Origin: Anaerolineae bacterium
GTDB taxonomy: Bacteria; Chloroflexota; Anaerolineae; Aggregatilineales; Phototrophicaceae
Direction: 5' to 3'
DNA: 42,477 nucleotides
NCBI GenBank assembly: GCA_026645945.1
Contig: JAPKMO010000027.1
Coordinates: 1 to 42,477, forward strand
The notes beneath the pieces are model-generated. The model ran no database searches and was not told where the DNA came from. It saw nothing but the letters and a program-made list of their open reading frames with translations. This document shows, piece after piece, positions 1 to 42,477 of this stretch. The stretch's first letter is position 1, and the number at the start of each line of letters is the position of its first letter. Made by a program: the position numbers and the translations under genes.

Positions 1-174
1 TTTCGCGCACCAGCCTTCCCCGCCGCCCTCCGGGCAGATTGTTTCCCCGCCATCCACACTGACTGTTGTTTCGCCGTTCAGCACTCGATTCGATTCTGTT
101 CGATAGGGTGTGCAGCCTTGCCGTTTCGAGGCTGCACGGGCTTGCTTCTGAATTGGAATGCAGACACGACTCAA
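1..174 (-). CDS. Possible partial ORF running off the left edge
   Basis: On the minus strand a frame stays open from just after the stop of the next gene (about 216) to the window edge, roughly 71 codons. There is no ATG. A TTG at 172-174 is preceded by GGAGG only 3 bases upstream, which is a short spacing. The translated piece is Gly-, Glu- and Cys-containing near the edge (ETICPEGGGEGWC) and I do not recognise it. It lies in the same frame as the upstream gene, so it could be real, a readthrough tail or chance. Sequence left of the window would decide. Confidence 0.25.
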   Translation of the reverse strand, partial: MSRVCIPIQKQARAASKRQGCTPYRTESNRVLNGETTVSVDGGETICPEGGGEGWCAK

Positions 175-216
175 AGTCCTCCGGCTTTTCGCCCCGTTTG
201 ATGCTGTTCTGCCGCC

Positions 217-459
217 TTATTTAATCAGACGCAGCGGCGGGCAAACTGTTCTTTTTTCGATTTCGGCAATTGTCTCCTGGGCCGTGTAAACTAGATCATG
301 TAACCAGCCGATCAACTCCCGGTTGCTTAACTCGGTGACGGCGGCCAGATTGCCTTCGCTAACCGCGTCATGCAGGTCGTCAATCGCCGCCAGTGCTGCT
401 TCTAACCGGGCATCTTGCAAAAGGTAGTGAACGTTGGGCTGCTGGTGAGTTTGTCCCAT
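217..459 (-). CDS. Small hypothetical protein (80 aa)
   Basis: A short, mostly helical, acidic protein with no signal peptide or membrane segment, and not recognised as a family. Its middle (EAALAAIDDLHDAVSEGNLAAVTELSNRELIGWLHDLVYTAQ in pieces) looks like two or three amphipathic helices. The ATG at 457-459 is chosen because a GAGGTGA ribosome-binding sequence lies about 6 bases upstream. The GTG three codons earlier would lie inside that site. It is downstream of the terminator at 485-531, on the same strand as the small HTH gene, so readthrough or a separate promoter would be needed. No function is assigned. Confidence 0.55.
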   Translation of the reverse strand: MGQTHQQPNVHYLLQDARLEAALAAIDDLHDAVSEGNLAAVTELSNRELIGWLHDLVYTAQETIAEIEKRTVCPPLRLIK

Positions 460-484
460 TTTTGTCACCTCAATCCGAGACGGA

Positions 485-531
485 CAAATAAAAAGGGCGT
501 GGACTTTTGTTAATCTTCAGTCTCACGCCCT
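485..531 (-). terminator. Rho-independent terminator (minus strand)
   Basis: On the minus strand AGGGCGTG at 531-524 pairs with CACGCCCT at 501-494. The stem extends by GACT/AGTC with one bulged base and is followed by a TTTTTATTT run. It sits about 30 bases after the stop of the small ORF at 562 and would end transcripts of the HTH gene pair. Confidence 0.65.
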
Positions 532-561
532 GGTAGGGAACTCGTCGGAAGGGAGCGTCGT

Positions 562-744
562 CTACGGACTCCTATCCCTTCTTCGGTGAGACTGACACAC
601 GATCAGCGCGCTTTCGGCGATGCCGAACACGCCAGAATCCAGCCGGTCAGCAGGCAGGCGGAAACCTCCCATCCAGATGGACGGGCCGGCGCCAAGCGAA
701 TTGTGCAACTGGGCCGGCAGCCCGACTAACCGACGCGCGCTCAT
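562..744 (-). CDS. Tiny ORF coupled to the HTH gene (60 aa, unknown)
   Basis: The ATG at 742-744 comes one base after the TGA (746-748) of the upstream HTH gene. An alternative GTG at 751-753 overlaps that stop. Such spacing is typical of translational coupling. The product is short, with a hydrophobic middle (VFGIAESALIV) and a basic tail (HRRRDRSP), and I recognise no family. Its stop lies about 30 bases before a good terminator, consistent with being the last gene of a two-gene unit. A plus-strand ORF over the same DNA is judged a shadow because promoter, coupling and terminator all favour the minus strand. Confidence 0.4.
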   Translation of the reverse strand: MSARRLVGLPAQLHNSLGAGPSIWMGGFRLPADRLDSGVFGIAESALIVCQSHRRRDRSP

Positions 745-745
745 T

Positions 746-961
746 TCAGGCACCTCGCTCCACTACGGTATCTTCGAGCATTCCGAGGATGCTCTCCCCG
801 GTGATAAACACCCGCCGCATACCGTCCGGTTTACTCACCTTGAGGTGCCCCTTTTTAATCAGTCGCTTCAGCGTCGAGAGGCTGATGCCGAGCGCCTCCG
901 CGGCTTCCTGCCGGGAGTAGACCGACCCAGGCTCAATACGCAGTTTAGAGACTTGAATCAT
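746..961 (-). CDS. Excisionase/MerR-like helix-turn-helix protein (71 aa)
   Basis: A small DNA-binding protein of the excisionase (HTH_17/MerR-like) type. The core at about residues 14-45 (VYSRQEAAEALGISLSTLK, then LIKKGHLKVSK) fits the family pattern of a helix-turn-helix followed by the Lys-rich wing. The rest is too short for an effector domain, so it probably acts as a local regulator or recombination directionality-type factor. The ATG has an AAAGGGG site 6-7 bases upstream and a good promoter (987-1015). A tiny ORF is coupled downstream. No integrase or attachment site is visible next to it, so a mobile-element role is not supported by context. The fold is clear; the target is unknown. 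Confidence 0.85.
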   Translation of the reverse strand: MIQVSKLRIEPGSVYSRQEAAEALGISLSTLKRLIKKGHLKVSKPDGMRRVFITGESILGMLEDTVVERGA

Positions 962-986
962 TGAACACCCCTTTCACAACGAACAT

Positions 987-1015
987 ACCATAACACAGTT
1001 TTTTATGGGCGTCAA
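987..1015 (-). promoter_or_regulatory. Sigma-70-type promoter for the HTH gene
   Basis: On the minus strand TTGACG (1015-1010) and TATGGT (992-987) are separated by exactly 17 bases, about 25 bases before the ATG at 961. It runs divergently from the T-box promoter at 1088. Confidence 0.6.
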
Positions 1016-1087
1016 GAGCGCAAATTGTCACTTTTGCGGGCGGTTTGAGGCCACGATGGGTTAACGGGCTGCGTCCCGGTTTCGGGC

Positions 1088-1117
1088 TTGACAAGCCCTT
1101 TGCGCGCGGCACATAAT
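1088..1117 (+). promoter_or_regulatory. Promoter of the pheS T-box transcript
   Basis: TTGACA at 1088-1093 and CATAAT at 1112-1117 are spaced by 18 bases. The predicted transcript start near 1124 lies just before the first conserved T-box stem. Confidence 0.6.
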
Positions 1118-1243
1118 AACTTCCACAGGCGATGAAGGAGACCGTGCGCGACACCAGCGCCTTCAGGGAGCCAGGGGCCGCAGACTGCAAGCCCCGGCAG
1201 GCCGCCGTCGCGGAATTCGCTCCAGAGCCGACGGGTGAACCGT

Positions 1244-1328
1244 AGTTTCCAGTTATCAGTTTCCGGTTTTAAAACGGCCTTCCAGCCGCCTTATCCGGCT
1301 GATAACAGGTCACCGGTAACTGGAAACT
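1244..1328 (+). repeat. Inverted repeat inside the T-box leader
   Basis: AGTTTCCAGTTA at 1244-1255 is the perfect complement of TAACTGGAAACT at 1317-1328. The segment between is about 60 bases and contains further short palindromes (CCGG-type arms). It occupies the place between stem I and the antiterminator, where stems II and III normally lie, and looks like an inserted palindromic repeat or an extra long stem. Confidence 0.6.
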
Positions 1329-1430
1329 CCAGTAGTTCGTCCGCCCCCTCCGGCGTGACAGGAGGCTAACGAAGCGGGCTGCGCGTTTTTTATGGTGCAG
1401 TCAAGCAGGGTGGTACCGCGGGAGATACAC

Positions 1431-1468
1431 GCTCTCGTCCCTGGCCGATGGGACGGGAGCGTTTTTTG
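1431..1468 (+). terminator. T-box terminator hairpin
   Basis: GCTCTCGTCCC (1431-1441) pairs with GGGACGGGAGC (1450-1460) with one G-T pair and an 8-base loop, followed by a run of six T. Its 5' arm overlaps the side of the antiterminator, as expected for a transcriptional T-box switch. Confidence 0.9.
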
Positions 1469-1529
1469 TTTTTAGTCGGTAGTCCATAGTCAGTAGTCCA
1501 TAGTCAGGGTTTGAAAAGGGCTGAATGAT

Positions 1530-1883
1530 TTGGGGGATTTTAAGAAGCTGGCGGTATGGGAGAAGGCACACAGACTGACGCTGGCGGTTTATCAAGCGAG
1601 TGGGTCTTTTCCGAAAGATGAACTTTATGGGCTGATGAGTCAGATCAGGCGCGCCGCTGCTTCGATACCGACAAACATAGCGGAAGGTTCGGGACGAGGA
1701 GGTGACCGGGAACTTATGCGTTTTCTGCATATTGCGCTGGGGTCAGCGAACGAGCTTGAATATCAACTGCTGCTGGCAAAAGACCTGGGGTATCTGGACG
1801 CAGGAATTTACCAGGAGCTTGCACATCAGACGTTAGAAATCCAACGAATGCTCGCCGGTCTGATTCATAAGCTTCATGCCTGA
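1530..1883 (+). CDS. Four-helix-bundle protein (23S rRNA intervening-sequence family)
   Basis: A 117-residue protein matching the S23/IVP four-helix-bundle family. Visible signatures are the N-terminal DFKKLAVWEKAHRL, the central SQIRRAAASIPTNIAEG, and GSANELEYQLLLAKDLGYL with ERML-type helices at the end. The family was first noted in 23S rRNA intervening sequences and is related to the Avd accessory protein of diversity-generating retroelements. Its biochemical role is poorly defined. The TTG at 1530 is the only usable start near an AAAAGGG site, about 10 bases upstream. It lies between the T-box terminator and pheS, flanked by AGTC/GACT-type repeats, so it would be cotranscribed under Phe-tRNA control. 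I see no rRNA or reverse transcriptase nearby. Confidence 0.88.
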   Translation: MGDFKKLAVWEKAHRLTLAVYQASGSFPKDELYGLMSQIRRAAASIPTNIAEGSGRGGDRELMRFLHIALGSANELEYQLLLAKDLGYLDAGIYQELAHQTLEIQRMLAGLIHKLHA

Positions 1884-2016
1884 TGCGTCATTAGTCTGTA
1901 GTCATTGGTCGTTAGTCGAAAGACAAACCGGAATGGTCTGTTATGGTTTTTCAGAAAAACAGACAGCCATATCACCAACGACAAGACTCAATCTCAATGG
2001 CCTGAAACTGCGCTAA

Positions 2017-2070
2017 CGACTACCGACTACCGACTACCGACTACCGACTACCGACTACCGACTACCGACT
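2017..2070 (+). repeat. Tandem 7-bp repeat CGACTAC before pheS
   Basis: Seven full CGACTAC units start at 2017 and repeat every 7 bases, followed by a partial CGACT. The complementary motif (AGTCGGTAGTC) occurs at 1473-1483 on the far side of the four-helix-bundle gene, and another copy of GACTACCGACT lies just before pheT (6118-6128). The array ends 13 bases before the pheS ATG and could be slippage-prone. Confidence 0.9.
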
Positions 2071-2083
2071 GAGGACTATACAC

Positions 2084-3118
2084 ATGCACCAACAACTCGA
2101 AACACTCTATGCCGAAGCCCTGGCCGAACTGGACGCCATTACCGACAGCCAGGCCGTTCGCGCCTGGGAGCATAAATACCTGGGTCAGAAAGGCGCGGTC
2201 ACGTTGATTTTGCGCGGCATCGGCCAGATACCGAAGGAAGAACGCGCCGCCTTCGGCAAACGCGCTAACGAAATCAAGGAGGCGCTGGCCGAAGCTCACG
2301 CCCGGCGCGAAACGCTTGTCCAGGAACAGGAACTCGCCCGCGACCTGGAAGAAAACGCGGTGGACGTGACCCTGCCGGGCCGCGCGACGCCGACCGGCGG
2401 GCTGCATCCCTCCACTCAAACGCTGCGCCAGCTTTACGACATCTGGGCGGAAATGGGCTTCCAGGTTTACCGCAGCCGCGACGTGGAAACTGACGAAACC
2501 AACTTCTCGCTGCTGAACATCCCGCCCCACCACCCGGCGCGCGATATGTGGGACACCTTCTACACCACCACGCCGGGCGTGATTTTGCGGACGCACACCT
2601 CGCCGGGGCAAATTCACGCCATGCGCGACCTGGGGCAGAACGGCACGCAGCCGATTCGCGTCATCCTGCCGGGCATGTGCTACCGCTACGAACAGGTGAC
2701 GGCGCGCAGCGAGATGCAGTTCCACCAGCTTGAAGGGTTAGCCATCGGGCGAAACATCCGCATGAGCGACCTGAAAGGCACGATCAGCGCCTTCGCCCGG
2801 CGTATGTACGGCGCAAACGCGGCGGTGCGCTACCGCGCCTCGTACTTCCCGTTCACCGAGCCGAGCATGGAAGTGGATGTGGAGTGTTTTCTGTGTGGCG
2901 GTAAGGGCTGCCGCGTGTGTAAATATGCCGGCTGGATTGAAATCGCCGGGGCGGGCATGGTGCATCCGGTCGTGCTGCAAAACGGCGGTTACGACCCGAC
3001 CGAATGGAGCGGTTTCGCCTTCGGCATGGGGCCGGAGCGTATGACCATGAACAAACACGACATTAACGACATCCGCTATTTCTGGCAGAACGACCTGCGA
3101 TTTCTGGAGCAGTTCTGA
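2084..3118 (+). CDS. pheS: Phenylalanyl-tRNA synthetase alpha subunit
   Basis: The catalytic subunit of the alpha2-beta2 enzyme that charges tRNA-Phe in the cytoplasm. The 344 residues match the usual length. An N-terminal coiled-coil arm (about 1-90) is followed by the class II core: the HPSTQTLRQLYDIWAEMGF entry, HTSPGQIHAM, the motif 2 region with CYRYEQVTARSEMQFHQLEG, and motif 3 GFAFGMGPERMTM. A CFLCGGKGCRVCK segment near 255-272 has four Cys in a zinc-ribbon-like spacing, as in many bacterial PheS. The ATG has GAGGA about 8 bases upstream. The stop overlaps the next start by one base. It is predicted to be controlled by the T-box leader, but it is separated from it by a gene and a repeat array. 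Confidence 0.97.
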   Translation: MHQQLETLYAEALAELDAITDSQAVRAWEHKYLGQKGAVTLILRGIGQIPKEERAAFGKRANEIKEALAEAHARRETLVQEQELARDLEENAVDVTLPGRATPTGGLHPSTQTLRQLYDIWAEMGFQVYRSRDVETDETNFSLLNIPPHHPARDMWDTFYTTTPGVILRTHTSPGQIHAMRDLGQNGTQPIRVILPGMCYRYEQVTARSEMQFHQLEGLAIGRNIRMSDLKGTISAFARRMYGANAAVRYRASYFPFTEPSMEVDVECFLCGGKGCRVCKYAGWIEIAGAGMVHPVVLQNGGYDPTEWSGFAFGMGPERMTMNKHDINDIRYFWQNDLRFLEQF

Positions 3119-4266
3119 TGCGGCTGTCGGCGGCAGCCCGGCGCTTCGGCGCGCTTTACCGGACGCTGGCGGTTATCGTGCTGAATACGCTGCTGCTGCT
3201 GCTGCTGGTCGAAGGCGCGGCGGCGCTGGTGCTGGCGGGGCGCGAAATACCGCGCGAGGAACAGGTGCAGGCGTTTAAGGACAAAATGTTACGCCTGGAA
3301 TATTATTACGGCCAGGATTGGTCGAAAACCTACTGGGACGAACACATGCAGGCGGTAGATCGTTGGGTTTACCAGCCTTACCGGCTGTGGCAGACGCGCC
3401 CTTTCGACGGCCAGCAGATCAACGTGGACGAACAGGGGCGGCGCGTTACGCCGGGGTCCGGCTGCGCGGCGGGGAAAAAGCGCGTTTATGCCTTTGGCGG
3501 CTCGACCATGTGGGGCTACGGCGTGCCGGACTGGGGGACGATTCCGGCTTATCTCCAGGCAGGATTGGCGGATGCCTGTGTGGTTAACTACGGCGAGATG
3601 GGTTTTAATTCCACGCAGAGTCTCATCCGGCTGGTTGAACGGCTGCAAGCCAGCGACGTGCCGGACGTGGTGATCTTCTACGACGGCAGCAACGATGTGA
3701 CGGCGGCGCACCGCAGCAGCCGCCCCGGCACACATTTTTCGGAAGAAGCCGTCGCGCCGGCGGTCGAAAACGCGCTGAACGCGGGCGGCGCGGGCGTTTC
3801 GCCGCTGCGTGCGCTGGTGACGAACACGGCCACTTACCGCCTGCTGGCCGGCGCGCCGCAGGTTGAGCCGGATTGGGCGCTGCCGCCCTTCGCGCCGGGT
3901 TTCGTGGACGGCGTGGCCGAAACCTACCTGAACAATATCCGCGCGGCTTCGGCGCTGGCGGGGGAATACGGCTTCGCTTTTTACGCTTTTCTCCAGCCGG
4001 TGCTGCCCCTGGAAGGCGAACCCGCCAACTCGGAGCAGCAGATGTTTTTGTGGGATATGCCGGGCGGCCTGCCGGAACTGTTCCGGGCGGTTTACCCGCG
4101 CTGGATGGCCGCCGCCGAGGCTCTGCCGTATCTGTATGATCTATCGGATGTGCTGGACGGCCAGCCTTACCCGGTGTGGATTGACTTCAACCACCTGACG
4201 CCCTGGGGCAATCTGGCCGTCTCGGATGTTATGCTCAAGGTTATCCGCCCGGCGGTTGGCGGATAA
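3118..4266 (+). CDS. Membrane-anchored SGNH/GDSL-type hydrolase-like protein
   Basis: A 382-residue protein with an N-terminal membrane segment (LAVIVLNTLLLLLLVEGAAALVLAG, about 20-44) followed by an extracellular SGNH-fold domain. Block I appears as FGGSTMWGYG (Ser nucleophile in GGST), the Gly block as NYGEMGFNS, block III as YDGSNDV (Asn in GSND) and block V as DFNHLTPWGN (Asp and His). All four catalytic landmarks are therefore present, and an esterase or O-acyl hydrolase acting on envelope polysaccharide or lipid is plausible. The substrate cannot be read from sequence. The start ATG overlaps the pheS stop (TGATG), which indicates coupling to pheS. It has no known link to tRNA charging. 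Confidence 0.85.
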   Translation: MRLSAAARRFGALYRTLAVIVLNTLLLLLLVEGAAALVLAGREIPREEQVQAFKDKMLRLEYYYGQDWSKTYWDEHMQAVDRWVYQPYRLWQTRPFDGQQINVDEQGRRVTPGSGCAAGKKRVYAFGGSTMWGYGVPDWGTIPAYLQAGLADACVVNYGEMGFNSTQSLIRLVERLQASDVPDVVIFYDGSNDVTAAHRSSRPGTHFSEEAVAPAVENALNAGGAGVSPLRALVTNTATYRLLAGAPQVEPDWALPPFAPGFVDGVAETYLNNIRAASALAGEYGFAFYAFLQPVLPLEGEPANSEQQMFLWDMPGGLPELFRAVYPRWMAAAEALPYLYDLSDVLDGQPYPVWIDFNHLTPWGNLAVSDVMLKVIRPAVGG

Positions 4267-4326
4267 AATAAGATGTGCGAATGGTGGACACAAGCTGTCG
4301 TGTCCCATTAAGAAGGGAATGACGAT

Positions 4327-4764
4327 ATGAGCCAACCCGCATCACCTGCCCGCCGTTTCTCGCTTTCAGAGGACTGGCTGGCGACCATCATCGGCCTGCT
4401 GATTGTGGCGATCATCGGCCTGGGGCTGATCGGCCCCGGCCCACAGACCGTGACGCTGAAGGCCGCACCGGGTGCAAGCGTTGATAAAACGGCCAGGCCG
4501 CACGACGGCTGGAAAGCCAGCGCAACCATCGGCGGCGAAAAAGCCGTCGTTGAGGGCGCGCCAAAACAACTGGTGGACGCGCAGCTTTACCCGTTCGTTT
4601 GCGACGGCGGGCAGATGATTGCCGAAGCGGGCGACTCGTCACTGTCGCTGCCGTCCGGCGGCGCGTACTTGACGCTGACCAACAACTGCGACGCCGAGGC
4701 CAGCCTGACCTACACGACCGATTACGCCATCCGCTGGCCGCTGTTCGGGATTTTCAAACGGTAG
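4327..4764 (+). CDS. Small single-pass membrane protein of unknown function (145 aa)
   Basis: An N-terminal cytoplasmic tail (SQPASPARRFSLSEDW) is followed by one strong membrane helix (LATIIGLLIVAIIGLGLIG, about 18-37), then an exported domain of about 100 residues with two Cys (VCDGG and NNCDAE) that could form a disulfide. The C-terminus (RWPLFGIFKR) is hydrophobic. An AAGGGA ribosome site precedes the ATG. It lies 72 bases before the YeiH-type exporter on the same strand and may be an accessory subunit of it. That is inferred from adjacency alone, and I recognise no domain. Confidence 0.75.
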   Translation: MSQPASPARRFSLSEDWLATIIGLLIVAIIGLGLIGPGPQTVTLKAAPGASVDKTARPHDGWKASATIGGEKAVVEGAPKQLVDAQLYPFVCDGGQMIAEAGDSSLSLPSGGAYLTLTNNCDAEASLTYTTDYAIRWPLFGIFKR

Positions 4765-4836
4765 GGGAGAAAACCCCCTCTCTCAATCCCTCCCCATGCA
4801 CGGAGGGACGGGGAAGGGACAAAAGGAGACGCCAAT

Positions 4837-5937
4837 ATGACTACTACAACTGTATCCACTTCTACCCCTGTGCCGGCGCAGCGTTCGTGGCCGGGACTGG
4901 TGGCCGGCCTCGTCCTGCTGGCCGTCCTGACCATCCTGGTCGCCGAGCTTGATCTGGCGACCGCCGAGTTTTTTAAGGCGCAGGGCGTGGCGCGCAACCC
5001 GTTTGAATACCCGCTGACCGCCGTCATCATCGGCCTGATCGCCAACGGCCTGCTGCGGCTGGCCGGCTTATATACTTTCGTCCGCCCCGCCATCCGCACC
5101 GAGTTATATCTCAAAATCGGTCTGGTCATCCTGGGGGCGCGCATCAGCCTGGGCGACCTGCTGGCGACCGGCGCGGGCGGCCTCATCCAGGCGCTTATCA
5201 TGGTCGCCTCGGTGTTCTTTTTTACCTGGTGGCTGGCCGGGCGCTTCAACCTCGCGCCCACCCTCAAGGCGGTGATGGCCTCCGCCGTTTCAATCTGCGG
5301 CGTATCGGCGGCCATCGCGGCTGCCGGTTCGGTGATGGCGAAAAAAGAGGAAGTGACTTATATCACCGCCCTGGTCATCCTCACCGCGCTGCCGCTGATG
5401 GTGCTGATGCCGCCGCTGGCGAACGCGCTGGGGCTGTCGCCGGTGGTGGCCGGGGCGTGGTTTGGCGGCAACATTGACACAACGGCGGCGGTGGTGGGCG
5501 CAGGAACGCTGCACAGCCCGGAGGCGCAGCAGGTGGCGGCGGTGGTTAAACTGTCGCAGAACGTGCTGATCGGCTTTGTGGCTTTCGCGCTGGCGCTGTA
5601 CTTCGCGCTGCGCGTGGAGCGCAACCCCAACCAGCGCCCCAGCCCGATGATGATCTGGCAGCGGTTCCCCAAGTTCGTCATCGGCTTTGTGCTGGTTTCG
5701 CTGCTGGCTTCGATGGGCGCGTTCACGCCGGAGCTGGTCAAGGAGATGAACCGCGCCTACGAGTGGGCTTTTGCGCTGGCGTTTGTCTGCATCGGCATTG
5801 ACTTCGCGCCCGGCGCGCTGCGGCAGATGGGCTGGAGGCCGATTCTGGTGTACATAGGCGCGACCGTTTTTAACACCGTGCTGGCGCTGCTGGTCGCTTC
5901 GATGATCTTCGGCACGCTGGGGCTGGGCGGGGCTTAG
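4837..5937 (+). CDS. YeiH-family putative sulfate/anion exporter
   Basis: A 366-residue polytopic inner-membrane protein of the YeiH (UPF0324) family. About ten hydrophobic segments are visible. Family signatures are NPFEYPLTAVIIGLIANG, the LKIGLVILGARISL segment, SAVSICGVSAAIAAAG, and AWFGGNIDTTAAVVGAGTL followed by VVKLSQNVLIG. The family is annotated as putative sulfate exporters, with direct transport evidence limited. GGAG lies 8 bases before the ATG. It follows a small membrane protein and precedes pheT, with a palindromic repeat beginning right at its stop codon. The N-terminal 14 residues are Thr/Ser-rich and lie before the first helix. Confidence 0.9.
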   Translation: MTTTTVSTSTPVPAQRSWPGLVAGLVLLAVLTILVAELDLATAEFFKAQGVARNPFEYPLTAVIIGLIANGLLRLAGLYTFVRPAIRTELYLKIGLVILGARISLGDLLATGAGGLIQALIMVASVFFFTWWLAGRFNLAPTLKAVMASAVSICGVSAAIAAAGSVMAKKEEVTYITALVILTALPLMVLMPPLANALGLSPVVAGAWFGGNIDTTAAVVGAGTLHSPEAQQVAAVVKLSQNVLIGFVAFALALYFALRVERNPNQRPSPMMIWQRFPKFVIGFVLVSLLASMGAFTPELVKEMNRAYEWAFALAFVCIGIDFAPGALRQMGWRPILVYIGATVFNTVLALLVASMIFGTLGLGGA

Positions 5938-5984
5938 AGTTTATCCGTAAACCCACCAGACAGTGGGCTTAAGCCCACTGTCTG
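5937..5984 (+). repeat. Half copy (A) of a dispersed palindromic element
   Basis: It begins GAGTTTATCCGTAAACC and contains the palindrome CAGTGGGCTTAAGCCCACTG. It matches the first roughly 45 bases of the elements at 17741-17815 and (inverted) 40086-40160, but lacks the second terminal repeat. It lies immediately after the YeiH-type gene and may also act as a terminator-like hairpin. The rest of the gap to pheT (5985-6128) holds one more GC-rich hairpin near 6015-6035 and a GACTACCGACT motif. Confidence 0.8.
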
Positions 5985-6128
5985 TGTGCAGGTTAAGCTG
6001 GTTCATGTACTGGGGGCGGCCACACAGAGCCGCCTGCCTGACCGGCTGCGAAGTTTGCCGGGGTCGAACTTCCTTCGTCGAGAACCGGCGGCTAATAACT
6101 GAAAACTGTTGACTGAGGACTACCGACT

Positions 6129-8699
6129 ATGCGAGTACCTGTATCCTGGCTGAGAGATTACGTAGACATCACCATTCCGGTCGAACTGCTGGCCGAACGC
6201 CTGACCCTGGCCGGGTTGGAAGTCGGCGGCATCGAATACCTGGGGCTGCCACAGGGTCACGTCGAGGGCGTCCGCTGGCCGGAATCGCGCCATCTGGTCT
6301 GGGATCGTGAAAAAATCCTGCTGGCGGCCATCCGCGAGGTGAAGCCGCACCCCAACGCCGACCGGCTGGTGCTGGCGATGGTGGACTACGGCGGCGCGGA
6401 ACTGGAACAGTGCGTCACCGGCGCGCCCAACCTGTTCGACTATAAAGGCCAGGGGCCGCTGGAGCAGCCGCTCTGGACGGCCTGGGCGGCGGAAGGTGCG
6501 GAAGTGTGGGACGGCCACAGCGACGAACCCAAACGCATGATTTTGAAGGAAAAGCCCCTGCGCGGCATCCCCAACCGCAGTATGGTCTGTTCGGAAAAAG
6601 AACTCGGCCTGTCGGACTCGCACGAGGGCGTGATTGTGTTCCACGACCAGCCGCGTAACCAGGTCACCGGCCAGCCCGCCGCGCCCGGCACGCCCTTGCA
6701 GGATGTGCTGGGCGACATCATCCTGGAAGTGGAACTGACGCCCAACCTGGCGCGTGCCTACAGCATTTACGGCGTGGCGCGAGAAGTCGCCGCCCTGCTC
6801 GACCAGCCCCTGCGTTCGCCATCCTACGATGTGGTGATGGAAGGCGCGCCCATCGAAGGCCAGGTGTTTATCGAAATCCGCGACCCGGAACTGAACCCGC
6901 GTTTCACCCTGGCGCTGCTGCGAGATATGCAAATTCGCCCCGCGCCGGAGTGGATGCAGTGGCGGCTGACGCTGGTCGGCCAGCGCCCGATCAACAACAT
7001 CGTGGACGTGACCAACTACATCACTTTCGAGATCGGCCAGCCGCTCCACGCCTTCGACTACGATAAACTGGTGGCGCGCGCCGGAGGCAAACCGCCGACC
7101 ATCATCACGCGCCTGCCCGAACCCGGCGAGATGCTAGATACGCTGGATGAAAAAACCCGCCAGCTAGAACCGCACAACATCCTGGTTTGCGATACGGCGG
7201 GCGTCCTCAGCCTGGGCGGCATCATCGGCGGCGCGGAAACCGAAATCGGCGACGACACCCGCAACGTGCTGCTGGAGGCGGCCAACTGGAACTTCATCAA
7301 CATCCGCCGCACCATGCAGTCGCAGAAGGTGCAAACCGACGCCGGCCTGCGTTTCAGCCGGGGCGTGCATCCCGGCCAGGCCGAACGCGGCCTGCGGCGC
7401 GGCATCGAACTGATGCGCCAGTCGGCGGGCGGAACGGTCGCCCAGGGCATCCTGGATGCCTATCCGCTGCCTGCGCCGACGGTCGTGGTTGATCTGCCGG
7501 CGAGCGAAATCCGGCGGCTGCTCGGCCTGGACTTCACACCGGAACTGGCGGCGGGCATCCTGCGCCGCTTGCAGTTCGAGGTGGAAATTAACGGCGATAC
7601 GCTGCGCGTCACCGCGCCGGATCACCGCCTGGACATCGGCGAAAATATCATCGGGCAGGCCGACCTGATCGAAGAAATCGCCCGCATTTACGGCTACGAC
7701 CGCATCCCGGACACGCTCATCGCCGATGAGATGCCGCCCCAGTGGACGAACGTCGCCCTGGTGCGCGAGGAACGCACCCGCGACGTGCTGGTGGCGCTCG
7801 GCCTGCGCGAACAGATCAGCCACCGCCTAATCGCGCCGGAACGCGAGGCGCTGCTCGTCCCCGGCGGGAACGGCCCGCTCGTCCAGGCCGGTTACGTGGA
7901 ACTGGCGAATCCGCTGGCGGCGGACAAAACCGCCCTGCGCCATACCCTGCTCATCAGCCTGCTGGAGAACGCCCGCAGCAATGCGCGCTTCACCGCCCGC
8001 CAGCAGGTTTTTGAGATTGGCAACGTCTACCTCAAGCCGGACGACCAGCCCCTGCCGGACGAGCCGCGCCGCCTGGGCATTCTGCTGACCGGCCCGCGCC
8101 GTCTCGAATCCTGGCAGCAGGACGAACCTATCGCCAACATGGACTTCTTCGATCTCAAGGGCGTGGTGGAAGGGCTGCTGAAGGGCCTGCACATCGCCGG
8201 GGCGGTTTACGACCGCGCCGAACATCCCAGCCTGCATCCAGGGCGCTCGGCCGCGCTCAGCATCAACGGCGTCTCAATCGGCGCGTTCGGGGAACTGCAC
8301 CCGCTGGTGGCGCGCGCCTTCGACCTGCCGGAGACGCCCATCCTGGTGGCGGAGTTCGACCTGGAGGCGCTGCTTGACCAGGTGGAAGACCTGCACAAAA
8401 CCAGCGCGCTGCCGACCATGCCGCCGGTTTTGCAGGACATCGCCCTGGTGGTCGGCGAGGAAACACCCGCCGCCGCCGTCGAAGCCGCCATCTGGAAGGC
8501 GGGCGGCAGCCTGCTGCGCGGCGTTCGCCTGTTCGATGTATACCGGGGCGACCCTATCCCGGCGGGACACAAAAGCCTGGCCTACAGCCTGACCTACCAG
8601 GCCTTCGACCGCACACTGACCGATACCGAAGTGGCGAAAGTGCATCAGAAGATCGTCAAAGCCTGCGAGCGCGAGCTGTCTGCAAAATTAAGGGCGTAG
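6129..8699 (+). CDS. pheT: Phenylalanyl-tRNA synthetase beta subunit
   Basis: The 856-residue partner of PheS, which binds and edits tRNA-Phe. Visible parts in order are: N-terminal MRVPVSWLRDYVDI; an EMAP/OB-type tRNA-binding region (EVKPHPNADRLVLAMVDYGG and CVTGAPN) carrying an insertion (about 105-185); a B3/B4 editing domain (NNIVDVTNYITFEIGQPLHAFDYDKL, LSLGGIIGG, RFSRGV); a B5 domain (PDHRLDIGENIIGQADLIEEIARIYGYDRIP); a catalytic-like domain (RQQVFEIGNVY); and a C-terminal FDX-ACB domain (SALPTMPPVLQDIALVV to the end). It is somewhat longer than the usual roughly 800 residues because of the N-terminal insertion. GAGGA lies about 9 bases before the ATG. It is split from pheS by three unrelated genes. 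Confidence 0.97.
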   Translation: MRVPVSWLRDYVDITIPVELLAERLTLAGLEVGGIEYLGLPQGHVEGVRWPESRHLVWDREKILLAAIREVKPHPNADRLVLAMVDYGGAELEQCVTGAPNLFDYKGQGPLEQPLWTAWAAEGAEVWDGHSDEPKRMILKEKPLRGIPNRSMVCSEKELGLSDSHEGVIVFHDQPRNQVTGQPAAPGTPLQDVLGDIILEVELTPNLARAYSIYGVAREVAALLDQPLRSPSYDVVMEGAPIEGQVFIEIRDPELNPRFTLALLRDMQIRPAPEWMQWRLTLVGQRPINNIVDVTNYITFEIGQPLHAFDYDKLVARAGGKPPTIITRLPEPGEMLDTLDEKTRQLEPHNILVCDTAGVLSLGGIIGGAETEIGDDTRNVLLEAANWNFINIRRTMQSQKVQTDAGLRFSRGVHPGQAERGLRRGIELMRQSAGGTVAQGILDAYPLPAPTVVVDLPASEIRRLLGLDFTPELAAGILRRLQFEVEINGDTLRVTAPDHRLDIGENIIGQADLIEEIARIYGYDRIPDTLIADEMPPQWTNVALVREERTRDVLVALGLREQISHRLIAPEREALLVPGGNGPLVQAGYVELANPLAADKTALRHTLLISLLENARSNARFTARQQVFEIGNVYLKPDDQPLPDEPRRLGILLTGPRRLESWQQDEPIANMDFFDLKGVVEGLLKGLHIAGAVYDRAEHPSLHPGRSAALSINGVSIGAFGELHPLVARAFDLPETPILVAEFDLEALLDQVEDLHKTSALPTMPPVLQDIALVVGEETPAAAVEAAIWKAGGSLLRGVRLFDVYRGDPIPAGHKSLAYSLTYQAFDRTLTDTEVAKVHQKIVKACERELSAKLRA

Positions 8700-8771
8700 G
8701 GGCGGCCACGCGCACGGAAAAGGCTCAACGCAAAGGCGCGAAGGGGCGAAGACGCAGAGGAAAATGTGTAG

Positions 8772-8794
8772 GGGCGCACGGCTGTGCGCCCTTT
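8772..8794. terminator. Hairpin between convergent pheT and the lipoprotein gene
   Basis: GGGCGCAC (8772-8779) and GTGCGCCC (8784-8791) form an 8-bp stem with a 4-base loop followed by TTT. On the minus strand the hairpin is followed by TACACATTTT. It lies between two convergent genes, so a two-way terminator is likely. The preceding GAAGGGGCGAAGACGCAGAG stretch looks like an ordinary dispersed repeat. Confidence 0.6.
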
Positions 8795-8834
8795 AACTGG
8801 CGGTTCGTCGCATGAAATTACTTTGACGAACCCC

Positions 8835-9707
8835 TTATACCAGCTTCATTTGCAGCCAGGCAGCGATCAAATTGCCCAGGTCAGGGCGGTTTTGCAGCAG
8901 CGCCGCGCCGCTGCCAGCCCGCTCAAAAGGCTGGAACAGCACTTCGCCGGTCGCCCTAGCTTGAATGGCCTGAACCGCCGAAAACGCTTCGATGTCCTCC
9001 TGGCTGGCGGTCAGGAACAGCGGGCGCGGGTTAAAGCGCGGCACGGCCTCCAGCAGCGCCGGGTTATTTGATGGGCTGAGCAGCGCCGCCGCATCGCACA
9101 ACAGGTCAGCCGAACAGCCCAGCAGCGCCACGTCCGCCCCCCGGCCCGCGCCCACCACGCCGATACGTGCCGGATCAGCCACGCCGTTGATGAGCGCCTG
9201 TAACATCACGCGGAAATCCGCCAGCGCCGCCGCCGGGCGCACTTCCATCACCAGCACCGTCAGCCCGTTCGTATGCAGCAGCGCCGGAAAGTCACCCCAC
9301 GCGGAGCGTTCCTCAGCCAGCAGCAGCACGCCCGGCGCGAGTACGGTCGTGTTCACGTACAGGTCGCCAAACAGCAGCGTGCCGTCCTCGGCCGTGATTT
9401 CGACGGTTTGCCCCGCGCCGCCAAAAGCCGATTGGCTGACTACCAGGGGCGGCATGGCCGCGCCAGGGGCCAGCGCCGCCGCCGTCGGGTTATTCTGCCC
9501 CTCGTAAATGAGGGCGGCGGGCGCGTCCGCCGGAGCGTTGGGAATGAAAGTCGGGCTGGGTTCCAGTGTCGGGCCGGAAAGAGCAGCCGTCGGCGTCAGC
9601 GTCGGGGAAACCTCGGCGCAGGCCGCCAACAGCAGGGCAGCCAGAAGCAGCATCAGGGCGGCCAGCCGCGCGCCCCGACCGCGATTAATCAACTGAAAAT
9701 CAGTCAT
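8835..9707 (-). CDS. Lipoprotein with degenerate alpha/beta-hydrolase-like domain
   Basis: 290 residues with a lipoprotein signal: a basic N-region, a Leu/Ala-rich core and the lipobox LLAAC (Cys near 30). A Thr/Pro-rich linker (PTLTPTAALSGPTLEPSPTF) follows, then a domain shaped like a dienelactone-hydrolase-type alpha/beta hydrolase: a strand (APGVLLLAEERSAWGDF), PARIGVVGAGRGADVALLG, and a late RPLFLTASQED strand. The position of the nucleophile elbow reads G-A-G-R-G rather than G-x-S-x-G, so the expected Ser is absent and catalysis of the usual type is doubtful. Its ATG overlaps the stop of the methyltransferase gene upstream by 4 bases, so the two are cotranscribed. A sensor or binding role is possible. 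Confidence 0.75.
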   Translation of the reverse strand: MTDFQLINRGRGARLAALMLLLAALLLAACAEVSPTLTPTAALSGPTLEPSPTFIPNAPADAPAALIYEGQNNPTAAALAPGAAMPPLVVSQSAFGGAGQTVEITAEDGTLLFGDLYVNTTVLAPGVLLLAEERSAWGDFPALLHTNGLTVLVMEVRPAAALADFRVMLQALINGVADPARIGVVGAGRGADVALLGCSADLLCDAAALLSPSNNPALLEAVPRFNPRPLFLTASQEDIEAFSAVQAIQARATGEVLFQPFERAGSGAALLQNRPDLGNLIAAWLQMKLV

Positions 9708-10474
9708 GCGGGTTTGGCGAATACAATCATACGCTTGCTGCCATCTTCATACGGCTCAAATTCCGTACTGCCGTAGACCGATTCGACCTCAAAACCGGCC
9801 AGTTTGAGCAGCAGGCGCAGCTCGGAGTAAAAAATAAAGCGGAAAACTACCGGGGCAAACGTGCGTTTGACCGTGCCGTCGCCGGTCACTTCATCATAAA
9901 TCCAGGTCACGCGCAGTAGTTGTTCGGTGCGGTCAAGGCTGGTGACCGAATGCTGCATCACCAGATGGCCGGTTTCCAGCTCGATGAAGGTTTTTTCCAG
10001 CAGCAGCGCGTCGGTATCCTGCGCCCCAAACGTCTCGCCCGGATTCACCAGGTCGCATACCAGCAGGCCGTCGTCCTGTATCCAGCGGCGCAGGCGGCGC
10101 AGCAGCGCCAGTTGATCGTCCTGGTCTAAAAAATGCAGCAGGCCGTTGTACGTCACCAGCACCAGCTTGAAGCGTATGTCGGTCTCGAACTTCAACACGT
10201 CGGCCTGATGAAAGTGCAGTTTATCCCGCACGTCCTCCGGCAGCATGTCCGCCTTGCGGCGCGCGCGGTCGAGCATGGCCGGCTCCTGGTCAATGCCATG
10301 CACGCGATACCCCTCCCGCGCCAGCCGCAGCATCACCCGGCCCGTGCCGCAGGCGACTTCCAGAATCGGCTCGCCATATTCGGCGGCCAGATCGCTGTAC
10401 AGATCGAGGTCGTCGGTTTTATCCTGGTGTTCAGCGTCGTAGTAGCGCGCAATCGTCGCGTAAAATCCGGGCAT
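9704..10474 (-). CDS. Class I SAM-dependent methyltransferase
   Basis: 256 residues with the Rossmann methyltransferase signature: motif I ILEVACGTGRVMLRLA (about 37-52), the acidic end of strand 2 in VHGIDQEPAMLDRA, KLHFHQADVL for the adenine-contacting region, and LVLVTYNGLLHFL for motif IV/post-I. The C-terminal half has an antiparallel strand pattern (TGDGTVKRTFAPVVFRFIFYSELRLLLKLAGFEVESVYGSTEF) common to small-molecule methyltransferases of the Methyltransf_25/11 type. The substrate is unknown. It is the first gene of a two-gene unit with the lipoprotein gene (4-base overlap). The ATG is preceded by a GGAGGAGCG-type site. Confidence 0.9.
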   Translation of the reverse strand: MPGFYATIARYYDAEHQDKTDDLDLYSDLAAEYGEPILEVACGTGRVMLRLAREGYRVHGIDQEPAMLDRARRKADMLPEDVRDKLHFHQADVLKFETDIRFKLVLVTYNGLLHFLDQDDQLALLRRLRRWIQDDGLLVCDLVNPGETFGAQDTDALLLEKTFIELETGHLVMQHSVTSLDRTEQLLRVTWIYDEVTGDGTVKRTFAPVVFRFIFYSELRLLLKLAGFEVESVYGSTEFEPYEDGSKRMIVFAKPA

Positions 10475-10531
10475 CGGCTCGCTCCTCCATCTTCAGATAT
10501 TGTAGTCCGTGCCAATGGGCTTGCCCAGGGG

Positions 10532-10565
10532 AAATAAAAAACGCCAGAGGCATACTCTGGCGTTT
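10532..10565 (-). terminator. Terminator of secreted paralogue 1
   Basis: AACGCCAGAG (10540-10549) pairs with CTCTGGCGTT (10555-10564). On the minus strand the hairpin is followed by a TTTTTTATTTC tail. The closely similar terminator at 11795-11825 follows the second paralogue, so the duplication included the 3' end. Confidence 0.85.
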
Positions 10566-10590
10566 GGTTGTAGACTATTCTGTATCAGAA

Positions 10591-11280
10591 TTAGTCTTCG
10601 CAGCTTCCCTGACCAGCATACAGGCAGCGGTCCGCACCCGGCTGGACGGCCAGCTTAACGCCAGGGTTCAGGTTGTTCACCAGGCTGACCGAACCGGGGG
10701 TGTCAATGTCGGCGCAGACATAGCTCAGTTCCAGGCCTTCGGGGACAACATTCAGGACGGTCACGTTACGCGCCGGCTGGTTGTTGCCCACGCCCTCGGC
10801 GTCCTGGAAGTAGCGCGCATCCGAGAAGACCACGAACAGCGGGTTGGCTTCATCAAACGGGTCGGCCGGGTTCATCGCGGCGGCGTCAGCGGCGTCCACG
10901 CCAAAGCAAACGCGCACGGGTTTCACGAACCAACCGTAGATGGAACGACCATTGCCCTTCACGACATAGACGTCAACCGAGTCGTAAACAGTGGGATACT
11001 GATCGCGGACCAGGGGAACACGGTAGCCGGTGCGCGGCGTGCCGACTTCGCGGTTATCGCCATCATCAACCGGATTGCCGTTGAGGACGTTGACGGTGCA
11101 GGAGACCGCAACATCATCGCGGCCCGTCGCGCCTTCGATGTCAACCAGAATTTCATTACCGGTTCTGACGCCGACCTGGGTGCAGAGGACGCTGAGTTCG
11201 CCCGGATTCTGGGCGGCTACTGCCGAGACCGTCAAAAACAGGCCGACGAGCAGCAGCACAATTAAACTACGACGTGACAT
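10591..11280 (-). CDS. Secreted six-cysteine protein, paralogue 1 (unknown)
   Basis: 229 residues from the ATG at 11278-11280, chosen because AGGAGGAAAC lies just upstream. A longer in-frame start at 11310 lacks such a site. An N-terminal signal peptide (SLIVLLLVGLFLTVSAVAAQ) should direct export. The mature part has six Cys (contexts VLCTQ, VSCTV, RVCFG, YVCAD, DRCLY, GSCED), all conserved in the neighbour at 11853-12578. Shared blocks are TGNEILVDIEG, DNREVGTPR, YDSVDV, YGWF, FSDARYFQDA and GVGNNQP. The predicted fold is mainly beta. No family is recognised. An extracellular or envelope-associated structural or binding role is only a guess. It has its own promoter and terminator. Confidence 0.88.
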   Translation of the reverse strand: MSRRSLIVLLLVGLFLTVSAVAAQNPGELSVLCTQVGVRTGNEILVDIEGATGRDDVAVSCTVNVLNGNPVDDGDNREVGTPRTGYRVPLVRDQYPTVYDSVDVYVVKGNGRSIYGWFVKPVRVCFGVDAADAAAMNPADPFDEANPLFVVFSDARYFQDAEGVGNNQPARNVTVLNVVPEGLELSYVCADIDTPGSVSLVNNLNPGVKLAVQPGADRCLYAGQGSCED

Positions 11281-11339
11281 TTGTTTCCTCCTTAAAAGTG
11301 CTTGGTGCATTAGAAGTTGATTGGTTTTGCCAGCGTCTT

Positions 11340-11367
11340 ATTATACACGCTGCCATGGGATATGCAA
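11340..11367 (-). promoter_or_regulatory. Promoter of secreted paralogue 1
   Basis: On the minus strand TTGCAT (11367-11362) and TATAAT (11345-11340) are 16 bases apart, giving a leader of roughly 55 bases to the ATG. Just upstream, near 11366-11384, is an imperfect palindrome (AAATTTCCA then TGGAATTT) preceded by another TTGACA, which could be an operator or a second -35. Confidence 0.6.
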
Positions 11368-11384
11368 ATTCCACATGGAAATTT

Positions 11385-11794
11385 GTCAAGACTCTGGGCT
11401 TATAGGCAAAACTCCTTCCAAAGCATAATGCCGTCGTTAATCGTTGTGGTTCGGCCCTCGGTTGAGCAGCCTGCATCCAAGAAGCCAGGCGGCATTACAC
11501 CACCAACGGAACTTCCACCAAAATCGTACCGCTAAACCAGCCGTCTCGCAAGGGAATCCACTTGGCGGCGCGCATTGGTGAATGACGACTTCACTTCCTT
11601 AGGTTTCTATTCTATAAGCCTATTCAGCCTGCCTCATCTTCGGCAAAGCTGAACAGTACCACAGTACCCCATTATAATCAATTCCACTGCGTTGACAACA
11701 ATTGCTCCTCAATTCTTTGCCGGAAATTCGGATTTGTGAAATTTATCTTAATCCGATCAAGCAGTTTACCCAATCGGCGATTATTTGCCCAGGG
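11385..11794. other. Intergenic region without a convincing gene
   Basis: It is AT-richer than its surroundings. Short ORFs here lack ribosome sites and similarity to anything I know. The only structured piece is near 11724-11756, where TCGGATT and AATCCGA form small arms. The same sequence recurs at 12751-12777 and 12868-12876, where it is split by an inserted element. Confidence 0.6.
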
Positions 11795-11825
11795 CAATAA
11801 AAACGCCGGAGATACAGTCCGGCGT
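11795..11825 (-). terminator. Terminator of secreted paralogue 2
   Basis: ACGCCGGA (11803-11810) pairs with TCCGGCGT (11818-11825). The minus-strand transcript then runs into TTTTTATTG. It resembles the terminator at 10532-10565 in stem and flanks (both are preceded on the plus strand by GCCCAGGG). Confidence 0.8.
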
Positions 11826-11852
11826 CGGGTCACTGCCGCTTCAGGATCGGCA

Positions 11853-12578
11853 TCAGTCTTTGCAGTTCGGCTGGCCGGGGTAGGTGCAGCGGTCGGCGGT
11901 CGGCTGTTCTTTCGACAGCTCCGCAGCCGGGTTCAGGCCGTTCACCAGGCTGACCGTCCCAGGGACATCAATATCCGCGCAGATATAATCCAGCGGCAGA
12001 CCTTCTGCCACGATGTTCAAAACCTGGACATTACGGGATGGCTGGTTGTTGCCCACCCCTTTAGCATCCTGGAAGTAGCGGGCGTCCGAGAAGATCACAT
12101 AAAAATCATTGGCCGGGTCGAACGGATTGGCCGTATTCGGAACGCCGTTGGCAGCATCTTCAGAACTCACGCCAAAACAGACACGCACCGGCTCGGTGAA
12201 CCAGCCGTAGATGGCCTTGCCGCCGCTGCCAATGGTGAAAACGTCTACCGAATCGTAAATATCCACATATTGATCGGGAGTCAGCGGGATGCGGCGGGTG
12301 AGACGCGGCGTGCCGACTTCGCGGTTGTCCCCAGAACGTCCGGCAAAATAGACTTCTGCCGGAACGGCATTGATAACATTCACCGTGCAGTTAATGCCGC
12401 GCGCACCGACAGGAACCGAACCCTCAATGTCCACCAAAATTTCATTACCGGTCAGAATACTCATCTGCTCGCAGGGAACGCTGGTGCCGGCAATACCGGG
12501 CGCCTGCGCCAGAGCGATCGCCAGGCTCAACAGCAGGGCGCTCAACGTCAGCAGCGCGATTACAAAACGTCGTAACAT
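11853..12578 (-). CDS. Secreted six-cysteine protein, paralogue 2 (unknown)
   Basis: 241 residues with a signal peptide (FVIALLTLSALLLSLAIALA, cleavage probably near AQA). It is clearly paralogous to the protein at 10591-11280: six Cys at matching places (VPCEQ, INCTV, RVCFG, YICAD, DRCTY, PNCKD) and the blocks TGNEILVDIEG, GDNREVGTPR, IYDSVDVF, AIYGWFTEPVRVCFGV and VFSDARYFQDAKGVGNNQP. Differences cluster between about 60 and 85 and in the C-terminal tail. An AAGGAGA site precedes the ATG. The function is unknown. Divergent expression from the glycosidase-like cluster (13065 on) makes a shared surface role conceivable, but only by position. Confidence 0.88.
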   Translation of the reverse strand: MLRRFVIALLTLSALLLSLAIALAQAPGIAGTSVPCEQMSILTGNEILVDIEGSVPVGARGINCTVNVINAVPAEVYFAGRSGDNREVGTPRLTRRIPLTPDQYVDIYDSVDVFTIGSGGKAIYGWFTEPVRVCFGVSSEDAANGVPNTANPFDPANDFYVIFSDARYFQDAKGVGNNQPSRNVQVLNIVAEGLPLDYICADIDVPGTVSLVNGLNPAAELSKEQPTADRCTYPGQPNCKD

Positions 12579-12777
12579 TTATTTTCTCCTTACCCTGATC
12601 GGGACATGATGAAGTCGGCGGCTTTTGCCGGTGTTTTATTGCTGTTCTACTCCAGGCCGGCTTGCCCTCAGATTTTTCGACCACGCCAGACACTACCCCA
12701 ATACGCTCACTTCTGCCACTTTGGTAACGACCAATTTTTATTATCGCCCCAAATTCGGGTTTGTGGAATTTATCTTA

Positions 12778-12867
12778 TGGATAAACCAATTAGACAGCGG
12801 GCTTCAGCCCGTTGTCAGTGGGCTAAAGCCTCACTGTCTATCAGGCTCATTCTTTTCCGTTTATCCA
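12778..12867. mobile_element. Inserted inverted-repeat element (copy D) with TTA duplication
   Basis: TGGATAAAC (12778-12786) and GTTTATCCA (12859-12867) are perfect terminal inverted repeats around two internal GGGCT/AGCCC hairpins. TTA directly flanks both sides (12775-12777 and 12868-12870). The flanking sequence occurs uninterrupted at 11724-11756, which serves as the empty site. The inner AGACAG, GGGCTT and AGCCC parts relate it to the elements at 5937, 17741 and 40086. At 90 bp it has no coding capacity, as in MITE-like elements. Confidence 0.75.
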
Positions 12868-12907
12868 TTAATCCGAAGCGCGCGGTTCGCTGGATGCCGG
12901 CGGCCAT

Positions 12908-12936
12908 TTGCCAAACAGGATGGCTTTTGCTAAAAT
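12908..12936 (+). promoter_or_regulatory. Promoter of the glycosidase-like cluster
   Basis: TTGCCA (12908-12913) and TAAAAT (12931-12936) are separated by 17 bases. The predicted start near 12943 gives an untranslated leader of about 120 bases before the ATG at 13065, and that leader contains a terminator-like hairpin. Confidence 0.5.
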
Positions 12937-12970
12937 GCCGCCCAATTAACCTGACAAGGACGATGTGGGG

Positions 12971-13018
12971 GCGCAAAGACAAAACAACCAGTAATGGGTT
13001 TTGTCCTGCGCTGTTTTT
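12971..13018 (+). terminator. Terminator-like hairpin in the leader of the cluster (possible attenuator)
   Basis: GCGCA (12971-12975) and GACAAAAC (12978-12985) pair with GTTTTGTC (12998-13005) and TGCGC (13007-13011), followed by TGTTTTTAT. It sits between a good promoter and the first gene, and no plus-strand gene lies upstream for it to terminate. It may attenuate transcription or protect the mRNA. No known riboswitch is recognised in the short stretch before it. Confidence 0.55.
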
Positions 13019-13064
13019 ATGTCATTCGATCCGATTGATGATTTTTTCAGGGGTTGACAAAAAT

Positions 13065-14693
13065 ATGCGACGTGTATGGATTGTGATCGGCTCGCTGCTG
13101 GTTTTACTGCTGATGACCGGCTCAACCCTGGCCGACATGCCCCAGCAGGCGGGCGGCGTTTCCGCCAAGGCGATTCAGAATTTGAACCTGCGCGCCGGCC
13201 CCGGTACGCACTGGAAGCTGATGGGAACGGTTGACGCCGGCACGACGGTGCGCCTTGACGGGCGCGACAGCTCTGCCACCTGGGTGCGCGGCCTCGTGCC
13301 TTCCGGCGAAGTGTGGTGGATGGCCGCCGCCTACCTGGACATTTCGCCCGAACGGGTTCAGGCGCTGCCGGTCGTGGGCGCGGACTCGCCATCCCAGCTT
13401 ACCGGCCCGGCTCCGGCACAGCCCTCCAACGCCCCGGCGCAGCCGTCCGCGCCGGCAGCCCCCGCTGGCTCCGGCATCCCGGCTTCAACAACCGCCGCCG
13501 TGAACGTCCGCAGTGGCCCCAGCGCCAGCGCCGAACGAGTGGGCCGGCTGGCCTACCGGGCCGAAGTGCGCGTCCAGGGGCGCAGCGCCGATGGCAATTG
13601 GGTGCGCGCGGCGCTGCCGGAAGGCGGCACGGGCTGGATTTCGGCGGCTTATCTAACCATCACGGCGGCCCAGATCGCCACCCTGCCGGTGGTTGAGGGC
13701 GGCGCGGCGGCTCCGGCGGCTGCTGCGGCTGCGCCCGCGCCAAATGCCCCAATCGTGAACACCGCACCGGTCAGCGGTTTTAGCGTGGGCGGCCATGTCT
13801 CCGGTTTTGGCTCGGCGGCTATCAACGCCATGAACCGTGCCGGCATGACCTGGGTTAAAAAGCAGTACCGATGGGGCGGCAGCGAAGGCTCGATTACCGG
13901 TATGATTACCGATGCACATGCCAAAGGTTTTCGCATCCTGATCGGCGTCGTCGGCTCTGCCGGTTCGGTCAACGACCCCAATTACATCGAACGCTACGCC
14001 AGTTTTGTGGCCGGCGCGGCGGCGGCGGGCGCGGACGCCATCGAAATCTGGAACGAGCAGAATATTGACCGCGAATGGGCGGCGGGCAGTATTGACCCGG
14101 CTAAATATACGGAACTGCTGCGTCAGTCCTATAACGCCATCAAAGCCGCCAACCCGAATACGCTGGTCGTCAGCGGCGCGCCCGCGCCTACCGGCTTTTT
14201 TGGCGGCTGCTCGCCCAACGGCTGCGACGACGCTCCTTTCCTGGCCGGGATGGCGGCGGCGGGTGCGGCCAGATACATGGACTGTGTGGGCGTGCATTAC
14301 AATGAAGGCATCGTACCGCCCAGCCAGACCAGCGGCGACCCGCGCGGCAACAGCGGCCACTATACACGTTACTTCCTGGGCATGGTTAACACCTATTACA
14401 ATGCCTTCGGCGGCGCAAAACCGCTCTGTTTTACCGAACTCGGTTATCTCTCGCCGGAAGGCTTCGGCGGCCTGCCTGACCATTTTGCCTGGGCGGCTAA
14501 CGTCAGCGTTGCCCAGCAGGCGGCCTGGTTGGCCGAGGCTGTTTCGCTGGCGCGCAGCAGCGGCAAAGTGCGCCTTATCATCGTGTGGAACGTGGACTTC
14601 ACCAACTACGGCGCCGACCCGATGGCCGGTTACGCCATGATTCGGCCTGACGGCTCCTGCCCGGCTTGCGATGCGCTGGCCGGCGCACGTTAG
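13065..14693 (+). CDS. Secreted SH3-SH3-glycosidase-like protein (clan GH-A fold)
   Basis: 542 residues from the ATG at 13065. The frame is open further upstream, but that part crosses a promoter, a hairpin and the element at 12778, and the signal peptide (VWIVIGSLLVLLLMTGSTLA) begins here. Two bacterial SH3-like repeats follow (about 34-92 with NLNLRAGPGTHWKLMG, and 140-197 with AVNVRSGPSASAERVG), joined by Pro/Ala linkers. The C-terminal TIM-barrel domain (about 243-540) has IEIWNEQNIDREW with Glu331 as the probable acid/base and CFTELGYLSPEG with Glu458 as the probable nucleophile. SH3 domains often bind peptidoglycan, so a wall-bound glycan hydrolase is plausible. The substrate is unknown. 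The C-terminal CPACDALAGAR is shared with the next protein. Confidence 0.87.
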   Translation: MRRVWIVIGSLLVLLLMTGSTLADMPQQAGGVSAKAIQNLNLRAGPGTHWKLMGTVDAGTTVRLDGRDSSATWVRGLVPSGEVWWMAAAYLDISPERVQALPVVGADSPSQLTGPAPAQPSNAPAQPSAPAAPAGSGIPASTTAAVNVRSGPSASAERVGRLAYRAEVRVQGRSADGNWVRAALPEGGTGWISAAYLTITAAQIATLPVVEGGAAAPAAAAAAPAPNAPIVNTAPVSGFSVGGHVSGFGSAAINAMNRAGMTWVKKQYRWGGSEGSITGMITDAHAKGFRILIGVVGSAGSVNDPNYIERYASFVAGAAAAGADAIEIWNEQNIDREWAAGSIDPAKYTELLRQSYNAIKAANPNTLVVSGAPAPTGFFGGCSPNGCDDAPFLAGMAAAGAARYMDCVGVHYNEGIVPPSQTSGDPRGNSGHYTRYFLGMVNTYYNAFGGAKPLCFTELGYLSPEGFGGLPDHFAWAANVSVAQQAAWLAEAVSLARSSGKVRLIIVWNVDFTNYGADPMAGYAMIRPDGSCPACDALAGAR

Positions 14694-14710
14694 GTTTCCT
14701 TTTCGACGCT

Positions 14711-14760
14711 CCCATCCCTTTGCCGGCCAGCAGTTGAGCGGGGGGATGGGCTGTTTATTT
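14711..14760 (+). terminator. Terminator after the SH3-glycosidase-like gene
   Basis: CCCATCCC (14711-14718) pairs with GGGATGGG (14743-14750) around a loop of about 24 bases, followed by CTGTTTATTTTG. It would limit readthrough into the gene at 14779, so the cluster is not one simple operon. Confidence 0.6.
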
Positions 14761-14778
14761 TGATGACAGGTATTCAGA

Positions 14779-17679
14779 ATGTCTGAAACATCCGAAGAAG
14801 TGTTCGTCCAGGAAGATACCCAGCCCTTCAGCCCTTTCCGCCGCGAGGCAGAACCACCGCCCGCGCAGCGCAGCGGCTGTGGATGCGGCTGCTGGCTGCC
14901 CGCGCTCATCACGCTGTTTCTGGTCGGTGTGCTGGTGGTGGTCGGGCTGTTTCTGCCGCCGATTGACCTGTATAACCGGCTGTTCGGCGTGCAGTACGCC
15001 ATGTTAAGCGCGGAAAACAATGCCGTTCGCTCGGAAGACGGCGGCCTGACCGTGCTGGTAGACCCCGCCGACCCCGGCACAGATTTTGGCGTTGCGCTGG
15101 AAGCGGCGGCAAGTAACGCGCCGGAAAACGCGGTGGCGTTGGCAGCAGCGCCCGTTCACCTGGCGCTGCAAGGCTCGATTTATGATGTCCAGACCACCGG
15201 CAGGGCGCCCGCTTCGGTAACGATGACCGTCGCCATACCACCAACCGCCGGCGGCAGCGCCGACATGCTCGACCTGTATGGCTGGGACGAAGCCAGCGGT
15301 CTGTGGCAGTTCGTGCCATCTCATGCGGTTGCAGCCGGCCAGTTGACGGCTGCCGTCCGGGAAGTGCCGGACAAACTGGCGCTGTTCCAGGCCAGACTGC
15401 TGGAACAGCCGACCGTGCTGGTGGCGGTGGATGCCACCCAGGTGCTTTCGCCGGAAGCTGGGCAGCTGGCGACCATCGTCGCGCCGGGCGGCTTGCAGCC
15501 CACCATCGAGGGCAAACTCACCGGCAGCCTGGCCGCCGGTTTCGAGCTGAACCGGGGTTATCTGGTGATGCCGGTCATCCGCAACTATGCCGACCCGCGC
15601 GCCCTGGATATTGATACGGTAACGGCCATCCTGGGCAGCCGCGCCCTACGCAGCGAGCATGTCGGCCAGCTGGCCGCTTTTGCCGGCAGCGGCGGTTTCG
15701 CCGGAGTGGTGATTGATTACCGTGACCTGCCCGCTGCTTCCCGCGAGGCATTCAGCGCCTTCATCCGCGAATTGGGCGAACGCCTCCACCAGCAGGGGCT
15801 TCTGCTGGGCGTCACCGTTCCAACAGCCGTTAACACCAGCGGCGTGTGGGACACCGGCGCTTATGACTGGCGCGCCATCGGCGCGGCTGCCGACTACCTG
15901 CACATCAACCTGAGTTTGAACCCGGAGGCTTTCGCCCCCGGCGCTGACCGCCCGGTGGAAGCCATGCTGCGCTGGGCCGTCGGCGAAACCAGCCGCTATA
16001 AAATCCTGCTCGGCCTGTCCGCACTGTCGGTGCGTAAGGTCGAAGACCAGCTAACGACCGCCAGCTACCAGGACGCGCTGGCCGCCCTGGGCAGCGTCGC
16101 AATCCAAGCCGAAACCAGCGAAGCCGGGACGATTGTCCCTGGCACGGAAATTCGCGCCAGCCTGGACGGTTACAAAGCCGTTTCGGGCATGGATACGGTC
16201 GTACAATCGCCGTTTATTGATTACCTGGGCGAAGATGATACACCGGTCGCCCGCGTGTGGCTGACCACACCGGATGCGCTGCGCTTCCGCATGGATCGCA
16301 CCGCGCTGTTTGGGCTGGCGGGGGTGGCTTTTGAAGACCTGCTGGCCGCCGGCGTGGCCGATGGCATCTACCCGGCCATCCTCAACTACAAACTGCAAAT
16401 GCCCACGCCGCCCACGCAGACCGAACTGGCCCTGCGCTGGCGCATCGAAAGCGCGGGCGGCCTGCTGACTGAAATCACTACCGGCCTGGGCGAAGACCTG
16501 GTGACTACGCTGGAAGCGCCGGAAGGCAATTACGCCATTAACGTGGCTGTCGTCGGGGCGGATGGCGAAAAACCCCGCAGCGGCGCGGCAGTGGCGCTCT
16601 TTAACCCGACGCCGACGCCCACCCCGCTGCCGACCGCCACGCCCACGCCGGAGCCGACGCCCACCTCACCGCCGCCCCCCGTGCAGGCGCCCGCAAACCC
16701 TGCTCCTGCTGCGGCAGCCGTCGCACCGGGCGCGGGCAGCATCGTGGCCGGCAGCTTTGAGTACGGCGGTCACGTCACCAGCACCAGCAGCGAAGCCGCC
16801 GCCGCCGCCATGCGCCGCGCCGGCATGAACTGGATGAAAATCCAGATTCGTTATTCCGGCGGTATGTCTCCCGCCGTCGCCACCGAACATATCAACGCGG
16901 CGCGGGCGCGGGGCTTCAAAATCCTGCTGGCGCTGGTCGGCAACCCCGGCGAACTGGCGGGCGGTGGGCAGGGTTATATTCAGGAATTCGCTTCGTTCCT
17001 GGGCGGCGTGGCCGCGCTTGGCCCGGACGCGATTGAAGTATGGAACGAACCCAACATTGACCGCGAATGGCCGACCGGCCAGATCAGCGGCGCGACCTTC
17101 GCCGACATGATGCGGCAGGCGTACCAGGCCATCAAGGCCGCCAACGGCAGCGTTCTGGTCATCAGCGGCGCGCCCGCCCCCACCGGCGCCGAGGCCGCTT
17201 ATCCCGGCCAGGTCGTCAACGACGACCGCTTCATCCGCGACATGGTGGCTGCCGGCGGCCTGAACTACATGGACTGCCTGGGCGCGCACTACAACGAAGG
17301 CATCGTTGGCCCCAGCCAGCGCAGCGGCGACCCGCGCGACGGCTACTACACACGCTACTTCTGGGGCATGGTGGATACCTACTGGAGCCTCATCGGCGGT
17401 CAGAAGCCCATCTGCTTCACCGAACTGGGGTATCTGACGCCGGAAGGGCTTGGCCCGCTGCCGGAATTTTTCGCCTGGGCGCAAAATGTCACCGTCGGCC
17501 AGCAGGCTGCCTGGCTGGCCGAAGCGGCGGCGCTGGCCTCGCAAAGCGGCAAGGTGCGGCTGATGATCGTCTGGAACGTAGACTTTTCGTCCTACGGCTC
17601 TGACCCCCAGGCCGGTTACGCCATGATTCGGCCCGGCGGCGTCTGCCCGGCCTGCGACGCGATGGCGTCCGCACGGTAA
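14779..17679 (+). CDS. Membrane-anchored GH18-like plus glycosidase-like fusion (966 aa)
   Basis: A cytoplasmic acidic tail with a CGCGC patch (about 34-38) is followed by one membrane helix (LITLFLVGVLVVVGLFL, about 43-60). The middle (about 225-560) resembles the YaaH-type GH18 barrel: GFAGVVIDYRDLPAASREAF, LHQQGLLLGVTVP, ADYLHINLS. The catalytic Glu of the GH18 motif is replaced by Arg315 (I-D-Y-R), so it is probably non-catalytic and perhaps glycan-binding. A Pro/Thr-rich linker (about 610-650) leads to a second barrel (about 665-966) nearly collinear with the preceding gene's, with WNEPNIDREW (Glu757) and CFTELGYLTPEG (Glu882). Both Glu residues are kept, so this half may be active. The substrate is unknown. 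The start lies 85 bases after the previous gene. Confidence 0.87.
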   Translation: MSETSEEVFVQEDTQPFSPFRREAEPPPAQRSGCGCGCWLPALITLFLVGVLVVVGLFLPPIDLYNRLFGVQYAMLSAENNAVRSEDGGLTVLVDPADPGTDFGVALEAAASNAPENAVALAAAPVHLALQGSIYDVQTTGRAPASVTMTVAIPPTAGGSADMLDLYGWDEASGLWQFVPSHAVAAGQLTAAVREVPDKLALFQARLLEQPTVLVAVDATQVLSPEAGQLATIVAPGGLQPTIEGKLTGSLAAGFELNRGYLVMPVIRNYADPRALDIDTVTAILGSRALRSEHVGQLAAFAGSGGFAGVVIDYRDLPAASREAFSAFIRELGERLHQQGLLLGVTVPTAVNTSGVWDTGAYDWRAIGAAADYLHINLSLNPEAFAPGADRPVEAMLRWAVGETSRYKILLGLSALSVRKVEDQLTTASYQDALAALGSVAIQAETSEAGTIVPGTEIRASLDGYKAVSGMDTVVQSPFIDYLGEDDTPVARVWLTTPDALRFRMDRTALFGLAGVAFEDLLAAGVADGIYPAILNYKLQMPTPPTQTELALRWRIESAGGLLTEITTGLGEDLVTTLEAPEGNYAINVAVVGADGEKPRSGAAVALFNPTPTPTPLPTATPTPEPTPTSPPPPVQAPANPAPAAAAVAPGAGSIVAGSFEYGGHVTSTSSEAAAAAMRRAGMNWMKIQIRYSGGMSPAVATEHINAARARGFKILLALVGNPGELAGGGQGYIQEFASFLGGVAALGPDAIEVWNEPNIDREWPTGQISGATFADMMRQAYQAIKAANGSVLVISGAPAPTGAEAAYPGQVVNDDRFIRDMVAAGGLNYMDCLGAHYNEGIVGPSQRSGDPRDGYYTRYFWGMVDTYWSLIGGQKPICFTELGYLTPEGLGPLPEFFAWAQNVTVGQQAAWLAEAAALASQSGKVRLMIVWNVDFSSYGSDPQAGYAMIRPGGVCPACDAMASAR

Positions 17680-17691
17680 ACGTTTACAAGG

Positions 17692-17722
17692 CGGCGGCCG
17701 GCCATACGGTTAAAGGCCGCCG
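17692..17722 (+). terminator. Hairpin after the GH18-like fusion gene
   Basis: CGGCGGCC (17692-17699) pairs with GGCCGCCG (17715-17722). The T-tract is poor (TCTGTGATG), so termination strength is uncertain. Confidence 0.45.
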
Positions 17723-17740
17723 TCTGTGATGTAATGATAA

Positions 17741-17815
17741 GAGTTTATCCGTAAACCCACCAGACAGGGGGCTTAAGCCCACGGTTCTGCTATCAGATCA
17801 ATCGGTTTATGGATA
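17741..17815. mobile_element. Dispersed palindromic element, full copy B
   Basis: TATCCGTAAACC at the left end (from 17746) and GGTTTATGGATA at the right end (to 17815) are terminal inverted repeats with one mismatch, around GGGCTTAAGCCC. Apart from a few substitutions it equals the inverted copy at 40086-40160, including the outer GAGT. No coding capacity. A GGGG-CGCG-CCCC palindrome follows at 17821-17840. Confidence 0.8.
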
Positions 17816-17869
17816 GGTTCTAAGGGGACGCGCCCCCTTATAACGCACGATAAACAAGAGGAGCGGAAG

Positions 17870-19315
17870 ATGTCCTCACAATCTGTCATCCGGCGGCGGC
17901 GGCAAATTCGGGATTTTGCCCTGGTGTGGACGGCCATCACCGTCATCATGGGAGCCTGCACCTTCGTCGCCATCTACACGGCTTACGGCTCGCTGAACCA
18001 GGACGCCGCCAACCCCAACCAGCGCCAGGTGGCGTTATATACGCCCACCACCGGCGCGGCGGCAGTCGTCCCGACGGCTATTCCCACCCTACAGATTGCC
18101 GCGTCCGTCCCCAGCGCCACGCCGCAGCCGCCGCCCGCGACCGAAATCGCTCAGGCCGCGGTCAGCGCGGCACAGCAGGCAACCGTCGCGCCGGAGCCGG
18201 CCAGGCCCACCCCCACGCCGCTGCCGATTGACGACCGCCGTTATCAAGTCGGTATTCAGGTGCAGTACAGTCTGGACATGAACCCTGACAACCAGGACGG
18301 CTGGATGCGTGAGGTCGGCCAGAAACTCGGCATGGAGTGGTTCAAACAGCAGGTGCGCTGGGAAGACGTACAGCCCGCCCGCGACCAGTGGGATTGGTCA
18401 AAACTCGATCTGGTGATGCCTTCTGCCGCCAGGTTCGGCCTTAAAACCATGATGTCCATCGTCACCGCCCCGGACTGGGCGCGCGAGCCGGGCGTCAACG
18501 TGCAGAAACACGGCCCGCCCGCCAGCAATGCCGATTACGTCAACTTCGTGACCGAAATCCTGAAGCGTTACCCCAACCAGGTACACGCCATCGAAGTCTG
18601 GAACGAGCAAAATCTCGACCGCGAGTGGACTTCCACCGGCGGGCTGAGCGCCGCCAACTACGTGGCGCTGCTGCGCGATACCTATACGGCGGTTAAAGCC
18701 ATTGATCCCGGCATCATCGTCATCAGCGGCGCGCTCTCACCGACCGGCGGCTGGACGGAGCCAGATGGCCGCGTGAGCGCCATTGACGATTTTGATTACA
18801 TGACGCAGATGATTAACGCCGGGCTGCTGAACTATGCCGACTGCGTGGGCGCGCACCACAACGGTTATAACATCGGCCCCAGCGTCCCCTGGGACAGCGT
18901 GCCGCCCGACGCCAGCGCCAGCTTCCGGGGACCGTTCGATAACCCGCACCACAGCTGGAGCTTTTACAGCACCCTGCGTACCTATGCCAACAAAATCCAG
19001 GTGGCCGGGGGCGATCAAAAGTTATGCGTGACCGAGTTCGGCTGGGCCTCCACCGAAGACCTGGGCGGTTATCCCCCCGGTTTCGAGTTCGCCAACGACA
19101 ATACCCTGGACGAACAGAAAGAATGGACGATTCAGGCCATCCGGTTGATGGGTGAATGGGACATCGTGTGGCTGGCCTTCCTGTGGAATCTTAACTACGG
19201 CCCGCAGGCCGGTTGGGACACCAACAACGATAACGTTCCGTACTCCATTATCGGCAAAGACTGGCAGTTCCGCCCGGTTTACGACGCACTCATCGAATGG
19301 AATCAACAACGATAA
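17870..19315 (+). CDS. Membrane-anchored glycosidase-like protein (clan GH-A fold, 481 aa)
   Basis: A basic N-terminus (SQSVIRRRRQIRD) and one membrane helix (FALVWTAITVIMGACTFVAIY, about 15-37) place the rest outside. A long Thr/Pro/Ala linker (about 45-120) leads to the barrel (about 125-481). GVNVQKHGPPASNADYVNFV and the YPNQVHAIEVWNEQNLDREW segment (Glu246 probable acid/base), VISGALSPTGG, CVGAHHNGYNIGPS and CVTEFGWAST (Glu389 probable nucleophile) parallel the two preceding proteins, though the sequence is more diverged. GAGGAGCGG lies just before the ATG. It overlaps the next gene by 19 bases. It may degrade or remodel an envelope glycan; the substrate is unknown. Confidence 0.88.
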   Translation: MSSQSVIRRRRQIRDFALVWTAITVIMGACTFVAIYTAYGSLNQDAANPNQRQVALYTPTTGAAAVVPTAIPTLQIAASVPSATPQPPPATEIAQAAVSAAQQATVAPEPARPTPTPLPIDDRRYQVGIQVQYSLDMNPDNQDGWMREVGQKLGMEWFKQQVRWEDVQPARDQWDWSKLDLVMPSAARFGLKTMMSIVTAPDWAREPGVNVQKHGPPASNADYVNFVTEILKRYPNQVHAIEVWNEQNLDREWTSTGGLSAANYVALLRDTYTAVKAIDPGIIVISGALSPTGGWTEPDGRVSAIDDFDYMTQMINAGLLNYADCVGAHHNGYNIGPSVPWDSVPPDASASFRGPFDNPHHSWSFYSTLRTYANKIQVAGGDQKLCVTEFGWASTEDLGGYPPGFEFANDNTLDEQKEWTIQAIRLMGEWDIVWLAFLWNLNYGPQAGWDTNNDNVPYSIIGKDWQFRPVYDALIEWNQQR

Positions 19316-20550
19316 CCCGGCGGCGGTTCTCTCAAACCTTCAGGGTCAGGGCCGGCCTTACAGGGGTTGGCCTGACCCTGTTTTTTGTGGCGCTTATCGC
19401 CCGCTTCAGTCTCTATGACCCCTTCCAGGCCGCTGCCGTCACCAACCCGCCCTTTACGTCTCTGACCTACGGCATCCATGTTTTTCTGTGGTGGGATAAA
19501 ACGCGCGCCTCGATTCACCTGGATTGGGCGCGGTTGATGGTTTTCAGCCATGTTAAACAGGTGTTCGCTTGGGAGGACATCCAGCCGCAGCCCGGCCAGT
19601 GGGACTTCGCCCGCGCCGATGAAATCGTGGACGAAACCGGCCAGAAAGGGCTGAAGCTGGTCGCCCGTTTGAGCGACGCGCCGGACTGGGCGCATCCCAG
19701 CCTGCAAGGCCATAAGGACGTTAATTTTGTGGATGCCCCGCCCGACGACCTGGATAACTGGGCGGCCTTTTGCGGCGCGGTGGCGGCGCGCTACCGGGGG
19801 CGTATCGCCGCCTATCAAATTTGGAACGAGCCGAATCTTTCCCGCGAGTGGGGCAGCCGCCCGCCCGATCCCGCCGCGTATGCACAACTGTTGCGTGCGT
19901 GCGGCCAGGCCGTGCGCGCCGCCGACCCCGCCGCCATCATCATTTCGGCGGGTTTGGCGCCCACCGGCACGTATGACCAGACCGCCATCCCGGATGATGT
20001 TTACCTGCAAGCCCTATACGACGCGGGGTTTCAGCGTCATATAGATGTGGTGGGCGTCAACGCGCCGGGCTACAATAATCCCCCACAAGTCAGCCCGGAT
20101 GAAGCGGTGGCGCGCGGCAGCCAGCGGTTTTTTACCTTCCGCCGGGTGGAAGACCTGCGAAAAATCATGGTTGCCAACGGCGACGCCGCCCGCCAGATGG
20201 CGATTTTAGAGATGGGCTGGCACAGCAACCCCGGCATTGACGCCAGCTACGCCTGGTACGCGGTGGACGAAGCCACCCAGGCGCGTTATCTGGTGGATGC
20301 CTACCGCTACGCCGCCGAACACTGGCGGCCCTGGATGGGGCTGATGACCACCATCTACCTGGCCGACCCATCCTGGACGCCTGACCGGGAGGAATACTGG
20401 TGGGCGATCACCACGCCGGAAGGTTATACCCGCCAGGCTTTCCTTGACCTGGCAAACATGGCAAAATACTGCGGCAGCCGGGTTATCCCGGCCCGGCAGC
20501 CCGACAGCCCGGAGGCGCTTGGCCTTGTCACCGTTGATCCTTGCGATTAG
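19297..20550 (+). CDS. Membrane-anchored glycosidase-like protein, fourth paralogue (417 aa)
   Basis: It starts inside the 3' end of the previous gene. The N-terminus is basic (TRRRFSQTFRVRAG) with a membrane segment (LTGVGLTLFFVALIARFSLY, about 21-40). There is almost no linker before the barrel, unlike the three upstream paralogues. The barrel has VFAWEDIQPQPGQWDF, LVARLSDAPDWAHP, IAAYQIWNEPNLSREW (Glu178 probable acid/base), IISAGLAPTG, and MAILEMGWHS (Glu305 probable nucleophile). It therefore retains the catalytic pattern of clan GH-A families such as GH39/GH5, but I cannot assign a family. The overlap with its neighbours on both sides indicates tight coupling with the genes at 17870 and 20525. 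Confidence 0.87.
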   Translation: MESTTITRRRFSQTFRVRAGLTGVGLTLFFVALIARFSLYDPFQAAAVTNPPFTSLTYGIHVFLWWDKTRASIHLDWARLMVFSHVKQVFAWEDIQPQPGQWDFARADEIVDETGQKGLKLVARLSDAPDWAHPSLQGHKDVNFVDAPPDDLDNWAAFCGAVAARYRGRIAAYQIWNEPNLSREWGSRPPDPAAYAQLLRACGQAVRAADPAAIIISAGLAPTGTYDQTAIPDDVYLQALYDAGFQRHIDVVGVNAPGYNNPPQVSPDEAVARGSQRFFTFRRVEDLRKIMVANGDAARQMAILEMGWHSNPGIDASYAWYAVDEATQARYLVDAYRYAAEHWRPWMGLMTTIYLADPSWTPDREEYWWAITTPEGYTRQAFLDLANMAKYCGSRVIPARQPDSPEALGLVTVDPCD

Positions 20551-21031
20551 TTATTTTTTCCACCTGCTCGCTACCGTTGTCTGGATTGGCGGGTTGGTCA
20601 TTCTGGTTGTGCTGGTCTGGCCGGAGGCGCGCCGCGTCCTGGAACGGGATACCACGCTGCTGACGCTGCTCACCCGGCTGCGCCGCCGTTTCGTCCCGCT
20701 CAGCAACTTCAGCCTGGTGGTGCTGGTTATCACCGGCCTGGTTCAGATGTCCGGCGACCCGAACTACGACGGCCTGCTGCAATTCAACAATGACTGGAGC
20801 CGGGCGATTCTGTTCAAACATATTGCCGTCGCCGGTATGGTGATCGGCGGCGTGGTGTTACAATACGTCGTAACCCCGGCGCTGGAACGTGCGACCCTGC
20901 TGCTGGAACGCGGCAAAGGCGACCCGGCGGAGTGGGAACGGCTGCGCCGCCGGGAAATCCGGCTGACATGGCTGAATGTCGCCCTGGGGGTAGCCGTCCT
21001 CGCTTTCACCGCCTGGGCGACCGCGCTCTAA
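20525..21031 (+). CDS. CopD-like four-helix membrane protein
   Basis: About 168 residues with four membrane helices. The start is set at TTG 20525 because GGAGG lies at 20511-20515. The open frame begins earlier (20444), but inside the upstream gene and without a ribosome site. The first helix (SYFFHLLATVVWIGGLVILVVLV) carries the His and the WIGG pattern of CopD-type (copper resistance/copper import-like) membrane domains. Further helices are FVPLSNFSLVVLVITGLVQMS, ILFKHIAVAGMVIGGVVLQYVV and LTWLNVALGVAVLAFTAWA. Copper handling is the family-level association, but CopC or other metal genes are absent here, so the role is open. It overlaps the glycosidase-like gene by 26 bases. Confidence 0.8.
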   Translation: MSPLILAISYFFHLLATVVWIGGLVILVVLVWPEARRVLERDTTLLTLLTRLRRRFVPLSNFSLVVLVITGLVQMSGDPNYDGLLQFNNDWSRAILFKHIAVAGMVIGGVVLQYVVTPALERATLLLERGKGDPAEWERLRRREIRLTWLNVALGVAVLAFTAWATAL

Positions 21032-21212
21032 TCCGTTCCGGGGACAGGCAGAGGCATCCAGGCGGCACGGCGTTTTGCCGCCGTCCGGTTGGGGGGCGTA
21101 CAGTGAATGTGATGCCGGCAATGATCTTGCTGCTGAGAATAAAACCTGTGAATTTTAGCGCCGACTTCATGCGGAATGCACAGGACTTAGCATTTCCCAA
21201 AGGGGGCTATGG

Positions 21213-23234
21213 TTGTCGAGCCGCACCAGTTATGCTCTGGCGGTAGGCCTGCTGCTGCTGGCCGCCGTCCTGCGGATGTGGACTTTATCCGCCCTGCCGC
21301 CGGGGCTGCACGACGAAGAAATCACCGACATCCGCGTGGCCGAAACCGTCCGCCAGGGGATCATCGAAGTTTTTTATGACCTGGGCGATGGCGAGGGGCG
21401 CGAAGGTCTGTACCATATCCTGCTGGCCGCCATCACCAGCTTCACCGGCAGGGGACTGCTCGGTTATCAGATCGTCTCGGTCTGGGTCAGCCTGCTGACG
21501 CTGGCGCTGCTCTATGCGCTGGCGGCTCGCTTGTTTGGCCCGCTGGCCGGCGTGGCGGCGCTGGCGCTGCTGGTCGTCAACCTGTGGACGACCCTGCTGG
21601 GGCGCAGCATCGGGCGGGAAATACTGCTGCCGCTGCTGGCGACGGGCATTCTGCTGACGCTGGCGCGGGTTTTTGGCATGTTCCGGCACGGTCGCCCACG
21701 CCCGCCCGCCACCACCCCTTTCGCCGCCCTGGGGCTGCTGCTCGGCCTGGGGTTTTACGTCCATCCGGTTCACTTCCTGCTCGTCCTGGCGAGCATGGCG
21801 TTTATCGTCTATATGGTTCGCGCGCGGCGGCGGGTATCGCGGCGCGCCCTGGGGTATCTGGGGTTCGGTCTGCTGGTGATGATTATTTTCGCCACCCCGT
21901 ACCTCATTTCCAGCCTGCGCCTGCCGCAGCTCAGCGGGGCGGGGCGGCTGCTGGGCGATTATACCATCCCGCAAAATCCGCCCCTGCGCGCCATCGGCGA
22001 AAGCCTGGGTGGGCTGTTTTTTAGCGGCGACTCTGATCCGGCGCATAATCTACCCAATCGCCCGCTGTTCGATCTGGTCAGCGGCGCGCTGCTGCTGGTC
22101 GGCCTGTTGGCGGCACTGCGGAACGGGCGGCAGCCGCGTTATTTTCTGCCGGTCATCTTCACGCTCGTCCTGTCCCCGGCAGCCATCCTATCGCTTAACA
22201 CGCCCGATTTCCAGGCCATGACCGGCCTGCTGCCGCTGCTGGCGCTTTTTTTCGGCCTGGGCGTCAGCACACTTTATCACAGCCTGCCAGCGGCCAGCCG
22301 CCGCCTGATGGCCGCCGGGCTGCTGGCGCTGCTGGCTTTTAACCTATTCTGGGTAGGGCGTGACCTGTTCCAGTTCTGGCCGAACCTGGAAGCAGTTCAG
22401 ACGGTTTATCACAGCCGCATCGGTCAGTTAGCCCGCTACCTGGATACAACGGCGGATGATCTGCCCACGCTCATCTGCGACACGCCCGCTCCGGCCTCGG
22501 GGCGCGGGCTGGGCAGCACCGATCTGCTGCTGCTGATGATGAACCGCAAGCAGGCCCCGCTGCGTTACGCCGACTGCGGAACCGGCCTAGTGCTGATGGA
22601 CGGCGGCGCGCGCCAGCAGATTGTTTTTGCCGACGCGCAGATGCTTCATGGGATGCATCCATACCTGCGGCGCTGGATTGAACGCGGCATTTTGCTTGAC
22701 CAGCCCGGTTTACCGGCCAGCGCGGTTGTCGAAATTAACGTCGAGCGCGAGCTGGCCGATACCATCGGGCGCTTTATCACCACCGCCCCGGTCGGTTATG
22801 CGCCAGAAGCGCCGGGGGCTTCCGGCGCGGCAACCGCGCCGATTCGTTTTGGCGGCAACATCACCTTCCTGGGTTACGAGCGCGAGCCGACCGAGATGTA
22901 CGTGCCGGGGGGCATACTCACCTTCATCACCTATTGGCGCGCGGATGGCCCGATTCCACCCAATTTGCGCCTGTTCACTCATGTGCTGTCTGACCCGGCT
23001 TCGATAGCCGCCCAGACCGATACCATTAGCGTCAACGTCGGCTCGCTGCGCAACCGCGACGTGTTGATTCAGGTCACGTTTGTGCCGCTCCCGGCCTCCA
23101 TACCGGGCGGTATTTACAATATCTCCATCGGCGCGTATGATGCTACCAACAACGTGCGTATGGGCGTGCTGGACGACGAGCAGCAGCGCGGTACGCGCCT
23201 GTTCGTGGGGCAAATTTCGGTGGCGCGCAGGTAG
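21213..23234 (+). CDS. GT-C fold (ArnT/PMT-like) membrane glycosyltransferase
   Basis: 673 residues. The start is TTG at 21213 with AGGGGG 6 bases upstream; the nearby ATG is out of frame. About ten or more membrane helices fill residues 5-410. The first loop has LPPGLHDEEITDIRVAET, where an Asp-Glu pair matches the catalytic acidic motif of GT-C enzymes that use polyprenyl-phosphate sugars. A soluble C-terminal domain (about 430-673) includes an Ig/beta-sandwich-like stretch (GGNITFLGYEREPTEMYVPGGILTFITYWRADGPI). It probably transfers a sugar to a protein or lipid on the outer face. It follows the glycosidase-like cluster on the same strand and precedes RNase Z by 7 bases. Donor and acceptor are unknown. 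Confidence 0.82.
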   Translation: MSSRTSYALAVGLLLLAAVLRMWTLSALPPGLHDEEITDIRVAETVRQGIIEVFYDLGDGEGREGLYHILLAAITSFTGRGLLGYQIVSVWVSLLTLALLYALAARLFGPLAGVAALALLVVNLWTTLLGRSIGREILLPLLATGILLTLARVFGMFRHGRPRPPATTPFAALGLLLGLGFYVHPVHFLLVLASMAFIVYMVRARRRVSRRALGYLGFGLLVMIIFATPYLISSLRLPQLSGAGRLLGDYTIPQNPPLRAIGESLGGLFFSGDSDPAHNLPNRPLFDLVSGALLLVGLLAALRNGRQPRYFLPVIFTLVLSPAAILSLNTPDFQAMTGLLPLLALFFGLGVSTLYHSLPAASRRLMAAGLLALLAFNLFWVGRDLFQFWPNLEAVQTVYHSRIGQLARYLDTTADDLPTLICDTPAPASGRGLGSTDLLLLMMNRKQAPLRYADCGTGLVLMDGGARQQIVFADAQMLHGMHPYLRRWIERGILLDQPGLPASAVVEINVERELADTIGRFITTAPVGYAPEAPGASGAATAPIRFGGNITFLGYEREPTEMYVPGGILTFITYWRADGPIPPNLRLFTHVLSDPASIAAQTDTISVNVGSLRNRDVLIQVTFVPLPASIPGGIYNISIGAYDATNNVRMGVLDDEQQRGTRLFVGQISVARR

Positions 23235-23241
23235 CCTGAAT

Positions 23242-24243
23242 ATGTTTGAAATCGTCTTTCTCGGCACATCGGCCTCCGCGCCGTCCATCCATCGCGGAAT
23301 GCCCGCCCAGATCGTCCTGGCCGGTGAATACCGGTTTCTGGTAGACTGCGGCGAAGGCACGCAGCGGCAGATTCTCCGCAGCGGCGTGGGCTTTAAACGC
23401 CTCAACCGCATCCTGCTCACGCACGCTCACCTCGACCATATCCTGGGCCTGGGCGGGCTGGTATCCACCTTCGCCCATTGGGAAAGCATCGAAGAAATCG
23501 AAATCTGGGGCGGCAAAAACACCCTCGACCGGGTGCAGGCGCTGCTGTACGGCGTCGTGCTGGATTACGACCGCCTGCCGATGAAAATTCACCTGATGGA
23601 CATCCAACCGGGTTTGCTGCTGGACGCCCGCGATTTTTCGGTCAGCGCCTTTCCGGTTACGCACCGGGGCAGCGGCAACTTCGGTTTTATCTTTCAGGAA
23701 AAGTCCCGGCGGCCCTTCCTAGCCGAAAAGGCCGAGGCGTTGGGCGTGCCTGCCGGCCCGGAGCGCAGCCAGCTCGTGCGCGGCGAAACCATCACCCTGA
23801 CCGATGGCCGCCGCGTCGGCCCGGATATGGTGTTGGGGGAAACGCTGCGCGGCGTCAAACTGGTGCATATCGGAGACATCGCCCGCACCGACAATATCCG
23901 CGATTACGTGGCCGAGGCCGATGCGCTGGTGATCGAGGCCACGTTTTTACAGGCCGATGCCGACACCGCCCACGACTTCGGCCACCTGACCGCCCGCCAA
24001 GCGGCGGCGCTGGCGCTGGAAACCGGCGTCAAAACCCTGCTGCTGACGCACATTTCCCGCCGCTACCGCGAACGCGATGTCATCGAAGAGGCGCGGCAGA
24101 TTTTCCCCAATACGTTCGTCGCCCGCGACCTGGATCATTTCGCCATCCGGCGCGACCAGCCGGTCGAAAAACGCTTATCCCGACCGGCAGCCGACCCGGC
24201 GCAGCGAGATGAGCCGGTAATATTCACCGAGGATAACGCCTGA
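23242..24243 (+). CDS. rnz: Ribonuclease Z
   Basis: A 333-residue metallo-beta-lactamase-fold endonuclease that matures tRNA 3' ends. The start is ATG 23242 (FEIVFLGTSASAPS is the usual RNase Z N-terminus). A longer frame begins inside the upstream gene and is rejected. Zinc ligands are in LLTHAHLDH (His61, His63, Asp65, His66), with further ligands in PVTHRGSG, HIGDIARTDN and LTHISRRY, and the exosite/FGHLTARQAA region before the end. The C-terminal 30 residues (RRDQPVEKRLSRPAADPAQRDE) form a hydrophilic tail beyond the core. It is 7 bases from the glycosyltransferase gene and convergent with the histidine kinase. Confidence 0.95.
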   Translation: MFEIVFLGTSASAPSIHRGMPAQIVLAGEYRFLVDCGEGTQRQILRSGVGFKRLNRILLTHAHLDHILGLGGLVSTFAHWESIEEIEIWGGKNTLDRVQALLYGVVLDYDRLPMKIHLMDIQPGLLLDARDFSVSAFPVTHRGSGNFGFIFQEKSRRPFLAEKAEALGVPAGPERSQLVRGETITLTDGRRVGPDMVLGETLRGVKLVHIGDIARTDNIRDYVAEADALVIEATFLQADADTAHDFGHLTARQAAALALETGVKTLLLTHISRRYRERDVIEEARQIFPNTFVARDLDHFAIRRDQPVEKRLSRPAADPAQRDEPVIFTEDNA

Positions 24244-24272
24244 GGCCCTCGGAGACGGGCTGGCGGCGGGTA

Positions 24273-27026
24273 TTAAACGTTCAGCGGCAGGGTGATGCGG
24301 AAGGTCGCGCCCGCGTCCGGCTGGCTTTCCACCGTGACCTGCCCGCCGTGCGATTCCACTACCAGTTTAACGATAGTCAGCCCGATGCCAACCCCGCCGG
24401 AAGCCGTCCCTCTGGCCGGATCAGCGCGGTAAAACAGGTCGAATACACGCGGCAGGTCGTCGGCACTGATCCCGATTCCGGTATCGCTGATCTCGATCAT
24501 CGCCTTGCCATCAAATGGCGCGGTTTTGACGGCCACGCTCCCGCCTTGCGGCGTGTAGTTGATGGCGTTCACTAGCAGATGCCTGACTGCCTGATGCAGC
24601 GCCTGGCCGTCGGCGGTGATCGGCGATAAATCGGCGGCGGGGTCAAAAGTCAGGCTCAGGTGTTTGCGTTCGGCCAGCGGCGTTTGTTCGTTCACCAGCT
24701 CGCCAATGATTTCATTGAGATCGCACAGGCCGCGTTTTGCCGTCACCATGCCGGCGATCATGCTCAGGTTATCAAGCTGGTCGCTGATGCGGGTGATCTG
24801 CTCCTGGATGTTGTGCATCTTTCGCTGCACCCGCTGGAGCATACCGGGTTCCAGCGACCGCTCGATGAGATAGCGCGAGGTTTCAATGACCGACAGCGAC
24901 GTGCGGAAGTCGTGGGAAATCGCCTGTACGAACTGGTTAACCAGCGCCAGCCGCTCGCGCTCCACCGCCAGTTTAAGCTGTTTTTCCTGCATCTGTCTGG
25001 TTTCGGTCACGTCCTGGGCCATCACCATGCCGCCGATCACCTGGCCGTTTTCGTCGCGCACCGGCAGTGTATGGACAACATAACAGCGTTCGTCATACTC
25101 GACCTCTACGATGGTGGTTTCGCCGGCCAGGGCGGCCCGCAGCACCGGTTCGTCACGCTCGTAAATCTCCGGCGGGAAAATATCGCGCAGCCGTTTGCCC
25201 TCAAAGGTCTGTTCGTTTAATCCCACCTGCGCCAGGCCCTGTCCGCCGACCACCGTATATCGCAGGTCGTGGTCAAACAATGCCACCATGCCGTTGGGGA
25301 AGTTCTGCACCAGTGTGCGATAGCGTTCTTCGCTGCGGCGCAGGGCGGCTTCGGCCTGTTTGCGCTCTGTGATGTCCCGGTCAATGCCCAACAGCAATTC
25401 CTTTCCGCCCACATTTAATACTGTGTTCATCACCTCGATGGGGAAAATCGTGCCGTCTTTGCGGCGGTGCAGGAATTCAAACCGGTACGAGCCAAACTTC
25501 CGCGCCTTCTCGATATTCGCAAGGGTAGCTGTCTCGCCGGTCGCGTTAACCATACTGATCGGCTGCCCGATCAATTCTTCACGGGTATAACCGTTCATCT
25601 GGCAGGCCGCCGGGTTGCAGTCCACGATGCGCCCGCTGTCCGGCTCCATGATGAAAATGGCATCTGCCGAATATTCAAAGATGGCGCGGAGACGCTCCTC
25701 AACCTGCTTTTGCCGCGTCGTATCCTGGGCGACGGCCAGCCCGGCGATTACCTCACCCCGGTCATTTTTAACCGGCACGACCTGTATCCGGTACGAGCGC
25801 GTAGCATAATCAAGGTCAAATGTCTGCGGCGTCCCCGCCAGGGCCGCGCGATACATCGGGTCTAGCTGCTCGGCCACCTCCGGTTCCACAGCTTCCCAGA
25901 TGGTTTTGCCTTCCAGCATATCCCGCGCCAGCCCGATATTCGGCAAACCCTGGCCGTCAACGATCTGGTAGCGCAGGTCATGGTCGAACAGCAGAACAAT
26001 TCCATCAGGGAAGTTATGAATCAGCGTGCGGTAGAGTTCCTCGCTGCGGCGCAGGGCATCTTCCATCTGCCGGCGCTCCTCGATCAACCGGCCAATGCCG
26101 AAGACGCCCGCGACCACCCCGTCCTGGAAAAGCGGCATGGCGTTAAACTCGGCCCACAGATAAGCCCCGGCTTTCGTCCGCACGCGCACCTGAAACAGGT
26201 CGGGCGTTTTCCCAGCTAAAAGCTGCTCAAACGCCAGCATGGCCGCCGGCAGATCATCAGGATGGATAAAATCGGTGAATGGCCGTCCGATCATTTCGTC
26301 TTTCGACCACCCGCCCAATGCCTCAGCCACCAGATTCAGTGATACGATCTCTCCACCGCGGGAAAGTGTGTATACCAGGTCACGGGCGGACTCGACCAGT
26401 TCCTGGTAGCGGGCCTCGCTCTGGCGCAGCGCCTCGCGGCGGGATTTTTCCAGCCGGATATGATACAGCCGGACGAGCAGGTACGTCGTCCCGGCGACCA
26501 GGTTAAACTGGAGCGGAGACAGCAGCAGCTTAAAAGTTATGCCCGGTACGAACAGCAGCAGCAGCATCCCGATCATCTGCGCGGCCAGCAGCGCCGCCGC
26601 CGTCCGCAGGTCAAAAAACAGGCTGGCAAATACCCAGGCCACCACCAGATAATCGAGAACATTTATATTCCCGGCGCGCTGCGAAACGATGATGGCCTGA
26701 GTAAAAATCGCTGCCCAGCCAAAAGCGATCAGCAGCCCGGCAGCCAGCCGGCAGCGCCCAGCACGACTCAGCCGCGTCAACGCCAGCAAGACTATTACGG
26801 TCAGTCCCGTGAAGGCCGCGTCGGATGCCCGCCAGGATGCATTCTGGTTGACCACCAGCAGCACCGGCACGCAGGCCGCAAAAATGCCGGTCAGCGCCAG
26901 CAGCAGGCCGGTCAATACCCGGGACTGCTGCTCCACTCCGGTGGGCGTGCCAGGCGCGGGCCGGACAAGATTATCCCACCATCTGGCAAGACGATGAACA
27001 GGTTTGGTTTGAACGGGCGAAGTCAT
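24273..27026 (-). CDS. Four-PAS membrane sensor histidine kinase
   Basis: 917 residues: an N-terminal module of about six membrane helices (about 38-190), a short coiled segment, then four PAS domains (about 203-325, 330-450, 452-570, 575-690), a HisKA dimerization domain and a HATPase domain. PAS2 and PAS4 are alike ([16 protein letters not shown] and [16 protein letters not shown]). PAS1 and PAS3 are of other types. The phosphorylated residue is His705 in [12 protein letters not shown], where the usual Glu after His is Asp. The N box is [10 protein letters not shown]1 DTGIGI and G2 [10 protein letters not shown]. No response regulator lies nearby, so it is an orphan. The ligand is unknown. 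The 299 bases upstream are mostly repeats. Confidence 0.93.
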
Positions 27027-27096
27027 AATACAAGCCGATCAACCCAGCTTGACGGTTGAACCTATTTTAAGGTTTAAACTGCTCCGATATACCTTT

Positions 27097-27174
27097 ACCT
27101 TGATTGCTCGTTCCGTTGTGAACCTTCCCCACCCCTATATCCCCTCCCCTCAGAGGGCATGTGTCCCCGTTCGG
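27097..27174 (+). repeat. Dispersed repeat, copy 1 (about 78 bp)
   Basis: This stretch (ACCTTGATTGC... to GTCCCCGTTCGG) recurs in inverted orientation at 33893-33970 with a few differences. The rest of the gap 27027-27325 is pyrimidine/purine-biased (CCCCTCTCC, GGGAGGGGGC), resembling 4770-4816, and has no gene. Confidence 0.8.
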
Positions 27175-27325
27175 GTCGCCACTTTGTAGGGATGGGACTT
27201 AGAAGCCTGTTATGACCCGTTTTTAACCCCCTCTCCAAGATTTAGGGAGGGGGCAGGGGGAGGGGACTAGCAATCACCGTACCTTTACTTTGTTTTGAAC
27301 GCGACCTGGCAGCCCGGTTCAGGCA

Positions 27326-28759
27326 TCAGGACAGCAGAGTCAGCCCTTCGCCGTAGACCACGCCCGGCTGGATGACCACCGGCGCGCGTGTGTCCGGCGC
27401 GGCGATCAGGTCATAGGTGGTCGCCCCGGTGATACGCACCGGCACGATTTCCCCGACCGGCAGTTCGCCTTCCACCAACACGTAACCGTCAATCTCCGGC
27501 GCGTCGCGGTAGCTGCGCCCCAGGCTGATGAGGTCGCCGGTCGGCTGGCCGTTTTCGTCCTCGCCGGCGCCAAAACCTTCAACCAGCACCTCCAGCGTCT
27601 GGCCGACGAAGGCCTGATTTTTCGCCAGGCTGATGCCCTGTTGCAGTTCCATCAGCCGTTCGTAGCGGCGCTGTTTTACGGCATCATCCACATGGCCGGG
27701 CAGGGCGGCACTGGGCGTGCCGATTTCATACGAATACTGAAAAGCCCCCACGCGGTCGAACTGCAAATCGCGCACGAAACTCATCAGCCCTTCAAATTCG
27801 GCTTCGGTTTCGCCGGGATAGCCGACGATGAAGGTCGTCCGCACGCACAGGCTGGGCATCATCTCGCGCAGCTTGCCGACCGTTTCGTACACCCACTCAA
27901 TTTTGGCCGGGCGCTTCATGCGTTTGAGCGTTTCGCGGTGGCCGTGCTGGAGCGGCATATCCAGGTACGGCAAAATCTGCCGGTGTTTCGCCATCGTTTC
28001 CATCAGGCGCGGCGTGATATAACCGGGGTAGGCATACATGACGCGAATCCAGGGGATGTCCGGCGCGGCCTGCACGATTTTGTCCAGCAGATGCGCCAGA
28101 CCATCTTTCAGTCCCAGGTCGTAACCGTAATCGGTGGTGTCCTGGGCGATCAAAATCAGTTCCTTGACGCCCATCTTCTGCAAACTCACCGCTTCCTGCA
28201 CAATGGACTCGACCGGGCGGCTGACGGCAGTGCCTTTAATCTTTGGGATGGCGCAGAAGGCGCACGGGCGGCGGCAGCCGTCGGCGATTTTGAGGTAGGC
28301 GCTGGCGCCCTCTACGCTGGCGCGCAGTACGCCGCGTTCGTCCAGGCCAACTACGCCGGCATCGGTCGGCAGGTGGTAGAGCGGTTCAGGATGTTTGCGG
28401 TCACGCAGGCGGCTGATGAGGTCGAAAATGTCCATCCAGCGGCGCGTGCCGATCACGCCGTCCAGCCCCGGCACTTCCTGTACCAGATTCGCGCCGTACC
28501 GCTGCGACAGGCAGCCTGCTGCGATCACCATCTGATTTTTGCGTTTGCTGCCGGCCAAGTCGCGCAGGGCATTGATGGATTCCTGTCTGGCGGCATCAAT
28601 AAAACCGCAGGTGTTGACGATCAGCACTTCGGCCCGGTCGGGGTCGCCCACGCCGCGCATTCCATTCTGGCCGAGTACCTGCGCGATGCTTTCCGAGTCC
28701 ACCGTGTTTTTCGAGCAGCCGAGGCTGAGCAGATAGTAGGTGTTTTTGCGAGAGGCCAT
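27326..28759 (-). CDS. rimO: Ribosomal protein S12 methylthiotransferase
   Basis: 477 residues from ATG 28759, where the conserved YYLLSLGCSKNTVDSE starts. A 14-codon upstream extension runs through a palindromic repeat and is unlikely. The order is an N-terminal MTTase domain with cluster Cys (GCSKN, NTCGFID, AAGCLSQRY), then a radical SAM domain with CRRPCAFC (Cys162, Cys166, Cys169) that binds the 4Fe-4S cluster, and a C-terminal TRAM domain (VGQTLEVLVEGFG to GEIVPVRITGATTYDL). RimO adds a methylthio group to an Asp of ribosomal protein S12 in Escherichia coli. The CGFIDAA and MYAYPGYITP signatures fit RimO rather than MiaB. Confidence 0.95.
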   Translation of the reverse strand: MASRKNTYYLLSLGCSKNTVDSESIAQVLGQNGMRGVGDPDRAEVLIVNTCGFIDAARQESINALRDLAGSKRKNQMVIAAGCLSQRYGANLVQEVPGLDGVIGTRRWMDIFDLISRLRDRKHPEPLYHLPTDAGVVGLDERGVLRASVEGASAYLKIADGCRRPCAFCAIPKIKGTAVSRPVESIVQEAVSLQKMGVKELILIAQDTTDYGYDLGLKDGLAHLLDKIVQAAPDIPWIRVMYAYPGYITPRLMETMAKHRQILPYLDMPLQHGHRETLKRMKRPAKIEWVYETVGKLREMMPSLCVRTTFIVGYPGETEAEFEGLMSFVRDLQFDRVGAFQYSYEIGTPSAALPGHVDDAVKQRRYERLMELQQGISLAKNQAFVGQTLEVLVEGFGAGEDENGQPTGDLISLGRSYRDAPEIDGYVLVEGELPVGEIVPVRITGATTYDLIAAPDTRAPVVIQPGVVYGEGLTLLS

Positions 28760-28785
28760 ATCGTAAAACCGCGCTCCAAAATCCA

Positions 28786-28812
28786 TAGGGGAGGGTTTCA
28801 AACCCTCCCCTA
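28786..28812. repeat. Near-perfect palindrome upstream of rimO
   Basis: TAGGGGAGGGTTT (28786-28798) and AAACCCTCCCCTA (28800-28812) are 13-bp arms around a single base. It lies between the cyclase-family gene and rimO, both on the minus strand. It may be a repeat or a hairpin that shields the transcript. Confidence 0.8.
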
Positions 28813-28864
28813 CAAGGTCGAATTATGTTTAATTCTATCTGAAAAATGCCGCAAAAGGCAGGGG

Positions 28865-29527
28865 CTACTCCGCCAGCGCGAAGGCGCGCACCGGGAATGT
28901 GCCGAAGTTTTTGACCTTCACCGGCACGGCGTAAAACTTAAACGGCGCGCCGTCAGGGATGGCTTCCAGATTACACATATGCTCGACGATCAGGATGCCT
29001 TCGCGCAGCAGAATGCTGTGAACCGGGCGGCGGCCATCTGCCGTATCGTCAATGTTGTAGGAGTCAATGCCCACCAGCGCCGCGCCGCCGGCTTTAAGCG
29101 CGCTGGCGGCGGCTTCGGTCAGGTAGCTGTGGCCTTCAAAATACCGGTCGGTCTTCCAGTGGCGCGACCAGCCAGTTTGCACCAGCACCGCTTTGCCGCG
29201 CACATCCAGCCCGGAAAAGCAGTCCGCGTCAATCGCCCGCCCATGATCGGGCGGCACGCGCACCAGCAGGCCGTCCAGGTGCGCCAGGTTTTCCAGCCGC
29301 AGTTCGGAAAGGTCGTCGCCGTCGGCATAACGATGAAACGGCGAGTCCAGGTACGTGCCGGTGTTGGCGACCATTTCGATTTTGCCGATGTGAAATTCTG
29401 TGCCTTCGGCATAGTGGGCGCGCGATGCCTCGCGGCTGAGGTAATCGCAGATGATGGGCGCGGGCAGCCCTTTGTAGGTGATGAGGCCGTCTTCAACCGT
29501 ATGGCTGAGGTCAATCAATACAGCCAT
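28865..29527 (-). CDS. Cyclase-family (kynurenine formamidase-like) hydrolase
   Basis: 220 residues from ATG 29527 (AVLIDLSHTVEDGLITYKGLP is the family's usual start). A longer frame runs into the upstream gene. Cyclase-family enzymes are metal-dependent amidohydrolases, best known from bacterial kynurenine formamidase, whose metal motif is HxGTHxDxP. Here it reads ANTGTYLDSPFHRYADG: the first His and the second motif His are replaced by Asn and Tyr, while Asp and the later His remain, so it is an atypical subgroup. GIDSYNIDD and LIVEHMCNLEAIP match the C-terminal part. It begins one base after the Uma2-family stop, so the two are coupled. The substrate is not inferable. Confidence 0.85.
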   Translation of the reverse strand: MAVLIDLSHTVEDGLITYKGLPAPIICDYLSREASRAHYAEGTEFHIGKIEMVANTGTYLDSPFHRYADGDDLSELRLENLAHLDGLLVRVPPDHGRAIDADCFSGLDVRGKAVLVQTGWSRHWKTDRYFEGHSYLTEAAASALKAGGAALVGIDSYNIDDTADGRRPVHSILLREGILIVEHMCNLEAIPDGAPFKFYAVPVKVKNFGTFPVRAFALAE

Positions 29528-29528
29528 T

Positions 29529-30101
29529 TTAACCGCTTCGTTTGGTGATAAACAGGCTCGACGCCGGCAGCGAAAAACCGGGCAGCACATCGTAGCCTTC
29601 AATCATATCTTCGATGGTCAGGATTTCAGACGGCACATTGGGACGGTAGACTTCCACGATCTTCGGGCGCGGGAACACCAGCCACACCAGCCGCACGCCG
29701 TTGGATACATACCAGCGGGCTTTCTCGCGCAGGTCGTCGTAGTTTTCGTCCGGCGACCGCACCTCGACAATCACGTCCGGCGCGCGCGGGGCAGCCCCTT
29801 TGATGGTGATCGGCACATCCGGGTCAATAATCATGGACGCATCCGGCTGGCGCGTATTACGCAGATTACCCGGCACGCGAAAGCGGCTTTCAGGGCCGGG
29901 CATACCGATGCCATGTTTCAGAGCATAATCCGTCAGATGATAAAGAATCATGTTAACAAGCAGGGCATGTTCTTCGGTGGGCATTGCTTTCTTCACAATC
30001 GCGCCGTCAATCAGTTCAAAGTGGCGGTCGCGGTTTTCCGGCCTGGCGATGAAGTCCTCAAATTCATCCACCGTGTAGGTTTTTTCCGTCGGCAGCGCCA
30101 T
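29529..30101 (-). CDS. Uma2-family putative endonuclease
   Basis: 190 residues of the Uma2 (DUF820) family, a PD-(D/E)xK-like nuclease fold abundant in Cyanobacteria and Chloroflexota. Visible parts are YTVDEFEDFIARPENRDRHFELIDGAIVKK, the RQPDASMIIDPD strand (acidic Asp), DVIVEVRSPDENYDDLREKARWYVSNGVRLVWLVFP with Glu-x-x-Ser-Pro and the Lys, and KIVEVYRP. The catalytic Asp, Glu and Lys pattern is therefore present. Family members are often multicopy and of unknown biological role. It overlaps no gene upstream. A TATAAT on the minus strand lies near 30133-30138. It is coupled to the cyclase-family gene downstream. Confidence 0.9.
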   Translation of the reverse strand: MALPTEKTYTVDEFEDFIARPENRDRHFELIDGAIVKKAMPTEEHALLVNMILYHLTDYALKHGIGMPGPESRFRVPGNLRNTRQPDASMIIDPDVPITIKGAAPRAPDVIVEVRSPDENYDDLREKARWYVSNGVRLVWLVFPRPKIVEVYRPNVPSEILTIEDMIEGYDVLPGFSLPASSLFITKRSG

Positions 30102-30183
30102 ATCATTTACCTCACTACCTCATGTTCTACCCGCATTATACCGCGATGCTTTCACTCAGCACTCAGTACCCGGCACTCAGCAT

Positions 30184-30765
30184 TTACCCTTCTCCCTGGC
30201 GCGGGTTGTAGACAAAACTGCCGCTGGCGGCGAAGTCCCGGTAGACCTTCAGCGCCTCATCGGTTAAGACATTGTTGACCAGTTCGATGCCGCGTTTCGC
30301 CAGTTCCTTGTCCCATTCGGGATGAATCGGCCCTTCGTCAAAGCCGGTGATCTGCTCCAGTTCCGGGCCGCTGCCGGCGATCACCAGCGAGCGCACGCCC
30401 GACCATAACGTCGCGCCATAACACATAGCGCAGGGCCGCCAGTTGACGACCAATTGGTGAGCAGGAAGCCCCGGCGCGCCTAAATCCCACGTCCCCAGAA
30501 TTTTTTGAGCCAGCGAAAGCGTCATCACTTCGGCGTGGGCGGAGGAACAGTTATGCGCCATCACCCGGTTGACGCCGATCACGACCGGCCTGCCCGTGTC
30601 GCGCTCGAACACCCCGGCGGCGAACGGGCCGCCGGTGCGATTTTCAAAATTCAGGCGCGAAAATCGGACGACCGCCGCCATACGCTCTTCCAACGTGGGC
30701 AGATATTCCGGCAGGCGGCGGTTTTCCTCGACTGCCCAATCCGGCAGTGACAGCGTAAATTCCAT
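30184..30765 (-). CDS. Nucleoside deaminase (cytidine/deoxycytidylate deaminase fold)
   Basis: 193 residues from ATG 30765, 6 bases after AAAGGA. An upstream ATG at 30786 lacks a site. The zinc motif is complete: CSSAHAEVMTL (His ligand and catalytic Glu) and VNWRPCAMCYGATLW (two Cys ligands). An N-terminal helix region (EENRRLPEYLPTLEERMAAVVRFSR) and ENRTGGPFAAGVFE match the guanine-deaminase/nucleoside deaminase branch. The PCAMCYGA stretch resembles that of guanine deaminases, but the substrate is not certain. The C-terminus (EALKVYRDFAASGSFVYNP) resembles that branch too. It lies between the PHP gene and the Uma2-family gene on the same strand, without overlap. Confidence 0.9.
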   Translation of the reverse strand: MEFTLSLPDWAVEENRRLPEYLPTLEERMAAVVRFSRLNFENRTGGPFAAGVFERDTGRPVVIGVNRVMAHNCSSAHAEVMTLSLAQKILGTWDLGAPGLPAHQLVVNWRPCAMCYGATLWSGVRSLVIAGSGPELEQITGFDEGPIHPEWDKELAKRGIELVNNVLTDEALKVYRDFAASGSFVYNPRQGEG

Positions 30766-30823
30766 CATGCGTCCTTTCTGATTCATTTGCCTTCACTTCA
30801 AACAAGCCCTGCTTTGTACAGGA

Positions 30824-31690
30824 TCAAGCCACCTGAATACCCACTTGTTCCAGGAGGCTGCGGCTCAACTGCGCCCGATACGGGATGGGCTTTTTATCGA
30901 GGCCGTGCGAGTCCGAACCGGAGCTGGTCAGCAGGCCGTGTTTCTGGGCATATGCCTGATACATTTCAACCTGTTCCGGGGCGTGGAGGGGATAATAAAC
31001 CTCAAGACCATCTATCGGCACTTCGCGGCGCAGTTCATCCAGCAGATCAGCATCAAAACACAGAAACCCGCCGCTGCGTCCGGGGTGGGCGATCAGTGCT
31101 GCGGCCCCGCTTCTGTGAGCCGCGTCCACAACAGACGCGATGCCGGTAGTGGCATACTCACAGCCGGCTTCCTTTAGGATTTTGCCCGGCGAAACATCGC
31201 CGCCATAACCATGTTTTGTTAAGAGCGCGACCAGCGCGAAAGGGTGTCCTGAACTCGGCATGTCCAAGATGGCCGCGATTTCGTCGGGAAGCTCTGCTTC
31301 CGAAAAAGCATAACCTTTCCGGCGCAGGTTCTCGTAAACTTCCAGGGTGTTCTCGCGCTGGCGGTGCGCCACATCCTGTGCCAGATCATTCAGAGCATTG
31401 TTTTCAGGGTCAAAGCCATAACACAGCACGTCAACCGGCTCGCCCTTCCAGTTCGCGCTCATCTCCACTGCCACCAGCACCGGGTACTGCTTTTCCAGCG
31501 CAAGCTGTTGGAGCGATACCAGCGTATCCACGCGATCATGATCGGATATGGCGATTAACCCAAACTGCTCACTGGCCGCATATGCGATGAGTTGGTCAGG
31601 AAGCCAGGTGCCGTCACTGTAAACGGTATGGGTGTGCAGATCAACAACTGCATCAGGAGCAAGAACAAGATCATTCGTGGACAGTTTCAT
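30824..31690 (-). CDS. PHP-domain phosphoesterase
   Basis: 288 residues with a full polymerase-and-histidinol-phosphatase motif set: DLHTHTVYSDGT (motif 1), AISDHDRVDT (motif 2), VAVEMSANW with a metal-binding Glu, ALIAHPGRSGG (motif 3), and SSGSDSHG (motif 4). Members of this group include 3',5'-nucleoside bisphosphate phosphatases and 5'-3' RNases such as RNase AM. Which substrate is used here is not clear. A helical insert (about 95-150) with DEIAAILDMPSSGHPFALVALL matches the TrpH/YciV-type insertion domain. There is no signal peptide, so it is cytoplasmic. It is a monocistronic-looking minus-strand gene. Confidence 0.9.
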   Translation of the reverse strand: MKLSTNDLVLAPDAVVDLHTHTVYSDGTWLPDQLIAYAASEQFGLIAISDHDRVDTLVSLQQLALEKQYPVLVAVEMSANWKGEPVDVLCYGFDPENNALNDLAQDVAHRQRENTLEVYENLRRKGYAFSEAELPDEIAAILDMPSSGHPFALVALLTKHGYGGDVSPGKILKEAGCEYATTGIASVVDAAHRSGAAALIAHPGRSGGFLCFDADLLDELRREVPIDGLEVYYPLHAPEQVEMYQAYAQKHGLLTSSGSDSHGLDKKPIPYRAQLSRSLLEQVGIQVA

Positions 31691-31786
31691 TGGTCAGCCC
31701 TTTCGCGCCAACAACGTCCAAACACCTGTTCAAAATGGTAAACTATAAAAACACGCTGTACCGTGTCTCTACAGAAAAACTACAGC

Positions 31787-32968
31787 TTATCCCGCCGGTT
31801 TCGGCGGCGGCAGCCCTTCCTGCGTGGCGCGCGGCGGCAGGATGGCCGTCGGCGTCGGCGGCAGCGGCGTATTGGAAGCCGTCGGCGTGGGGCCGGGCGT
31901 ATCGGTGGCCGTCGGCGTGGCGGTAGGCGTGGGCGTATCGCTCGGCGTCGGGGTGATGCTCGGTGTATCGGTCGGCGTTGGGCTGGGGCCGGGCGTATCG
32001 GTCGGCGTCAGCGCCGCGATCAGGCCGCCAACGTCAATCGCCGAAGTGGGTATGGGCGTGGCCGTAAAGGCCGAAGTCGGCTCAAAGCCCGGCCCGGAAC
32101 GTACTTCCACGCCGCCGGTGGTGAAGGTGATGTCCACCTTCTGCCCGCGCCCGCCAAACACGCCCTGCGGCTGGCCGTTGTAGGTGACGATCAGCGCTTC
32201 GGCGTTGCTGGCCGTCACCAGAATACGCTGGTTGGCCGGGTATTCCAGCACATCGCCGGGGCGGGCGATACCTGCATACTGTTCGATGTCGTCGGTTACG
32301 ACCCGCAGCCAGGAACGCTGCGCCATTTGTATGGTGACGAGGACGCCGCGCCCGCTGAAGTTCTGCTGCGCGGCAATCGCCAGCGGCGTGAGGGTCGGCC
32401 CTGCCGTGAAGGTGGGGAACACCGTCAGCGTGGGCGAGGGCGGAAGCTGCGCCAGAATGTCCGGCCCGACCGCACCGGGCGAGCTGTTTTCCGGCTGCCG
32501 CAGCAGTTCAACCGCCACCAGCACGATGACCCCCAGGGCGGCCACCGCCACCAGCAGCATCACCAGCGTATTCAGCGCGCTGCCGCGCCGTCGTGGAGGA
32601 AGCGAAGCCGCCTGCACGGGGGGGAGGGTAGGATGCGTATCCGTGATCGAACGTGCTGCCACCGGCGCAAAGGTCTGGGTGCTGCGTTTGCCGCGCCGCC
32701 GGCCGTTGCGGCGCGGGCGCGGCCCGCCCACCAGCGAGGCGTCGTAATAAGCCACTACCCGGTCTTCCTCCAGCCCCAGGAAGCGGGCATAGTTGCGAAT
32801 AAAACCGCGTATCTGGACGGGCGAGGCATCTTTGACTGTGAAGTCGCCCAGTTCAAACGACTCCAGGATGCGGCGGCGAATTTTGAGCGCCTGTTCGGCG
32901 TCCTCCAGGGTTAGTTCCTTCGCCTCGCGGGACTCGCGCAAATAGCGGCCTAATGCCTGTGCATCCAT
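31787..32968 (-). CDS. RodZ-like HTH transmembrane protein with PTPTP tail
   Basis: 393 residues. The N-terminal helix-turn-helix (about 5-75; ALGRYLRESREAKELTLEDAEQALKIRRRILESFE and VQIRGFIRNYARFLGL) is RodZ/HTH_25 type. A basic stretch (RPRRNGRRRGKR) precedes the membrane helix (LNTLVMLLVAVAALGVIVLVAVELL, about 130-155). Outside is a DUF4115-like beta domain (SWLRVVTDDIEQYAGIARPGDVLEYPANQRILVTASNAEALIVTYNG), which typifies RodZ-like proteins, and then a very Thr/Pro-rich tail (about 300-393) that may cross the wall. RodZ links MreB to cell shape in rods; mreB is not in this window, so that function is not shown. It is convergent with nothing and follows rplI on the minus strand. Confidence 0.88.
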   Translation of the reverse strand: MDAQALGRYLRESREAKELTLEDAEQALKIRRRILESFELGDFTVKDASPVQIRGFIRNYARFLGLEEDRVVAYYDASLVGGPRPRRNGRRRGKRSTQTFAPVAARSITDTHPTLPPVQAASLPPRRRGSALNTLVMLLVAVAALGVIVLVAVELLRQPENSSPGAVGPDILAQLPPSPTLTVFPTFTAGPTLTPLAIAAQQNFSGRGVLVTIQMAQRSWLRVVTDDIEQYAGIARPGDVLEYPANQRILVTASNAEALIVTYNGQPQGVFGGRGQKVDITFTTGGVEVRSGPGFEPTSAFTATPIPTSAIDVGGLIAALTPTDTPGPSPTPTDTPSITPTPSDTPTPTATPTATDTPGPTPTASNTPLPPTPTAILPPRATQEGLPPPKPAG

Positions 32969-33002
32969 GACGTATTTATTTCACCAGCCCCACCTGCTAA
33001 AA

Positions 33003-33047
33003 GAAAGCGACCCCGGACACGGTGGTTATACCGGCGGGGCCGCATTT
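33003..33047. terminator. Terminator between rplI and the RodZ-like gene
   Basis: GCGACCCC (33007-33014) pairs with GGGGCCGC (33036-33043) with one mismatch. It is followed by ATTTTTTC on the plus strand and by TTTCTTTT on the minus strand, so it can work on either, most likely on the minus-strand rplI transcript. Confidence 0.5.
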
Positions 33048-33070
33048 TTTCAACATTTGGGAAAACAAAC

Positions 33071-33622
33071 TTACTCGGCGGCGTCCGGCGCAGGCGCTTC
33101 CGCTTCCATCACCGGCTCGGCGGCCTGGGCTGCCGCTGCTTCTGCCGCGCCCCTGGCTGCCAGGAAACTCGCCAGTTCTTCTTCCCGCACCACATGGATA
33201 CGCAGCGCGGGCGAAATTTCCGTCCCCAGGCGTACCGGTACTTCAAACAGGCCGATTTCCCGGATGGCCTGCTGGCTGATGCGGCGGCGGTTGATGTCAA
33301 TGCCGACCTTTTCGTAGAGCGCCTGGGCGATATCGCTGGTCGTTACCGAACCAAACAGCTTGCCGGTGTTGGCAGCGCGGCGGCCAAATACCAGTTCCAC
33401 GCCGTCAATCTGGCGGGCCAGGTCATTGAGGCGGTTTTCCAGTTCGGCTTTGCGGGCGGCTGCCGTCTCGCGCAGGCGTTCGGCGCGCGCCAGCTCCGCC
33501 GGGGTGGCTTTGGCGGCCAGTTTTTTGGGGATCAGGTAATTACGGGCGTAACCATCGGCCACTTCCACCACTTCCCCGGCCACGCCCTGCTTGTAGACAT
33601 CTGCGAGCAGAATAACTTTCAT
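33071..33622 (-). CDS. rplI: 50S ribosomal protein L9
   Basis: 183 residues from ATG 33622 (MKVILLADVYKQGVAGEVVEVADGYARNYLIPK is the canonical N-terminus; a GAGGTGG site lies about 8 bases upstream). The globular N-domain (1-40), connecting helix (AELARAERLRETAAARKAELENRL) and C-domain (GRRAANTGKLFGSVTTSDIAQAL and ISPALRIHVV) are all present. Beyond the usual roughly 150 residues it has an Ala/Glu-rich tail (AARGAAEAAAAQAAEPVMEAEAPAPDAAE in pieces). L9 binds 23S rRNA on the large subunit. The usual partners rpsF, ssb and rpsR are not next to it. It has a consensus promoter just upstream (33697-33725). Confidence 0.96.
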   Translation of the reverse strand: MKVILLADVYKQGVAGEVVEVADGYARNYLIPKKLAAKATPAELARAERLRETAAARKAELENRLNDLARQIDGVELVFGRRAANTGKLFGSVTTSDIAQALYEKVGIDINRRRISQQAIREIGLFEVPVRLGTEISPALRIHVVREEELASFLAARGAAEAAAAQAAEPVMEAEAPAPDAAE

Positions 33623-33696
33623 CGGCTTTTCCACCTCAAAAATCGGCAACCACCCCGCCGGGCGCTGCGTGTTACGTCTTGTGAAAATGAAGATGT

Positions 33697-33725
33697 ATTA
33701 TAAACGCCGCTCATGGGCATGACAA
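33697..33725 (-). promoter_or_regulatory. rplI: rplI promoter
   Basis: On the minus strand TTGTCA (33725-33720) and TATAAT (33702-33697) are exactly 17 bases apart, about 75 bases before the rplI ATG. This is the best sigma-70-like match seen in the window. Confidence 0.75.
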
Positions 33726-33892
33726 GCGTGGGCTTTCACGGCGCAGGGCTTACGCATCAAACTGTAATTTTGCGTCACGTTAACCCCTATACCCCCGGCC
33801 CTCTTCCTCTCTGAAGGGACTTCCTCCGGCCGCCGTATACGGAGAAAAGGGGAGTAAGAGTCACATTAATCCATCTCTCCGAATTCGGCGAT

Positions 33893-33970
33893 CCAAACGG
33901 GGACGCATGTCCCCTGAGGGGAGGGAATTTGGGTGAGAGGAAGGTTCACAACGGAACTGGCAATCAAGGT
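33893..33970 (-). repeat. Dispersed repeat, copy 2 (about 78 bp, inverted to 27097)
   Basis: The reverse complement of 33893-33970 matches 27097-27174 with a few substitutions. It and the neighbouring purine/pyrimidine-biased DNA (33780-33890) fill the gap between the rplI promoter and the TIR-WD40 gene. No gene or clear promoter for the TIR gene was found in it. Confidence 0.8.
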
Positions 33971-34041
33971 CACAGCGCCTAATTGTTGGATTTCGTGTAA
34001 TATAACAAATAAGGTGGTTCTATTAGTTGAGGCGGGGCATT

Positions 34042-36834
34042 ATGAGCGATGTGTTTATTTCTTACTCTCGTAAGGACGGCGATTTTATGCGCCGTTTACA
34101 TGAATCGCTCGCGGCGCGGAAACAGGACATCTGGGTTGATTGGGAGGACATCCCGCTGACCGCCGACTGGTGGCGCGAAATCTGCGGCGGCATCGAGGCG
34201 GCGGATACGTTTATGTTCATCATCAGCCCCGACTCGATCAATTCGGAAGTTTGCCGTAAAGAAATTGACCATGCCGTCGAACATAACAAACGTTTTGTGC
34301 CGATCCTGCATCGGGAACTGACCGAGGAAGAACGCGAATCCGCGCATCCGGCCATCAACGCGCACAACTGGATTCTCTTTCGGGCGCAGGACGATTTTAA
34401 TACCGCCGTCAATCACCTGATGGCGGCGGTTGAAACCGACCTGTCCCATGTGCGGGAACATACCCGGCTGCTGGTGCGGGCGCGCGAGTGGGAAATCAAG
34501 GGGCGCGATTCCAGCCTGCTGCTGCGCGGGCGTGACCTGTTGGAAGCCGAAACATGGTTGTTCGCCGCCGGCGTCAAAGAACCGCAGCCGACGGCGCTGC
34601 ACCGGGAGTACATCGCCGCCAGCCGGAATGCCGTTAACCTTCGCCAGCGCATGACGGTTGGCGCGCTGGCGGTCGGCCTGGTGCTGGCGCTGGTGCTGGC
34701 GGCCTTCGCTTTTGTCCAGTCGCAGGCGGCCAACGAAAACGCCCGTTTAGCCGCCGCCGCGCAGGCATTGGCGGAAAACAACGCCGCGACAGCCATATAC
34801 CAGGGCGGCGTCGCACAGTCAATCGCGCTGGCTGCCCAGGCGCAGCTTGAACTGAGCGGCGGTTTCCCGGAACGCAGTGTTTTGCTGGCGCTGGCGGCGC
34901 TGGAAAATTACCCCTACACCCGCCAGGCCGAAAGCGCCCTGGGTATCGCCATCGCCGGCAGCCGCGCGCGCGCAATTGTCCCCTATGGCGATGTGGTGCT
35001 GTCCGCCGCTGCCTGGTCGCCGGACGGCGTCCATCTGGTCACAGGCGACGAGTATGGGGTGATGCGCATTTGGGATGCTGCGCGCGGCGAGGAGCTGCTG
35101 GCTGCCGGCGATTTATTATGGGGGCCGATTGTCGGCCTGGACTGGTCGCCGGACGGCACGCGCATTGCGGCAACATCCGCTGAAGGCGTTCTGCGGGCGC
35201 TGGACGCGGCGGACGGCGAAACCCTGTGGGAAATAAACGGGTTGTATGGGCTGAACGATGTCGCCTGGTCGCCGGACGGCGCGCGCCTGCTGACGGTGCG
35301 CGGTTCGAGAGAAGACCGGGGCGTTGAAGTGGTAGAGGTCTGGGACGTTGAGAGCCGCGAGATGCTCCTCAGTCTGACCGGACACGCGGCGGCCTGGTCG
35401 CCGGACGGCGCGCGCCTGGTCATCGCCACTTTCGACCCCGTTCCGCCCGGCACGAGCGATACCCTGGCGATTTTTGACTCCTGGACGGGCGAAGAAATCA
35501 CGCCGTTCTCCGGTTCGACTTCCGCGCTGCGCCATCTGGCCTGGTCGCCGAACGGCGCGCGAATCATCAGCACCAACTGGCCGCCATACGGGCATCACAT
35601 GGTGGTATGGAATGCCGAAACGGGGCTGGCCGAACACGTATTGACCGGCCATACGGACTACGGCGCCGGCGCGGACTGGTCGCCGGACGGCGCGCGGCTG
35701 GTCACGGCCAGCCTGGACGGGACGGCGAAAGTCTGGGATGCCGCCGGCGGGCAGCTTTTGTACACGCTGTTCGGCCACACCGATGATCTGACCGCCGTCG
35801 CCTGGTCGCCGGACGGCAAATCTATCGCCACCACCGGCGAAGATTATACCCTCCGCCTCTGGAACGCCGGTGGCAGCGAAATCGTCACCCTGCGCGGCCA
35901 CACCGACGAAGTGTTTTCAGCGCGCTGGTCGCCGGACTCCATGCGCATCGTCACCGCCAGCCGCGACGGGACGGCCCGAATCTGGGATGCCGCCAGCGGC
36001 TTAGAAACACACAACTTTGCTGACCCCAGAGGCCTGCTGTGGGATGCGGGCTGGTCGCCCGACGGCCAGCAAATCGTCATCGCAACAACGGGCGACTCGG
36101 CAGTTGTTCTTGATGCTAACAGCGGTGCGGAAATGGTCAGGCTGGCGGGCGAGATGTTCCGGGTTTATTCCGCCGCCTGGTCGCCGGATGGGAGGCGGGT
36201 CGTCACCAGCACGCGCTCCGGTCACGTCAAAATCTGGGACGCCGCCAGGGGGCTTGAACTGCTGAACATAGACGCGGCATCGCCCGCCGTCTGGTCGCGG
36301 GATGGGTTGTTCGTCGCCACCGGCGGCGCGGGCAGCGTTAACGTCTGGGACGCGGCCACCGGCGATCTGCGCCTGTCGCTGGCCGGACATAACGAATACG
36401 TGGTGGGCATTGAATGGTCGCCGGATAACTCGCGGATTTTGACTGCCAGCCGCGACGGGATGGCTAAAATCTGGGACGCGGCGAGCGGGGTGCTGCTGGT
36501 GACGCTGGCCGGACACACCGATGATATAAATGCCGCCGCTTGGTCGCCGAACGGCACGCGCATTGTCACCGCCAGCAGCGACCAGACCGCTAAAATCTGG
36601 GATGCCATCACCGGCAGCCAATTGTTTACGATTCCGGCGCACGACGATATTGTTTACGGCGTATCCTGGTCGCCGGACGGCACGCGCATCGCCACCACCA
36701 GTTATGATGGAACGGCCAAAATCTGGCGGGTCTGGGAGTCGCTCGACGATCTGATGATTTATGCACGTGCCTGCTGCGCCGTCCGCGATCTGACACCCGA
36801 CGAACGCCAGCAGTTCGGCCTGCCGGTCGGGTAA
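34042..36834 (+). CDS. TIR-transmembrane-WD40 protein (930 aa)
   Basis: An N-terminal TIR domain (about 1-130; DVFISYSRKDGDFMRRLHESL, WVDWEDIPLTADWW, MFIISPDSINSEVCRKEIDHA, RFVPILHREL). Glu74 in VCRKEI is at the position of the catalytic Glu of NAD-cleaving TIR domains. A linker leads to one membrane helix (VGALAVGLVLALVLAAFAFVQS, about 204-228), an Ala-rich helical segment (about 229-305) and 14 WD40-type repeats (WSPDG blades, about 315-910), enough for two seven-bladed propellers. TIR-WD40 proteins are known in bacteria and some TIR proteins act in anti-phage immunity; that role here is inferred. The start is ATG 34042 (GAGGCGGGG just upstream). It is convergent with the next gene by 12 bases. 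Confidence 0.9.
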   Translation: MSDVFISYSRKDGDFMRRLHESLAARKQDIWVDWEDIPLTADWWREICGGIEAADTFMFIISPDSINSEVCRKEIDHAVEHNKRFVPILHRELTEEERESAHPAINAHNWILFRAQDDFNTAVNHLMAAVETDLSHVREHTRLLVRAREWEIKGRDSSLLLRGRDLLEAETWLFAAGVKEPQPTALHREYIAASRNAVNLRQRMTVGALAVGLVLALVLAAFAFVQSQAANENARLAAAAQALAENNAATAIYQGGVAQSIALAAQAQLELSGGFPERSVLLALAALENYPYTRQAESALGIAIAGSRARAIVPYGDVVLSAAAWSPDGVHLVTGDEYGVMRIWDAARGEELLAAGDLLWGPIVGLDWSPDGTRIAATSAEGVLRALDAADGETLWEINGLYGLNDVAWSPDGARLLTVRGSREDRGVEVVEVWDVESREMLLSLTGHAAAWSPDGARLVIATFDPVPPGTSDTLAIFDSWTGEEITPFSGSTSALRHLAWSPNGARIISTNWPPYGHHMVVWNAETGLAEHVLTGHTDYGAGADWSPDGARLVTASLDGTAKVWDAAGGQLLYTLFGHTDDLTAVAWSPDGKSIATTGEDYTLRLWNAGGSEIVTLRGHTDEVFSARWSPDSMRIVTASRDGTARIWDAASGLETHNFADPRGLLWDAGWSPDGQQIVIATTGDSAVVLDANSGAEMVRLAGEMFRVYSAAWSPDGRRVVTSTRSGHVKIWDAARGLELLNIDAASPAVWSRDGLFVATGGAGSVNVWDAATGDLRLSLAGHNEYVVGIEWSPDNSRILTASRDGMAKIWDAASGVLLVTLAGHTDDINAAAWSPNGTRIVTASSDQTAKIWDAITGSQLFTIPAHDDIVYGVSWSPDGTRIATTSYDGTAKIWRVWESLDDLMIYARACCAVRDLTPDERQQFGLPVG

Positions 36835-36846
36835 TTTTCGACAGGT

Positions 36847-39800
36847 TTACCGCGACCGCGTGCGAGCTTTAAAGTACCCGTGCATGAAGCGGTAAAACTC
36901 CAGCGTGTTTTTGGGCTGCTGTTTGTTTTCGTCCAGTTTGCGCGCCAGTCCCGTATCCTCAAGCGCCTTTGCGCTGCCCTGTTCGGCGATATGTATCACC
37001 AGTTCCGGCGTGCGCTGGAGGTCAATCGCCAGGGCGCGCACGTTTTCGCGCCGCTTGCTGAGCGGGATATTGCCCCACAGGCTTTCGAGTTCGCTGCGAA
37101 TGGCCGCCGTCCGAATCGCCACCCGCTTGTCCGGCGGGAAGGCACGGATGGCGCTGCGGAGCAGGCCGTTGATGATCTCGACCTGTTCTTTGAGCATCGG
37201 CGCGGAACGTTCGCCCAGCGTATGCGGGCTGATGCTGGCCGGCGGTTTGAGTTTGAGCGGGTAGCGTTTGCCTTTGGTGAAGTAGCCGCTCATCACCCAC
37301 AGCACATCCAGCGCACTGATGGGGTCAGCCTTGCCCGCCAGCAGGTTTTCGATGTGTTTATCGAAGTCGCGTGGGCGGTTGGCGGCCTGGAAATCGCCCA
37401 GCACCACCAGCGCCCGCCCCAGGCCGAGCAGATCGCGCATAATCATGCGCCGGTCGTCGTCGGTCAGGCCGCCCGGCATACTGTCGAGGTCGTTCATCAG
37501 CGACCCCAGGCTGGGGATACGCTTCGGGTCGCAGTAAGCGGAGGCGGTATCGTACAAAAAGTCGGCAGCGATGTGCAGATATTCGGCGTAACTCAACAGG
37601 TCTACGTCGTCCATCAGCCGCTTGAGCGCGTAAGTGGCTTCCAAAGCCTGCTGAACGCTCAGGCCGAACTCGCGCCCGAAGGTGGTCACGGCGCGGCGGG
37701 CGTCCTCGTCGCTGGCCTGCCGCACGTAGCGGCGCAGCAGTTCCATGCCGGCCACCCGCACCTGATCATCCCAGTCCATCAGCTTGTACATGCGCCCCAC
37801 CAGGCCGACGCCGCGCCCGCTTTCCCGCGCGGCCACCTGCACCAACAGGTCGCCCACCCGAATGGTGTTCGGCACGTCCTTACGTTTGATGTGGAACTTC
37901 AGCAGGGCGATCATGGCCGAAGGCTGGATGACCTGCAAGATGGAGGGGTTATCGTATAACATCTGCGTGGCGGCTTCGGCCACCGGGTCGAGCGCCGACG
38001 ACCAGTCGTGGCCTTCCAGCGCGCCGATATAAGCCATCGCCAGCGGCAGCCCCTTGATGCCGGCAGCGCCCACCGCGTCCAGCGCCGCCGGCGCGTCGTC
38101 GGTGTTCATGGGTGTTTCGGCGAACAGCCGCCGCACGACGGCCACGTATTCCGATTGTTTGTCGCCGGGGTACAGCAGCCGCGCCTGATGCAGCATTTCC
38201 GCCCCTAGTTCGGCATATGCGCCGGTTGCCAGCAGCAGTTGTAAAAGATAGGTCGGGCCGGGGGATTCGAGCTGCAAAAGCGCCTCGTCGCTGGAAAGAT
38301 TTTTAGCGATCCAGCGCAGCATCTGGCTGTACTGCACGCCCCAGGCCGTCGGCAGCAGTTGAACCAGCCCGGCCAGTGCCGGCGTATCCACAATATCCAT
38401 TCGCCCGGAGCGGACGGCGATTTCGGCCAGACGAATCAATACCAGATCGCGCCAGCGGTCGCCAAAGGCGGCGGCAGTATCCATCAGCAGGCCGCTCGGA
38501 CACAGGCCGGGGTCGGCGCCGGTGATGTACGGAACCAGCCGCGTGAGGCTGAGCGGAAGCTGCCCGGTGAACTTCTGCGAGCTGATAAGCCGCTCCAGCA
38601 CGTCGTTTTCGAGATAATTCACCGCCAGCAAAAACAGCGTCAGGTTCAGGTCGGCGTCCAGCACGCTCAACGGCAGCGCCAGTTCGATCAGCTTTGGCAC
38701 AGCGCGGCTGATCTCGACGCCGGGGCTGGCATGGTGCAGCGTCTCCAGAAAATCGTTGACGGCCTTCACGTCGCGCGCTTTCACCAGTTCTTCCATGCGG
38801 GCGACGGCGGCGCGGTGGGTCAGTTCGACCCAGGCCGTCCCCACCGGCCCCAGCGGATTCGCCAGCCAGCGCGAGAGCGTTTCGTAAACCATGCGGGCTT
38901 TACCTTCGGCGACGGCATCGCCCAACTGCTGCTGGAGCGCGCGTTCCATATCGGGGTGCTGCCGCAGCATCACGGCCACCGGCTCGGCGTGCTGCATATC
39001 ACCCAGAGCCAGCGAAAACGCCAGCACGTGCCGGCCATATGCCGCCCGCAGGTCGTCGGTCAGCGTCGGGTCTTCCGCCAGGATGCGCGATACCGCCGCG
39101 ATTTCGACCGGCTGGTTATTGAGCAGGGCTTCGTCCACCCGGAAGCGGTGCGCCGCATAACCGAGCGCATCGGCCAGCCGGTCGCCCCGCCGGATGCGCC
39201 AGGCCGCCACCGCCGTCAGCCGCCGCGTTTGCTGGATAACCAGGTCGGCATCCAGCCGAAGCTGGCTGGTGATAAAACGGCTGTAGTCATCCGAGACGGT
39301 GTGGCCGGAAAGGCTGCCTTCCGCCCACTCGTAAATCAAGGCGTCGCGCAGGGACGCTTTTTCCGGCATAAAACGAATCTGCGCGTCAATGCGCGTTTTG
39401 GACTGGCTGTGGGTGGCGAATGTCACGCCGAAACGCGCCGATGGCGGCAGCAGCGCCAGCAAACCCTGGACGAACAGCACCCGCTGTTCAATGTCCGGCG
39501 GCGCGTTCCGCACCACCACCGGCACGCCCTGGACGATTCCCGCCAGCAGCCCTTCGATGGTGTCTATGCGGTTATGGGTGCAGCTCATCAGACGCAGGAT
39601 GTCGTCAACCTGCGCTTCGGCTGAGGGCGCTTCGACCGGTGGCAGAGTCAGCGGCGGCAGTTTATCGCCCAGGCGGTCGTAGGTCGGCATCTGGTCTTCG
39701 AGCAGCCGCATCAGGGCTTTGAGATTGCCGCCGATGGCGCGCAGCATCTCCGGCGGCGCGATGATGTAATGCAGCATACTCTGGCCGGCCTCGCCCTGGG

Positions 39801-40056
39801 TAGACTGCACCAGCACGAACGGCACGCTCTGGCGGCCCCGCACCAGCGCCCACGCGCCGACCGGCGACCCCGCCAGCGGCGGCAGCAGCGCCTGTTTGAC
39901 CGCCTCGCCAACCTGTTCCGGTTTAACGCCCGCCGACGACGCCAGCAGGCGCAGTTCGCCTTCCGGCTGGCCGTCGCGCGCCAACTGGCCGTAATAAAAG
40001 TGTTCCAGCGCGTAATCTACTGACGACACGTTCCACAATCTTTCCGCAGGCTGCAA
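36847..40056 (-). CDS. Large helical protein, N-terminus GAP1-like (1069 aa)
   Basis: No signal peptide or membrane helix is seen. The N-terminal roughly 150 residues have DYALEHFYYGQLARDGQPEGELRLLASSAGV and SVPFVLVQST, which resemble the GTPase-associated protein 1 N-terminal domain (type 2). The middle (LLPPSARFGVTFATHSQ) resembles its GAP1-M region. The remainder (about 330-1069) looks like a long alpha-solenoid without a motif I can name. In known GAP1 systems the partner is a GTPase, which is absent here. The assignment is tentative. The start is uncertain: TTG 40056, or GTG 40029 with GGAAAG upstream. The gene's stop is 12 bases from the TIR-WD40 stop, so the two converge. There are no close helper genes on its own strand. 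Confidence 0.8.
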   Translation of the reverse strand: MQPAERLWNVSSVDYALEHFYYGQLARDGQPEGELRLLASSAGVKPEQVGEAVKQALLPPLAGSPVGAWALVRGRQSVPFVLVQSTQGEAGQSMLHYIIAPPEMLRAIGGNLKALMRLLEDQMPTYDRLGDKLPPLTLPPVEAPSAEAQVDDILRLMSCTHNRIDTIEGLLAGIVQGVPVVVRNAPPDIEQRVLFVQGLLALLPPSARFGVTFATHSQSKTRIDAQIRFMPEKASLRDALIYEWAEGSLSGHTVSDDYSRFITSQLRLDADLVIQQTRRLTAVAAWRIRRGDRLADALGYAAHRFRVDEALLNNQPVEIAAVSRILAEDPTLTDDLRAAYGRHVLAFSLALGDMQHAEPVAVMLRQHPDMERALQQQLGDAVAEGKARMVYETLSRWLANPLGPVGTAWVELTHRAAVARMEELVKARDVKAVNDFLETLHHASPGVEISRAVPKLIELALPLSVLDADLNLTLFLLAVNYLENDVLERLISSQKFTGQLPLSLTRLVPYITGADPGLCPSGLLMDTAAAFGDRWRDLVLIRLAEIAVRSGRMDIVDTPALAGLVQLLPTAWGVQYSQMLRWIAKNLSSDEALLQLESPGPTYLLQLLLATGAYAELGAEMLHQARLLYPGDKQSEYVAVVRRLFAETPMNTDDAPAALDAVGAAGIKGLPLAMAYIGALEGHDWSSALDPVAEAATQMLYDNPSILQVIQPSAMIALLKFHIKRKDVPNTIRVGDLLVQVAARESGRGVGLVGRMYKLMDWDDQVRVAGMELLRRYVRQASDEDARRAVTTFGREFGLSVQQALEATYALKRLMDDVDLLSYAEYLHIAADFLYDTASAYCDPKRIPSLGSLMNDLDSMPGGLTDDDRRMIMRDLLGLGRALVVLGDFQAANRPRDFDKHIENLLAGKADPISALDVLWVMSGYFTKGKRYPLKLKPPASISPHTLGERSAPMLKEQVEIINGLLRSAIRAFPPDKRVAIRTAAIRSELESLWGNIPLSKRRENVRALAIDLQRTPELVIHIAEQGSAKALEDTGLARKLDENKQQPKNTLEFYRFMHGYFKARTRSR

Positions 40057-40085
40057 TTCCGAAGAATGTAAAATATCTTAGTATC

Positions 40086-40160
40086 TATCCGTAAACCGAT
40101 TGATCTGATAGCAGAACAGTGGGCTTAAGCCCACTGTCTGGTGGGTTTACGGATAAACTC
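40086..40160. mobile_element. Dispersed palindromic element, full copy C (inverted)
   Basis: TATCCGTAAACC (40086-40097) and GGTTTACGGATA (40144-40155) are perfect terminal inverted repeats around CAGTGGGCTTAAGCCCACTG. It is the reverse complement of the element at 17741-17815 with a few substitutions. Located just upstream of the large helical gene's start. Confidence 0.85.
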
Positions 40161-40179
40161 TTATTCCCCATACTATAGT

Positions 40180-40287
40180 TCAGGCCGGGCTTCCGTGCCA
40201 GAGTACGGTTGTCCCCACCAGGGCCATCGCGTGAGGATACCCGATCATAAGTTCAATGTCCTGCGCTTCCTTCAACATCTTCGCCAT
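40180..40287 (-). pseudogene. Short open frame, possible gene remnant (35 aa)
   Basis: On the minus strand ATG 40285-40287 opens a 35-residue frame (MAKMLKEAQDIELMIGYPHA, then MALVGTTVLWHGSPA). The frame is open upstream for a further 25 codons (to about 40362) without a start (e.g. FKAASFHHYPVRKRLV). It reads like the end of a real protein rather than random sequence, but I recognise no family. The rest of 40161-40609 holds no convincing gene. A leader motif shared with 17842 (ACGCACGATAAA) occurs at 40584. Confidence 0.22.
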
Positions 40288-40609
40288 GACCAGGCGTTTG
40301 CGAACCGGGTAATGGTGAAAGCTGGCGGCTTTGAATTTGGCTTCTATCCAACTGCGCTGTTTTTAAGACTCGCATGGTTCTAACCACGCCCTGACCACCG
40401 GCACAGCGTAAATTGCTGCTCATGATTTTATTATCGCATAGATTACGAATCCGGTCTAGCAATCTGATATTCCATTTTCCTTACAAATCGTGGGGAAATA
40501 TCTTAATCCTGCCGCGCGGCGCGGCGACTTCATCTTCTTAACCTGTTTTTAGCGCCCGATTAATCGAGGCATGTTAACTTGGGACGCACGATAAAAGAGG
40601 ACAATAACC

Positions 40610-42304
40610 ATGAGAAACAAGAATTTCTGGCTTATAACCCTGCTGGTCGTACTGCTGCTGGCGGGCAGCGTTGCTGCCCAGGACGGAAATACGCTGCCCA
40701 ACGGCGTGGCCGCTGGGGATGTGACCCCGACGACGGCGGTTTTGTGGGCGCGCAGCACCACCATGTCCGTCACCTTTGAAATCGCCACCGACCCGGAATT
40801 CGCCACTATCATCACCACTGGCAGCGGCAGCGGCCCGGCAGCCATGCCGCCGGGTTTGGCACCGCTGAAGCTGGAAGTCACCGGCCTGACGCCGGGAACG
40901 CAGTATTACTACCGCGCGACCGATTTTGATGGCGCGACGGCAGCCGGCACATTCCGCACCCCGGCGGAAGTTGGCGAGCGGCGCGGGCTGCGTTTCGGCG
41001 TCACCGGCGACTGGCGCGGCGAGATGGCTCCCTACCCGGCAGTTTCCAATGTGGCCGAAATGGGGTTGGACTTTTTTATGCTGCATGGTGATACCATCTA
41101 TGCCGACTATCCTTCGCCGGACGTACCGCTCGGTCAGGCCATCACGTTTGAGGACTTTTACCGCAAACATGCCGAAGTTTATGGCGAACGTTACGGCCTG
41201 AACACCTGGGCGGACGTGCGCGCTTCGACGGCCATCTTCGCCACCATTGACGACCATGAAGTAACCAACGACTTCGCCGGGGGCGCAGCGCCAGAAACCG
41301 ACCCGCGTTTTACGCCCAGTGACGCCGAATTCATCAATGATACCGAACTGTACGAAACCGGCCTAAGCGCCTTCCAGGACTATAACCCCCTGCGCGACGA
41401 ATTCTACGGTGATACCGGCGACCCACGCACCGCCCAAGAACGCAAGCTGTACCGCTACCGTACCTTCGGCAGCGACGCCGCCCTGTTCATCCTTGATGCG
41501 CGTTCGTTCCGTGATCCCGCGCTGCCCAACGTCGAGGAATTTACGATGGAGCAGATCGGGCCATTCCTGGCCGCCACCTTCGAGCCGGGGCGCACTATGC
41601 TCGGCGCGGCGCAGTTGGCCGACCTGAAAGCTGACCTGCTGGATGCCCAGAACCAGGGCATCCTGTGGAAGTTCGTGATGGTACCGGAGCCAATCCAGAA
41701 CCTCGGCCCGCTTAACGCTGGCGACCGTTTCGAGGGTTATGCCGCCGAACGCACCGAACTGCTGAAGTTCATCGTGGACAACCAGATCGCCAATGTGGTG
41801 TTCGTCACCGCCGACATTCATGGCACGCTGGTGAACAACATCACCTACCAAGACGCTCCCGGCGGCGCGCAAATCGCCACCGGCACGTTTGAAATCAGCG
41901 TCGGTTCGACGGCCTTCGACGCGCCGTTTGGCCCGACGGTGGTCGCGCTGGCCGCAGGTCTGGACTTCATCACGCCACAGCAGCGCGCCCTGTATAACGT
42001 CGCGCCGCCGGTCCTTAAGGAGAGTTTTATCGCCGAACTGGTCAATGGGCAGATTGAGCCGCTGGGTTACGACCCGATTGGGCTGGAAGGGTCAGACATC
42101 CAGGCCGAACTGGTTTCGGGCGGTTATCTGGTGACCGGCAGCTACGGTTGGACACTGTTTGAAATCAACGCCGAAACCGGCGCGCTGCGTATCGTCACCT
42201 ATGGCATTCCGTATTATACCCAGAGCGAGCTGGTGGCCGACCCGGAAAAATACATCACGCTGGAACCCGCCATTTTGAACGAGTTTGTGGTCACGCCGAA
42301 ATAA
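40610..42304 (+). CDS. Secreted PhoD-like phosphatase/phosphodiesterase
   Basis: 564 residues with a signal peptide (NFWLITLLVVLLLAGSVAAQ). A fibronectin/PhoD N-domain (about 25-120; GVAAGDVTPTTAVLWARST and GLTPGTQYYYRATDFDG) precedes a metallophosphoesterase domain: FGVTGDWRG (metal Asp), MLHGDTIYAD, TIDDHEVTNDF (metal/catalytic His), FILDARSFRDP and VFVTADIHGTLVNN. This matches the alkaline phosphatase D family, which hydrolyses phosphomonoesters or diesters outside the cytoplasm and typically uses Fe/Ca. GAGGACAATAACC precedes the ATG. PhoD enzymes usually travel by Tat, but no twin-Arg is seen; the N-terminus (RNKNFW) looks Sec-type. It is isolated from the neighbouring genes. Confidence 0.9.
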   Translation: MRNKNFWLITLLVVLLLAGSVAAQDGNTLPNGVAAGDVTPTTAVLWARSTTMSVTFEIATDPEFATIITTGSGSGPAAMPPGLAPLKLEVTGLTPGTQYYYRATDFDGATAAGTFRTPAEVGERRGLRFGVTGDWRGEMAPYPAVSNVAEMGLDFFMLHGDTIYADYPSPDVPLGQAITFEDFYRKHAEVYGERYGLNTWADVRASTAIFATIDDHEVTNDFAGGAAPETDPRFTPSDAEFINDTELYETGLSAFQDYNPLRDEFYGDTGDPRTAQERKLYRYRTFGSDAALFILDARSFRDPALPNVEEFTMEQIGPFLAATFEPGRTMLGAAQLADLKADLLDAQNQGILWKFVMVPEPIQNLGPLNAGDRFEGYAAERTELLKFIVDNQIANVVFVTADIHGTLVNNITYQDAPGGAQIATGTFEISVGSTAFDAPFGPTVVALAAGLDFITPQQRALYNVAPPVLKESFIAELVNGQIEPLGYDPIGLEGSDIQAELVSGGYLVTGSYGWTLFEINAETGALRIVTYGIPYYTQSELVADPEKYITLEPAILNEFVVTPK

Positions 42305-42336
42305 CCCGCGCAGAAAACAGACTCAACGCAGATATA

Positions 42337-42369
42337 CCCTGGGGGAGCGCACACCGGCGCTCCCCAGGG
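42337..42369 (+). terminator. Strong hairpin after the PhoD-like gene
   Basis: CCCTGGGGGAGCGC (42337-42350) pairs with GCGCTCCCCAGGG (42357-42369) with one extra G. No T-run follows, so it may be a stabilising hairpin or a repeat rather than an intrinsic terminator. The remaining 108 bases to the window end show no gene. Confidence 0.55.
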
Positions 42370-42477
42370 CGGCCACGTAACGGGCAGATCTCGTCCCCGG
42401 CCACGCTCCCGAATGCGCCGCGCGGAGTGAGGGCGGAGCAGAACAGTGCGCTTACTGAGCTTGAGGCATTTTCATGC

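Follow-up and report, generated by a model that had tools for sequence, protein, structure and literature searches.

The best point of comparison for the genes described here is PslG of Pseudomonas aeruginosa (CAZy GH39; PDB ID codes 4zn2, 5bx9, and 9g17, the last with a bound pentasaccharide), a membrane-associated biofilm enzyme that works beside surface-polysaccharide synthesis and is described as a retaining endo-β-glucanase (excerpt of PMC11912335). Its barrel is of the GH-A type, with the acid/base in a WNEPN motif and the nucleophile on strand 7. Why a polysaccharide synthesis cluster should need a hydrolase at all is a question that has been raised for PslG (excerpt of PMC9075953). The same fold and catalytic layout occur in the GH39 enzyme of Bacteroides cellulosilyticus (PDB ID code 5jvk) and in the GH39 β-xylosidases, whose similarity to the proteins below is weaker than that of PslG. 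A second parallel is PgaB, an exported protein of PNAG synthesis with a deacetylase and a glycoside hydrolase in one chain (excerpt of PMC5933820). GH39 is named, without detail, among the CAZymes of Anaerolineae (excerpt of PMC11650866), and in the open-licence literature we found no description of PslG/GH39 proteins in Chloroflexota, or of an operon of the kind reported here.

The window (the whole stretch of DNA analyzed, 42,477 nucleotides of contig JAPKMO010000027.1 from an Anaerolineae bacterium) carries an array of four open reading frames, all on the + strand, whose positions in our ORF check agree with those in an earlier note on this DNA. We think it probable, though by no means assured, that the array is an operon of envelope-tethered, PslG-like retaining endo-β-glycosidases acting on the cell's own surface polysaccharide. 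Its features are as follows:

12908..12936, + strand: weak promoter-like site upstream of protein 1, TTGCCA-17-TAAAAT, with TG before the second hexamer
13065..14693, + strand: protein 1, 542 aa; signal-peptide-like start, two SH3b stretches, a linker, and a PslG-like barrel at ~aa 239-540
14779..17679, + strand: protein 2, 966 aa; membrane helix (aa 40-57), β domain (~80-217), GH18-like barrel (~220-545), Ig-like strands (551-607), low-confidence linker, and a PslG-like barrel (661-965)
17870..19315, + strand: protein 3, 481 aa; N-terminal membrane helix, low-confidence linker, and a PslG-like barrel (~122-481)
19297..20550, + strand: protein 4, 417 aa; only a hydrophobic helix (~aa 17-34), then a PslG-like barrel

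The genes of proteins 3 and 4 overlap by 19 bases, and the region contains four promoter-like sites where chance alone would give 2.9. The ORF list gives 12606 as the start of protein 1; the ATG at 13065 begins the signal-peptide-like stretch. The two SH3_3 stretches of protein 1 score 68.6 bits in Pfam (cut-off 27), and SH3_3 is found in 15 of the 17 scanned proteins of its class. In the AlphaFold model of protein 3 the anchor is a helix spanning aa 3-43, and an N-terminal hydrophobic stretch is present in 72/74 proteins of the protein 3 class and 66/67 of the protein 4 class. The earlier note had described four barrel proteins with differing accessory parts, and this was borne out, with ORFs, glutamate pairs, and domains located as claimed; its prediction that all four are exported or membrane-tethered is supported by the signal-peptide-like start of protein 1 and the N-terminal helices of proteins 2, 3, and 4. 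Unlike PslG, the array proteins have their own N-terminal helices together with SH3b or GH18-like parts, no psl-type synthesis cluster surrounds them, and three or four diverged copies lie in one array (protein 3 is ~21% identical to PslG).

Alignment of the four barrels revealed W-N-E-x-N followed by R-E-W in each, and assigned E331 of protein 1 as the acid/base and E458 as the nucleophile. The corresponding pairs are E757/E882 in protein 2, E246/E389 in protein 3, and E178/E305 in protein 4. AlphaFold models of proteins 2 and 3 place the first glutamate after strand 4 and the second in strand 7; for proteins 1 and 4 the assignment is by alignment. A second glutamate lying away from strand 7 had been named beforehand as the outcome that would speak against clan GH-A membership; both models put it in strand 7, and the predicted architecture of the barrels is that of clan GH-A, as had been claimed. 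Both glutamates are present in 218 of the 229 barrels compared, and in 69/69 of the protein 4 class. The idea that every barrel is active was nevertheless rejected, given the 11/229 in which one or both glutamates are missing, and two paralogues in the same genome in which the nucleophile is replaced by Ala (contig 214) or His (contig 99).

PslG was the best match among solved structures, both in a sequence search with a profile of 12 barrels (E 5.8e-30) and in a Foldseek search with the protein 3 model (E 3.6e-19, 21% identity, target TM 0.61). Searched singly, protein 3 (E 9e-10) and protein 4 (E 2.9e-13) matched PslG, and protein 1 gave no significant match to it (E 0.26). A known Pfam or NCBIfam GH family was considered for the barrels but did not prove decisive, with scattered passes for GH5 and GH42, and GH39 below its cut-off. 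For Pfam GH39 (gathering 26 bits) the protein 4 barrel reached 16.2 bits and the other three gave no match; this cut-off does not decide for the PslG-like branch, since even PslG, entered as a 306-aa piece, reaches no more than 22.5 bits. The window barrels fell below the GH5 (Cellulase) threshold of 23.5 bits, and protein 4 alone among them passed that of GH42 (21 bits), with 23.5 bits over 48 residues. Further partial matches were seen in the contig 214 paralogue (28.7 bits for GH5, 22.2 for GH42), a fusion protein on contig 99 (24.5 bits for GH42), and, for GH5, the relatives L114 (32.6 bits) and L121 (26.2 bits). Some relatives, that is, reach the Pfam cut-off for GH5 (Cellulase) or GH42 and not that for GH39; we take the GH5 and GH42 partial matches as general GH-A similarity. 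Protein 1 (18.4 bits) and protein 2 (13.5 bits) did not reach the threshold for GH113 (27 bits), a family matched at E≤0.001 by 2 of 17 class 1 proteins. The earlier statement that no GH family can be assigned therefore holds insofar as Pfam gives no decisive assignment, but a family neighborhood can be given: on our best reading, the barrels belong near PslG, on the GH39 side, as putative retaining endo-β-glycosidases.

The N-terminal part of protein 2 has a GH18 fold and scores 25.2 bits in Pfam GH18, below the cut-off of 29.6. The fold is shared with SleL/YaaH, YdhD, and bacterial chitinases (PDB ID codes 4s3k, 3cz8, 5jh8, and 4q6t). In GH18 enzymes, a DxxDxDxE motif carries the catalytic Glu. 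In contrast to these enzymes, protein 2 has Arg in its place; Ym1, a fold match of this domain, belongs to the animal chitinase-like lectins, in which the catalytic Glu is likewise lost:

15721..15723, + strand: codon for R315 of protein 2, at the position of the GH18 catalytic Glu

The residue at this position is not Glu in 58 of the 60 long proteins examined; the relatives L100 and L103 retain it. An active chitinase was rejected for the window protein because the catalytic Glu is missing, and, judging by this replacement, the domain is probably a glycan-binding pseudo-chitinase. The GH18-like domain proposed earlier is thus present by fold, but probably does not amount to a second active enzyme. 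Like PgaB, protein 2 pairs two tandem carbohydrate domains, PgaB being an envelope protein of polysaccharide processing (excerpt of PMC5933820); the domain families differ, and one domain of protein 2 looks inactive. These accessory parts also bear on the reading that the barrels are wall hydrolases, cleaving peptidoglycan or a polymer linked to the wall as cells grow and divide. It would be consistent with the LysM or SH3b found on paralogues, with the nearness of the GH18-like part to chitinases and SleL/YdhD-type enzymes, and with a RodZ gene further downstream in 14/81 loci, but we consider it unlikely, as the GH18-like catalytic Glu is lost, the barrel is PslG/GH39-like, and peptidoglycan is not among the activities named in the excerpts of PMC8543862 and PMC11912335.

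Most of the array is retained across the sampled genomes of the order. Each of 31 sampled genomes of the order has one match to protein 3 at E≤1e-130, and 27 have protein 4. The array recurs, as the synteny comparison suggested in the earlier note revealed, with proteins 3 and 4 side by side in 20/31 genomes; they are on separate contigs in six, four of them from one genus, and in one genome (G133) are separated by 1.6 kb, protein 4 being interrupted there by a stop. A phylum-wide sample of 121 genomes yielded protein 3 at E≤1e-80 in 26 of them, and in none of the 11 genomes listed there for another family of the same class (f2). Because gene order and residues recur in relatives, the array is beyond chance; it is not unique to this genome and is mostly old.

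Although the description of four paralogues is accurate for the array, the same genome contains 12 such barrels (E≤0.001), the window set is one part of a larger barrel family, and proteins 1 and 2 are more closely related than the others. These two have barrels that are 62% identical and share a clade; that of protein 3 is 33, 30, and 26% identical to those of proteins 1, 2, and 4, and proteins 3 and 4 each form their own group. A recent tandem duplication of all four was rejected on the basis of this 26-33% identity and separate grouping, and of counterparts in the nearest relative, L033, that are each 87-97% identical to the window protein. Some later duplication does seem to have occurred: given their identity and common clade, protein 1 seems to have arisen by subsequent copying of the protein 2 barrel.

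Eleven proteins, from 11 genomes, join a related barrel to a multi-helix membrane domain and have a total of 11-13 hydrophobic segments; five were scanned, of which four carry Wzy_C and one GT-C (PMT_2). In the same genome as the window, the barrel on contig 190 is preceded by a Wzy_C gene, with two GT4 genes and one GT9 gene nearby. Fusion to O-antigen-ligase domains is what might be expected if the retaining barrels were transglycosidases that attach polysaccharide to the wall or to a lipid anchor. The retaining mechanism expected from the glutamate pair, the tethering of the barrels, and the transglycosylase listed among secondary activities of GH39 (excerpt of PMC8543862) would agree with such a role; however, PslG hydrolyses (excerpt of PMC11912335), the sequence offers nothing that separates transfer from hydrolysis, and we regard a ligase function as improbable.

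Three genes follow the array:

20444..21031, + strand: CopD-like membrane protein (Pfam CopD 41.0 bits, cut-off 32.1), true start probably past the end of protein 4
21213..23234, + strand: GT-C (PMT_2) membrane glycosyltransferase-like protein (Pfam 31.3 bits, cut-off 26.1)
23080..24243, + strand: metallo-β-lactamase-fold protein, start uncertain, often next in order

The CopD-like and metallo-β-lactamase-fold neighbor clusters occur in 23/81 and 33/81 loci, respectively (window included). All 31 genomes of the order have the GT-C gene, which lies ≤1.3 kb from protein 3 or 4 in 19 and not near either in 12. The CopD-like and GT-C neighbors pointed out earlier are therefore recurrent features. 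A phosphoglucomutase/phosphomannomutase gene cluster is located at +2 from protein 3 in 6/81 loci. Since the recurrent neighbors are mostly housekeeping genes (MiaB-like, RodZ, L9, glutamine synthetase, and kinases), part of the CopD/GT-C/metallo-β-lactamase linkage may reflect general gene-order conservation. Among the window ORFs scanned, there is no polysaccharide synthesis cluster beside the array, the GT-C protein being the sole glycosyltransferase amid mostly housekeeping genes, and no polymerase or export gene as in a psl-type operon. Likewise, no sugar transporter was found among these ORFs or in the 15 recurrent neighbor clusters, of which at least one member each was scanned (the scan covered recurrent genes only, and cluster F12 had no Pfam match). 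Digestion of foreign plant, algal, or other bacterial polysaccharides for growth is an unlikely reading. In its favor, xylosidases and further GH-A enzymes are among the nearest families, one study takes the CAZymes of Anaerolineae, GH39 among them, to serve carbohydrate degradation (excerpt of PMC11650866), and the gene directly after the contig 190 barrel encodes a solute-binding protein (SBP_bac_3) that hints at uptake there; against it, the barrels are tethered, their orthologues are near-universal within the order, their associations are with a GT-C neighbor and Wzy_C/GT-C fusions, and the transporter is missing from the genes just listed.

We favor processing of the cell's own surface polysaccharide. 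Proteins 2, 3, and 4 would be held in the membrane via their N-terminal helices, perhaps with a lipid anchor in some relatives, and protein 1 would probably be secreted and kept on the wall by its SH3b domains; the LysM or SH3b on paralogues speaks for this reading as well. The GT-C protein would add sugars, taken from a lipid-linked donor, on the outside of the membrane. The GH18-like part of protein 2 would probably only bind glycan, perhaps peptidoglycan or the growing chain, and the PslG-like barrels would cut, trim, or release the surface chain. What the analysis shows is the predicted fold with its catalytic residues, the hydrophobic anchors at the N termini, the conservation and linkage of the genes, and the Wzy_C/GT-C fusions of related barrels; we infer a single transcript, hydrolysis, a β-gluco-type linkage, a self-made substrate, and binding by the GH18-like part.

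A bolder proposal, which we put forward tentatively and hold to be rather doubtful, sees in the operon the central part of a so far undescribed machinery for assembling an envelope polymer, retained throughout an entire Chloroflexota order. In it, GT-C would build or decorate a chain, the pseudo-chitinase would grip this chain or the wall, and the tethered PslG-like enzymes, three or four in number and stationed at varying distances from the membrane, would cut or transfer the chain. The order-wide retention of the set is a hint that these bacteria have a common manner of building their cell surface. To our knowledge, little is known of the envelope glycans of uncultured Chloroflexota, and a glycosidase set that is near-universal among 31 genomes, and mostly linked to a membrane glycosyltransferase gene, offers a handle on their chemistry, to which the relatives fused to Wzy_C or GT-C domains add. 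The array also provides a natural series for asking why polysaccharide synthesis needs a hydrolase.

The four glycosidase-like genes placed by the earlier note were recovered at the same positions, all on the forward strand:

13065-14693, +, protein 1, barrel with E331/E458
14779-17679, +, protein 2, N-terminal GH18-like domain and C-terminal barrel with E757/E882
17870-19315, +, protein 3, barrel with E246/E389
19297-20550, +, protein 4, barrel with E178/E305

The ORF caller extended protein 1 in the 5′ direction to 12606; we consider the ATG at 13065 the better start, because a signal-peptide-like stretch opens there. There is a 19-base overlap between the genes for proteins 3 and 4, and the array would be read as a single transcript. 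All four proteins carry W-N-E-x-N, with R-E-W and the second Glu further along, as had been noticed. The genome itself (4.7 Mb, 254 contigs, 92.6% complete) encodes 12 such barrels at E ≤ 0.001, with 8 outside the window, on eight contigs. Two of these paralogues, L028:5652-7082 (contig 214; VTAFGW) and L032:1789-5163 (contig 99; AGHWGW), lack the nucleophile Glu and are possibly binding-only barrels; one of the two is joined to a Wzy_C domain.

A decisive GH family was absent from the Pfam and NCBIfam results for the window barrels. Protein 4 passed the Pfam GH42 cut-off narrowly, across 48 residues, and some relatives (on contigs 214 and 99, and at loci L114 and L121) passed that of GH5 or GH42. 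When the 12 own-genome barrels were combined into a profile, the top PDB match was PslG (E 5.8e-30), followed by 5jvk, a family 39 enzyme according to its structure title (1.6e-20), and a GH39 xylosidase (6e-10). Searched alone, proteins 3 and 4 matched PslG at 9e-10 and 2.9e-13, respectively, and protein 1 gave no significant match. CAZy places PslG in GH39 (PMC11912335). Failure to reach the Pfam GH39 cut-off does not exclude that family, because a control piece of PslG itself scores 22.5 bits versus a cut-off of 26.

AlphaFold models were made for proteins 2 and 3. That of protein 3 (46 natural rows; mean pLDDT 88.4) comprises a helix (3-43), a low-confidence linker and the barrel. The fourth main strand (240-243) precedes E246, and E389 is part of the predicted seventh (385-392), which is where the earlier note's reading needed the second Glu to be. 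Foldseek ranked PslG first (E 3.6e-19). The protein 2 model (35 rows; mean pLDDT 87.3) runs from a membrane helix through a beta domain, a GH18-like barrel, Ig-like strands and a linker to the C-terminal barrel, in which E757 directly follows strand 751-754 and E882 lies within strand 878-883. Its best Foldseek matches were GH18 enzymes (5jh8, 3.6e-19; SleL, 2.2e-18), with 5jvk (6.2e-12) and PslG (2.0e-11) lower, in alignments that do not specify which of the two barrels is matched. Support for the label "PslG-like" is good for the barrels of proteins 3 and 4 and more indirect for those of proteins 1 and 2.

A scan of public genomes gave at least 584 relatives, from which the best 80 loci were taken; the titles of 79 are ones we take to be Chloroflexota, and the remaining one reads "uncultured bacterium". 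Among the matches listed, the closest named contigs were from Chloroflexi bacterium L.E.CH.71, at 96% in protein 3, and from an Aggregatilineales bacterium, at 86%. In these best 80 loci plus the window, once pieces gapped at both Glu columns had been removed, both Glu were kept in 218 of 229 barrels (protein-1 class 38/41, protein-2 31/34, protein-3 79/84, protein-4 69/69, unclassified 1/1; classes assigned by whichever of the window's four proteins scored best in BLAST). Conservation of the first Glu is partly due to selection, since the pattern used to pick loci includes W-N-E. Two protein-3-class barrels, L061:9656-11098 and L064:2680-4128, have neither catalytic Glu (WHQQN and VTAFGW). 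The GH18-like domain in the window has R315 at the catalytic Glu position, and in the same set only 2 of 60 proteins of at least 850 aa (at L100 and L103) have Glu there; this part of protein 2 may serve in binding.

In a quick maximum-likelihood tree of 103 barrels, with SH-aLRT as the support measure, proteins 1 and 2 share one group (100*), the window-lineage relatives of protein 3 and of protein 4 form separate groups, and membrane-fused barrels with some short ones form another; the long rows from contigs 133 and 190 are placed unsurely.

Among the best 80 of at least 584 relatives, the protein 3 match was followed within 600 bases by another barrel in 67 of the 78 loci with room (protein-4 class in 65) and preceded by one in 55 of 72; three barrels stand in a row in 48/80 and four in 13/80. 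Since these loci are the top scorers of the scan, we repeated the test on 31 tool-drawn genomes of the order. Protein 3 was found in 31/31 and protein 4 in 27/31, the two lying within 700 bases of each other in 20. In 23/31 the protein 2 profile matched no more than 700 bases from protein 3, in some cases over just its barrel or its GH18-like part (in genome G127 the match overlaps protein 3), and a hand count gave 18 genomes with a stop-free protein 2 close to full length. The GT-C protein occurs in all 31; in 19 it lies no more than 1.3 kb from protein 3 or 4, and these include one genome with no protein 4 match at E ≤ 1e-100 (G125) and four in which protein 4 sits apart (G128, G135, G141, G147). 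Contig breaks may account for some of the misses. Members of the array recur close together in relatives in both sets; the earlier note had proposed this synteny comparison. At G134:C11, G140:C205 and G146:C251, the GH18-like part matches alone directly upstream of protein 3, and the match contains one or more stops, a pattern resembling loss of protein 2's C-terminal barrel. Across a phylum sample of 121 genomes, the protein 4 profile found relatives in 57 (E ≤ 1e-10) and the protein 3 profile in 26 (E ≤ 1e-80); at these thresholds neither matched the 11 listed genomes of f2, another family of the same class.

Fifteen neighbour clusters occurred in at least 6 of 81 loci (the best 80 of at least 584, plus the window). 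Pfam searches of their members gave metallo-beta-lactamase, GT-C, CopD, MiaB-like, RodZ, O-methyltransferase, ribosomal L9, amino-acid kinase with PUA, glycerate kinase, RNA cyclase, KDPG aldolase, methyltransferase, phosphoglucomutase/phosphomannomutase and glutamine synthetase; one cluster had no Pfam match, and a sugar transporter was not found among the 15. Because these neighbours are largely housekeeping, linkage alone is modest evidence. Elsewhere in the window, 34027-36834 (+) encodes a protein of 935 aa whose N-terminal TIR domain and WD40 repeats suggest a TIR-WD40 protein of signalling or defence type; 36847-40056 (-) is a 1069-aa ORF without a Pfam match at E ≤ 0.01; and at 2084-8699 (+) a GDSL lipase-like gene and a PF03601 gene lie between the phenylalanyl-tRNA synthetase alpha and beta genes.

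Anchors were called by simple hydropathy and pattern in proteins from outside the window that were uncut by a contig end. An N-terminal hydrophobic stretch was present in 72/74 protein-3-class, 66/67 protein-4-class, 55/57 GH18-fused and 16/16 protein-1-class proteins and in one unclassified row, and absent from one short protein-2-class row; a lipobox-like motif occurred in 19/74 and 25/67 of the protein-3 and protein-4 classes. SH3_3 was found in 15/17 class-1 proteins, and two own-genome paralogues carried LysM.

In 11 proteins from 11 genomes, including this one, a membrane domain comes after the barrel, and each whole protein has 11-13 hydrophobic segments by simple hydropathy; ten were chosen by length among phylum-sample matches to the protein 4 profile. 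Both Glu are kept in 9/11, and the five scanned carried Wzy_C (O-antigen ligase; four) or PMT_2 (GT-C; one). The fusion gene on contig 99 is followed by macro-domain, sugar epimerase/dehydratase-like, second Wzy_C, GtrA and GT4 genes. The contig 190 barrel gene has a Wzy_C gene before it and a solute-binding protein gene after it, past which lie an opposite-strand gene, two GT4 genes and one GT9 gene.

A description of this array was not found in the literature we could reach. PslG is reported to be a retaining endo-beta-glucanase acting on Psl (PMC11912335), located mainly at the inner membrane; both of its Glu are required for its effects, and its loss alters the location of Psl on the cell (PMC9075953). 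The gene array is real, conserved and of a recognisable kind, and the analysis shows its predicted folds, catalytic residues, hydrophobic anchors, retention in relatives, gene linkage and fusions; by analogy with PslG in reaction, linkage and substrate, its enzymes are expected to cleave a beta-linked surface chain that the cell itself produces.
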